Below are positions 1 to 64,000 of a stretch of 64,000 bases of DNA, piece by piece. The notes below the pieces were generated by a model. The model was not told where the DNA came from. It was given only the letters and a program-made list of their open reading frames with translations, and did no database searches. The stretch spans positions 11,842,001 through 11,906,000 of the forward strand of contig OY783209.1 in assembly GCA_963678705.1 (NCBI GenBank), written 5' to 3'. This stretch comes from Panorpa germanica. Lineage: Eukaryota > Arthropoda > Insecta > Mecoptera > Panorpidae. The position numbers and the translations under genes were made by a program. Position 1 is the first letter of the stretch; each line of letters opens with the position of its first letter.

Positions 1-72
1 TGCGGAATAGTTGGATAATGTTACCTTTTTAAGAATTTAGAACATACTAGTGGTAGGTTTATAGCAGTAAGA

Positions 73-560
73 CTTGGAGCATATTATTTTTTTTTTTTTT
101 TTATGTTTTTGCCATTTGGCACTACATTCTTGTGCCATAACTCATTTATATACATGTCATTGTGCTTAATTCAATTTTGATCCTTATTAAATCTAAACAT
201 TTTAATTTTTTTTCACACAAAAAAAAAAGAAATATATAAAATTCCTTATAAAAATAAAAACAAAATTGCTACTGCTACTGCTTCGCTCCTCCTGCTACTG
301 TCCCTCCTATTTCTACTCTGCCATTCCTTCACTTTCCTAGGTTTTTTCTCTATCTCCGCCATCCACCTGTTCCCTTCACTTTCGACATTATATTCTTCTG
401 TCTTAAAAAGATTAATACAGACTTGGAGCATATATATATGGAGAGTGAATGCTAGACCTGAAAGTGTGTCCAAAATGTGTGCGACAGAGAAAAGTGTATG
501 TTCCTATTTGTTCTCTATTCTAACGTGTCAATCATTAGATCCTGGAGATATCCTACTGAC
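73..560. mobile_element. family Q inverted-repeat element, one end, interrupted
   Basis: Sequence at 421-560 matches one terminal arm of the full family Q copy at 57722-58299: the CTTGGAGCATATATATATGG terminus followed by the shared GTTCCTATTTGTTCTCTAT block. The arm is split by a retrotransposon at 85-418, and the 15 bases at 70-84 recur at 419-433. Only one arm is visible, so this copy is truncated. No coding capacity. The outer limit at about 560 is approximate. Confidence 0.6.
85..418 (-). mobile_element. 5'-truncated non-LTR retrotransposon (R1-like) with poly(A) tail
   Basis: On the minus strand this is the 3' end of the same non-LTR family found at 1309-2090 and 36680-37119. It shares the ATTGTGCTTAATTCAATTTT-type 3' untranslated block and the last few dozen codons of the pol reading frame (about 246-415). 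A T-run at 87-102 is the poly(A) tail seen from the other strand. The 15-bp AGACTTGGAGCATAT at 70-84 is repeated at 419-433 and is the target duplication. Poly(A) tail, 5' truncation and target duplication are the marks of target-primed reverse transcription. The perfect duplication suggests a fairly young insertion. Confidence 0.8.
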
Positions 561-1308
561 GTCTAGATTCTAATTGATAAGATGTTCTCATTTATTATCA
601 AAGCTTTTGATCATTTGAATAATCTTCTTGTCCATTCACTTCATCTTTGTTAAAATCATTGACCGTATGAACATTAACAATGATCTAATTTTAAACAATT
701 ACTTATTGTACTAGTACAGTTACCAAACTCTGTATCTATTTTGTCTATTCTTTGCTAATTCTTATAACTGTTGTCCTTTTTAGACTATTTCGTGACTAAC
801 CTTTGTGTAAGGTCACTACATCACCCACGACCCTCTACTACTCCTCCACTGCTCGCTCTCCTTCCTCACTCGTCATACACTACTGGACTGCGCTTTGTAG
901 TTGTGAGACACGACTTGTTGCTTGGGTACAATTATTTATGATGACAAGTCATTAAAACATAGTATATTATATTTATAATATTAATTACAGATATTAAAAT
1001 ATATTGTCTTATTGTTATCCATCTTATCAATTATCACAAAATTGTACATCGTTCAGAATGTAGTTGTTTACCAGGAATTTATTATACCTGCTAATAAAAT
1101 CAGTTTGAAATAATTTAACATCACTCAATTAGTTCATAGGATGACATATAAATAGCGCCACTATTGATAAATCTATATGATTTTTAGATAGTAGCAACCT
1201 TCAAACGATATGTGTCAAAATTTTATAACATTTCAACCATTACTTTACGAGTTTCAGTGGTTTTTATGTGGAAGTGTTATTCGGAGTCGCTATTTTTTCA
1301 AATGTTTT
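561..1308. other. no gene seen; contains a short repeat (family R) at 1186-1261
   Basis: AT-rich sequence without a supported gene. The segment 1186-1261, starting AGTAGCAACCTTCAAACG, recurs diverged at 23179-23250. It may be a fragment of an unrecognised element. Confidence 0.4.
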
Positions 1309-2090
1309 ACATTCTCACTCCTTCCAAAAGGAAAAATATAAAAATAAAAACAAAACTGCTACTGCTACTGCTTCGCCCCTTCTGCTACTCTCCCTCCTGT
1401 TTCTACTCTGCCATTCCTTCTTTTTCCTCGCTCTTTTCTCTATCTCCGCCATCTACCTCTTCCCATCACTGCCTCCCTTTAATAACTGCCTAATATTCTT
1501 TTCGCTTATTACCTTTTTCTCACTTGAAAACTTAATGTGCTCCAATGTTTCTATCTCCGTTCCGCACACCCTGCCATCCTTCCTTCGCTATTTGCCCAGT
1601 ATCTGTTTCCTTTCTCCTCGTTACCCAATCTGAATCTGGCAATCCTTATCCTTTTTCTCTTAAGTATTCTGGTATCTCTCTCCCAAATCTTTTTATATCT
1701 TTTGTTATAATTGCTCTTCTCAATTTTTTCCGTTCCATGTTGTATCTCCCTCTTTCTGCTCCTTAGCTCCTCTTCCACACTTGTGCCTTTTTCTCTCTGC
1801 CTCATCTGTCGCCATTCTATTACTTTCAAAATACTCCTTTCTCTTATTCGGGCCTCCTCTCTAATTTTCCTTAGGATTTCGCTTTCAGCGTTACTCATTT
1901 GCTCCTCGAACTTGAGTGCTCTCCTTCCTGCTTCTATTCTTATCTTGTCCCTTTTTAATTCTTCCATTCCCATGTATCCCGGCGTGCACCTGTCCAGCCC
2001 TAATACCCATTTAATGTATCTCTCCTGGATTATTTCCAATTTCTCTTGCTTCTTCCACTGCCATATCTCTGTTCCGTACATTGTTTTACA
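1309..2090 (-). pseudogene. non-LTR retrotransposon pol fragment, C-terminal part
   Basis: The minus-strand frame at 1551-2081 encodes about 176 residues of the region downstream of the reverse transcriptase core in R1/jockey-like pol proteins. Recognisable pieces are YGTEIWQWKKQEKLEIIQER, then WVLGLDRCTPGYM, then a long charged helical stretch, then RIARFRLGNEEKGNRYW near the C-terminus. In related elements a CCHC zinc finger follows; here the frame breaks near 1551 and the finger cysteines are not visible, although homologous DNA continues to about 1309 in other frames. Truncated at both ends with no target duplication found. A dead remnant of the same family as 85-418 and 36680-37119. Confidence 0.8.
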
Positions 2091-2137
2091 TTAAAGCCCA
2101 TTACAGATGATTTCTTACTTCTAAACTTTTGTTACAG

Positions 2138-2237
2138 ATGATTTCTTACAAGAAGTACTGAAAATTGCTTCCATGTTGGCTCGACGAAGAAGAACACAAA
2201 TAGCGACCGTGAAAACTACAAGTTTGGCGGTTGACCG
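2138..2237 (+). CDS. candidate internal exon, unrecognised protein
   Basis: A 100-bp interval bounded by a plausible acceptor (CTTTTGTTACAG ending at 2137) and a consensus donor (CCG followed by GTAAGT at 2238). Only one frame is open throughout, starting at 2140. It reads DFLQEVLKIASM, then a basic run RRRRTQ, then IATVKTTSLAVDR. I do not recognise the protein. The bases TTACAGATGATTTCTTAC at 2132-2149 also occur at 2101-2118, giving tandem potential acceptors. No partner exon could be matched in phase nearby. It may be a host exon, a transposon exon or chance. Confidence 0.3.
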
Positions 2238-3182
2238 GTAAGTCGATGTTTATATAATTATTATTATCTACCACCCCTTCAACTTGTTCATCAACTTAAA
2301 ACAAAATCAAAGTTTCAAATGATGAAATCTGATTCTATGATTTCAATTCTACACACTTCGGTTTTAAATAAAGTTGAATTGATACTGTACTATATCATTA
2401 AATCAACTCCATAAAAATATGAATTTATTAATGTATTTTTTATTGATCTATAAAGGCAGGTAGCCCTAATTCTAGAGCCCTAGCTCTACCAAGGGCATCT
2501 GGGATTAAACATGCCCTAGATATGTTGCCCTTCTGTATGTTGTTCATAAATATAGCAATTACCCCACATCGTGGTATACCCATAGACGTGGCGGTCTAAC
2601 CCTAACCGTAGCCGTAGCATGATTGACACCAAAACATTGATGTAGAAATATATAGTGGGAGGGAAATCATCGATTTATCATTTCGATGTTTTGATTACAA
2701 TTCGATGTTTTGAATTAATGCACTTCGAGTTCCAAATAATGTTTTATATTAAAATTAATACGGAAATATCAAATGTTGAAAATAATTATCGATGTTTCCA
2801 TTCCATCGCATATGTTCACCCCTAAACTGTAGGCCGAATAATCTGTGTCAAGAAAATAAAATGAGCGTTGGTTAATAATTGTAGCATATTCCGTATTAGT
2901 TCGACTGGCGATAGCTGTGACAGTTATTTCCGAAATGTAGGTTATGTATACGTCGGAACTATGTAAAATATTGATGGGGAAACAATTTGTTGAATATGCG
3001 TGTATTTTTGGAATCTAACTCACGTTCTAATAACGTTCTTTTAAAATTATACGAGGTTAACTTCAATAAATCCATTCAGGTCCGTTATTAATTTATTGTG
3101 TCTCTAGGATATTTGTGGGAGACAACATTTTCGTGACATTTGACAGATATTGTGTTTCATTATTAACCTCAGAGTTTGTACC
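2238..3182. other. no gene seen
   Basis: AT-rich sequence with no supported gene and no repeat shared with the rest of the window that I could see. Confidence 0.4.
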
Positions 3183-3572
3183 TTATTGCAAACCTTAGCC
3201 CCGAATCTGACCGAATCGAATGAGAATGGAAGTGTGTTGTTAGTGAGAGAACGCACATGTATACGACTGAGTGAAAACATACGACTTCGTGTGAGAATGA
3301 TGACATCATCAACAGAGATGTGCACGAATACTATTGAAAAGTATTTAAATACATACCTACAAACAAATACGACACAATAAAATTCCCTATTATGCTATTG
3401 TTAAAAATTCTATAGAGTCACGGAACACGGCTCGACTACCAGTTTAGTTTCATTCGTGCCTTGTGTTTTCTTTCACTCGTATACACGTTCGTTCTCTCAC
3501 ACAGTTCCATTCTCATTCAGTTCGGGCAGATTCGGGGTTGAGATTTGCAACCAGTCGCTTCGTGTGCGGTGC
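3183..3572. mobile_element. family B element, rearranged fold-back copy
   Basis: From 3183 to about 3435 the sequence is the reverse complement of one side of family B, from the TTGCAAAC terminal region to GGCTCGAC. From about 3440 to 3572 it continues as the other side of family B in the opposite sense, ending in a degraded GTGTGCGG terminus. Both halves carry the same CTCTCACTCGTATACACG-type block, so this copy is a large imperfect hairpin. No coding capacity and no clear target duplication. Confidence 0.6.
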
Positions 3573-3581
3573 GCCTAAGTA

Positions 3582-4137
3582 TGGTACACATACGTGCGAC
3601 TTAAACATGCGACATCCAACATTTGTTGTAAGAAGTTGTGCTACACGTCCACACTAGTGCGACATGCAACTTCATACGTCGGAAGCAATATGAAATTGCT
3701 TTACAAAAAAAAATATTTACAAAAGAAAGTAATAAAACTCAGTTATTTAAAAATGTCTCTGTTAACTCGTCAAACACAGTTTTAATTATTTTTATTTATT
3801 TACTAAACACAACTAAAAAAAACGACAACGCTCAATGAGATTATACTGGAGACTGAGTAGGTACGCAACCCTTTTGATCAAGATCACATTTAAAACCGTA
3901 ATTCGTTTAGATGTTCCGACTTAGGATTGAAACATTTTTGTTTCATAAAAATGCTACCTAGAATTTTTAAAAATAGCATAAGTAATGGTTTTATTATTGT
4001 CGCACGTTCCTGTCGCACTAGTCTGCATGTTAAAAGTACAATACATTTAGTACACCCATGTCTAAATAATGTCAACTTATGAATGAAAATATATAAATGT
4101 TGGATGTCGCATGTTTATGTCGCACTAGTCTGTACCA
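3582..4137. mobile_element. family E MITE, TA target duplication (mariner-like)
   Basis: Termini are TGGTACA...TGTACCA with TA at 3580-3581 and 4138-4139. Inside the tips both ends carry ACATGCGACATCCAACATTT in inverted orientation. A second full copy lies at 59517-60023. The TA duplication and short inverted repeats fit a Tc1/mariner-mobilised non-autonomous element. No transposase remnant was found; small internal frames have no recognisable domain. Confidence 0.75.
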
Positions 4138-4142
4138 TACAT

Positions 4143-4225
4143 TAGACTAAAATAAAAATATCATCACTTTTACCACGGAAATATTGCGTTTTTCTATTGA
4201 TTTTAAATGATTGCTTTTGTTGAAA
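4143..4225. repeat. family O fragment
   Basis: Matches the right half of the inverted-repeat element at 12705-12860 (ATCATCACTTTTACCACGG then AATATTGCGTTTTTCTATT). Immediately abuts the family E element. Confidence 0.5.
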
Positions 4226-5613
4226 CACTATGGTGGGCTCTGGATATTTGATCACCACAAATCCTCCAATTGGCGCCACTGGTCATAGTGACACATGTAA
4301 AATGGCGGAAAATTTAAAACAATTCCTTCTTTAAAATCATTTAAAAGTACGAGGACAAATCCCGTCCGAGTTGACCTGGAATCGATCACATGTAGAGCTG
4401 TGATTAAATTGTCATATCACATTAAGTTCGTATCAACGTGATGTAGATTTGCATTTTGTTTCGAGGGCCTGAACTTTAACACGTTGTTAAATTATAACAA
4501 TGGTTAGCGCTAACGTTAAACATTTGTTAAATGGGGTCAAACATGATTTTAATACTTTTTGCTTCTCTGATTACACGTTTCAAGTACTTCTTCCTCTGAC
4601 GTTAATATTTGCTCTTTCGTGATATTTAGTAACAAATGATTTTGTTTTATATGTTTTTAAAAGTTATTTCAACAAAATTACTTCGACTTTTATTATTTAT
4701 TCCGTGTTTATTAGTTTTGCGTTCGACCACAAAAGTGATTCATTTTATATTTTTAAATACAATGGTTTTTTTAAATGCATTTTAAAACATTTATCAGAGT
4801 TTGTATGAATTTTTTAAAGAATTGGTCGTCACACATCATAAAAATGTAACCAACAACCAACAACCGAACCATTCGATTCGTAAATAAGTTTGTGTGAAAT
4901 CGTAAACAAAGTTTTTATGATCTTTCAATATTTTATAGTTCGAGACGTGGTTCAGATAAAAATAAGTTTTGCAGGTCAAATGACTTTAACCTTGAAAGTA
5001 ATTTTTCCGTATACATAAATGAATTAGCGTTTGCCTATTTTGCCTGGCCATAACATCATGCAGAGGAACAGAGTTGCCTATTTATCCGGAATAGATCAGG
5101 ACACGTGTCTGAGGAACTTGGATAATTTAAAACGCTGAACTAACAATCATAATGTCATAAATTATTCAATTAATATATAAAATATATAGGTCAGTAGAAA
5201 CAGTCCTCCAGGATGTACCTACAACCACTGCGCCTGCGCCTGTGTCCGTCCAAACTATATTTGATAACTGACCCAAATAATTTAGTCATTTGTTATTTGA
5301 AACCGCATTTTGATAAGTCATTAATTAAGTCATGTTGTTCACACGTACTCGAATTTATGGAGGACATAAAAATAAGGAATAGGAACAACTACACTAGCGA
5401 CACCAAACGAATACAGCTAATAAACGAACTACGAAAAAAGCGAGGTTAAATTCATGACAATTTATCATGTAGTTATAAAATAAAAATATCATAATTAATA
5501 CACATAAATAAAAAAGTGCTTTAAATAGTTTTAAAATGGCGGTAGGTGTATTTAAACTATTGAGTCACAAGTATCTCTCGAAGAAAATTAGGAAAGTAAG
5601 AAAAAATGTTTTC
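4226..5613. other. no identified gene; one unrecognised + strand reading frame
   Basis: A 78-codon ATG frame at 5213-5449 (+) starts MYLQPLRLRLCPSKLYLI and ends INELRKKRG, with a possible acceptor (CAGTCCTCCAG) just before the ATG and AATAAA motifs downstream. It has no domain I recognise and may be chance. Nothing else is supported in this stretch. Confidence 0.25.
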
Positions 5614-5926
5614 AATGTTTACACCAAAGAGACAGTTCTTAAAACATTTTTGTCTTTTGTTGCTGTTTTAGAAAAAAAACACATTCCCATCTGGAGTCAG
5701 TAAGATCAAAGAAAAACACGTTTGTTGTTGTTTTTTAGTCTTTGCTTTGTTTTTTATGAACATTTGCGCTTGTCTGTTGTTGTTTATAATGTTTATAATT
5801 TTTATGGGATACACAGAAAAACACTAAAAACAAAACCATTCTCTTCAGTGTGAAGTCTGTTTTCGAAAAACAGTTTTTTGACAACAAAACTGTTTTCAAA
5901 ACTGTCTCTCTGATGTGAAACAGGCA
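5614..5926. mobile_element. family D inverted-repeat element, left tip missing
   Basis: The right end reads ACTGTCTCTCTGATGTGAAA then CAGGCA. The left end begins at the inner terminal motif TTTACACCAAAGAGACAGTT and lacks the outer 45 bp or so seen in the copies at 8638-8919 and 38066-38435. The interior is rich in TTTTGTTTT runs and has no reading frame. The target duplication is not resolved. Confidence 0.65.
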
Positions 5927-6902
5927 TTACATCCCATTCCATTCGTCTGACTTTCTGTCAGAGTATTGTTTTTGAATACTCCAATCTGTCTTACCGAGCC
6001 TGGTGGTCGGTACCATGGAGCCATGGAGAGAGAGTTGCCCCCTCCAACACATCGGGCTAAGGGGCTTCATGGGTTTCGAGTATGACACAGTTTTGATAAT
6101 TTCACTTGGTCTGGTTATGCAACGAACATTACCCGTGCGGGGCGGGGTGGCGGCGGCGGGCGGCGTTCGCCATTCGCGTTCATGTAACATTTTAACAACC
6201 GACATTTAGTCAATAGACATCAACATTCAACATCAATTGGTATTGGTATTATGAAAATATTGTATTTCTCTCTTATAGTGAAATTGAGGTTATGTATTTA
6301 ATTTATCATGTTGTTGAGTTTCGTGTAATTAATGCAAATGTAATGACTTAATGATCGCATTAAGAAAATAATGTAAAGTCAGTTGTTGACTACATTTATG
6401 GCTCACTTATACTTTGCATATGAAAGGGTTTGTGCGAATGTAATCATGTGTTAAACAGCGATGTAGGCCCACTGGTGACATCACCGGAAAAACGACGTTT
6501 GAATTGAATATGCAGCTATATGTAAAAGCGTACCCTCTATCTGATTGAATCCAAACAAAATTTTGGAAGTATATACCATATTCCACATTTGGACAACTTT
6601 TATATTTATCTTATCATTATTATAAAGTTTAATTATTTATATTGCAATTACATATTCAACTTAGGACCGTGGTCCTAAGAAGCCCGTGAAGTATGAAGTA
6701 TATTATACATAAAAACAAGTACATACAATTAAAATATAAAGTTGGAGGAAGTGGATCACTGGATCCACTACTCTCAAACCAGTAGTTCTGTGACACAAAA
6801 TTGACTTAATATCATTAGGTTGATAGTACGTAAATTCTAATAGTTGAATAAAAAAAACTATGTATTGTCAAAATATAATATGTACCGTATCTAAGGTCAG
6901 TT
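5927..6902. other. no gene seen; GC-rich patch at about 5995-6185
   Basis: The interval 5995-6185 is conspicuously GC-rich against its surroundings and includes a GGGGCGGGGTGGCGGCGGCG run at about 6140-6160. Short frames exist on both strands, but none has a recognisable domain or splice structure. The rest is AT-rich without features. Confidence 0.35.
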
Positions 6903-7189
6903 TATGGCGAGAAGAATGCCGGAGTACTTAGAAAAACAAGGAGGTAGAAAAAAGAGAATGATTGCGATTTAAACTAAAGACTGAAGAAAGAGAAAGCAGA
7001 TATTGGAGTAATGAACAAGATAAACTATGTAAGAAGTGTGGCAAGGAAGTGAAAAAATTAGAGCACGTTAAGAATAGATGTCGGGAAAAGTTGGAAAGTG
7101 AAGTAGACTTGATAAGGATTTTATAAGGAAAAAGGAAGGAATAAGGTTGATAACAGAAGTTAGAAGTAAGCGAAGAAATGTGGAAAGGG
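6903..7189 (+). pseudogene. non-LTR retrotransposon pol C-terminus with CCHC zinc finger
   Basis: Read on the plus strand with one frameshift near 6967, this is the extreme C-terminus of an R1-like pol protein. It shows PEYLEKQGGRKKRMIA, then RFKLKTEERESRYWSNEQ, then the zinc finger CKKCGKEVKKLEHVKNRC with Cys-Cys-His-Cys spacing intact. A stop follows shortly after. It belongs to a lineage related to, but diverged from, the elements at 1309 and 36680, and it is on the opposite strand. It ends exactly where the TTAA-flanked family F element begins. A dead fragment. Confidence 0.7.
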
Positions 7190-7193
7190 TTAA

Positions 7194-7830
7194 GGTTTCA
7201 ACTTTTTTATTTATTTATATTAATGTAGAACATATTAAGTTTATTGTATGAAAATTTGAAGTCGATTAGAGTAAAACTGTCGAAGATATAGATATATCTT
7301 CACCTCTCTGGTCTGGGTTCGTCTTTCTTTGAAACTTTTAAACGTTTTTCTCACACTTATCTTTTTCAGAGTCGGTGTTCTTTCTAGCTCAAAATTTACT
7401 GCACACTTTTTTTTTACATAAATGCCGAGGTAGCACTGTCGAGTTTTTTTTTTAATTTTAAAGTATTTTAAAATAACAAAGTTTCTGATTTTTTTCATGA
7501 AAAATCGATATTTTGACTTCTAAGTGCTGTAAAAATTGAAAAATCAATAAAAACTCGATAGCGTTACTTGCATAAACTTATCAACTAATGATATCATTTT
7601 GGTTTTTCGATTTCACATAATCCAGTGATGAATTACGTGAGACACCGCAATCACTCTTTTTCTTGTGACGTCTGCGGAGATTCGCTGTCAATGCTTCATT
7701 TCTTGATATTTATTTATGAAAATTTCACAAATTATTCCTTAAATATTATTTTATCATGTAGTATTTATAGAAATAATTATGTACTCAAAAAACATTATTG
7801 AAAATATGCTTTCTTTTTATCGTTCTGACC
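7194..7830. mobile_element. family F element, TTAA-flanked
   Basis: Bounded by TTAA at 7190-7193 and 7831-7834, with tips GGTTTCAAC and the inverse of GGTCAGAAC. A reverse-oriented copy lies at 15513-16077 with homology along its whole length. No transposase frame is recognised. The TTAA duplication suggests piggyBac-type mobilisation, but the short, imperfect tips make that tentative. Confidence 0.6.
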
Positions 7831-8637
7831 TTAAGTTCGTACTTATAAATTATAAAACAAATCTTATGGATAGATACATTTATTTTATATTAAATAAGGA
7901 GAAAATGCAATCTGTCTATGAAGATATTCAGCAATATCTTGACAATGACATATCCGATAGTCAAAGAATACAATAATTAGGTTAGACTTATTAGATCTTG
8001 TGGAGTAAGGATACAAAGCATAAGATTCATAAGTTGCAACATCTATCCTCTAGAAATATTACGTGTAAGAGCGAGAAATATTCAATGAGAGAGAGAAAAA
8101 AAATGCATGCTTTTCAAGCTCGTTGTATGAACTTTTGTTTACCAACTTCTCAATTTTCAATCACTTTTTTAACATTTTATTTACGACATAGTCTGGCCTT
8201 TTACACTCTTAACATTTGAAATTGTTTAAAAGAACTACTTGTGTTTTCAATTATCTAAAATCTCTTGTATTTATAACTTTTACAACCTTACGATTACGAG
8301 TAGGTTATTTCGCCATTCAGCAATCTGTTTAGCTCTTGTTTCGTTGTTCCGCCCCAGTTTCCATTGCGGCCGAGTCGTGAGCTGTATACGTACTCATACA
8401 CACTACACACTACGCTGTATGGTATACTGGTGTACTGGACCATTCGGCCTTCGATGCCTTTGCTGCCTTCGTTTGTAATGTCCACATCGCATTGTTCATA
8501 ACTAGGGCCCGGATTTATATGCAATAAAAGTCCTTAAATATGTGTACCACAACATCAAATGGTTCGAATTTTTATAAAACTTACCTTGAACCCGAAACGG
8601 TCAATCTATCTCAAATTTTTTAGGGTAATTGTGTAAA
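7831..8637. other. no identified gene
   Basis: A 65-codon frame at 7779-7976 begins inside family F and runs past its end, so it is probably not a gene. On the minus strand GGTTCAAG|GTAAGT near 8583 resembles a splice donor, but no exon could be completed. Confidence 0.3.
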
Positions 8638-8919
8638 GGTTTTTAGTGTTTTTCTGTGTGTCCCATAAAAATTATAAATATGATAAACAACACGCAACAA
8701 GCGCAAATGTTCTCAAAAAACAAAACTGCGTTTGAAACCAAGCAGACAAAAACAAACAACTTTTTTTTCCTTAGAAATTACCGACTCCAGATGGGAATGT
8801 GTTTTGTTTACTAAAACAGTTTTTAAAGACAAAAATGTTTTAAGAACTGTCTCTTTGGTGTAAACATTGGTGTTTTTGTTCGTGTTTTATTGAACTGTCT
8901 CTCTGGTGTGAAACCGGCA
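8638..8919. mobile_element. family D inverted-repeat element, left end truncated
   Basis: The right terminus ends GGTGTGAAACCGGCA at 8919. The terminal motif occurs twice there: ACTGTCTCTTTGGTGTAAAC at 8848-8867 and ACTGTCTCTCTGGTGTGAAA at 8895-8914. The left end is lost. Homologous to 5614-5926 and 38066-38435. Confidence 0.6.
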
Positions 8920-10070
8920 TAATAGTTACACAAAAGAAACTGACAATTTTTATGTAAAACAGTTTATTTATTTCAACAAACGTTGCAATCAAAAGAATAC
9001 AAAAATAACTGAATAATAATTTGTAGTATTTGAAATTATTATACACTGTGTAATATAAATATAACTGCTGTTAATAATTTAATTTCTAAGGCATGAAAAA
9101 AAATTAGAGTACTTTACTCGCTGAGTTTTGTAATATATCTCTCGCTCGTTGTCAGCTGTAAAGACTAAAAACCACTCTGTTGTATGAGACAAAAAATAAA
9201 GTTAAAAGAGATGAGAATATATGAAGTTTGCAGATCGTTATATTACGCGAAAGCATCATCTTAGATAGAATGTTAATAGTAAATTTGTTTACATACATTT
9301 ATTATACATTTTATTATAAAATAAATGAATATTAATAAATTATTTTCCAAGCTTACTATAAGCTCATTCGGGTCCAACAATTAAAAACTTGTATATTAAT
9401 CATGTTAAAACATACAACGTGGCAAAAAGTATGATTCTAAAGTCCTAAACATTTTCAATTCATATTTTTATGCTTTTATAATAAAAAAATACTTGAAATC
9501 TCGTTTTATTGACAGATTAAAATCACACTATTTTAATTGGAATTTCATTTCGTTAGTGAGGTAAAGTGAGAGGGAGTGAGGCATAGGAATAGGTGGTAGA
9601 TTGTCCGTGAATAATGAAATACTCCACAGATTATTGTTTTACAAACATTCCATAGCATCGCACGTTGCTTCGTTAATTTAATCGAATTGAAGCGTACAAT
9701 TGGAAATTAATTGTTGATTGAAATTGAAAAAGCCTTGTTGTGTTTCTATCAGCACTGCGAGCATGGTGAGCATGGTGAGCTCGCTAGCCGATAGCCGATA
9801 GCTCTGGCTATAGGGAAGATGCATAAAAATAAATTGGTTGTCGTGTTGTAAAATAGAGCTGGTGTAGTATAGATTCCAGTAAATTTGTGATAATTAAGTT
9901 AATTATCATTATCGCGTGGTACGTTTTGTAATCTGTTTTTTGTATTTATAGTATAATTTTTACGTATGTAGATTTCGTTTAAGGTTGATCACACACTGGA
10001 ATTAAATACGATTGTATTCTAATTATTTCGCATTAGCACATTATAATATGAGAGGAAGATTTTACTTTAA
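8920..10070. other. no gene seen; small local duplications near 9757-9812
   Basis: AT-rich. Short tandem duplications GAGCATGGT and AGCCGATAGCC occur around 9757-9805. No reading frame with a recognisable domain. Confidence 0.35.
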
Positions 10071-10633
10071 AGGGTTATATACAGTTATTACGCCCAAGAA
10101 AAACTTTCCTGAGAAGATTTTTAAAATGTATTAATGTAAAAATTTATACTAACTTTTAACTATATTTTAACATTTTTGTATTTGTAAAAATAATAACTTT
10201 AAATCTGCTATAGAAGCTCCTCTCAAAAAAGGCATCTTGCGGTGACCACTATATCTCTGGACTGAATCATTTAAAATGAAAAAACCAATCGGATTCCGTT
10301 AAAGTAATGTATAATCTAGTAATTAATCGAAGAAATAAGAAAAATAATTTTTTTTTGACAAAATGGCGGCTTCTTAAAAAAAATATATCGATTTTTTACC
10401 AAAATATTGACCTTAAATTGTTTATAAATTTTTTTTCAATTTATCGATGAGAAAAAACTTTAGATTAATTACTAAAAAACATACTTAAGAAGCTTGTGTT
10501 AAAATTTGAGACTGATCGGATCAGCCGTTTCTGATATATCTTGGTCACCGATTTTAAAAACACAATTTTCAGAAAAACGCATGTAAAGTTTCAAAATGAC
10601 ATTTAATTTTTTGAAAATATAAACTGTATGGGG
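10071..10633. mobile_element. family I element, TTAA-flanked, right tip degraded
   Basis: The left tip AGGGTTATATACAGTTATTA follows TTAA at 10067-10070. The element is homologous, in inverted orientation, to 32270-32938, where both TTAA flanks survive. The right end here has decayed to TGTATGGGGTATAA. Includes an ACAAAATGGCGGCTTCTTAA block shared by both copies. No coding capacity. Confidence 0.65.
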
Positions 10634-10642
10634 TATAAATAT

Positions 10643-11280
10643 AATGGGCTTGTGTCCTATGTCTTAATTTCTATAAAAGTGTACTATTTATTGATAAAGT
10701 GGGTTACTAGAACCTCAAATGTTCAATTATTTTTTAATAACTCCTTATATGTTAAGAGATATTAACAATTAAAAAAGTCATTTTGTCTTTTTAATTATTA
10801 AAGGGATTGAACGTTGTACACATTCCAAGTGCATGTTACATCACAATCCTTGTGTAAGGTTGCCAACCTTCCAGCTCATAAATCTTTTCTATATGTATTT
10901 ATATATCAAAATATCAAATATTATTTACCGCTATTTCAAGGAACAATCAAATTTCAATATTATGTCTGCCTTACCAGGGTTAAATAAAATAAAAACTTAT
11001 TATTCTTTGATTTGACTTGATTATTTGACTACCAACAGCTACAAAACATTACCACAGCACTAACCTACTCAACAAATAACTGACGTTAAAATGCATTTCA
11101 CGTCATACAAATATGGCCGACCATTTCTAGCGCTAAAACTACAATTCAAACTGTTAATTGCTATATCTCCGTCAATATTTAGATATTTAATAAAATAGAG
11201 ACGCCAATACACATTTATTAACATCAATTCAATCAACAATTGAAAAATCGACCACTAAAAAATGAGGACACAAGCCCATT
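10643..11280. mobile_element. family A MITE, full length
   Basis: 638 bp with 16-bp inverted termini AATGGGCTTGTGTCCT and AGGACACAAGCCCATT. Near full-length copies lie at 41684-42302 (opposite orientation), 44373-45015 and 54483-55118, with partial copies at 61578-62141 and 14243-14377. No transposase frame; the reading frames inside are short and not shared between copies. I could not define a target duplication that holds across copies, so the superfamily is unknown. Confidence 0.85.
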
Positions 11281-12704
11281 AAGTTTTTATACTCGTATTA
11301 TTATCACTATTATTCTTTAGTGCAGTGCACTACATTATTATATCAAGTCCTGTTCAGTGTAAATCTATTTTAAGGTTTAGCAAAGAGTATTTTCTAAATA
11401 TTAAGTAAATATTGAACTTTAATAATAATAGCAGGTATTATAACACTCGGTTGAGACCAATGATTAAATTTATTTCTTTAGGAATTGTTATTCATCTTAA
11501 ATTGAAGAATCAGATATCTTTCAGGTATCTGATATAAAAAGCAGAGTGATTGATGAACTATAAAATAGTAATAGCACGCAATTTTCTTTCGCAGTGTGGC
11601 ACTAGTCTAAGAAAGAGGCGTCTAAAGCATTTTCTCGACCATTATTTTTTTTAGTGTTTATAGCACAGGATTCGTCATGTTACGAAACGTTTACAAGCTA
11701 CATCTGTTTAATAAAACGTAACACTAACTTGTAAAGGAGATAAGAAAGCTTAAATAATGATATGTAAATATAAAAGTAAATAGAACTACAGTAGTTTATA
11801 TCTGGCCAACTTTCAAACTATATTAAAAATATCAAAATTCCTGTTTATATAATTTATGTGGACTCGACGGGTTTTCCTCCAACTCGTACCAAGTCAACTA
11901 GTTTAGCTACAGCAGTATATCGCCCTTTGCCCTATAGCTTAAGTTTTTGTTCCCTTATAAAGGTATTATATACATATATAAGGGAGGAAAATCACATTTG
12001 GAATTTTCATCACTCCTGGGATTTATTCTCTCTTTACTTTCTTGTCTGAAATGCCCGTATACAAGAACAGCAACTGAAATAGAAGCACAAGCAGAGCGAG
12101 GGGGCGGGGGTGCGAATGATATTATATTTTTATTATAGTCGGTCGTACTCATATGTGTTTATTTTGTATGTATCTATATCTATATCTGTATCCCTATTTT
12201 ATCCTTAGAAGAACTCTCGTGTAAACTTGCTCGTACTTTCAAAGATGGCGTCTGAATATCACTATAAAAAGAAACAACTCTGCAGTATGGGATATTTATC
12301 ACCATCCAAGGAGGACAACAGCGATGTTTTCACATACATTTTTTATGTAAAGAATTTGTCCTCTTAAGCTACACTCGTATACAGGAACAGACTACGTGCG
12401 TCCGCGAAGTATCGTCGATTTGGTTGTACGACCAGGGCTCTCACAATGGAGCAATTGAGTTCTGTACAAGTTAACACTATGTGTTTGCGTTCAGTAGAGT
12501 GTTTTTCTGTTGTTTCGGATTAGAATACTTTATCATAAAGGCATGTTTATACTTTAATGTTTATTTGTTGTCACCCAAAAGTCATAGCTAACTGGAATTG
12601 AGTCGCAAGTTTGAAATAAACGTGTGCAAATGCGTGGCTTCGTCGCTTCAAGCGTTAGTGCGCTGATTCCATTCACAGGGTTAGGAAAGATTGTATATTT
12701 CAAC
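11281..12704. other. no identified gene; family H half-element at 11590-11652
   Basis: 11590-11652 (CGCAGTGTGGCACTAGTCTA onward) matches the right arm of the TA-flanked family H element at 30734-30942. Small frames at 11858-12152 on both strands have no recognisable domain. Confidence 0.4.
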
Positions 12705-12860
12705 AAGAGCGGTCATTTTAAATCAATAGAAAAACGCAATATTTCGGTGATATTTGATTGATTCAGAGTTTGTACTTTAGATTAAAATAAAAACATCACC
12801 ACTTTTCATGGAAATATTGCGTTTTACTATTCTTTTAAAATGACCGCTCTTCTTGAAAGA
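12705..12860. mobile_element. family O inverted-repeat element
   Basis: About 155 bp of near-palindrome. AAGAGCGGTCATTTTAAA at the left mirrors TTTTAAAATGACCGCTCTT at the right, and AAAAACGCAATATTTC mirrors GGAAATATTGCGTTTT inside. A half copy lies at 4143-4225, and a diverged terminus occurs near 63700. Non-coding. Confidence 0.6.
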
Positions 12861-12871
12861 TGCTATACATA

Positions 12872-13375
12872 GGGTGCGTTTCACTAAGCGTTCACAACAA
12901 TCACTCACGACCGCAGTTTTTCCCATTGCCGTTTGCTTGCGAGCGTTGCAAGCATACACTCCAGTGGAATGCATGAGCGTTTTGAATGGTTTTGAGCGTT
13001 GAAAAAATAAGGATTGCGATACTTGATTAAATAGCTCTGTAGCAAAAGCTATATCTACAAACAAAATAAATTTTTCATTATAGAAATATATATTCTGAAT
13101 GATAATGAACATTGTTTATTTATTAAGTTAGGTTATGGTATGAGGAAAACTGTATAAATGGCCGTCAAATATGAATTAAAATTAATTTTATTAGCTTATT
13201 TAACATAATTATATAATAAAATAAAATCCAATAAAATATCTCTTTCTGAATCATATAAAGTAATTTTTTCTGTCATAATCATCTCTAAGTTTTGCGTTAT
13301 GTTTAAACATTGCGCCAAAATGCTCAACAACGACCACTACGACCCAACTCTTCAGATGGGTCGTTGTGCGCTTGG
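12872..13375. mobile_element. family N element
   Basis: The left end GGGTGCGTTTCACTAAGCG resembles the left end of the copy at about 63769 (GGGATGCGTTCTACTAAGC). The block 13223-13345 is the reverse complement of 63835-63960. The right end carries an inverted, diverged version of the CAAGCGCACAACGACC tip and a strong hairpin (CAACGACC...GGTCGTTG) at about 13327-13367. A 111-codon minus frame at 12777-13112 spans families O and N and has no domain I recognise. Confidence 0.45.
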
Positions 13376-14090
13376 CATGAGCGAAATTAATGACGTCATT
13401 AGTGACACGTTAATCACGCCGTATGTTGGTCCTTTTTGGAATCAGAAAATCAAAACCGACTAAGTCATACAATTGGAATCAGGCGTAGTTTATTACAGTG
13501 TGAGAGAACTTTAATATCACTCATTGGAATAATTTAAAAAGCTTTTAAATATGTGTGTAAGTCATTAACACTATCATACCTCTAGCGGACAAAAATCACA
13601 AAAGAAAGCGCAATAATTAGTTAGAATAGTTTCCAATTCCGCTCTGCTTTGTGACATTCTATTCTATTTAAGCATTGGACTTATTCACGAGAAACGGTGG
13701 TACCCTTTTCAGTGGTCACCTTTCACCCATTCTGTTCTTTTCTTTCCTATTATATTTTGCATTAGTGTGAGGGCGATAGCAAATTGCAATAGTTTATTGC
13801 TTGTACATAATGAAAATACGTGTGTGTTATAATCATGACGATTACACTGTGAGAGATTTCAATTTTAGAAACTTCATATATTTCAATTTAATCATGAAAG
13901 TAATACGATTACGTTATGATTGGTTTGTATACTTCTATTTAAATAACTTTTCCGATCGTTATTTCATTTAGATATTTAGCGTTCAGTTAATTAAGCACAT
14001 ATCTCCGAATTCTATGTTTTGGGATAACGATGAGCAAATTTCGAGATTCAAGCAGTTTTTTTTGGTTGCGTTTATTAGTTAGAGATAGAG
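13376..14090. other. no gene seen
   Basis: AT-rich with no supported gene and no shared repeat found. Confidence 0.4.
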
Positions 14091-14437
14091 CCCAGTAAAC
14101 ATTTTGGAGTCACTTTGCCATCATATTGAAGATGCGTATGATTTTTTTGTCATGAAAGAGTTCAGTTACAGTTCAGTTTCTCATAGTCGTTCATATGAAA
14201 TGTCTATTTTATCGGCTACAAATAGCGAAACCACTCCACCAAGAGACAAAATGACTTTTTTAATTGTTAATATCTCCTAACATATAAAGAGTTATTACAA
14301 AATAATTGGACATTTGAGGTTCTAGTAATATATAGTACCCTTTTATAGAAATTAAGACATAAAGGACACAAGCCCATGGAAGTGCAATAGTAATAGAAAC
14401 GTCACAAAACAGAAGACTTCACCAAATTGTTTACTAG
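14091..14437. mobile_element. family G element carrying a family A fragment
   Basis: Left tip CCCAGTAAACATTTTGGAGT at 14091; right tip ends ACCAAATTGTTTACTAGG. The intact copy is at 37721-37965. The middle, normally an AATGAAGATAA-type sequence, has been replaced by 14243-14377, the terminal 135 bp of family A. Confidence 0.65.
14243..14377. repeat. family A terminal fragment inside family G
   Basis: Matches the last 135 bp of family A, from AGAGACAAAATGACTTTTTT to the terminus GGACACAAGCCCAT. One end only, so it arrived truncated or lost the rest later. Confidence 0.7.
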
Positions 14438-15512
14438 GATGGTACGCTTTTCATAATGTCTTTCATTAACGATGTCACAGGCAAGTAGAGAGGGAAGTCC
14501 ACAAAGGTTGACATTAGATACTTTTATTTCCTATACAGTTTCTAAAATCTGATTGCAAACTAAAATCTGGCAATATGGTCCCAGATCTGAACTTATATGA
14601 ATATACTTTCGTTCATATTTTGGTATTCTTCGATTTGTTTTAGAAAATGAGAAATTCAAACTCGAAAATTAAAGAAATTCAAACTCGATTCTTCAATAGA
14701 AATATATACGCTTTATTAAAAATATTCATAGTTTTCATTCCACTGGTAACCTTTGTTGAAATATTAAATGAAAAACCCTTAGGTGGGTGTTATTTGGTTA
14801 ACCTACCTTATACTGTAAAAGAAATTGTCAAAAATATGGTTTAGTTGCCTCAATTATGGATATATTTACATGGTCTAAGAAAGAGCCGTCGAAAGAATTT
14901 TTCGACCAATTTGTTTTTTACAGTGTACATAAATTTAAAACTTTTAATACCTTCTAGTCATATCACCTCTTTAATTTTTATATTAAAACAAACATCGAAA
15001 ACATTTTAAAATATTTCTACCTGTATTAAACGTGGTTGAAATTTGTAAAAGAAGCTTTGTATTGTGGTTGACGTTACCTATTCCCTAGTAGCGCCACCTC
15101 ATAACTTTCTAACGCCGTGACCACTGGCCATCGTTTGATTTCAATGTATTCCTATATCTAATGCTAGGTAGCAACGGCGATGCATCCAACGATGTAAACC
15201 ACGGGCTATGTGTTGCTTCTATTCACAAAATATGTTTAAAAATACTTTTGCCAAATCGGCATTCCACAACTCGCAACGTTGTTCTACAGCGGTAGACGCT
15301 AGACGCTTGACGGTCTGATCGTCTCGTTACTCGCTTCAAACGAATCAAAGTGTCTAGCCATGACACAAAAAAAAATTTACTCGTAGTTATTGATTAAAAT
15401 TAGAATCTGTTTTAATATTACAAGATCTTGGGAAATATGCTACAGAAAAAGTGCTTTGCTTTATATATAGCATTTATCTTTATGAGAGCCCTATTTTGTT
15501 AACGAGGGGTAA
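14438..15512. other. no identified gene; family H arm at 14872-14930
   Basis: 14872-14930 (GGTCTAAGAAAGAGCCGTCG onward) is a family H arm. A 65-codon ATG frame at 14647-14844 (+) has a hydrophobic stretch (ALLKIFIVFIPLVTF) but no recognisable domain and is probably chance. Confidence 0.3.
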
Positions 15513-16077
15513 GGTCAAAACGATAAAAAAAAGCATATTTTCGATAATGTTTTTCAACGACACAATTAATATATAATTATTTCTACAATTACTACATGAT
15601 AAAATAACATTTGAAGAATACTTTGTGAAATTTTAATAAATAAATGACAAGAAATAAGGCATTGACAGCCAATCTCCGCGGACGTCACAAAAAAAGTGAC
15701 ATTGTGATGCCACTCATAACTCATCACTGGATTTTCTGAAATCGAAAGACCCAAATTGATGTTTCAATTTTTTATTGCACAACAAATCAGAAACTTTGTT
15801 ATTTTAAAATACGTTAAAATTAAAAAATTAAAAAAACTAGACAGCGCTACCTCGGCAGTAGATTTTGAGCTAGAGAGGGCACCGACTTTGAAAAAGCTAT
15901 GTGTGAGAAAAACGCTTTTAAAAGTTTCAAAGTAAGACGAAACCAGACCAAAGGTGGAGACTTAAAACTCTATATCTCCGACAATTTTACTCCAATCGAT
16001 TTCAAATTTTCACAAAATAAACTTAATATGTTGCACATATAAATAAATTTAAAAAAATGAAAAAAAAAGTTGAAACC
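15513..16077. mobile_element. family F element, inverted copy
   Basis: Reverse-complement homologue of 7194-7830. TTAA follows at 16078-16081; the other side has only TAA (15510-15512). Blocks shared with the other copy include AATAACAAAGTTTC (inverse) and ACCTCGGCA (inverse). Non-coding. Confidence 0.6.
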
Positions 16078-16227
16078 TTAACCATCCCCCTTCCCTTAAC
16101 TGAATGAGGTCCTTTTACAATATACATAATACTTTTTATGTTTAGGTCGTAATAGAGAAGGTATTATACAAATTGTCATTCTTTTCGAGATATTGGTGTT
16201 CGTTAAGATATTTTTAGTACTGACTGA

Positions 16228-16548
16228 TTGCAAACCTTAGCCCCAAATCTGTCAAATCAAATGAGAATGGAACTGTGTTGTTAGTGAAAGAACGAACGTG
16301 TATACGAGTGAGAGAAAACACACGGCACGAACGAAACTAAACTGGTTTTAAGTTTTGAGGGACTCTGTTTCTCGGTCGCAGGGCATCCATGGTTGCATGC
16401 TTTTGATGGTGACATCATGAACAGAGATGTACCCAAATACTATTCAAAAGTATTTAAATACATACAAGCATTCAAATACGACACAAATAAATCCCCTATT
16501 ATGCTATTGTTAAAAGTTCTATAGAATCACGAAACACGGCTCGACTAG
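16228..16548. mobile_element. family B element, partial
   Basis: Starts at TTGCAAACCTTAGCCCC and runs to GAAACACGGCTCGAC, the same two limits as the first half of the 3183-3572 copy. The GGCC tips and TTA duplications are absent. Confidence 0.6.
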
Positions 16549-17477
16549 TTTACTTGGAGTAAAGAGAAATTAAAGAGAAATAAAAGTAAATCGCTCTTCA
16601 GACCTTGTAACGGATACGAAATCGACCGAAATGTTAGATCAAAATTTCAAGATGTATGTTTTAAAATATGTTTTCATATTTTTCTGAAATTTCCAAGTCC
16701 ATCGTTGGTCAATTTTGCCAGTAATGTCTTTATCGCAACATTGTCGGTTCTCTGGTGTACTTTCAGTTTCTATCTCATTTATTTTTGAGATTCGTGGTTC
16801 GATCTATTTAGATTTCACTGTTTCTACTTCAATCCTGCGACTAATCATTTAACTATATGATCTGAAAACCTCCTGCATTTGTCAATATATCATTTTATCT
16901 ACTCTGCATAGTAAATGTTAATAATGTCGAGCCCTCTGCCATTGAGTCACGGAGGCACGAAGGCATGGAGTCACAGCAAACGGTCTCCCAGTCCTACTAC
17001 ACCATAGTACTACACCAGGCAACCATGAGTCCAAAGTGTCCGTCACTTTGTCGTGTGCTACTTCTCCCACGGCCGAATTAAGATGGCACTCAATATCGAG
17101 GAGACAGAGACCTACACCAGTACAATGTACGACCGAACGACTACCACTGCTAGTACGGCTACTAGCTTCCGAGGTCTTTGACGAGTATTTAAACCAGGTC
17201 CTTGTAGCACTAAGCAATATGTCTGCCTAATTTTTTTATCTAGAGAATACAGAATGTAGACCTTCCTCTTTTGAATAAAAGAAAAATTGCAGCATGTTTT
17301 ATTGTACTGGGTTATTGATTTATGACTTTATTGATTTGATTATTTATTTATCGGTAATGGTTTATCAATTTAAATGGGAACAATTTCAAATTTTATTACT
17401 TCATGTTTAAGTATACGGTTTAATTGTTATCTATACTAGGAATGTGCTAACTAGCTAATTAGCTAGAATTAAAATAT
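16549..17477. other. no identified gene; moderately GC-rich 16925-17230
   Basis: 16925-17230 is less AT-rich than its surroundings. It has overlapping open frames on both strands (99 codons minus, 64 codons plus) but no recognisable domain or splice sites. Possibly an old exon or an unrecognised repeat. Confidence 0.25.
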
Positions 17478-17565
17478 CAGTTAGAAGCCGAATTCGATCC
17501 CGGTTCTCGCATTTAGTACACGGGTATTCTTCAACTGAACTACTGCAAAACCTAGTCTTATATTC
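17478..17565 (-). repeat. possible tRNA-derived SINE fragment
   Basis: On the minus strand the order is A-box-like GTAGTTCAGTTGAAGA, then about 30 bases, then CCGGGATCGAATTCGG, which can form a weak T-arm and resembles the polymerase III B box. The cloverleaf is too degraded for a functional tRNA. Could also be chance. Confidence 0.35.
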
Positions 17566-17656
17566 TATATAAATGTATATATAAATGTATATATAATACT
17601 ATATCGACGATTCTAATACTCTTATAGATTGAAAGTGCAGTTTAAAGGGAAGTGTC

Positions 17657-17932
17657 CACAGAGATAAAAGAATAGAGTGTGCGAAGGGTACGACCACGTG
17701 TAAGAGGAAGCGATAAATTCAAAGAGAGAGATAGCTTACCGTGTGTCCTATCTGTCTCTTTCTAGCCGAACCGCTCCTGCAGGCTTGGTTGATTGGCGGT
17801 GAGGTAGGGGGTAAACAAGCACGCAGACGCAGTGCTCGGCTAGAAAGGGACACAGGAATTTCGGCAGCTATCTCTCTCTTTGCCTTTATCGCAGTATTCA
17901 GCCTCTTGCGCACTCTATTCTGATACCTATAC
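17657..17932. mobile_element. family P fold-back element with 9-bp target duplication (Mutator-like)
   Basis: Long inverted arms nearly fill the element. AGAATAGAGTG, GCGATAAA, CAAAGAGAGAGATAGCT and CTTTCTAGCCG occur in order on the left and in mirror order on the right. The 9-bp GGAAGTGTC occurs at 17648-17656 and again at 17933-17941. Long terminal inverted repeats plus a 9-bp duplication are characteristic of Mutator-like elements. Non-coding; small frames inside are products of the palindrome. Confidence 0.6.
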
Positions 17933-17941
17933 GGAAGTGTC

Positions 17942-19570
17942 ACTCTTCTTTGTATGGCTACTCCTGCAAGTGCGTTCACTGTTCAGCATCGTATGTGTGG
18001 AAATGGCGGCATTGCATACGGGAATATTCTAATAGGCCATTTTACCAAAATCGGCATTCTATTACATGTGAAAGAATGAGAGTGAATCGAATGCTTCTCA
18101 TATACGTACATGCGTCCACAGGTCAGTATTTGTCGGTTTGTATGAAACAAATTCATTAAAAGCGTAGTTCACAGTGCAAGAAAACTAAGCAGCTAACAAT
18201 TTTATCATGAAATAATAGTAGAAGGGGCCCATCGGAGCAGAGGGGGGACAAGTATGCCGTACATTCATGGTTTTCACGAGGGTTACAACAAATATAAGCC
18301 ATGAACCTATGTTTGACCATACTGTTACAAATGTAAGGTTATGTCGACAGTTGTTTGGTTAAGTAGTTACAAAGTTATCCTTGGATAGCGCTGAGGTCGA
18401 TATGCTTATACCGGATATACACGAATAATTGAAAATTAATGATGAAAGCTATATCGAAAACTGAAAGTTAATTACAACACCTATTTTATTTAAATAGAAT
18501 AACTACTTATAACAAGTTTCCCTGGTTTATATTAAATTCTACACTTTGTAATTTAGATATTCTTACAAACTCCTATTAATGGAAGCCTCAAAGCAATATT
18601 GTAATAAAATATCAGATTCCATTTTACCCGGTGTCAATATTTAAATGTTTTATGACTTCTTATTGATGGAGACACTGAAAAAATGTGCATTTGTCTCATG
18701 GGGCAATGTGCAACTGTCAGAAGATTGTTAAAAGTTTTTCAAATTGAAATATTTATCTTGTTATATAGGCAAAGATGAACTGGAACCAAATTTAGTACCA
18801 GGACTCCGTGCTCGTATAGGTATAACCAAATTCTTGGTAAACAGTAACGACACTGTGAAGTTGCCGGTCCCCCCGAGCAAGTGCAGCTCTGGATAACGTA
18901 CATAAACAAAATTTATTTGCCTCCTGTTGCTTATAGATTAGGAGAAAGCTAATTATCCATTTAAAAACATGTTAACTATTTACTTGTGTTTGTTTATTTG
19001 TAGCAATTTATTATAATTTCTATGTATTGAAGTAACGCTATACGTAAGCGCCATTATTATATTCGGAGTAATTCGGCCCCATCCGTTTCTTGTAGCGACA
19101 CGGCCCCTCTTCTATTCGGCGGTGTTTGTAAAATAGTAACTAGAGGTGGTTCGGACGCATTCGGTTTCCTTCGTATAGCATCGCAACGGATGGTTGAACT
19201 GTTGCCAATAATCCGCCAGTTGAAGACAGTCGTGCTCCGAGGAAGCAGCTCTGTACGTCTGTTCGTCAATGATAAACGTCAGGCGTGCTGGCACATTGCT
19301 TTCTTAAACGTTTCTTTTAAGTATTAAAAAAATACCAGCGAAGTGGGGTGTATCTGTCAATTAATTAGCTAATTATTGTGGAATGATATTTGTGATTTTT
19401 AAATTAAATATATAGTGATATGATAATTAATTTAAAATGTTTATTTAAGAGAACAGTGCATGATTGATATATATACAAGTATATTAATTAAGTGTTTTAT
19501 ATTTATGAGTGGATAAATTATATTAGAATATCAATATATGTGCTGACTAACATCAAGTGACGATTTTTCT
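17942..19570. other. no identified gene; GC-richer block 19050-19320 upstream of a candidate first exon
   Basis: 19050-19320 is clearly less AT-rich than its neighbours and could be promoter-proximal sequence for the candidate exon ending at 19691. Minus-strand frames there (70 and 60 codons) have no recognisable domain. Confidence 0.3.
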
Positions 19571-19691
19571 TATTTTTTTTTGTTTCATTTCAATAAGTTT
19601 TTAAAGTGATCTAAAAGTGCGCAACCGTGGATACTTTACCTGCACCACTTTGCGGATTAGGATTATCCCATGTCAGGATGGCTTTAGCGAG
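19571..19691 (+). CDS. candidate first exon (5' UTR plus a few codons)
   Basis: A short, relatively GC-rich interval ends in GCGAG|GTTAGT, a good splice donor with GT at 19692-19693. The last ATG, at 19678, has a purine at -3 and G at +4 and would give MALA plus a split codon before the donor. Upstream of it that frame is open from about 19619. The left limit is arbitrary because no transcription start is evident. The sequence between this donor and the right edge is free of other good + strand exons, apart from the recursive-splice-like site at 61018. The protein cannot be identified from five codons. The main alternative is a chance donor in intergenic DNA. Confidence 0.3.
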
Positions 19692-22600
19692 GTTAGTTTT
19701 TATTTATTTTATATAAACAGATTTTAAATTGACTAAAAATCAGTTCCTAAATAAAATAAGTTTGAGGAAAGAAAATGGCGATCAAATTTAAAGACGACAT
19801 ACACATTCTTAACCTTCAAATGTTGTATAACCGTATTGTAAATAAAAGTTATTTTTAGAATATTTTTACTTCATCCGGATTCAATCATTAATTATTATTG
19901 TAGTAGATGAAATACGGATAGCAATAATGTCTTTATTTTACAAAAAGATTCTCTTTTAGATTAATTAAAACATAATCTTAATTGCTATTTATATAAAAAG
20001 AATTTAAACTATTTTACAGCTATTAAAAATACATACGTATATTCTATGTAACTTCTATTACATTACATTATGTTTTTTAGAGCATGCTCCACAAAATTTG
20101 TTATAATTTAGCCATGTCCTTAATCTACTTATTAAATTACATACATTACTATATTTTAACACAATCTAATTTTTTTGTATGTTTTGATCGCTGTTTTATA
20201 TCGCTTTGACTGTTTTAACTTCTGTACAACCAAAAACTAGAGGTTAATGTAAAAAACGAATAAATATAGAAATGTTTATTAAAACAGAAATTCTTTTGTA
20301 CCTTTCGAAGTTTAGAATTCTGTATAAACCAGTGATATTGGCAGGTGTTCAGGGAAACTATAAAGTAGCTTAAATCAACCGAAATATTAACAGAGTGACT
20401 TACGTAATAATAATTTATTACTAATAAAAGTTAGGTTAGGGTAGTATAATTACAGGTACTATTTTTCATTCGCCATATGTTTATTTTTGAATATGTTAGA
20501 TAATATTAACCTGATACTATTTTTAACTATAAAAATAGATATTATTTTTCTTATTGAAGTTCATATATTTATTACAGTTGACATATAGCTTTGATAATAT
20601 CATCTGGTTACTTGAAAACTTAATGATGAATGGTGTGAATTTCTAAATTAATTCGGCTATATATATCATAATTTACATAAAATGTATTTCTTGTTGTATA
20701 AGAGGCTAAGGCTATAGAATACTGCGTTGATATAAGTGTTTTAGTATTGAAGAGATTTAGTATTTTCTGGAACAGTGATGCTCGAGACGTTATTTTCTAA
20801 ATTCTAAGCTTAAAGCTACCTCTAAATTGGTCTATGCCACCAATGCAAAGTGCCACAATGCAAATGAGTTTTCTAAATATAAAATGTGTAAATAAATAAA
20901 GCTGTTTAAACTGAAAACAATTTTATAGACAATATGTGGCCAACATTATATGTATAGTACGTGGATTTTCAATAATATGAACAATAGTTTAGCACTTAAA
21001 GAAAGAAATTTTACAATTATTTTAATGCATTGTGTATAAATATGTTAATTTAATTAGTGAGGTTTAAGTTCTTCAGTTATACCACTGATAAAAAAAACTA
21101 TGTACAATAAATTTTCGTTATCTAATACTTAAAACATATAAAACTTGAATATATTGAATTTGCTTCACTTTAAAATTAAACGGTTTAATTTTAGGTACAT
21201 TTAAGATTAGAAAAATGTAAATTAAAAAGATTATCGGCTTATCGTTTTTTATGATCCAGCAATAACAATATCTCAAAAAACTTGATGTATTGCATAGTAG
21301 CATATACTATTGAATTCGTTCCATTTGATTTTTATGTGGCCTGTATATTTATATACCTACGTATTATAACCAAACGTTTTATATAATTAATATAACGAAC
21401 ACCAAATGAAAATTGTGTACACAGAACATTAAGTAGTACATACTATTAATCTATAGAGATTTTCAATGACCCCAAAATTACATTACAAATAATATTACTG
21501 TAGCCATGAGCTAGTGTTCCTGATATTTTCATATAGTAATGTATTCAGCCATATGTCCCGCTCCTCCTCACCTTTCCCTTCATCTTTCCTCCCATTCAGT
21601 GGAGTTTATGAGCACTATACACAATACAGAAATAGTCAACACGGTGAACAGCCATATTATTACAGCTTTAATGTTTTTTTTTCAACTTACTCGACATACC
21701 TGTAAACTTTGAACATAGTAATTTGTTGAAAATTGCATCTGCATATGCACTCACTACCTTTGCATTAGATTATAATAAAATAGTTAAATGCCTTTGCGAA
21801 TATGTAGTTTAAACAGTAAATGTGTTTTCGAATATCCCTTAGGTTTATCCGTTTATTTCGATTTGGTGATTTATTTATTTATATTTGTTTTAAATTGATA
21901 ATTTCTTATCATGTATTTGTTTTTATTCGCTTAACGGACTACATTATTCAAACCCATTCCAATTTTGTAAGTGTTAATATTCTATAGTTAAATATGTAAT
22001 ATTCGCATCGGGTGTATCACTAAGAGATGACTGTTTTGTTTTTTTAATAAAATCTAAAGTAACCGGAATATTTTCGATTTCTTTTGTTTATTGTGAAAGT
22101 AATATTTGGGAATTATTATAAAATAGTTTAACAACAAATTTGTAAAACGTTTTGTACGCTTTTAGGAAAATTTGTGTAGACTTTTGAATTTTACTACGAC
22201 AAGTATAATGAAACTATGGGATTAACACAAAAGAATGTTTTATAGTAATTTAACGATGTTAAAATTTCATTCAAAAGTCGCCATTAAGGAAATTTTTTTA
22301 CAAACCCATATGAGTGGGCTTCCCCATATATTAAAAAAATCAAGGTCTTTTTTATATCAAATAAAAAATGATAAATCATTTATCTTTCATCTACGATAAC
22401 AAAAACCATGAAATAATTCGTCAAGGAAATTTCAAAAGTTATAAATAATAATATTTGATAAGAATTTCTTTGATCTCTTTGTTTTCGTGAACATGCTTTA
22501 CAATAGAAAATTAATTGCTTTATTGTTTCCAACTTGTTTTTTTTTTATTTAATAATTTTACGATTTTAATTCTGAAATATGGCTAATAGAAATTTCTTAA

Positions 22601-23575
22601 TCGTTTGTAGAAGACTTAAGTTTAAGTGTAGGTTTAAAAAAGCTGGGTTTTATAATAGAAGCAGACTAATGAATGCAACTGAAATATGCAATCTGTACTA
22701 ATTGTGAAACGATCTGTGCATTATTAATTAATGCAATAATACCGATTGCGCAAGTAAAAATTTACAAATTCAGTTCTTTGCAACCTACTTTTAAATTTAA
22801 AACAATTGCAAATTAATACAGAGATATTAAGTAATCTGATAATTCAAAAGAAATTAACCAATATTATTGACGAATTAGTTTGGTATTCATACGTTTATTT
22901 AAATATTTGGTTAAAAATAGGTCAAAATTGGGCAATGGAAATCGAAATAAAATATACTTTATTTTAAAATCGGATCATGTTTATATATGGTAACCTATAA
23001 ACATACTTTAAGTTGATGTATCATATGCAAGTAGATTAGTAGAAAAATATTACTAAAGATGTCACTTTTGTTAAACAATGGGCATGTAAACTTATTTTTA
23101 ATTGAAATATAGGTTAATATTTAATATTAATACTGAATCCAGACAAAACTGAAGACAAATCCGAATGATTTTTAAATAGTACCAACCTTCAAACGCTATG
23201 AGCCAAATTTCATGACATTCCAGCCATTCCTTTACGAGTTACAGTGACACTATCTTTGTAATTTTCAAAAAACACTGGAAAAATCTGAATTTCGTGTGTT
23301 GATAAAGCATTGCTTTTTAATGGAAAAAAATACCGAAGACATGCTTCACAATCTCATTCTTAAATTTAGCTATTAATTTCCTATATGAATCAACATTTCG
23401 ATATAGTACACTGTTTAAATATTTGTAAATATTGTAAATCTGTTTAAAACACTGTTAATTTAGATTATTATTCGTTCATGATAACTTAATCCTATTATAG
23501 AGATTAATAAATATCTTTTGTTTTAAAATAAACAAATCTCAATGATTATTCATACGCGGCTACCATTCACCAGAC
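19692..23575. other. AT-rich, no gene seen (possible intron)
   Basis: No reading frame with a recognisable domain. Family R recurs at 23179-23250 (AGTACCAACCTTCAAACG onward). No family A-T element is present between 19.7 and 23.1 kb, which is unusually element-poor for this window. Confidence 0.4.
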
Positions 23576-23729
23576 CAGTGGTTCTTAATCGGTAGTCTGT
23601 GTAACATTATCGTTTAGAGGGGTACACCTGACGTTGAATTAAAACTAAACTGATAACCTGTTTTCAAAATTAACATAAAGACATCTCCAAATTTTTCTTA
23701 TATGTAATCGAAAAGGTTATGAACCACTG
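23576..23729. mobile_element. small hAT-like MITE
   Basis: 154 bp with inverted tips CAGTGGTTCTTAA and the inverse of CAGTGGTTCATAA, the classic CAGNGGTTC start of many hAT elements. The 8-bp flanks do not match, so it is either old or rearranged. Confidence 0.5.
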
Positions 23730-25551
23730 GGCTAATGTAATACATACAATCCACTGTCGGGTCTCTACCTTTTATGCTTGGAGCGTGGAAAACCTTGTGT
23801 ACTATTTGAAAACAAGGATAATCAATAACTCAACTCACTTTGAACATAATTGATTGACCGTGTGCTTATTTCCTTTTCCTTATGAACTATAACGAATAAC
23901 GATAATGTAATGGTATTCAGGCATCAGTTAATAACTACTGGTGAACACAAATCATTGTTTAGTCATTTATATTCAATTCAAATGTAATGTAAGGTATAAT
24001 TAGAGTAATTTGTATGTGCTCAATAGCAATTGTACGCGCCTACCCTCAAACTGAAACGTAGCATAATTTAATGTTTATACAATTGTTTTATTTCCATAAT
24101 ATTTCAATTGAATTTGATACAGTGGATGAGAGCATTGATGGTTGACGATGATTGCAGCTAGAACTGTCAAATCAAGCCGATTCCTGTGTTCTTTGCATGT
24201 TTGTGTCACAATACATATACACACCACGTACCGATACAACAGTCCGCCAAGTAAAACTTGTGTACTGTAGGGTGTATTGGAGTTGTCTTGCACTAACATA
24301 ATTTATTATGAGAACAAGCTTTTAGTTTTATTTTTATCGATACACCACTGTTATGAAAGAGACTATTGCAATCCCTTCCAGTTTAAGACGGTTCATTGCA
24401 TTTACAAGGTAGGTTTAACGTTCTAGCATGTATTCGCTTGGTTAAAATTCGCTGAAATTCGGTTCCAATATGAGAAGTATGTAACGCCCGTATTCGGACG
24501 GCTTTGTCGCTTGCAGTGTGAGAGGTAAAGCGTAGTAGCGCCCGTTCAAAATTCGCCTAAATACGCTTGCAGTGTGCGAAAGGCCTTAAGATTCTAAAGG
24601 CGGCACTGAACAAACAAATATGTACTGATATTTGCAAATGCTCATGTATATGACACTACTAATTAATACATTATATATCAGTATTACTTTGTAATTTATA
24701 TGTTAAATATATATATATATACTTGTATATGTCTATGTGTGTGTATGTACATATAGTTTAACCACTGTTTATTGCTTGTAACACATAATTATGCGCTAAA
24801 AAGTGAAGGTCGCGTTCTCATATATAAGTAAGCACAAATTGCATTATATAATTACAATCTTATATGTTTTATTTCCTATATAATATTATTTATTTATATA
24901 TATACATGCATACATATATAGGCACCTAACTGATTCAGCAAATTGTATTTATTTGATTTTATCAATTTTCTATGTAAAATATTTGCAGATATAGTTTTCC
25001 CTATATGGAGTAACTAAACTTTTGTTTGCGATTGTCACTGGTGAATCTTACCGTGTTGCAGCGCCCCCGCCCCCCACTCTTCTCTTCGTCGTACGCGATT
25101 TGTATTAAGTACTCTACGATTGCGTAGGTGGCCATGTGTGTTTGCTCAGCCCGTCACTTTAATTTGCTAATATTAAGTAATAACATAGTACATTACCATA
25201 TGTATTGCTCTACCGATACCGAGACAGATAAAGTTCAGCATTTAATGAAACATTTGTCGACTCTCGAGATTCTGACTATGCACTGCACTGTACGTCACAC
25301 TGTTCTCGATTCATATGACCTATTAATTTGTCTCACATGTTTCGGCTGATTAATGTTAGTCGTTTTTTCTCATTAATCTAATTATCTTATTGTTCAGAGC
25401 CTTTATAAAGTTAGAATACATTTATAACACACTTTTTAGTGTAACTATATGAGTTTAAACTTATCCAGAATACTTGTGTCAATAATTATATAACATTTTT
25501 TTATTAATAATTAATTCCAATCGAATTTGTGTATTGTCAACAAGTCTCTTA
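23730..25551. other. no gene seen; AT-rich simple repeats
   Basis: Contains TATATA tracts near 24707-24722 and 24893-24920, and a duplicated CGCTTGCAGTGTG motif at 24509 and 24563. No supported gene. Confidence 0.35.
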
Positions 25552-26350
25552 AGCCAATACCAAACGATGCGGCCAAAGTGTGAGTCAAATATCGGAAGAT
25601 TGACATGGCAAGTTTCCTACTACACGGAGGAACGAATGTTTGATTTGAATAATTTATTTATTTTATTAATTTGTTGATATTATTGACACTGACACTGTTT
25701 AACAAAAACTTTCAAGTATAAAACCTTCCATTGTTAAACGATTCGTGCAACAGTGCATGACTTGTGGATCAAGTGTGTGGTGGGGGTATAAAAAGATCGA
25801 CAACAGCCCGGACTTCTTCCAACGTGAACGTTGAACACAGTTAGGCCATCCGCACATGGGTCGACTGAATGCAAACGTGAGCTCCGAATCTGCCCGAACC
25901 GAATGAAAATGCAACTATGTTGTTAGTAAGAAAACGCACGTGTATACGAGTGAGAGAACACACACGACACGAACGAATCTAAACTGATTTCAAATTGGTT
26001 TTCACCAGGTTTTGAGCGACTGTGTTTCTTGGTCGCAGGGTAATTACGTTGCATGCTTTTAATGGTGACACCATGAGACACCATTTCAAAAGTATTCAAA
26101 TACATACATACATACAAATACCTCATAATACGACACAATAAAATCCCCTCTTATGTTATTGTTAAAAATTCTATAGTCACGAAACACGGCTCGATATGGC
26201 TCGTTTTTCGTTTTTGTTGGAAAGTTCGTTTGCGTGGCTAGTTTGCAATCAGTTGACCCGTGTGCAGACGGCCTTAATTTCAGCATCGACCTCACGATGC
26301 GTTCAACACCATGAAGCGTCCAACGTTGGAAGGTATTCGCAGCATGTGCC
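25552..26350. mobile_element. family C MITE interrupted by a family B MITE
   Basis: The left end AGCCAATACCAAACGATGC follows TTA at 25549-25551. The family body (GACACTGTTTAACAAAAACT then TTTCAAGTATAAAACCTTCC) runs to 25840, stops at the family B insertion and resumes at 26277 (CAGCATCGACC...GCGTCCAACGTTGG). The right limit is approximate. Related copies: 31080-31384, 41242-41568, 47206-47462, 55913-56581. Confidence 0.7.
25844..26273. mobile_element. family B MITE, full length, inserted in family C
   Basis: 430 bp with tips GGCCATCCGCACATGGGTCG and the inverse of GGCCGTCTGCACACGGGTCA. TTA lies at 25841-25843 and 26274-26276. GGCC tips with a TTA duplication fit a PIF/Harbinger-mobilised element. 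The internal reading frames (71-98 codons) are not conserved among copies and are not genes. Confidence 0.85.
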
Positions 26351-26990
26351 GAAGTTCCAATGTCAAAGTGTTCCGTGTCCAATGTTCCGTGCTGAACTCT
26401 GAATCAGTCTTTAGAACGCCAAAACAAAGATTAATATAAATATTCAGTTTTCTGAATTTCATTCCGAGGCTTACTCTTTCTTTCACCTTATTAAATAGGG
26501 CTAAATGCAATTTTCATAGATATTTCTTCTAACAAATATAAATGAACATATAAAGAGGGTAATAGTCCATGTTTACTAGATTTAAATATTTTTACATATG
26601 TATATACTTAAATAATACATATGTATATACTTATGTAATAATTGAGTCCATTTTTAATGAGCAACAAGAAGTTATTTTTAGAAACAATAACAAGTGCGTA
26701 CTACTTTTCTTTACGATCTTTTACGCTACTATAATGTGTAACATACTTTTTTTTATTTCCATAGAAATGCGTTACACCACTTACGCATTATAATTTATTA
26801 TAATTATATATTCACGCACATATAAAAATATTTTTCAGCTAATAAAACATATTTTTTTCTGGGACAATAAGGTAGCGCAACAGGAGCTACTTGATTCTCT
26901 CACTGGCAATGTGTTAAGAAATTATTTACGCATCTTAAAAACTCGTTTTCTTGATGTAAATAAAAATAAATGATTATGTATTCATTAAGC
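26351..26990. other. no gene seen
   Basis: AT-rich. A 74-codon hydrophobic frame at 26569-26793 has no recognisable domain. CATTAAGC at 26983-26990 is the target duplication of the next element. Confidence 0.35.
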
Positions 26991-27824
26991 CAGCGGTTCT
27001 CAAACTTTTTACTTCGAGCCCCCTTGCATAATCCAGCTGTAAGCCGGGCCCCCCTACATGTAAGCGTACTATTTATTATTATTTATTAACATTTTACAGT
27101 CAATTTTTATTTAGTTAAGTTTTGCACATTCTATGCATACTCTAATGGGGCAATATGTTTAATCGTACTCAAACAACAAATTCTATACAAACAATTACAA
27201 TTTATTTAGGTATTTTAGCTACTAATATATAATTGTTATTTGTAACTCAAAGCAATAATAATAAAAAGAGCTTCAGTGTGAAGGATGTGCTTGCTTTTTT
27301 CTACGCATATTTTCTTGAAACGCGGTGTCAGTTCTGATAACGCTAAAGTCTGAGTTCCTTGGTCACATCCAGTCTTGAGCGATATTTACTCTTCATGGCA
27401 GCTAGAGCAGAAAACCCAGTTTTACAATAGTGAGTGAGTATTGCGAATGGAGTGAGTATTTTCAATGCCCTTTCACTCAAAATTGGATGTTCCTTTTGTA
27501 CACCAATCCAGAACGATGTGAGAGAAGATTCTTAAAACTTCATTTTAAGCCCAGTGCCAGGAGGTCAATGAGATTTTCTTTTTCCTTCATGTTGAGGAAG
27601 ACACTCATCAACTGATGGTTTGAACGGGTTTTGAATCCATGCCAAACCGTCCAAGTTCTCAATAAAATATTTTTCCAAACAAGATTTGAAGATTTCTAAG
27701 TGTTTAAGAAAGCATAGTTGGAAGTAAAGTAAATTTAATTAATTTTTCAACCAAGCTTTGGGCCCCCCCTGAGCCTTCATTGCGCCCCCCTTAGGGGTCG
27801 CGCCCCACACTTTGAGAACCGCTG
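26991..27824. mobile_element. hAT transposon, internally deleted, with perfect 8-bp target duplication
   Basis: 834 bp. Tips are CAGCGGTTCTCAAACTTTTT and the inverse of CAGCGGTTCTCAAAGTGTGG. CATTAAGC at 26983-26990 is repeated exactly at 27825-27832. Both subterminal regions carry runs of C (GGGCCCCCC-type), as in many hAT elements. It retains the 3' part of a transposase gene on the minus strand (27320-27690). Confidence 0.85.
27320..27690 (-). pseudogene. hAT transposase C-terminus (ZBED5/FAM200-like), decayed
   Basis: Minus-strand translation in two frames gives first CLEKYFIENLDGLAWIQNPF with KPSVDECLPQ. After frameshifts it gives SSLTSFWIGVQKEHPILSER, then ALKILTPFA, then CKTGFSALAAMKSKYRSRLD. 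The FWI, TGFSALAAMKSKYRSRLD pattern is the hAT C-terminal dimerisation region as found in transposases related to ZBED5 and FAM200 proteins. The N-terminal BED finger and the catalytic part are deleted. In-frame stops and frameshifts make it non-functional. Confidence 0.75.
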
Positions 27825-27832
27825 CATTAAGC

Positions 27833-28574
27833 TATTTATTAATGAAAGCAGCTCAGAGATCGGTGTGATCTATTTTATCTTATGTGCTTCTCTAATAAAC
27901 TTAAGGAATGCTTGCACTATATTGTAATTTAAAACTACTACTAGTATTGCATATTTTTCCTTACGTACACTCCTTGTAGGATAATATTTAATTTAAGTAC
28001 GCGGTGTATTTAATGTTCTGCATTCATTCATTTTTATTATTACATTGTACAGCCAACATTTCCCTGAGTATGCGATAATGGAATCGTTTGTTGTTTTAAT
28101 CGTTGAAATTATCAACAAAATATTTCAGAACTAATATTTGCATGCGCTGGTACAAAAATGTTTATTTTAAAATTTATTTGATTGGTTTGTCTCATTTTAC
28201 ATGCAAAGTTCATTTTAAAACATATAGAACTTATGAATATGAGTCATTCTAATCTGTGGTACCAGTATATACATATATGTATTCTTATATAATATGCTAA
28301 ACAAGTCAAATAATAGATTACAACAATTGGTTTAATATTAAATATTTACAACATTTTAAATTACAAGAATTTGATTGTTTGATAATATAATTTATCGTAG
28401 TATTACTTTTTAATTTTTTTTATTTGGTTCGCTTTTGATATTGATTTTAATATTTCTTAACTATCAGTGTTTTATGTTTAATATCTAATTTATTTTAAAA
28501 CACTTACTTTCGCTTCATTATTTAAATACAGGGAATTGTACTGACTGATTGGAAAGGATTCCACTCTGTCAGTA
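27833..28574. other. no gene seen
   Basis: AT-rich with no supported gene. A perfect 8-bp inverted pair GTACTGAC/GTCAGTAC at about 28537-28574 sits just before the retroelement. Confidence 0.35.
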
Positions 28575-29090
28575 CAAAATAAGTTACTAATATAAAACAG
28601 ATCCTTAAACCAGTGTGGACTTATGATATCCAACTATGGGGCTGTACCAGTTAGTAACAAGGATTTAATCCAAAGGTTCCAGAACAAAGTGCTAACAAAC
28701 ATCATGGAAGCACCCTGGTGTATTAGAAACAGTGATCTTCACCGGGACTTAAAGATGAAAACTGTGGACACTACAATAAGGAAATTTGCCAAGAGTCAAC
28801 AGAAAAGACTCCAACAACATGTTAATCACGAGGTAGCACACCTACTGGACAACGATAGAAAAACAAAGAGAAGACTGAAAAGAGTTAAACCTTTTGAGTT
28901 AGTTTAATTAAATTAAAAGTAATAAAATGTAATCGTGCAAAACGTAATACATATTTATTTCATATCATAAAATAAGGTATGGTGAAGAGCAAAACCTTTA
29001 ATATTATGTTAACGTTAAATTGCTTATTAGCCTAACAGGCTAGATTGTAATAGTTAAAACATAAATAAAAAAATAAAAATAAGACCAACT
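28575..29090 (+). pseudogene. jockey-clade non-LTR retrotransposon 3' end
   Basis: Plus-strand reading gives KQILKPVWTYDIQLWGCTS in one frame. After a frameshift near 28650 it gives DLIQRFQNKVLTNIMEAPW, CIRNSDLHRDLKMKTVD and a C-terminal TKRRLKRVKPFELV with a stop at 28905. This is the thumb and tail of a jockey-type reverse transcriptase, aligning along its length with the element at 35671-36263. An AT-rich 3' untranslated region ends in an A-rich tail at about 29070-29090. 5' truncated; no target duplication was found. Confidence 0.8.
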
Positions 29091-30299
29091 GCATCGCAAC
29101 ATATCTCACTAATATTTAAACTAAGATAATTACTTACATTTTTATTAGTTTTTTATTTAGGAAAGCGCGATTTTCACCTACTTTAAATTTTTGTGTAATT
29201 TAACATAGGATCTATAAATATTATAACACGGCATAACTGAAACAAGTATAGAAAGCTCTTAAGTATCATTCCTACTCAGTGTTTATGAAATTTTATATTT
29301 TGTATTTAATTTAAATTGTTTAGCATTCACAGTACCATTTTTAATTTAATTTATTTTTTAAGTTTTCTTAGTTTTTTAAAACCTTACAAGGTCCAATGTC
29401 TTAAATAAAGAAAAATTATATTGTATTATAACCTCCAAAATGTGACAATCTGTCAAAATGCAGTAGGATTTACTTTTAAAAGAAGTTTAATGTCAGTTTT
29501 TGAAAAATATAGAAGAGAGAACAATTTCTATTACTAATTGGTATTAAAAATAACAGCTTTAATTATTTCACATATAATTTTGTCGAACTGTCAAAATTTA
29601 TATTACTAACGATGCATACACACCAACTAAATTAACTAAACTTAAATTAAAACACAAATATGAAAAGGAGTGCTTAAACGAGAACCTGAAATCTAGACTA
29701 CAATATTAAATAAAAACAGTAAATTAAATATCAAAACAGTGGGTGGGAATGAGGCTTTATTAATATTTTTTCTATTATATATAGTATGTATTAAATCTAA
29801 GCAAATAGCAGCCTTAATAATGAAATTATCTCTTTTAAATGAACGACACCAAAGCACACATTTCTAACCTCATGAGCTATTACAGAAAGAACTTGTTTCA
29901 AATAACTAAAAGAATTTAAATGCCAGCCAGCTAGCAGCCAGCAGGCAGCGTGTAATGCGAAAATCGTGTTAGTCGTACCCGTACCATCCACCATCCGTCC
30001 ATCCATGTTACGAGCATCACCATACCATGTCAAAGAGATCTACAAACGAACTTCACGTTATTGCTCATCGGCAATCGGTCACACACATACATACACATAC
30101 ACATATTGTAGGTTATGTTTATGTTACCTTGTTTTAAACTATTTAAAGATAACTCGTGGATAAACTGTTATCCTGTATTAACAACGTTTGCACCTTCATC
30201 TCTTTCTTCCTTTCTCTTTTTTTTATAAATTTTATTTGTAAACAACATTGCTTTTAATTGTGAATGTAAAGAGATTGGAATCTCTGGAATATGTTATCA
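29091..30299. other. no gene seen
   Basis: AT-rich. A slightly GC-richer patch at 29925-30050 and a short ACACATACA-type repeat near 30080-30100 are the only structures noted. Confidence 0.35.
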
Positions 30300-30528
30300 C
30301 TAGAGTCACTTTACCATCATATTGAAGATGCGTATTATGTTTTTGTAATGAAAGAGTTCAGTTTCTCACAGTCGTTCATATGAAATGTCTATTTTATCGG
30401 CTAGAAATGGCGAAACCACTCCACCTATCGGAATACAAATGAAGATAATGTTGATGCGAACTATAATTGAACCGCAATAGTGATAGAAACGTCACAAAAT
30501 AGGACACTTCACCAAATTGTTAACTGGG
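30300..30528. mobile_element. family G element, left tip degraded
   Basis: Homologous to 37721-37965 along its length (TTTACCATCATATTGAAGAT onward). The right tip CACCAAATTGTTAACTGGG is preserved; the left CCAGTAAACA is lost. Confidence 0.65.
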
Positions 30529-30733
30529 TGAAGTATACCAATTATACTGGATAGAATAGTGTGAGGTTTTGTAAAAATGATTTAACATTGTATAGTGGAT
30601 AAAATGAGTTCCAAGAGTTTGGTTTAATAGACGCATTACTGTATTAAAATTGTTGAAATTAGGTCTATTGGCTTTATTAAGTAGCGAAACGAAGCGACAG
30701 AGAAGGCGTACGCAGTTTTTAGTGGCATCTCTA

Positions 30734-30942
30734 CACTGTACTTTAGACGTCTCTTTTTTAGACTAAAGATGCATTGCGAAAAGAATAGCGCGGCAAAATA
30801 GCCACAATTCTGTAATACATTAAATCATATAAATGTGGTTTGATACAAATTTGCGGTGCGGATTTTTCCGCGGTATTTTCTTTCGCAGTGTGGCTCCAGT
30901 CTAAGATAAAAGCATTCTTTCGACCACGTTTTTTTTACAGTG
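30734..30942. mobile_element. family H MITE, TA target duplication (mariner-like)
   Basis: 209 bp between TA at 30732-30733 and 30943-30944. Tips are CACTGTACTTTAGACG and the inverse of CACTGTAAAAAAAACG; subterminal TTTTTTAGACTAAAGATGC is mirrored by GTCTAAGATAAAAGCATTC. Half copies lie at 11590, 14872 and 55357. Confidence 0.6.
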
Positions 30943-31079
30943 TATGTTTAGTCGTATAAATGTGTTATCGTCGGCATTTTCAACAAAGTTTGCTCTCTAT
31001 CGAAGAGCAACTGTATCTCAGATAGCAGATCTCAGTTGTTGCCCCAGTAGAACTGTAGCGCTTGCTGCATACGCCTTAA

Positions 31080-31384
31080 ACCATGTCTCCAACGTGTGAG
31101 TCAAATATTCGAAGATTTACATGGAAAGTTTCCTGTCCAGCACCTTACACGGTGGAACGAATGTTTGATGCGAATGACTTATTTATTTTATTGATTTGTT
31201 GATATTATTGACACTGACACTGTTTAACAAAAACTTTCAAGTAAATACAGAAACTTTCAAGTATAAAGTTGACGCGGGTCAAATGACCGACAACAGTCCG
31301 AACTTCTTCCAACACGAATGTTGGACGCACTTAGCTCCAGTATCAGCGATGCGTCCAACGTTGTAGCATCGTTTGGCGCCGGCT
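31080..31384. mobile_element. family C MITE, full length
   Basis: TAA at 31077-31079 and 31385-31387. The right tip ends GGCGCCGGCT; the left tip is degraded (ACCATGTCTCCAACG). The body matches the other C copies. Harbinger-like by its 3-bp TAA duplication. Confidence 0.7.
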
Positions 31385-32269
31385 TAATACGTTTCATAGG
31401 ATAAATCCAATGCGTTTCACCTGTGCACGCTTTCTTTAATACGACTTATATTTAATCCTATGCTAAGTACTCGTTCAGTGGATTTAAATAATAAGTAATG
31501 TTTTTTAACTATACCATTTATTTATTTTTTCCTTATTACTTGTATTAACAAAACGTTCTTATCGCTACATACGAGTGCGCAGCCTCTATATTAAAACCAG
31601 GCTAAGGTACAAGCATTGGAAATAAATTGAACGTTTCCAAAATGACCTTATGTTACTTTATATTTAATATATACATAAGAAAGAGGTACAAGGTATAAAT
31701 TATAAACATGTATATTTCACAAAAAGAGTAGGCACTGTATAGTATGGTATTTATTAAATCAGAGAGGATCGTTTTAGATTTATTTTATATATGTAAAACA
31801 AGCAACGGTTTTGCAGAAGGTCCTACACAAAAACTGTATTATATTATAATCCTAACTGCCTTCCTACACAAGCAAAGGGGAATTTGAAACGGTTGGTCAC
31901 AAGGCGAAGTAAGGTTTTGGTGTGTATATTGTATAGCTCTGTAGATATACACACGGTATGCTGTTTGCGTTAGTGTTAGTGTTCTCTGAGGTAGAAATGG
32001 GTTGTATCTTGAAGCAGACGCGGTGAATGGTCCACGATGACCCTTTGAAGGTCTCCTCCTATTTACTATATACATTTTATGGTTATATGTGTAGGTTCTA
32101 ACGCCAGAGTTGTATTATAAATAAGTTAATAAAAAAGTTATATGTGTATAGAAATGTTCGTTATGAGAATCAAGTCAACCTCAAGTTCTACTTAAACCAG
32201 CGGTGCCCAAACTCTTGTGGAAAGACTATCATTTTGTTGTTAATACAGTTCGAAAATTGGTCTACTTAA
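31385..32269. other. no identified gene; solitary hAT-like tip at 32198
   Basis: CAGCGGTGCCCAAACTCTTG at 32198 resembles a hAT terminus without a partner. A 78-codon minus frame at 31839-32075 has no recognisable domain. Confidence 0.3.
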
Positions 32270-32938
32270 AGGGATATATACAATTAATATGTTCAAAAAA
32301 AAAATAAAAATTTTATTTCATTTACGTAATGTACATATATAGTACACACAGAATTTTAAGTCAATCCGGCGATTATTTTCGAAGTTATGTAAGTTGAAAT
32401 TTTTTTTTTATTTCTAGTTTTTCTGAAAACTGTGTTTTTAAAATCGGTGATCAAGATTTCTCAGAAACAGCTGAACCGATCAGTCTCAAATTTTAACACA
32501 AGTTTCTTAAGTATATTTTATAGTAATTAATCGAATTTTTTTTCTCATCGATGACTTTTTAACGCCAAAATTTTGGTCAAAAATCAATTTTTTTTTTTGA
32601 AAAGCCGCCATTTTGTCGAAAAAATATTACTTTGCTCATTCCTTACATTAATTACTAGATTATACACTACTTTAACGAAATCCGTTTGTTTTTTTCATTT
32701 TAAATGATTCAGTCCAGAGATATCGTGGTCACTGCAAGATGCCTTTTTGAGAGGAGCTCCGGGAGATCAGCTATAGCAGCTTTAAAATTAATATTTTTAC
32801 AAATATAAAAATGTTAAAATAGAGTTAAAAGTTTACCATAATATGTATACAAATTTTTACATTAATATATTTAAAAGCGTCTCATGAAAAATTCTTAAAA
32901 AATCGCTTTATTTGGGCCTAATAACTGTATATAACCCC
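32270..32938. mobile_element. family I element, TTAA target duplication
   Basis: 669 bp between TTAA at 32266-32269 and 32939-32942, with tips AGGGATATATACAATTAAT and the inverse of GGGGTTATATACAGTTATTA. Inverted relative to 10071-10633. Non-coding. TTAA flanks suggest piggyBac-type mobilisation. Confidence 0.7.
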
Positions 32939-35385
32939 TTAATATAACATACTTCAAAAAATAATCTTGTGTAATTTGACATAATTTTGATGAGTCAATT
33001 TAATAGAAATAATTTCCAGTTTAGTATTATTCATTGCCAAAGTAATCATCTTATATAGAAAGAGATACACTGTTAAAAAGAGAGAGAAAGAGAGAGTATA
33101 TAGAAACTTAACAATATATGAAATAGTGGATTCTTAATTCACATATATAAATATTTTAATATAAAAATAGATACGCTTAACCTTCACAAAACCTTGAAAC
33201 ATTTTTATAGTTCCATTTAGTTGTTTCAGTCACATTCATAGACAGGCCGAGATGATGCCGATGCAGAGACCATTACTGATTGCTTGGTTTTGTGATGTTT
33301 TATTAATACATAATGTAGCAACTATGTATATAATATATAGCCTGTACAGATTACACAAGGAAGCATTACAAGCAAATATATAATATATAAGCATATGATG
33401 ATTAATTTCGCAAATCTTTTTTATGCATTTATATAAGTAAACACAGAGGCAGATTAAACGATGGGCGCTCGCCCGGGGTGTTACAAAATCGGATGAAGCT
33501 CTATTGATACTGGTGACCAAAAAGAAAATTAATTCAAGAGGCCCTTTTTACTTTTATCGGCCAAGAACACTTGGGCTGCTTACTTGGCCACGTTAAATGG
33601 TGCAACCGAGCAAAACAATTCTATTAATCTAAATTCAACATTATATATTTTTACTAGAGTTTACCCCGGTCACAAACGTCTCTTTAGTGTGTATGATTTG
33701 AATCCAACAAAATACTTTTTTAAATTGAAATATTTAACTTGTTCTATATTAATTTTACATATAATAACAAACAATTTTTTATACAAATTGACTAAAAAAA
33801 ATTATTCGTTATGTAACCAACTTTTTTTCAAAATTTCGATTTGTAAATTAGGTACCAAAGTTAGCCTATATATAAAATTTCATCTTTCTAGCCCAATTTT
33901 ATATAATAAAATGTAGAAATTTTGAATTTTTTTTTTAATATGATATTCAATTATTACACAATCTCCAAAGTTTACCGGGCCCCTCAATTTTCTTGGCGCT
34001 TCTTTTATAAAATTTTGAATTTCTAAGTTTTGAAATAAGTTCGCATTCAATACCGTAATACACATGCAAAATTTCACCTTTCTATCTTTTCCAAAATTGC
34101 GGGTTTTCAGGAAATTCAGGAAAAAATCTGGGGACGTCAAAAGTCTTAGAATTTTTCTCTCTACGAAATAGAAAATTTTCAAAATCTTGAACCGTTTTTG
34201 AGCTACTATACAAAATTTGAAGTAAACATATAAATATACACCTGGAACATTATAATATAGGATTCTAAATTTATATTCTAAATTAAATAAAATACAAAAA
34301 TAAAAACATCTTAAAACTGTATTTTTTGTTTGCTTTTGTCACAATTTTTTTGATACATTAGACAATTGAACTGTTTTAACCTATTTCCATATACAAAAGT
34401 AAAATCGCCAAATTCTTTTACATTTAAATTGTGATAGTTTTGCACTGTATCAAAAGAACAAAAAATCACATTCTTCAAGATTAGAAAACACTATTATTTA
34501 AAAGTCCTACGTCTCTCACAGTAGCCGCGGGCTAGTTGCTATGCAAGAGTAGATGAATTAACACTTTCCAAAAGTGAGTGCAAGTACTAATAAAGCGCCC
34601 CACTTTCTCTACAAGTATGCTACTCACATAGTCATTTACTCTGGTCTAAATTACTTCTAAAAAACCGGCGTTTTTTAGAGCATATGTTTTTGTCTAACTC
34701 CACCGCCAAACGTCAACATATGTCAATAATAAGCAAGCCACGTTCCGTTATAAAATGTATATAAATATTATATATGTAAAAAAATAATATGAATATATAC
34801 ATATATGTGAGACGTCATTTAAAATAAATTTCATACGAGTATAACCTTGCTATAGAATTTATCTTTTGTATACAGAACACAGAATGATAACACACGAAGG
34901 TCTTTAAAAATGATTATAGTGTTTTCTATGTGTGTGTAACCATATTGTGTACGTATTATACATAATGTAATACGTATGTAGTTGTGCTATACGAGTATGT
35001 ATTTCATTTCGTAACTCGTTAACTTCTATTCTAATTGGCTATTGAAATTCACAATTCATTTATGTAAATGTTTGGTTTGGTTAGAACTTCGATGTTACAA
35101 AAATTGAAACAAGGTCAAATTAATAAGATAGAAGCGGATGCTATTCGTGTGTTTTTATTATTTTAAAATTATATCAACATATTCGCACTAATCGTACGCC
35201 GGATTATTTCGGGAGGTTATTTAGGTGCTAATTATAAAAATTACAAGGATATTTTAGTGCAGTGGCCATTTTTATCTTAATTATCGTTGCTAAACTTTAA
35301 ACATTGTTTGTATATGAGTATATTATAATTTAGCAGTGTCGTAATTTCAGTTTGTAAATTATAAAGCTACATTTTTTTAAATATA
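32939..35385. other. no identified gene; GA microsatellite and possible old repeat
   Basis: A GA-rich microsatellite lies at about 33078-33096. The region 33440-34260 has repeat-like phrasing (GAGGCAGATTAAACGATGGG near 33446, GGTTTTCAGGAAATTCAGG near 34102) and two 100-110-codon frames on opposite strands without recognisable domains. I suspect an old unclassified element but cannot delimit it. Confidence 0.3.
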
Positions 35386-35465
35386 AGGTTTTTCAACAAG
35401 ATCATTGTTTTTTAAAACAAAATAAAGGAACACAGTAAATATTTGTTATATTTTTTTTCCTGTCA

Positions 35466-35560
35466 GAATACAAGTGAAAATAAAGTTGTTATGAACTATA
35501 ATTGAAGTGATAGAAACGTCACAAAACAAGTCACTTCACCAAATTCTTTATTGAGAAGGA
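35466..35560. repeat. family G fragment inside family T
   Basis: TGAACTATAATTGAAGTGAT to ACTTCACCAAATTCTTTA matches the right third of family G (compare 30460-30528). Confidence 0.6.
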
Positions 35561-35616
35561 ATTTAGATGAAAATGATTCAAATTTTTACTGTATTAGAAA
35601 GAGTAAAGTTTGGCAA

Positions 35617-36488
35617 TTATGAATGAAAAATGATATCGGACAAATGTTCACCACGACCACGCTGATAGATTTTTTTTTTTTTTTTTTTTACAAGAATATT
35701 ACAACCAAGCGAGGCTTATCTAGTAATTTATATATAAAAAGTTAAATATAATTGTTCAGTTCTAGTCCACTGACTAGTTCCAAAATTTAAAAAACGTGTG
35801 TGGTTTGTAGTAGCAGAATCACAGGGTCAAGTCTTCCGGCTTGGTCCTCTTCAATCTGCGCAGATTTTCTCTGTTATTAAGCAGCTGCAGAATGTCTTCA
35901 TTCTGGTGGTTCTGCAGTCGCAGTAGATGTTTGCTTGCTGCCTTCCTGACTTCTTCGTCTACGGTGGGCATCTTTAGATCACGGTGTAAATTATCATTAC
36001 GTATGTACCAGGGCGCATTTGTAATGCTCCGTAGTACTTTGTTTTGGAGAGTTTGGATTTTTGTTAAATTTGTTTTCTTGGTACACCCCCAAAGTTGTAT
36101 ACCATAAGTCCATATGGGTTTCAATATTTGCTTATACAATAACAGTTTGTTGTGCACTGTAAGCTGAGAATGTTTTCCCATAAGCCAGTGCATTTTCCTG
36201 AATTTATTATTAAGCTGTTCTCTTTTTATCTTAACATGCTCCTTCCACTTGAGTTGATAGATAGCTGATAGATGTCGATTCTTTTATCAAAATTTTCAAT
36301 CACTTTCAATCGCAATCGAAAAAAATCGTCCCAGTCAGGCCTCCAGACCACATAGCGTACCATACCACAGTGACACGTTGAGCATGCAAAGGCTTCTCAA
36401 CAATCTCTCTTGGATTTTCAGATCAGAAGCCCAAATGCGGCAATTTTACTTGTTGACGTATCCAGACAAATGAAAATGGGCTTCGTCA
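35617..36488 (-). pseudogene. Tc1/mariner-like transposase fragments (DUF4817 type), split by jockey
   Basis: Minus-strand fragments at 36290-36488 read EAHFHLSGYVNK, stop, NCRIWASD, then after a frameshift ENPREIVEKPLHAQRVTV and YAMWSGGLTGTIFF. These are the middle of the DDE catalytic region of the insect Tc1-like transposases that carry a DUF4817 N-terminus. At 35617-35660 RGRGEHLSDIIFHS then stop is the typical C-terminus. The N-terminus and the sequence between the fragments are deleted. The same family is present at 39029-39600. Non-functional. Confidence 0.75.
35671..36263 (-). mobile_element. 5'-truncated jockey retrotransposon with 10-bp target duplication
   Basis: A 19-base T-run at 35671-35689 is the poly(A) tail of a minus-strand insertion. 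GCTGATAGAT at 35661-35670 recurs at 36264-36273 as the target duplication. The single open frame from 36261 to 35819 encodes the end of a jockey pol protein: YQLKWKEHVKIKREQ, LLLYKQILKPIWTYGIQLWG, QNKVLRSITNAPWYIRND, HRDLKMPTVDEEVRK and RRLKRTKPEDLTL before the stop. Uninterrupted coding and a perfect duplication imply a recent insertion, though the reverse transcriptase core is absent. Confidence 0.9.
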
Positions 36489-36679
36489 TGAGTTTTACGA
36501 AATGTTACTTTTACTGATCCACTATTTTCATAATTGATTTTTATTATTCTAATGCAATTTTCGAACGAAATTGAATTCATTGTAGCATCTACTACTGATA
36601 TGTCAAAAAACTAAATGTCAAATGTTGTTGGTGTTACCCCTTTTGAAAAAACAAAGTTCTTGTTCAAAATCCTTATATT

Positions 36680-37119
36680 ATTTATTTTAATGTTTTCCCA
36701 TTGGGCACAACATCTTCTGCCTTAACTCATTAAATTACATATCATTGTGCTTAATTCAATTTTGATCCCTATTATATCTAAACATTCTCACTCCTTCCAA
36801 AAGAAAAAATAATATACTTATAAAATTAAAAACAAGACTGCTACTGTTACTGTTTCTGCTTCGCTCCTCCTGCTACTCTCCCTCCTGTTTCTACTCTGTC
36901 GTTCCTTCTCCTTCCTCGCTCCTTTTCTCTATCTCCGCCCTCCACCTCTTCCCTTCACTGCCTCCCTTTAATAACTGCACAATATTCTTTTCGCTTTTTA
37001 CCTTTTTCTCACATGAAAACTTAATGTACTCCAACGTCTCTATCTCCGTTCCGCTATTTGTCCAGTATCTGTTTCCTTTCTCCTCGTTTCCAAATCTGAA
37101 TCTAGCAATCCTTCTCATG
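36680..37119 (-). mobile_element. 5'-truncated R1-like non-LTR retrotransposon with target duplication
   Basis: TCCTTATATT at 36670-36679 recurs at 37120-37129. Between them, on the minus strand, lies the 3' end of the same family as 85-418 and 1309-2090. It has RRIARFRFGNEEKGNRYW, then GTEIETLEYIKFSC (a degraded zinc finger), then LLKGGSEGKRWRAEIEKRSE. The A-rich tail is short and impure (36680-36690). It inserted precisely at the right boundary of family T, so the target duplication contains that element's CCT|TATA junction. Confidence 0.8.
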
Positions 37120-37720
37120 TCCTTATATTTTAACTGCATATTCTTCCGGTATAAAATTGAGAAAATGCCAAATCCATTTAAGAGCTAAAGATGAGAGATT
37201 CCTATAAATTAACAGTTGCGTAGGATTGTTTTTAACAGTCTATTTTCATTTAAATTAAAGATGCCTTATATTATACTCAATATACAAAAAACAAAGTCCT
37301 TGTTGAAAAACCCTATATATTATTCGAAGAGAAAGATCTAAAATATTTGAATTATATCACGTGGTCAGTGTATATGTGGATAAGAGAGTAATACCGCACC
37401 CCTGTGTATTTCACGTGCACCGCGCCCCTAATATTTGACATAGCATGTAATTATAACCGCCTCTATACTATTAGGAAAATGTAAACTGCGTAGTTCGAGA
37501 AAACCCTATTTTCATTTAACTGCATTTATATTTTAGATAACAGCCTTTTGCTTATTTTAGCCGGCTTTTAAACTCTTTTATTATTATTAATTAAATGAAT
37601 GTAATTAGTTAATGTGGAATAAAACTGAACCTGATGAATTAATTACCATTTAAAGAGAGACGTCACGGTCGTTTCTACCCATACTTGTGAGTTACATTTG
37701 AAACTGTAGTTTGTATACAA
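37120..37720. other. no gene seen; lone family T terminus at 37283-37312
   Basis: ACAAAGTCCTTGTTGAAAAA then CCCT is a right-hand family T tip with no matching left tip of its own nearby. The rest is featureless. Confidence 0.5.
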
Positions 37721-37965
37721 CCCAGTAAACAATTTGGTGAAGTTTTATGACGTTTCTATCACTATTACATTTCAATTATAGTTCGCATAAACTTTATCTT
37801 CATTTGTATTCCGACAGGTTGAGTGGTTCCGCCATCTGTAGCCGATAAAACAAACATTTCATATGAACGACTGTGGGAAACTGAACTGTAAATTAACTCT
37901 TTCATGACAAGAAAATCATACGCATCTTAAATAAGTTGTCAAAGTAACTCCAAAATGTTTACTGG
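37721..37965. mobile_element. family G MITE, full length
   Basis: 245 bp; CCCAGTAAACAATTTGGTGA at the left and CCAAAATGTTTACTGG at the right form the inverted tips. Other copies at 14091-14437, 30300-30528 and 35466-35560. Non-coding, superfamily unknown. Confidence 0.75.
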
Positions 37966-38065
37966 AATATCTCACATTACTTGTTCGTTATCAGCTCTGA
38001 ATATGCAGGATGCCACGCGAGAATTCCCGGATTTCCATTTTTAATTCCAGTTTATTTGTATTTTA

Positions 38066-38435
38066 TGCCGGCTTCACATCAGAGAGACAGTTTTGAAAAC
38101 AGTTTTGTTGTCAAAAAACAAAACAAAAACATGTTTTGTTTTATTTTAAAACAGTTCTGTTTTTCGAAAACAGACTGTACACACTGAACAGACTGGTTTT
38201 GTTTTTCTGTGTATTCCACAAAAATTGTAAACATGATAAACAACAATTGCCAAGTGTAAATGTTCAAAAAAACTGCGTGTTCAAATCAAGCAAACTAAAA
38301 CGCAACAACAAACGTGTTACCTTTGATCTTATCGACTCCAGCTAAACAGCAACAAAAGACAAAAATGTTTTAAGAACTGTCTGTTTGGTTTAAACATTGG
38401 TGTTTTTGTTCGTGTTTTACTGAACTGTCTCTCTA
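38066..38435. mobile_element. family D element, right tip eroded
   Basis: The left tip TGCCGGCTTCACATCAGAGA continues into GACAGTTTTGAAAAC. Near the right end the motif occurs twice: ACTGTCTGTTTGGTTTAAAC and then ACTGTCTCTCTAATTT. Frames inside are repeat-derived. Confidence 0.65.
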
Positions 38436-39028
38436 ATTTTCAACAATTTATAACGACATTATAAAACATCATTGTGTTTTACATTAAGTAAACGCATTCT
38501 GTAGTTATTACAGACGCCACATTCTCCTAAAACCCAAACCCCCTATGTTAGTACCCGAGCACCCCACACGGTGTCTGCGGTGACATACAGAATTATTGAG
38601 GGTGAATTTATGTAATTCTTACACCTTGAAGCTGTAGCCAATGACATTGCGAGAAATAATCGCGTTCTACAAGGGACGTACCGGGTGCGGTGCTTAGAGC
38701 CCTTCATACTACAAGGTTTTTTTTACTGTAACCCTCCCTCGCTATAGATATAAACGTTGTTGGGATTTATCTCTCTCTCTCCCTCTTGAGATAAGAGGAG
38801 GGTTGTCTTTTGTCTGTTCACCGTTCACAACTACGGGTTGGCCTTATTCGCGAATGGTAGTTCGTTTTGGGGCTCTGCTTGGAATCGATCTAGAAATATA
38901 ATTACACTTTCAATATTATTGTCAAATTTAATTGAATTATTGAATCAAAATTTATAATTATGCTTGATAGATAAGGTAGTAGTCAATCGAAAGCGGTATT
39001 AAGGATGCAAAGCATTAAAGTTATACAA
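38436..39028. other. no gene seen
   Basis: Contains a TCTC/CCTC pyrimidine tract near 38770-38788. A short GC-richer stretch at 38530-38710 has no reading frame of note. Confidence 0.35.
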
Positions 39029-39600
39029 GGTGCGGCAGGATAACTTCCTTTTTTCAAAACTTAATAAAACCCATTGTATGAATCAGAAAATTGTTATTTG
39101 TTATTTATAATATAGGCACCTGCATAAAGTTTTGTTTTAGTTAGTTTTGAAGATAAAAGCAGGGAGGTGGCGTCCCCCATTCTCCATACACTGAGTAAAC
39201 CGATTTCTGACGTTTGTCATGACTACTGCCAGTAAAGCAGACGTTATGTTGGCAATTTCTTCCTGGATGTTGGTCTTCAAATCTTGTAGGGTCCTTGGAC
39301 ATAGAAAAAAAGGGACGAATAATTCCACCTGAGGAAATTGCACATCACATTGTGACTTTAGATTGACGAATCCACACAAATGAAAATGGACTTCATCACG
39401 GCACAGACCACCGTGGTTCCGAAAGGCGCGCTAGGTTTCGATCACAGAACATCCGCTCGAAAAGTAGGCCTCAACCTGCAAACGCACGCTTCTCACTGTT
39501 CCAACGCATGATGGCGACCGAACTATGTCGGGACAAAACTTTATTGTCCCGCCTCTCGAACGAGACCAGATAATACACTATCAAAAATAGTCATTTATAT
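39029..39600 (-). pseudogene. internally deleted Tc1/mariner-like transposon, DUF4817 transposase relic
   Basis: On the minus strand the N-terminus from 39509 reads MRWNSEKRAFA. After a frameshift it reads VEAYFSSGCSVIET, stop, RAFRNHGG: the helix-turn-helix (DUF4817) start of these transposases. A large deletion then joins it to DEVHFHLCGFVNLKSQ and to the C-terminal part PRTLQDLKTNIQEEIANI, NVRNRFTQCMENGGRHLPAF, with the stop near 39137. GGTGCGGCAGGATAACTTCC at 39029 is probably the element's terminus; the other end was not found. The same protein family as the fragments in family T, but a separate copy. Confidence 0.75.
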
Positions 39601-41241
39601 CGATGCTATAGAAGGTAGAGGTCCATTGCGTGTAAAGCACTTGTTCAAATAAATTACGAAAAGTACATATTTTCACATTTACATTTTCTAGATATTGAAT
39701 AAACAATAATTGCAGAAACAAAATTGCAACCTCGTGGTAATAGCATATTCATCGCCTAATCGCGGAATAAACGGATATTTGATTCAAGGCTGAATCTAGC
39801 GGGTCCTCAGGTTTTTAACAGCCTCTATGTATGTAACAGATTATAACTGAAACGAAAAATATTTTCGGTTCATGCCACATGTAAAATTTAACCTTATTTC
39901 CATTAGAAAACTCACCTATAAACTTATACTTGTACAATTATTATATGAATTCTATTTCTTACGTTTTTTAAAATCATTCTTCCCGCCAATTAGTGTCTCT
40001 TTATTATAAAACAAGGGTCAAATATTTCTAGATACTCTATTGAGGGGACCACAAACTCATTACTGTAGTAAAAATATTAAAATTAGGATTAAGTGGCCCC
40101 CAATTTTCAAAATTGCTTAGGTTCTCACGAACCTATAACGCGTCCCTCTGCACAAAAGAATGTTCAAGCCTCTGCAAATCGAATCAAGAAAGAACACATT
40201 CGTTTGTAATGAGCATATTTTGTGAATCTGATTTATAGGAAACTTAAAATCAATTATAGCAATTAGCTAAATGAACAACAATAAACCGAACCGCTTTATT
40301 ACCTATTATTTACATTATTATATTTAAATCTCCCTTTTGTAAGTACAAAGCCCTTTGTAGTGGTTATTTAAAAAGCTAAAACTAATTGTAAGAAACAAAT
40401 TATTATCTTATTTAATTCAGATTCATTTCCCCCACCCTCTGCTCTATTTTATCGTATACAACTGATTTTAGCTACAGACAAAAATAATATAAATTTGTGC
40501 CATTCGCACTCGCGTTTTCATCAAAGAAAATATTTTCCCTGTCCCATTACATACTCGTATATCCGAGTATTTCTCCATTCCACCCTTATTCCCATTTTGC
40601 CTTCAAAATATCGTTTGAAAACACCCTTTTCTCTCATAGCTTCAATATACTAGAAATATATATCTCTATCTCTCTTTATATTATTAAATATTGTTATATT
40701 GCTATCCTGTTTTATCTTATTAGAATCTACGATGAACGTTGATATGTATAGAAATCCTTTACTTTATGTATTTGTATCTCTTTCGTACCAGTCAGCGTAC
40801 CTTGTGATTGATGATTTAGGTAGAGTCGTTGCTTTTTACATCAAGACCTTGGAAATTTTATATGTACAATGTACATATCCGCCCGCCCTTCACAAGGGTA
40901 TACGTATTACCAAGGTTCCAAGGTTTATGTTTGCAGGCTGTTTATATTTCTACGTTATGAATCGTATCCACTAATGCTGTCGGATGGATATGTGTTCCAT
41001 GAATTAGTTTATCTGTAACACAGTTACGAGGGAATATTTATTCCTTGTTTTAAACGTAATTATTTATACTTTTATTGTTTATTAATCAGTGTAATCGATA
41101 GCAGCATATCTCATTATGTCACAACTCAAAAATACACGGTCTTTCACAACACAACTCAACAGGATATGCGAGTATGCTGATAACATTGCTATCAGGATCT
41201 GAAATGTCCAAATTATTTGTTAAAAGTAGCAACAGTATAAA
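39601..41241. other. no identified gene
   Basis: AT-rich. Frames of 81 and 91 codons at 40497-40974 (+) are hydrophobic and of low complexity with no recognisable domain. Confidence 0.35.
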
Positions 41242-41568
41242 GCCGGGTGAGTGAAATATTAGAAGATTGACATGGCAAGTTTCCCACTACACGGTGGAAC
41301 GAATGTTTGATCCGAATGATTTATTTATATTATTAATTTGTTGATATTATTGACACTGACGCTGTTTAACAAAAACTTTCAAGTATAAAACCTTCCTTTG
41401 TTGGACGATTCGTGCAGCACTGTATGACATGTGGATCAAGTGTGTGGTGGGGGTAGAAAAATCGCTTTTGCACGGGTCAAAAGACCGACAACAGCCCGAA
41501 CTTCTTCCACCGTGAATGTTGGGCACATGACATCAGCCACACTATGCGTTCAACGTTTGGAGCCAGCT
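41242..41568. mobile_element. family C MITE, full length
   Basis: 327 bp with TAA at 41239-41241 and 41569-41571. Tips are AGCCGGG and the inverse of AGCTGGCTCC. The body matches the other C copies (GTGTGGTGGGGGTAGAAAAA block near 41439-41462). Harbinger-like by duplication size and sequence. Confidence 0.75.
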
Positions 41569-41683
41569 TAATATATATATTAAAAATTAAAATAGTTTAA
41601 CCATTAAGGGAATCATAATTTTAAAAAAATTGCACTAATTCTTAGACGTCATGAAAGTTTCTTTCTCTCTTGCCTTGCTAAAG

Positions 41684-42302
41684 AATGGGCTTGTGTCCTC
41701 ATTTTTTAGTGGTCGATTTTTCAATTGTTGATTAAAATTGATGTTAATAAATGTGTATTGGCGTGTCTATTTTATTAAATATCTAAATATTGACGGAGAT
41801 ATAGCAATTAAAAGTTTGAATTATAGTTTTAGCGCTAAAGATGGTCAGCCATATTTGTATGACGTGAAATGCATTTTAACGTCAGTTATTTGTTGAGTAG
41901 GTCAGTAGTGGTAGTCAAATAATCAAGTTAAATCAAAGAATAATAAGTTTTTATTTTATTAAACCCTGCTAAGGCAGACATAATATTGAAGTTTGATTGT
42001 TCCTCGAAATAGTTGTAAATAATATTTGATATTTTGATGTATAAATACATATAGCAGAGATTTATGATCTGTAAGGTTGGTAACCTTACACAAGGATTGT
42101 GATGTCACATGCATTTGGAATGCTGTACAACGTTGAATCCCTTTAATAAATAAAGAGACAAAATGACTTTTTTAATTGTTAATATTTCTTAACATATAAG
42201 GAGTTATTAAAAAATAATTGAACATTTGAGGTTCTAGTAACCCACTTTATCAATATATAGTACACTTTTATAAAAAATTAAGACATAGGACACAAGCCCA
42301 TT
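41684..42302. mobile_element. family A MITE, full length, reverse orientation
   Basis: 619 bp; begins AATGGGCTTGTGTCCTCATT and ends GGACACAAGCCCATT, inverted relative to 10643-11280. Only 115 bp from the family C element. Confidence 0.85.
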
Positions 42303-44372
42303 GCTTAATATTCAATCAGTGGTTAGCTTCTAAAATTTGTAGTTAGATAAATCAGTTGTTAAAATGACAGCTATCGTACATATTGGGTAGGCAGCAAAAG
42401 GTTAAAACTGAATTTAAATCTGAATTCGGGGTGAAGGCGCCCATCTGACCGCCTTTTTAAAAACTATAACTTCTATATTTTGTAAAGAACTCTTTTGTAG
42501 ATAATTATATTATTTTTTTAGTTTAATTCCAAAAGCAAAGACGGACTTCCTGAGTAATTGTAATGTTATGTTGAATATCATATATATATTTATATAAATC
42601 GTCAACAACGCTGCTATGAGATAAGATCAATATTCAAAGCGTAAGAACTGTTTATCATATGACAAGTAAATTCGAAAATTTATGTAAAATTCATGATAAT
42701 GCTTGATGCTGCAGTTCTATTGTGACTTTCAAGCACGTTGAGTGTGTCGGGTCGGAGAAGCACGACGTCAAACACATTTATAATAAATGGATTTCTTCTG
42801 TATATATAGTTGTAGTTGCACCGTGCTGCGACCTTGACCTTACTAGAACCTGATGATTTATTTAAGATTATCTCCATGTCTAGCAGAACGCGCAACATCC
42901 ATTTTATGTACTGTAGATGATCGTTCTTGATGAACAGATGTTTTCTTTAATTTTCTAATATTATACATTTGTTATGAATTTCCCATTAAAGCTGGTCTTG
43001 AATTGAACGAACCAACGCTGAGTAATCTATTTATAGCTCATGTACGATTTCAATCATTTCCGTTTATGAAACGTCATTCAAATTGCTGGAATAGTTGATC
43101 TCATGACTAACATTATAATTCCATGAATCATAATTTAAACTACTATATTCGTTTTCGGAACACCCCATCACGCTCCATCTACATAAACATTTGCTTTGTT
43201 AATTTCTGGGCATTAAATGACAATACAATATCACCGAACAATATTTATGAAATTATTCCGTAAAATAACATCTTATTTATATCTGTTTGATGTTTATCTC
43301 TGGGTCGTGAAGCACGGGGTGCGAGGAGGGGTGAAATAGGGCTCCATTAAATATTATAGATTTTGTATTTTACAGTTTAAACTCTTTGTATATTTTACGA
43401 AGAACGAAAGCAGTCGTGAAATTCAACTAATATATAGATATAACTTGTATTACCCCTTCCTTTAAATTTTGTGTGTATTCCCGTATTCCCTTTTATTCCT
43501 GTACGCCCGTAGCTGTAGCGAACCCAATGTCTTTGCCCGTTACACATTTAGGGCACTTCGTTTATTCGTGGAAGCAGGGAATCCAGGACTACGTGTATAT
43601 ACATACGAGTAGAAATATAATATAAAAGGGGTTCCTTTGTTAGGACTCTGCTAGTTCAAAACAGGGGGGCACAGGCAAGGCATATACAACGCTTATATAG
43701 TTAACCGGGGGTTCTCAAAGTTACAGAGTTATAAGGGGTCCTTATTTCCTCACCGTTCCAAACATTTTCCACCCTCAAATATTATTCCCTTCGTACCCTA
43801 TTTATAAGACTCACAAAACGAAACGTGCGCCCCCTTTTCTTCTACGAAATGGGAGTACCCCTGCTTCTATTCGTGCAATGCCCCGTGCAGCTTGATCCTC
43901 CCCTGAATTTCATCTGACAGAAGTGCTATTACCAGTTTTCTGAGTTTCACAATTTTTTTCTTCTTGGTTTTGGCATTATCATTTTCAACGTTTTTCTTTA
44001 AAGTACAGATAGACGTTCTATATCATGCTGTCTCTTTCCTTTTTGTTGAAGTAGACTTTAGCGATCTTTTTGCTTTCGTGTTTTTTATTTAAATTCTACT
44101 TCTTCAATTCTTGGAACTGTCATATAGTACAATATACGTTCTATACTATAGCTACCTAGTTATACTCGTATATTGCGCGGCTACATTGACTAATAGCTTT
44201 AGATACTACGAAGTTTTGTTCAATTTGATTTATTGACGGTTTTTCTACAACATTTGGAAATAATTATGTTGGTTGATTCTGTAACTAGATTCTGTACATT
44301 TCATTTCATTCATGATTCATTTTTTTTTCTTTGAATTATATATGTTTATTTTCGCCAGTGCTTTACAATTAC
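42303..44372. other. no identified gene
   Basis: A 72-codon minus frame at 42680-42898 has no recognisable domain. GGGGGTTCTCAAAGTTACAG near 43707 resembles a hAT tip without a partner. 44322-44372 is repeated at about 45139-45191 (see findings). Confidence 0.35.
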
Positions 44373-45015
44373 AATGGGCTTGTGTCCTATGTCTTAATTT
44401 CTATAAAAGTGTACTATATATTGATAAAGTGGGTTACTAGAACCTCAAATGTCCAATTATTTTTAACAACTCCTTATATGTTAAGAGATATTAACAATTA
44501 AAAAAGTCATTTTGTCTCTTTAATTGTTAAAGGGCTTCAACGTTGTACACATTCCAAATGCATGTGACATCACAATCCTTGTGTAAGGTTACCAACCTTA
44601 CAGATCATAAATCTCTGCTATATGTTTATTTATACTATTATATATCTATACTATTTATATATCAAAATATCAAATATTATTTACAACTATTTCAAGGAAC
44701 AATCAAACTTCAATATTATGTCTGCCTTAGCAGGGTTAAATAAAATAAAAACTTATTATTCTTTGATTTGACTTGATTATTTGACTACCACTACTGACCT
44801 ACCCAACAAATAACTGACATTAAAACGCATTTCACGTCATACAAATATGGCCGACCATTTCTAGCGCTAAAACTACAATTCAAACTTTTAATTGCTATAT
44901 CTCCGTCAATATTTAGATATTTAATAAAATAGACACGCCAATACACATTTATTAACATCAATTTCAATCAACAATTGAAAAATCGACCACTAAAAAATGA
45001 GAACACAAGCCCATT
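44373..45015. mobile_element. family A MITE, full length
   Basis: 643 bp, same orientation as 10643-11280. Tips AATGGGCTTGTGTCCT and GAACACAAGCCCATT (one mismatch). An extra TATTATATATCTATACTA insertion near 44634 distinguishes this copy. Confidence 0.85.
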
Positions 45016-46338
45016 TCAAGCAGTCAGCGTCTCATATGCTATATCCAAAATTTTAGCCTTTTATTTTATTGATATGTGTTATTTTGTAAAAGACAAGATA
45101 ACCAAAATATGTACCGGTTTCGATTTTAAGTAATACCCATTTTTTTTCTTTGAATTATATATGTTTATTTTCGTCAATACTTTACAATTACAATTATAAA
45201 ATTTTACCTTCACTTTTCTATAGCTTTGTTTTGTAATAAAGTAAAATGCATGTTTAAAAAATATACAATTCCACAAAATGTATTGACAGTACCGTGGTCA
45301 AATGAATTGCTGGTATATGACCTATTGCTATTCCATTAATCAATCATTTACCTACCTATATTCAATACATTTCCATGTTATATTTATTTAATCGTATTGT
45401 TTACCCATGTTAGTCATTCCAAAATGCTTTTATAATTATAAGACAGAATTTTGTTTGTGAAATTCAATAGTGATAATAAATTGAAATAAACATTACATTT
45501 TTTGAATGAATTGATAAGACTGCTTTGAATATTATAAAGTTTTTTAATTTTTAAAAAACGAATTTATAAGCGGAAGGGTTCTAATGCTGTTCAACCAGAT
45601 GTTCAAGTGGGGTGAACGCGGACAAAGTCGGTTGGATAACAACCCCTCAGTGTGCTATCAGGGTGGGTCCAGTTAACGACATGTGGACACTACATAATGG
45701 ATAAGGGAATGAAATTAATTTTGTTTATATAAAACCTTAAAGAATATATGAATAGACTGATAGTAACAAGAATTGCACAAAATATGAATAAGACTACAGT
45801 GATTTATTTTTAGAATTTAGTTAATTTGTTTTAATTTTATATCCATCTCACAAATAAACGATCAAGTTAGTTACCAACCCATTTGGCCTTTTAATATACC
45901 TATTCATATATGTATTCATTCTGATGAAGAACGAGTAGGGTTATATCTTCAATGCCCATGCGCGAGTACGTCTAGTGGCCCCAAGGCTCCAAGGCCCCAG
46001 TCCAAGGTTCGGGTCGGGTAGTCGAGGTCGCCTCGTGACCCTCACCGCAGCTCTCGGACTCGGGGTTCATCCCAGACCCCGTGTGCCGCCGAACATCGTA
46101 TCCTATTGTAATATTAATACATCCCGTCCCGATGAAACAGCAGGTACATGCGGACCACGGCTGGCCCTGGACTAAATTCAATTTAATCCTAGCTAAAGCT
46201 AGAACAAGTTTATTAGAATGTATCTTCATCTTCTATTATTCGTTTATTATCTTTGTTACTTCAAGCTTTTCGTTTATTACTTTACTAGTAAACAATTTAG
46301 ATCTAATTCGAAATCATTGTATTGAAATCTATGCATTA
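45016..46338. other. no identified gene; GC-rich island 45960-46170
   Basis: 45960-46170 is strongly GC-rich, with repeated GGCCCCAAGG / AAGGCCCC elements, and open on both strands (85 codons minus, 66 plus). Nothing is recognised in either translation, so it is best treated as an unidentified exon, promoter-like island or GC-rich repeat. Confidence 0.3.
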
Positions 46339-46748
46339 GGCCGTCTGTACACGGGTCAACTGATTGCAAACTAGCCGCGCAACGCTGTTTCCAACCAAAA
46401 CGAAAAACGAACCATGTCGAGCCGTGTTTCGTGACTCTATAGAATTTTTAACAATAGCATATGATTTTACTGTGTCGTATTTGTATGTATGTATGTATTT
46501 AAATACTTTTGAAAAGTATTTGTGCACATCTCTGCTCATGATGTTCACCATCAAAAACATGCAACGTAATTGCTCTGCGACCTAGAATCACAGTCGCTCA
46601 AAACCAATTTCAAATCAGTTTAGTTTCATTCGTGCCGTGTGCGTTCTCTCACTCGTATACACATACGTTCTCTCACTAACGACACAGTTGCATTCTCATT
46701 CGGTTTGAGGCTTGCGTTTGCAAACAGTCGAACCATGTGCGGACGGCC
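46339..46748. mobile_element. family B MITE, full length
   Basis: 410 bp between TTA at 46336-46338 and 46749-46751. Tips GGCCGTCTGTACACGGGTCA and the inverse of GGCCGTCCGCACATGGTTCG. Same layout as 25844-26273. Non-coding. Confidence 0.85.
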
Positions 46749-47205
46749 TTATTGTCATCAGGAGTTCACTCCAAGTTCAATTTCTATCAGTCTCTCATAT
46801 AAAATATTTCTAGCTTCAAATTAATAGAAATTTCACAAACCATGACATTTCAATAAATAGTTAAGTGGCATTGTATTTTTATTGTATTATATATTTTAAA
46901 CCACGGTTGGAACACTTTTTTATGTCATGAATAATTGTTATCGTTAAGTTAACGATAGTGTTGCCAGATGTATAGTTTTGCAGTGATTTAACGAATAAAA
47001 GTTATTGACAATATTTACATCATTCAACACTTATGATTCGCATCAAACGCTATTGAATAAAATGTAAAAAAAATCGGGAGAGAAGGCGTATGCAGCAAAA
47101 GCTACAATACAGTATGATTTAGTAATTAAACGTGCTATCCTCGGCATTGCACAGCAAGCTCTTTTGCAATATATGCCTATCGCAGTTGTGAACGTTTGAT
47201 TCAAA
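46749..47205. other. no gene seen
   Basis: AT-rich; a small inverted repeat TCGTTAAGTTAACGA at about 46941-46955 is the only structure noted. Confidence 0.35.
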
Positions 47206-47462
47206 TGCTTGCCTTCAACATGTGAATCAAATATTGGAAGATTGCAAGTTTTCTGGCACACAGTGGAACGAATGTTTGATCCGAATGATTTATTTATTTT
47301 ATTAATTTATTATTATTATTGACACTGTTTAACAAAAACTTTCAAGTAAATAAAGAAACTTTCAAGTATAAAACCTTCCATTGTTGAACAATTCGTGCAG
47401 CAGTGCATGACATGTGGATCAAGTGTGTGGTGGGGGTAGTAAAATCACTTTTGACACGATTC
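47206..47462. mobile_element. family C element, partial
   Basis: Body sequence from CAACATGTGAATCAAATATT to GGTAGTAAAATCACTTTTGA matches family C. Both tips are missing or scrambled. Confidence 0.6.
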
Positions 47463-48252
47463 ATAGCGTACATGCTTAAAGCCAATGCTACCAATACGGG
47501 ACTGTGTACGCATGTTAGGGATTCAAGCAAGAAGGTAGTTTAAGAATATCAAAATGGTGTTGCCTTTGTTATTTTTATGTACCATTCTATAATGACAGTA
47601 ATTCTGTTAATTTTGTTGTGTTTTATTGGGAGAAACTGACACCCTGTCAGAATAACATATTATTAACAAAAGCGCCCGCCTTTTTATGATAAAGATACGC
47701 ACATAACCATTTATTATCAAAGTGACAAATAATAGGTTAATTAAATAATCATAAAAAGTAAATTTAAGATCCAATAAAAGAAAGTTGTATATTGAATGAA
47801 TCACACGAAGCCGTAGTACAAATCTCAGCGCACGTTTTATGCTCCCCCACCTTCCCTCACTATCTCTCTTCCTCACGTTTCTCAATCAACTTGTTCCATC
47901 GTTCATATTTAGAATAAGTGTTATATGGCGGACTGAAGGGAAAGAGGGCACAACCATGCCTCGTTCAAATGTATTAAATGGATATTATCAATGTGAGTGT
48001 AGTGTGTGTGTATTGTCTCTAGTATAGTTTATGTGTGTTAAGAAATAATATAAAGAAATAAAAACGGAGAAAGAAGAAAGTAGAGCGAATAGTGGTAATA
48101 ATGTTTTTTTTTATAGATTCAGAACATTCTTGTTCGTGACATCAAAATTTTTCTTTGGGAATATTTAAAATGAATCTTTTACGGATGTTGATTTTGTGTC
48201 AGTTATCTCTTGGTATATGTAGTAGTACCTATTTTAAAAAGTAGTTAAATTA
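47463..48252. other. no identified gene
   Basis: At 47956-47993 (+) an ATG in good context (ACAACCATGCC) opens 12 codons before AAT|GTGAGT, a possible first coding exon. Evidence is weak and no downstream exon was found. Pyrimidine-rich DNA precedes it (47840-47880). Confidence 0.25.
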
Positions 48253-48599
48253 GGCCCTGCGCACACGAGTCGACTCTAGCAAACTAGTTGAGCCGTGTTT
48301 CGTGACCCTATAGAATTTTTAACAATATCATAATAGGGGATGTCGTATTCTGAGGTATTTGTATGTATGTATGTATTTAAATACTTTAGAATAGTATTTG
48401 TGCACATCTCTGCTCATGATGTCACCATCAATACCATGCACCGTATTTGCATTTGAAATCAGTTTAGTTTCGTTCGTGCCGTGTGTCTTCTCTCACTCGT
48501 ATACACGTGAGTTTTCTCACTAACAACACAGTTGCATTTTCATTCGTTTCGGGCAGATTCGGGACTCGCGTTTTCAATCAGTTGACCCATGTGCGAACG
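48253..48599. mobile_element. family B MITE, right tip eroded
   Basis: 347 bp between TTA at 48250-48252 and 48600-48602. The left tip is GGCCCTGCGCACACGAGTCG; the right end has lost its last few bases (GTGCGAACG). Contains small internal deletions relative to 25844-26273. Confidence 0.75.
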
Positions 48600-49193
48600 T
48601 TATTAGAAATAATAATATCAATAAAAATAACGTTTTCTTACAATTGGTACTGGTCCTATAATTTTATTTTTCGTATTTTCCATTGGACTATATTTATATA
48701 CTCATACCTATATCATTTTGTTGTTGTCTGTTACTTTCGTTTTATTTCATTTTTTTTTATCAAGACTTAATTCTAAAAATAGATTCCCAAGAACGGGATA
48801 AAGTTAAAGGTTGTGCAAAGACACTCAAGTAATGTATAATATCAGTATCTCCCTCACGGCATTTCGTAAAACTAAAACGAGTGATGTTTACTGTCGCATT
48901 GTATCTCAAGTTAGACCTTTGTTTCCTTAATCGTTGTGAAAGTAAACTTATCAATAGTCAGGACTTGTTATTTATTTATATATAGTTATGATGAACAATA
49001 TTTCCGACGGCTTGTACACATATCTTGTCATTTGTTTACATATTTTCAATGTCAAACATATCGACAAAACCACAACACAACGACGACATGGTTGTGTCGG
49101 TAACGGACGACTGTCTGTGCCTGTGCCCATGTAGCCATGCATTGAGATTAAAAATTTATTATATCTTTATTGACCATAGATTAAATTTATTTA
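48600..49193. other. no gene seen; insertion site of the Harbinger transposon at its right edge
   Basis: AT-rich with no supported gene. TTA at 49191-49193 is the target site. Confidence 0.4.
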
Positions 49194-49454
49194 GGCCCGG
49201 TTTTATGGTTCGTCTTACTACCGAACTAAATAGCTAACTCCCGAATTAAACGAAAAATGAGTTTTATGGTCAAGGGTTAACGCTAACTCGGAACTAAAAT
49301 CGCGGAGTAAGATATCCCGTCAAAAATCAATGTTTAAATGCTTAACTCCCGGAGTAAGTGTGTGCAACAGAGATAAAATATCATGCTATCTCAGCCAGTT
49401 TAGCTATCATTATTATAATATTTTAGGTTATAATATTAATAAATTAAATTATTT

Positions 49455-50671
49455 ATGATGAATTCTTTATTATTTGTGAGTGACCATAATCAATTAGCAA
49501 TAACAGATGATGAGGAAGACCAGCTCTTATACGAATATAGTATTAAGTTGAGAAATAAGAAAATTATTAAAAAAAAACCAAATTATTTGCATGACTTAAA
49601 TGACATGCATTTCTATGAAAAATTTCGCTTCCAAAAGGCAACTGTATTGAAGATTTTAGATCTCATTAATGACAAGTTGGAATTTTCAAGTAGCAGGTAA
49701 TATATAAAACACAGCTATATGTATATACTTATACTGTAAAATCACTTAAGCATAACCTTAAAATAATGCACACTTTCAGAAATGATACTACGTCTCTATC
49801 TCCAATGAATCAGTTGTTATTGACTCTGAGATATTATGCAACAGGGAGTTTTTTAATTGTGGTTGGAGATTTTTCTGGAGTGCATAAGTCAACAGCATCT
49901 AGAACAGTTCACCGAGTCACTACTGCAATAGCAGAATTAAGACCAGCGTATGTGAAAATGCCAACAACTGTCTCAGAAATACAAGCAGTAAATATGGGCT
50001 TTTACAACATAGCCAGCTTTCCAAGGGTAATAGGAGCCATAGACTGCACCCATGTTAAAATACAATCTCCAGGAGGTGCCGATGCCGAAGTATATAGGAA
50101 TAGAAAGGGATATTTCTCGTACAATGTACAAACAATATCTGATCATTCCTTGAAAATCCTAGATGTTGTAGCCAGATGGCCTGGCTCAACTCATGATTCT
50201 ACAATTTTTGAAAATTCAAGGATACAATCGCAGTTTGAGTTAGGAGTATTTGGCAATAATGTATTATTGTGTGATTCTGGTTATGCATGCAAACCCTTTA
50301 TGATACCACCACTGAGGCATTGCACTTTACCTGAACATCAGTTGTTTATTGAGTCGCAAATTAGAACGAGGAATGTTGTGGAGAGACAATATGGTGTATT
50401 GAAAAGAAGATTCCCAGTCTTAGCTATGGGTATTCGGTTAAAGAAGACATCAGTACAAGGCATAATTGTAGCATGTGCAGTATTGCATAATATTGCTATA
50501 ATGGAGAAAGAACAAGAGCCACCAGAAGATTCAGAAACAAGAGTATCACTTGCAAGAGCTATTTCCGAAGGGAATATTTCTGCTACTGTTGAAGATAATG
50601 GAAGCCAGATTGGAAGCAGAAATGTATTTATTTCCTATTTTCGCGACAGAATTAGAAACAGAGATACCTAA
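49455..50671 (+). CDS. PIF/Harbinger transposase (HARBI1-like nuclease)
   Basis: The enzyme cuts and reinserts the transposon in the nucleus. Two exons, 49455-49696 and 49780-50671, are joined by an 83-bp intron (CAG|GTAATA to TTTCAG|A). The join keeps frame and gives 377 residues, close to the usual size of this family (about 350-400). The first ATG at 49455 is taken as the start. An acidic and basic N-terminus (EEDQLLYEY, NKKIIKKK) precedes a helix-turn-helix segment (VHKSTASRTVHR, residues about 115-126). The DDE_4 catalytic residues are all present: D in VIGAIDCTHVKI (about 169), D in VLLCDSGYACKP (about 246) and E in RNVVERQYGVLKRRFP (about 282). No stop or frameshift is seen, so it may be active. 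It probably needs the Myb-like partner encoded opposite it. Confidence 0.93.
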
Positions 50672-50918
50672 TTGTCTAAATTAATATATAATATTATCTA
50701 ATATATAAATATATATATATTTTTTTTGTACTATAGTTTATTATGTATTAATTGTACAATTTATAATATATCATCTTAATTGAAATAATCTTTATAAAGT
50801 ATTCTTTCATTTTTTATTTTCAAGATTTTTTTTTAGTAATTTTAATTTAATGTTTTCACATTCTATTTCTATTTCTATTTTTTTTTTTTGTAATATATGT
50901 ATTTCATTTCTCCTGTTC

Positions 50919-51846
50919 TCATTCACTTTTGCTATAATTAATATGTTTATTATTGTATCTGTTATTGTTGTAACATATATCATTATCAATGTTATTATTA
51001 TTACACGTTGACGCTTCTACGTTTATTGGAGTCTGACTCAGCACATTATTTTCGTTGGGTTCTTTTAAAAAAGGATGCACCTTCATGGACAACATAGCTG
51101 GTGTATAATCATCCCAGCTATGTTGCTGTACAGGCTCTATAATGAAGTATAATAATTATTTATTCGTCTTCATAATTTTAAGTAAACATTTTCAAAACCA
51201 CATAATATTTTTACTTTACCTTCAGTATCCTCTTCTTGCATTAGTTCTCTAACATATGCTCCCTCATCTGTTGCCATACGAGACTCTTGGGTATGTGGTA
51301 TCGGACCTTAAATTACACGTATTTATATGCATAGAAATATCATATCGAGAATAAATGTATTGAGTACATGAGTTAAATTACATACCAGGTAAATTTATAA
51401 AATCCGAATCTAATATACCTTCTTCACCCTCAGCCGACAACTTAATGAAATCTTTAACTCTGTAAAGGACATTGTTCATTTGCGGATTTGTTGCCGGTCC
51501 ACCTCCTGTACCAAATATTGATTTTCTATCTGCTGCTGATAATTTTCTGGCATCCTTTTTCATTGCCTTAAATTTAAGTTTGAGGTTTTCTTTAGACCTC
51601 TGCAAGACGCTTCTGGTGTTAAACATAGCCGTAATGTCATCCCAAGCCTTCTCCTAGTAATTATTTTTCTTTATTTATATGAAATACTTGCAATAATATT
51701 AGACAATTAGTACATACCTTAATTCTGGAAGTGACTCCATCCGTTTTCGTGTTTAAAACAATTGGCTTGAAACTTTCCACCGCATCTATTAGAACTTGGC
51801 AATCCTCAATAGAGAAATTAAACGTACGTGTTCTCTTGTCAGACAT
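50919..51846 (-). CDS. Harbinger Myb/SANT-like DNA-binding partner, C-terminus out of frame
   Basis: Four exons on the minus strand: 51846-51718, 51653-51386, 51306-51220 and 51136-50919. All have GT-AG borders and compatible phases, giving 233 residues from MSDKRTRTFNFS. Exons 1 and 2 encode a trihelix Myb/SANT-like domain (FSIEDCQVLIDAVESF, EKAWDDITAMFN, RSKENLKLKFKAMKKDARK), as in the second protein of Harbinger elements, which binds subterminal DNA and brings the transposase to the nucleus. The chosen frame then ends in an Asn-rich run. A coiled coil typical of the family's C-terminus (ENRRNEIHILQKKKIEIEIE) lies just downstream, 50810-50950, in another frame. A one-base slip in the AAT repeat near 51000 would explain this, so the copy may be slightly damaged. 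Alternatively a further splice restores it. Confidence 0.75.
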
Positions 51847-52120
51847 TTTTAAAACAATAATTAAACTGAATCTGACATTTACTAATGTAAACAAATATTC
51901 CCATTTCATAAACATTTAAATCTACTACGTACTATTATCTCTGCTACGTACCACTTGCCGTAAAATGAATGGTTTACGTTACGGTTTATTTATTTTTCTC
52001 AGTATTAACTAACCCGGGATTAAATTTGGACCATAAAACCCGATACAAAAATAAGTATCGAACTAAGCTAACTCGGGGTTTCGTAACCCCGAAGTAAATA
52101 AAAGACCATAAAACCGGGCC

Positions 52121-52220
52121 TTAGTATTTTTTTCACTAAACTATATCAATAAATATTTACTTCAAGTAATAACAAAATAAAATGCAACTTGTTTTTAAAA
52201 TTGTTTTCCTGCTTTGTTTT
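52121..52220. other. short flank of the Harbinger element
   Basis: Starts with the TTA target duplication; nothing else seen. Confidence 0.5.
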
Positions 52221-52406
52221 ATTCTACATAAAACTGTGTTATAATTGCGCATTTAGATACAAGTACAGGGCTTAAATACTTAACGTATCTAGATACATTA
52301 TTACAGTAACTTTAATCATTGAAATGTTTGAATTTATAGAACAGTAAAGAACGAGAGATATTAGGGTAAATTCCACGGCTCCGGACAATATCCCAGAATT
52401 GATTTA
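52221..52406. repeat. tandem duplication, unit 1
   Basis: About 185 bp (ATTCTACATAAAAC, AATTGCGCATTTAGATACAA, CGTATCTAGATACATTATTA, GACAATATCCCA) repeated at 53075-53290. The family B insertion lies at its right end. Confidence 0.7.
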
Positions 52407-53071
52407 GGCCGTCCGCACACGAGTCGATTGATTTCAAACGAAAAACGAGCCGTGTTTCGTGACTATAGAATTTTTAACAATAGCATAATAAAGGTGTCAG
52501 GAATAATTACGATTTACTAATTACAAATCATAAGCTGAACATATCACTGGTACAGTAGTATTTATTAACAAATGTAAGAACTGTTTGCAATACAAAGAAC
52601 TGTATGTCTCAATGACTGTTATATTAATGAATATCGTCTCGCAGTGCCTTGGACCACCATGCAGAAGGGTCTCAATCTCTTACGTCATACTCTCAGGCAG
52701 AGGTATGCAGTCCAGAGTTGTTTATGTTCAGATTAGGCTGAAACTAGAGTAGTTCCAGGGCTGTACTTGGAGTCTTAGTGCGCAATATCGCTAACAGGAT
52801 TTTATTTTGTCGTATTGTGAAGTATTTGTATGTATGTATGTACTTAAATACTTTTGAAAAGTATTTGTGCACATCTCTGCTCATGATATTCACCATCAAA
52901 AGCATGCAACGTATTTGCCTAGAAACACATTCGCTCAAAACCAATTTCAAATCAGTTTAGTTTCATTCGAGCCGTGTGTGTTCTCACACTCACAATACAG
53001 TTCCATTCTCAATTGGTTCGGGCAGATTCGGGGCTCGCGTTTGCAATCAGTCGACCCATGTGCGGACGGCC
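52407..53071. mobile_element. family B MITE interrupted by a 302-bp insertion
   Basis: TTA at 52404-52406 and 53072-53074. Tips GGCCGTCCGCACACGAGTCG and the inverse of GGCCGTCCGCACATGGGTCG. The usual CAATAGCATAATAGGGGATT junction is split between 52494 and 52797 by unrelated DNA. Confidence 0.75.
52495..52796. mobile_element. possible solo LTR inside family B
   Basis: 302 bp starting TGTCAGGAATAATTACG and ending CGCTAACA, the TG...CA form of an LTR. It is less AT-rich than its host element. The target duplication is not clear (GG on both sides only) and there is no second copy in the window, so the class is a guess. Confidence 0.35.
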
Positions 53072-53074
53072 TTA

Positions 53075-53290
53075 TTCTAGATAAAACAATATAGCCAGTG
53101 TTGTAATTGCGCATTTAGATACAAGTACAGGGAGGATAGATACATTTTGAAATAATACTTAACGTATCTAGATACATTATTACAGTAACTTTAATCATTG
53201 AAATGTTTGAATTTAGAGCATTACGGAACGAAAGATGTTGGGGTAAAATTCCACGCCCTCGGACAATATCCCACAATTGGTTTATTCACT
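53075..53290. repeat. tandem duplication, unit 2
   Basis: Second copy of 52221-52406, with a small extra piece (GGAGGATAGATACATTTTG near 53128). Its end lacks a family B element and shows the empty-site sequence GGTTTATTCAC. Confidence 0.7.
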
Positions 53291-53579
53291 TTTTTGTCTT
53301 AGATGCTCTAGCAGGAGTAACGTAAGGAGCTTTAAATATAAAGATGGGGCAGTACTGATATCTGGATGCACTTTATATCGAATTCAGACAGCTTGGAGCT
53401 TTATATAAAATCAAGAATTACATTCGGAATTTAATGTTGCTATGCATTACGGAATTGGGTTTGATTTATAAAGTTTAAAAAAAACCGTACTATATAAATC
53501 TGAAACTTGGGAACTTTTGCGAATTTGGAAATTTGGAAACATATGGCACATATTGAGAAATCGACATAGTGATAGAAAT

Positions 53580-53755
53580 TAGGCATATAGAACGAATGGA
53601 GGACCAAGGGGGTACAAGACCCAGGCCGAGATTAAAACAAAAGGATAGGTGTGGTGAATTAGAATAGGAAAGCAGAAATATCTTAAAGGAGGACAGGGCT
53701 ATAGCCCAGAATAATGCTGACAGATTTTACAGACTTAACCTTCAATTTAAAGTAA
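53580..53755 (+). pseudogene. possible non-LTR pol tail remnant
   Basis: One frame reads IERMEDQGGTRPRPRLKQKD, RCGELE, stop, ESRNILKEDRAIAQNNADRF, YRLNLQF. The order RME, proline/arginine-rich linker, then A-Q-N-x-A-D-R-x-x-R resembles the tail of many insect endonuclease/reverse transcriptase proteins. Short and with a stop, so only tentative. Confidence 0.4.
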
Positions 53756-54482
53756 ATGTTATAGTCATTCATCATTTTCTTCCTTAGCAATTATGATAAT
53801 AATGCAAATAAGCCTACGTAATGTATTTACTTGATATTTACGTTTGAATGACGTCCATAATTTGTATTTACTACTCATTAATAATAACATTTAATTAATT
53901 AACTTACAGCAAAGTGAATAAATAATTATATTACCTTCCATTTAAATTGATTAAAATACATTCACTCTGTTCCTAGTTAGAAGCAAAGCATTATGGGTTG
54001 ATCATGTAACCAACCAATCATATTTGTTCTTGTTCATTTAAAATGTAAAAAAACCTCCAGACAGTAAAACGTTCGCTCGGGCGTCTTATAAGTTGACTGC
54101 TGGTTGTGGTGGTTAGACGACCGACGACCACCGGCCGCAAGGTCAAACTCACAATGTGATCGCAATAATCGTAGTGGTCACTGCATTTCCTATTGTCCTA
54201 TAACTGCATAACTGCGTTTGTGTTTTAAGAAACTTGATCCCTAAGAAATCATCATAAATATTAATCGACTTTCAAACGCATCTATTAAATAAGAATAATT
54301 CAAACTTTATTTTATGGGAAGTGAAAGTATTGTTTTTGTAAACAGGTCTAGTGTTATAAGAATCACTGTATTTAACATGTTCTGAAGGTAATTTCGCCTA
54401 ATTGACATTGCAGGCAAGACTTTATTAAACAGCAGTGCAGGGATCAGAAAATATTGGGGCTAATGAAGGATTAATTCGATGC
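53756..54482. other. no gene seen
   Basis: AT-rich apart from a GC-richer patch at 54060-54150. No supported gene. Confidence 0.35.
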
Positions 54483-55118
54483 AATGGACTTGTGTCCTAT
54501 GTCTTAATTTCTATACAAGTCTACTATATATTGATAAAGTTGGTTACTAGAACCTCCAATGTTCAATTATGTTTTAATAACTCCTTATATGTTAAGAGAT
54601 ATTAACAATTAAAAAAGTCATTTTGTCTCTTTAATTATTAAAGGGATTTAACGTTGTACATATTCCAAGTGCATGTGACATCACAATCCTTGTGTAAGAT
54701 TACCAACCTTACAGCTCATAAATCTCTGCTATATGTATTTATATATTAAAATATCAAATATTATTTACAGCTATTTCTAGGAATAATCAAATTTCAATAT
54801 TATGTCTGCCTTGGCAGGATTAACTACAATAAAAACTTATTATTCTTTGACTTGACTTGATTATTTGACTACCAACAGCTACAGAACATTACCACAGCAC
54901 TGACCTACTCAACAAATGCATACTTAAAATGCATTTCACGTCATACAAATATTGCCGACCATTCCTAGCGCTAAAACTATAATTCAAACTTTTAATTGCT
55001 ATATCTCCGTTAATATTTAGATATTTAATAAAATAGACACGCCAATACACATTTATTAACATCAATTTCAATGATCAATTGAAAAATCGACCACTAAAAA
55101 ATGAGACACAAGCCCATT
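54483..55118. mobile_element. family A MITE, full length
   Basis: 636 bp, same orientation as 10643-11280; tips AATGGACTTGTGTCCT (one mismatch) and GAGACACAAGCCCATT. Confidence 0.85.
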
Positions 55119-55912
55119 GACACCAGAAGTTATTACTTCAATAATAAGATAATTATTAAACATAATAGCTACTTTTAATATGTATGACTGCATTTCATAA
55201 ACAGTTTTGAATCGAAATGATCTTTAAACTTGAATTATAAAAAGAAATCTCATTGTAAAAGTATATATTTTGAAGTAAAGTCGCTCAAAAACATTTATTT
55301 TGCAATATCATACTCCAGGCAGTCTCACGACCGCAGAGTGATTCAATATATTACAGAATTCACAGTGCAGTCTTAGTCTAAAAAGAGGCGTCTAAAGCAT
55401 TTTTTCGATTAATTCCTTTACAGTGTACCGAGTATTTAAATCGCGTTATTTTTCATAATGCTAATGTAAACTGCATTTATAAATATCAATATATCTTATT
55501 TTAAAATGAATTTAATACCAGACTATTGTTTTTATATGATCAACAATAATAAATGACATTATAACGATCTTTATGCGTTCTGTATATATTCAGACACGTC
55601 TCCATTTGTATACATTTAATGAAATAATACTACAATACAAGGATTAACGTCAAGCGATGCAAACGTATTGTTTGCTTACATTTTGTACAAATGTTTTTTA
55701 TTGTATACGCAACTTTACGATACAATTTGACTTTCTTATGCCCTTGTTTATTTCGTTTAAATATACGAAGTGTCTCTCCCCCTCCCCATCCCCATTTTTA
55801 CTGCGGTGGCGTTGCGTCAACACTGTGTATTACGCATTTATTGTTTCATTAGGTAGTACTTGGGTTGGATAGGACGAAGGTTGGTGCGAGAAACTGTAAA
55901 GTATTATGGTTA
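55119..55912. other. no identified gene; family H arm at 55357-55428
   Basis: 55357-55428 (TTCACAGTGCAGTCTTAGTC to TTTACAGTGTAC) is a small deletion derivative of family H. A 71-codon frame at 55657-55872 has no recognisable domain. Confidence 0.35.
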
Positions 55913-56581
55913 TGCCGGTACCAAACGAGGCTACGAACACCTTCCAACGTTGGGTGCTTGATGGTTGGACGCATCGTGTGGTCGATGTTGGAACTAACGT
56001 TGTACGAATCGTCCAACACGGGTCGTCTGCACACGGGTCGACTGATTGCAAACTAACAAAAACGAAAAACGAGCCATGTCGAGCTGTGTTTCGTGACTCT
56101 AAATAATTTTTAACAATAACATAGGATTTTATTGTGTCGTATTGTTAGGTATTTGTATGTATGTATGTGTGTGTGAACATCTCTGCTCATGATGTCACCA
56201 TCACCAAAGCATGCAACGTAAATACCCTGCGACCAAGAAACACAACGCTCAAAACGTGGTCAAAACCAATTTGAAATCAGTTTAGTTTAGTTCCTGCCGT
56301 GTGTGTTCTCTCACGCGTATACACGTGCGTTCTTTCACTAACAACACAGTTCCATTCTCATTTGGTTCGGGCAGATTCGGGGCTCGCGTTTGCAACCAGT
56401 CGACCCATGTGCGGACAGCCTTATTTACTGGAAAGTTTTTGTTAAACAGTGTCAGTGTCAATAATATCAACAAATTAATGAAATAAATAAATCATTCAGA
56501 TCAAACATTCATTCCCCCGTGTGACAGAAAACTTGCCATGTTAATCTTCCAATATTTGATTCACACGCTGGAACCGGCTTT
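55913..56581. mobile_element. family C MITE interrupted by family B
   Basis: TTA at 55910-55912 and 56582-56584. Tips TGCCGGTACCAAACGAGGC and the inverse of AGCCGGTTCCAGCGTGTG. The family C body is in reverse orientation, split at 56021-56423 by family B. Confidence 0.7.
56021..56420. mobile_element. family B MITE inserted in family C
   Basis: 400 bp; left tip GGTCGTCTGCACACGGGTCG, right tip the inverse of GGCTGTCCGCACATGGGTCG. TTA is preserved on the right only (56421-56423). Inserted at a different position in family C than the 25844-26273 copy. Confidence 0.75.
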
Positions 56582-56584
56582 AGC

Positions 56585-57721
56585 TGGGTACATGGAAACA
56601 TATTAAGAGGCTCTTTGAGAAAGCTGTCTTCAGCTACAATTGTTAATGTTATTTCTTTAGTTAACGTTTTTAAAAGAAGTTATTAGAATCTTTTTACGAT
56701 AAAGACAAAATGAGTGTGCCTTAAGCAGTAGTATGTACTCAATGGTAGCACGAAACTATTATTAGTATGTGTATTAAGCACGTGCTAGAAATGAGCATGC
56801 TTCATTCGAGTATTACTAGTGAATCTGAAGTCGGTTGATTATTGAGCACGCTATTTGTAATGCGAACAGGGGAAGGTGCTTTTCAGTATGTATACAGCAT
56901 TTCGCATATATCTCCCGCTTCTATTTTTGGATAACAAAACGAACCTCTGTTTATTATCAACAGCAATAAATGTCAAAGCAAAGGAATAGTTGTTATCTAT
57001 GAAGTATTACTAATTGTTTTAATTCCTCCATATTTTATAAATGAATCGTGTGATAACGTCTTTACAGTTTAACGTCACATGTGCGCACACTAGCAACGTC
57101 GGTGCATACATGCACAGTGCACCGTGCCGCAACACGTTGTTCCGCTTACTGCCCCCACGTACCCCTCTTCCTGCTCAATGCATGCTAACCTTGATTCTCT
57201 GTCAATGCCATAGTAGTCGTTATATCGGCTTTTAAATAATACATGTTTATATCAATTTATTTTTCGCTTTTATTGTTTTTTTTTATTAGTATAAGCAAGT
57301 TAAGTTATCGATAAGACTCAAGCTAGTCTGTATGTGTGTTCGTGTTAAAGAAGGAATCTGTTATTCGTATAAAACTTAATTGTGATTGTATTTGTATTAA
57401 TTATGAATGTATCTGACTTAGAATAAAGAGCCTCATAGTTAATAAAAAAAGAATACTTTTTGTCTTAATCAGTAATATACTTTATTTAATATTAACTATA
57501 ATCCCAAGTATAATCGAATTAGCTTGCAGTACACTAGCCAGTTAATTCTTGTACCCTACGTTACAATTTTTATGTGAAAGATAAAAAATAAATCTCTTCT
57601 TTATTGATCACGAACTAAAACTTACATTTAAGGTTAAAATATAAAATTAAACTAAAACTAATGCATCTAATATTTATTTAAATAAGTTCTGAAAGAAAGT
57701 TATGTTTTATGTCTACAGTAA
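56585..57721. other. no identified gene
   Basis: AT-rich. A 64-codon frame at 57041-57235 lies in a slightly GC-richer patch and has no recognisable domain. Confidence 0.35.
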
Positions 57722-58299
57722 CCTTAGACCATATGTATATGGAGATTGAATGCTGAACCTGAAAGTGTGCGAGAGAGAAAGGTATATGTTCCTATTTGTT
57801 CTCTATGCGCATGCGTCGAAAGTAACAGTTGTCAAGTCAGAGCTGTCTAGATATAATACGTGACAGTTGTTAAATATGACATTATATTGATTTAGAATAA
57901 TATAGATATGTATAAATATAAATAACCTATATATAAATATAACTAAAAACGTAAGTTCTGTTCACTCCAAATATCAACTGTGTTGGCCGTTATCCTTTAC
58001 AGCGCCATCTATGGCGTTCATGAGTATATGTTTTCATTGAACGGTCACTGTTTTAGCGACAGACGAGCTTTGTACCAACTAAAGAAATATAATTTCTTTA
58101 TATATATTTTATTTATTATTTCTTAATAGAATATTAATATTTATTATATCTAGACAGCTGTCCCTTTCGACGCATGCGCATAGAGAACAAATAGGAACAT
58201 ATACCTTTCTCTCTCGCACACATTTTGGACACACTTTTAATCTATAGGAAACATAGGCTATTCACACTCCATATATATATGTATATATATGCTCTAAGG
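57722..58299. mobile_element. family Q inverted-repeat element, full length
   Basis: 578 bp with long arms: 57722-57850 mirrors 58152-58299 (CCTTAGA, CATATATATGGAG, GGTATATGTTCCTATTTGTT, CTATGCGCATGCGTCGAAAG). CAGTAA at 57716-57721 and CAGTAG at 58300-58305 may be the target duplication. Non-coding centre. The damaged copy at 73-560 shows the family is dispersed. Confidence 0.7.
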
Positions 58300-58514
58300 C
58301 AGTAGCGCTTCACAGTGGCTCAAATTTAAACGGAACAAATAACCGCTAAAATAAAATTGGGTATAAAAATATAGATAATTTGCTTTACAATCTTATATAA
58401 AATCTTGTTCAAATTATAACCAATAATATATTTATTAAATTACATTTTTGACGTTCCATTTTTACGACCTTTCTCGAAGTATTGAATTATTAGGTTTTGG
58501 AAGTTGTTGCTTAA
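58300..58514. other. no gene seen
   Basis: Featureless AT-rich spacer between families Q and L. Confidence 0.4.
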
Positions 58515-58712
58515 GGTGAACGATTTTTGACCATTTTTGATTCGCGAAATATAGATGGCGATACTATACAGCAGGTTAAAAAATTATCAAAAAAACCATG
58601 TTCTTTTATTTTTAAATCGTTTTATGTAAGTACATATTTGTAAATCGATTGTCATTTTAGTACACTGTCGCCATCTATATCTAACTATATAACCATGAAG
58701 TAATGTTTCACC
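58515..58712. mobile_element. family L small MITE, TTAA target duplication
   Basis: 198 bp between TTAA at 58511-58514 and 58713-58716. Tips GGTGAA and TTCACC; subterminal ATAGATGGCGATACTATACA is mirrored by TACACTGTCGCCATCTATAT. piggyBac-like by its TTAA, although the tips are very short. Confidence 0.6.
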
Positions 58713-59516
58713 TTAAGCATAATGTTGCCCAGATTAATAGTCATGCTAATAGTCATGCAAAAAAACAATTCGGCACTTAATAAGACCGTGAAACCTTTTT
58801 GTTACCACTGCTATTTTTTAACTGGTTTAATAATAAATTAAAATATGCTAATTTTTTAAAACAATTTAAATTGAATTAAGATATTAATACGATATATTAA
58901 ATAACACTTACTAGACGATTGCTTGCAAAAATAAGTAATTGCTTATATGGATTAGTAATAATATGTGTGTGTGCACGTGTTTGTAAGCCTACGTGTTTTC
59001 ACTTTGTTATTAACGAATCATTTGGTTTCCTTATGTTGTAATGGTCACATAGTACATAAGTAACTTTCTATACATGTAGAGTGTACACTGTACAGTGTAC
59101 ATCCATTCTAGTCTAGCAAGAGCAAGAGCACTATATTGAATGTGACAGTTTCCATGTTGTTTAGAAATTCAATGGGCACGTAGACGCTAAAATAAATACA
59201 TTGAGCGATATTTATAAACTGTTAAACTTTAGTTTTTATTAACTATCACCCCCTGCCCGCTAAATACGGAACGTAATTATTGATATCATATTTAAATTCG
59301 ACCTAACGAAATAGATAAATATTTTATGTAATTCAGAATTTCTATGAAACTCTATTATATATATTTCCAATTACTTTTCGCATTATTACTGTAATATAAG
59401 AGATATTAACAATTATAGTCACGTTTCTCTCCTTTTTCCTTTTAAGGGGTTAAAGGTTATAAAAAATAAATAATCCCTTGACGTCATGTCCGATTTCTAT
59501 CTTGCTTTCTAATGTA
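58713..59516. other. no gene seen
   Basis: AT-rich. A short palindrome GTGTACACTGTACAGTGTAC at 59080-59099 was noted. Confidence 0.35.
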
Positions 59517-60023
59517 TGGTACAGACTGGTGCAACATAAACATGCGACATCCAACATTTATATATTTTCATTCATAAGTTGATATTATTTAGACATGAGT
59601 GTACTAAATGTGTTGCACTTTTAACGTACAGACTAGTGCGACACCAATAAAACCCTTACTTATGTTATTTTTAAAAATTCTAGGTATTATTTGTCTATAA
59701 TGTTTCAATCCTAAGCCGGAACATCTAAAGAAATTGTGGTTTTGAATATGTTATCGAACAAAACAGTCGAGTACCTACTTAGTCTCGAATATAATCTCAG
59801 TGTTCGTTGAGGTTTTTTCAGTTGTGTTTAGTAAATAAATAAAAATCATTGAAAATGGTTAAAATGGTTTAAATGTACAAATGAAATATACCTAAACAAT
59901 AGACCCTTGTCAAACAGTGTTTCCGACGTATTAAGTTGCATGTCGCACTAGTGTGAACGTGTTGTACAACTTCTTACAACAAATGTTAGATGTCGCATGT
60001 TTATGTCGCACTAGTCTGTACCG
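59517..60023. mobile_element. family E MITE, TA target duplication
   Basis: TA at 59515-59516 and 60024-60025; tips TGGTACAGACTGGTGCAACA and the inverse of CGGTACAGACTAGTGCGACA. Reverse orientation relative to 3582-4137. Confidence 0.75.
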
Positions 60024-60984
60024 TACATAAGAATTGACATCTCTTTTATACAATAGAGTGTGAAAGAGATGCATGATAATGCTTACTCAAATGTCAGCTA
60101 TTTACAGTTATTTCTGGAAATACAAAGTTTTGTTATTATAAAGGTGATAAACAAGTATATCTGAAATCGATTACTCTTTTTCACTTGAAACTGTAACGCT
60201 GCAAATGTTTGTTTTCTTAATTTGTATACAAAATAAGGGACAATTAAATTTACTATAATATTCTGAGAGCCTGAAACCTTGCTTAAAATATTAAATTAAA
60301 ACATAAACTAAATATTAAACGATTTTTATCAATGAAATTTTTTTTGAAAATATAGTAACACATAATATACATATATATTTAACAAGTTTCAGAAATTGTT
60401 TGTTAAGTAAATAAAAAAGAAGTTTGTATCAAGAATAATAAGATCTACATTTCGACTACACTGCTTTGTCTTATCTGAATTATAAAAAGAATGAAGTTTT
60501 TGTTTTAATCATTTCCTTCCTGTTCGATAAACAGATAGCAAAATATCCTTTCTGTCTTCCAATAACTTGAAGTTCTGTAGTACATAAAGTAAAAGTGAAA
60601 TGTTAAATAAACATACTTAGCTAATTATATAAAAGTGTCTCACAGAGATATAGTGAATAGAGTTGTTCTTCATAAAATAATTGTCGTCTCTTTTTCTTAT
60701 TGTCTTTTATTCATTTTATTTATTTGTAACCCTCGCTTGTGTCTATATAATCGAGTAATTTCACAAAGAAAGTTGTCTTTACTAATATTACTGCAGATAG
60801 ATATAAAGTGTATTTAAATATTGCAAACACATTTCAAAACAATACATTTTCAAATAGTGAAATTTGTCCTATGGATATAAAAAGCGTACTACAATATTTT
60901 CAACAATAGTTATATATTATTTTATACCTTATAATAATTTAAATCTGTATTTTTCTTAGAATATAACACTCAAAAAAGTATTTT
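60024..60984. other. AT-rich, no gene seen
   Basis: No repeat shared with the rest of the window and no recognisable coding frame. Confidence 0.4.
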
Positions 60985-61023
60985 TTTTATTAATAATGTT
61001 TTTTTCTATCTTTCCAGGTAAGT
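60985..61023 (+). promoter_or_regulatory. candidate recursive splice (ratchet) site
   Basis: A pyrimidine-rich tract (GTTTTTTTCTATCTTTCCAG, ending at 61017) is followed with no gap by GTAAGT (61018-61023). A strong acceptor directly joined to a perfect donor is the definition of a zero-length ratchet point, used to remove very long introns in steps. Known sites have the form pyrimidine tract, CAG, GTAAGT. If used with the donor at 19692, the first step would remove 41.3 kb. The alternative is an ordinary exon beginning GTAAGT at 61018. Confidence 0.5.
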
Positions 61024-61111
61024 GATGATTCTCATCTCACGGGCGGATGCTTCTGGTCCTGTTTGTGATATACAATACATCATTTTCATTATGCATTTGT
61101 TAGCTGCACAG
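61018..61111 (+). other. candidate recursive-splice exon or 5' UTR exon
   Basis: 94 bp, GC-richer than its surroundings, from the CAG at 61017 to CTGCACAG|GTAAAT (donor GT at 61112-61113). All three frames contain stops, so it is not an internal coding exon. It could be the exon whose downstream donor defines the ratchet site before being skipped, or a non-coding leader exon (an ATG lies at 61091, seven codons before the donor). Confidence 0.4.
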
Positions 61112-61577
61112 GTAAATAAATCTTCTAAGAATTTCGTTATATATTTCTAACTTTGAAATATTTTATAAATGTGTGGCAATCCGAGATGTGCACAAATGCT
61201 TTTCAAAAGCATTTAAGTACAAAATGCAATAACCTCGTTATTTTCCTATTTCAAATACAAAATACGTATTTTAAAAATACTTTTGAGAAAATAGAATACT
61301 CTTTATGTTACTAGTATAAATGTTATTTTTTTATTATTTATGAGAGTTCTCTTTGATAAAGACCGGCTTCGTTTTGAAACATTTTTGTTTCATAAAAATA
61401 CTATCTAGAATTTTAAAAAATAGCAAAAGTAAGGGTTTTGTAGCATATTTAATCTTCTTATGCTATAATGTTTTAAATTGACAATGTTAATTTTATATAT
61501 AAATGTTTATTGAAAACAATTCCACTTTTCCTGGCATAAGTTGAATTTGTCCAATTTGAAAAACGCACATCTCTCTT
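61112..61577. repeat. fragments of families B and E
   Basis: 61182-61215 (GAGATGTGCACAAATGCTTT) matches the inner part of family B. 61376-61442 (GAAACATTTTTGTTTCATAA onward) matches the middle of family E. Neither has tips. Confidence 0.5.
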
Positions 61578-62141
61578 AATGGGCAATTCAATTGTTGATT
61601 GAAATTGATGTTAATAAATGTGTATTGGCGTGTCTATTTTATTAAATATCTAAATATTGACGGAGATATAGCAATTAAAAGTTTGAATTGTAGTTTTAGC
61701 GCTAGAAATGGTCGGCCATATTTGTATGACGTGAAATGCATTTTAACGTCAGTTATTTGTTGAGTAGGTCAGTGCTGTGGTAATGTTCTGTAGCTGTTGG
61801 TAGTCAAATAATCAAGTCAAATCAAAGAATAATAAGTTTTTATTTTATTTAACGCTGTTACGGCTGATATAATATTGAAATTTGATTGTTCCTTGAAATA
61901 GCTATAAATAATATTTGATATTTTGATGTATAAATACATATAGCAGAGATTTATGAGCTGTAAGGTTGGTAACCTTACACAAGGATTGTGATGTCACATG
62001 CACTTGGAATATTTACAACGTTGAATCCCTTTAATAATTAAAGACACAAAATGACTTTTTTAATTGTTAATATCTCTTAACATATAAGGAGTTATTAAAA
62101 AATATTTGGACATTTGAGGTTCTAGTAACCCACTTTATCAA
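61578..62141. mobile_element. family A MITE, both ends shortened, reverse orientation
   Basis: Begins AATGGGC then jumps to CAATTCAATTGTTGATTGAA, having lost about 35 bp. It runs through the family body to GTAACCCACTTTATCA, missing the last 50-60 bp including the terminus. Confidence 0.75.
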
Positions 62142-62892
62142 CTATTTCTGATATTTAACGTTTTATTCACAAAACCAAACAGTCATCTCCTATTGATACA
62201 CTTTATAGTTTCCAAATTTGACTACAGAGTACGTTTCGCTAATTGCACGACTTTCAAGTATCAAATACCTCGCATACAATTAATTAAATAACTAATCGTA
62301 AAATATTAAATACAAATTTGTCATATAGGTCAGCAAACAGCAAACAGCGGTTTCGTTTCAGCTTTAAGCCGTCCGACCGTTCGTACCACAATTCGTTTGT
62401 TCATTTCATTTCAACAGTCCGTTTCGTTTATATTTGTACATCAAATTTCAAATTTGTCCTCCTTTCTTTTTAACATTTTGCAATACTAAATATCTTATTT
62501 CTTAATATTATAAAGTTTTCTCTCGAGTTACATTCTCTTTATAAATGAGAAGTATATTTCACATAATACAATGAAAATTTATATTTGTATTTGTTTAACA
62601 CACTGACGTTAGTAGCAGAAAGAGATCTTGCTTATAGCTTATAGCTGGTAAATGCTACATGTATATCAGACAATATCTATAACTGTATTTCACTATATTG
62701 TATTTTTTTTTCGATTTATATTTTCTCCTACGCCTTAAACATTGCCAATGTATCCACCGACGAGGGAAAGTTGTAATTCTGCATGTAGTTCTTGAGATAT
62801 TTTCTATTTTAGATGGAAGGTAGAAACGCTATTTATTAATATTATGTTTTCCTATCTAGGATCAGTCGAACTCAATTTCAACCGATTTTTAA
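62142..62892. other. no gene seen
   Basis: AT-rich with no supported gene. Confidence 0.4.
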
Positions 62893-63645
62893 GGAGGTAC
62901 AGGACGTACCGTCAATGCAAAAAGTTTATCTCTCGGTAATACGAAATGCAAAATACGAAGTATATGAGAGACGAGCAAATATTGGGACTGTATCTTTGAA
63001 AATGAATTTTTCAATTCTCTATTAAACTGCTTTTTGCTTGTTGGAATGATTTTTTATGCATATAATAGTTAAATAAATTAAAAATTACCTATAATTAATA
63101 TCAAATTTATATTAATTCAATTTAAATACAAATTAAATATTTTGAAAAAGGAATAATAAATTTTGCAACGCTGCAAATTTACGTGTGTTGACGCATGCGT
63201 GATTTGGTTCTTTGACAAATAAATTGTTATATTTTATATAATATTTATTCCGATTTTGAATTTCCTGCTCAAATTGGCATTTGCAACGTTGCCGGCTTAT
63301 AACCCACATTTACTGTTTCTTAAAGGTTTTATTTAAATATTTTCGTAAATAGGTATCCTTTTGATAATTTTCTTTTTGCAATAGTTACAAAAAAGATTCT
63401 TTTATATACACCTGGTTTTTGAAAGCCGTTTCACCATTTTTTTATAGTTAAAAGTTATATTATGTGGTGAAATTGAGCTAAAAATTATGATTTGTTTGGA
63501 AAATGAATATTTTTAATCATGTATAAAAATAAAACTATGAACCCTAGGTCTCTAAAATTTTGAGACAGCATGTATTTTAACTATTTGTATTGACCCTCCA
63601 AATTTCACAACGTTTTCATCATTTACGTTAACGTCCTGTACCTCC
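62893..63645. mobile_element. family M element, TTAA target duplication
   Basis: 753 bp between TTAA at 62889-62892 and 63646-63649 with perfect 15-bp inverted tips GGAGGTACAGGACGT. Single copy in the window. No transposase remnant. TTAA and inverted tips suggest a piggyBac-type non-autonomous element. Confidence 0.75.
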
Positions 63646-63768
63646 TTAACAAAGAAAGGTGTGTAGTGTGATATGCTTGCTAAAAGGTCTTTGAACAAGA
63701 GTTGTCATTTTAAATTTCGCGCCATTTTTCAACTATCAAAGTGCAACCATCTTTGCGGTGACATTTGG
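63646..63768. other. short spacer with a family O-like tip
   Basis: GAACAAGAGTTGTCATTTTAAA at about 63697 resembles the tip of family O, and here again it lies next to family N. Confidence 0.4.
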
Positions 63769-64000
63769 GATGCGTTCTACTAAGCATTGACAACGTCCAA
63801 AATATTATTTCAGCCGTTCCACATGACAACCCGAGACGTTGTTGAGCATTTCGGCACAATGTTTAAACATAACGCAAAACTTAAAAATGACGATGACAGA
63901 AAAAATTACTTATTATATGATTCGGAAAGAGACATTTTATTGGATTTTATCTTCTTCTTAATATATATAAATTACGTGTCACGTTGTATGTCCGCGATGG
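63769..64000. mobile_element. family N element, cut by window edge
   Basis: Starts GGGATGCGTTCTACTAAGC. The block 63835-63960 is the reverse complement of 13223-13345. It continues past the window, so its right end is unknown. Confidence 0.45.

Follow-up and report, generated by a model that had tools for sequence, protein, structure and literature searches.

A predicted zero-nucleotide ratchet point in the long first intron of roadkill/SPOP in Panorpa germanica

The roadkill/SPOP locus and its first intron

The window analysed here is a stretch of 64,000 nt of the Panorpa germanica genome, and coordinates beyond its end are continued from its own numbering. The DNA downstream of the window carries on its plus strand a MATH-BTB gene that corresponds to roadkill/SPOP, a conserved ubiquitin-ligase adaptor gene. 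Its conceptual protein of 406 residues matches the MATH, BTB and BACK/SPOP Pfam models and also matches solved SPOP chains. Exon 1 lies within the window, with the ATG at 19678 and the donor GCGAG|GTTAGT after 19691, and its end reads ATGGCTTTAGCGAG|GTTAGT. Exon 2 is found just beyond the window and is followed by six further roadkill/SPOP exons, with the stop codon at about 75.5 kb. Exons 1 and 2 join in frame to give MALAR LPVVSDCSTGQSARVSSNLHSSSTMAVSRVPSPP. The features of the locus are compiled in Table 1, together with the apparently duplicated sites from elsewhere in the genome that are discussed below.

Table 1. Features of the roadkill/SPOP locus (window or continued coordinates) and pairs of sites aligned in register on the ratchet point
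Feature	Position	Strand	Remarks
roadkill/SPOP exon 1, 3' part	19615..19691	+	frame ...GLSHVRMALA(R) matches orthologs P0002, P0015, P0017 and P0018
Intron 1, part within the window	19692..64000	+	full length 48,327 nt; acceptor 4,018 nt beyond the window
TTAAT, candidate branch point	60990..60994	+	distance from branch A to AG end, 24 nt
Polypyrimidine tract and CAG, putative acceptor half of ratchet point	61000..61017	+	sequence
GTAAGTGA, putative donor half of ratchet point	61018..61025	+	sequence
Candidate cryptic recursive (RS) exon	61018..61111	+	94 nt, then donor CAG|GTAAAT; sequence only
Exon 2	68019-68169 (continued)	+	acceptor TTATCAG|GCTGCC, just outside the window
Pair L031/L032	contig C4		78% over 153 nt
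Pair L033/L034	contig C4		84% over 147 nt
Pair L035/L037	contig C6		84% over 240 nt
Pair L061/L062	contig C17		77% over 123 nt

The junction between the first two exons was compared with that of other SPOP proteins in a search with residues 1–54, in which 64 of 72 candidate proteins passed E ≤ 0.001. A ladybird SPOP matched best, with 91% over all 54 residues. MALAR is present in 21 of the 64 SPOP matches; 15 of these 21 run MALAR|L across the junction, and an insert is found at the junction in six. Five matches have GLSHVR or LPHVR directly before MALAR, resembling the frame of the window upstream of the ATG, and many others have different first exons that are joined at the same R|L point. 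The contiguity of MALAR|L in the orthologs and the in-frame join together establish that intron 1 is 48,327 nt long and that it contains position 61018 on its sense strand. This position lies 41,326 nt from the exon 1 donor and 7,001 nt from the exon 2 acceptor, that is, 85% along the intron. An earlier note on this DNA had read the region as the interior of one very long first intron starting from 19691, and the gene structure of roadkill/SPOP and the ortholog junctions bear this out.

At least 29% of intron 1 matches other DNA among the 338 kb compared and thus consists of repeats. An open frame of 325 aa that matches DDE_Tnp_4 lies inside the intron at 49694–50671 of the window (plus strand), and we take it to be of Harbinger type. 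Downstream of the window, near-identical open frames at continued coordinates 235897–236975 (minus strand) and 237690–238639 (plus strand) form an inverted duplication. The lepidopteran form of the SPOP N-terminus (GSGSECGGG or alike) is not the one present here, and the neighbouring PF03067 gene matches Drosophila, Pollicipes and flea at E ≤ 1e-120.

A ratchet-type sequence at 61017|61018

At 61017|61018 the plus strand of the window reads ...TTAATAATGTTTTTTTCTATCTTTCCAG|GTAAGTGA, so that an acceptor motif is followed directly by a donor motif with zero nucleotides between AG and GT. The T-rich tract at 60985–61017 ends in CAG and GTAAGT occupies 61018–61023, precisely where the earlier note had placed them. 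The same note had spoken of a long pyrimidine tract; the tract is there, but it is not pure, 13 of the 14 nucleotides at −18 to −5 being pyrimidines and the exception being an A at −10. The 37 nt that precede the final AG at 61017 contain no other AG, and the TTAAT that may serve as the branch point starts at −28.

The sequence had further been claimed as the only one of its form on the plus strand of the window, and a search of both strands did find CAGGTAAGT only once. This bare core is not significant in itself, as it is expected 0.34 times per window and was present in one or more copies in 28 of 100 shuffles; the rarity resides in the whole motif. When this was defined as YAG|GTAAGT preceded by an AG-free stretch of 12 nt or more and with pyrimidines at 11 or more of the 14 positions, 200 order-3 Markov simulations gave an expectation of 0.01 occurrences per 48.3-kb strand. 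Across both strands of 264 kb, comprising the 64-kb window and 200 kb of downstream DNA, 61017|61018 is the sole YAG|GTRAGT with at least 10 of 14 pyrimidines. With the donor relaxed, and with 10 or more pyrimidines out of 14 and 12 AG-free nucleotides required, the first 41 kb of intron 1 yielded no second ratchet point.

A possible short exon at 61018–61111, a stretch that the earlier note had mentioned, is likewise present as sequence, with the donor CAG|GTAAAT directly after it. Its inclusion would append a stop codon to the first five residues (MALAR-stop, through AG|G TAA). The donor that would be regenerated by joining exon 1 to position 61018, GAG|GTAAGT, is closer to the consensus than CAG|GTAAAT, and judged by consensus only it should outdo the latter. 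This is the outcome held to apply in flies, where the regenerated donor outcompetes that of the cryptic exon (PMC8605326, in the portion available). The candidate exon is longer than its fly counterparts, at 94 nt against about 50 nt, and its length, which is no multiple of 3, and its stop codon resemble those of fly cryptic RS exons, which are generally out of frame (PMC8605326).

A genome-wide class of similar sites

The strict pattern 9Y-N-YAG|GTAAGT gave 105 matches in the 464 Mb searched, whereas its reversed control gave 41, of which 29 have one repeat-like string in common (counted from the list). Strand and spacing were analysed for 100 of the 105 places. Among these 100 matches listed, neighbours on a contig at most 100 kb apart lay on the same strand in 21 of 21 cases, with about 2 neighbour pairs within 100 kb expected at random. 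The agreement was 23 of 23 within 150 kb, 24 of 25 within 300 kb and 26 of 33 within 600 kb among the matches listed, and it stayed complete (18 of 18) when three adjacent duplicate pairs were taken out. Such strand agreement, fading with distance, would be expected from several relay points per transcribed intron. The 41 control places included no pair within 100 kb and one within 150 kb, on opposite strands, and three of the six control pairs within 300 kb agreed in strand.

The site in roadkill/SPOP is absent from the strict list because of the A at −10. It is included in the matches to a second pattern that combines a branch point with a shorter tract, TTAAY-N(6-20)-YYYYYNYAG|GTAAGT, which gave 72 rows and 69 distinct sites against 12 control rows. 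Neighbours within 100 kb were co-stranded in 11 of 11 cases in the second list alone and in 24 of 24 cases in the union of both patterns (118 listed sites). A single genome can reveal recursive sites without RNA, with the strand agreement of neighbours as an internal control.

Among the matches listed, the strict motifs form 16 same-strand runs with a spacing of about 20–140 kb, for example C14:9349523-9471149 (plus strand) and C14:10087405-10216733 (minus strand), and these runs probably mark very long introns. Three pairs of ratchet motifs are identical over at least 30 nt, namely C4:21452932 (−) and C4:22748698 (+), C2:22205695 (−) and C2:25274670 (+), and C21:19618308 and 19672745 (both −). 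Such distant pairs are repeats, recent duplicates or assembly duplicates, and since some 30-mers recur unchanged at a distance or on the other strand, repeats may account for a portion of the class. A connection of the class with homeobox genes was sought among the 100 homeodomain matches listed and not found: the same-strand homeodomain run at 5.1–7.3 Mb of C21, which is taken to be the Hox cluster, contains none of the 118 listed sites, and for only two of these sites does a homeodomain on the same strand follow within 250 kb downstream.

A scoring matrix covering −22 to +14 was derived from the 39 strict sites in the 16 co-stranded runs (neighbours within 150 kb on the strict list), with 61017|61018 left out. 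The columns for the tract and for YAG|GTAAGT are fixed by selection, since the training sites were chosen for a pure tract and an exact core, and on this scale 61017|61018, itself not chosen by these criteria, scores 33.9 bits, the next best of the 1,470 AG|GT sites in 264 kb reaching 15.4. The score lies inside the leave-one-out range of the 39 training sites (24.9 to 41.0 bits); none of 4,000 introns simulated at order 4 and at equal length reached the lower end of this range. The class shows YTAAY at −45 to −12 in 34 of the 39 sites, against 5–15 of 39 in seven offset windows, and a strong donor at +30 to +110 in 24 of 39, against 5–10 of 39 in four other windows. The counterparts of these features at 61017|61018 are the TTAAT branch region and the CAG|GTAAAT at +94. 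The anatomy predicted for the class is that of a ratchet point with a cryptic exon as described for flies in the available part of PMC8605326.

When the 39 sites and 61017|61018 were compared all against all by BLAST at E ≤ 1e-12, the ratchet points of four pairs fell in register in the alignment (Table 1), each pair joining two members of one run, and the remaining matches at this threshold were out-of-register flanking repeats. Same-run pairs make up 30 of the 741 possible by our own count. The similar block starts 44–88 nt before the ratchet point and ends 72–151 nt after it, and the flanks are unrelated (about 1 kb compared for three pairs and about 250 nt for L061/L062). The apparent cassette comprises the branch point, the tract, AG|GTAAGT, the cryptic exon and mostly its donor, and three of the four pairs retain the GTAAGT donor of the cryptic exon in both copies. 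These pairs suggest a copying of relay points, as cassettes, within introns; we infer that every run occupies a single intron and that the duplications are old and under constraint. There is perhaps an even chance that long introns in this genome gain relay points by duplicating a cassette of about 120–240 bp, presumably within the same intron and 20–70 kb away, with the flanks diverging afterwards. If so, lengthening introns would bring along their own splicing relays. Through the apparently duplicated cassettes the origin of ratchet points can be approached, and we regard their duplication within introns as the point most worth following.

Proposed two-step removal of intron 1 and its alternatives

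Intron 1 of roadkill/SPOP very probably has a recursive splice site, a zero-nucleotide ratchet point, at 61017|61018, and the sequence there looks to fit every checkable sequence feature that defines a ratchet point of the Drosophila type. The ratchet reading had already been put forward in the earlier note, and it draws support from the sense strand, the genome-wide class, the branch point and the features of the cryptic exon. We infer two splicing events. In step 1, the TTAAT branch region would direct splicing of the weak exon 1 donor GAG|GTTAGT to the CAG at 61017, with definition of the cryptic 94-nt exon as an aid, and 41,326 nt would be removed. The end of exon 1 would then be joined to GTAAGT, rebuilding a strong donor, GCGAG|GTAAGTGA. 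In step 2, the rebuilt donor would be spliced to the exon 2 acceptor, removing the other 7,001 nt and leaving an mRNA without trace of the intermediate. By consensus GTTAGT makes a weak donor for exon 1, so the relay would also swap in a better one. Alternatively, the donor of the cryptic exon may win, and the message would then carry an immediate stop.

The last outcome borders on another reading, according to which 61018–61111 is an ordinary alternative (poison) cassette exon that happens to start with GTAAGT, yields MALAR-stop mRNAs and lowers the level of SPOP. The CAG|GTAAAT donor that such an exon needs is present, its inclusion would give the immediate stop, and inserts at the same junction in 6 of the 21 MALAR orthologs indicate that intron 1 can hold ordinary exons in other insects. 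We nevertheless judge it improbable, as the exon would start exactly with GTAAGTGA after a strong acceptor, in the manner of the co-stranded class of this genome, and the regenerated donor is nearer to the consensus than the exon's own. The length of 94 nt and the stop are also those of a sequence like the fly cryptic RS exons (PMC8605326). The two readings overlap, because RS exons can be included in messages.

Chance juxtaposition of acceptor-like and donor-like sequences that remain unused is very improbable. It would readily account for the bare core CAGGTAAGT, given the 0.34 copies expected per window, but the whole motif is expected only 0.01 times per intron strand, no simulated intron of the 4,000 scored 24.9 bits or more, and the site is located on the sense strand of the gene's one very long intron. 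Chance alone is rejected for the whole motif by the motif simulations and the matrix; the rejection does not extend to the bare core. Least probable of all is that a transposable element brought in the splice sites as a cassette. The intron is rich in repeats (at least 29%), and a common repeat that lies 569–999 nt downstream (window about 61586–62016) is also found beside L032, L033, L044 and L048. Against this, the stretch 60985–61115 is single in the 338 kb compared, bar similarity at the level of the splice sites to three ratchet loci, and the nearest matching stretches of at least 150 nt end at 60033 and begin at 61183. At L032, L033, L044 and L048 the repeat sits outside the ratchet sites themselves.

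Zero-nucleotide ratchet points have reportedly been found in Drosophila by Burnette (2005) and Duff (2015), in Ubx, kuz, Ten-m and others. Like them, the site described here has a pyrimidine tract and CAG|GTAAGT, lies in sense orientation in a first intron of great length and precedes a short candidate cryptic exon whose own donor is the weaker one. It is unlike them in its host gene and in its much longer first segment of 41 kb. At kuz and Bx, altering the GTAAGT of the ratchet point reportedly leads to inclusion of the exon. The roadkill/SPOP site would give a specific ratchet point, open to testing, in a conserved gene for a ubiquitin-ligase adaptor, recognised from sequence alone in an unannotated genome. 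Vertebrate RS exons, which are said to have been described by Sibley (2015), show a similar competition between the regenerated donor and that of the RS exon, and their inclusion can bring a stop codon. Mammalian RS exons differ in being mostly expressed, with only nine fully suppressed sites noted in the available part of PMC8605326.

Fly introns longer than 40 kb contain a high-confidence recursive site in 63% of cases, and first introns are enriched (PMC6110457, in the portion available). The tendency of fly sites towards the midpoint, with segments of about 9–15 kb, which is statistical and non-defining, is not followed by the segments of 41,326 and 7,001 nt (cf. PMC6110457); at 41.3 kb and 7.0 kb against a fly mean of 9.1 kb, they are atypical of the 'bite-sized' pattern (PMC6110457). 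For mosquito, honey bee, beetle and sea urchin, Shepard et al. (2009) predicted that large introns contain RP-sites, and the insects in their species table are fruit fly, mosquito, bee and beetle (PMC2773006). The sense-strand excess in large introns was 21.7-fold in fruit fly, 4.0 in bee, 8.0 in beetle and 8.2 in sea urchin, and mosquito had none on the other strand; the available part of that paper gives counts by intron set and no individual SPOP site (PMC2773006). In the portions available, a 2026 review names Drosophila, mouse and human for recursive splicing (PMC13149111), and one bee exon is said not to be a recursive substrate (PMC8553928). Among the papers searched, none connects recursive splicing with roadkill. 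Given recursive splicing in flies and the predictions for mosquito, bee and beetle, the kind of site is already known; 61017|61018 and its host gene are new as far as the literature was searched.

Among the orthologs with inserts, P0051, P0060 and P0062 (Pectinophora and Chilo among them) have a 12-residue insert, YNQQTARSSWLK, between MALAR and the residues of exon 2, and other inserts occur at the junction in P0023, P0024 and P0037. An insert of this length points to an in-frame exon of 36 nt within the same intron in those orthologs. With AGG as the Arg codon, this exon would start G|TAY, and it could be the expressed relic of a ratchet exon.
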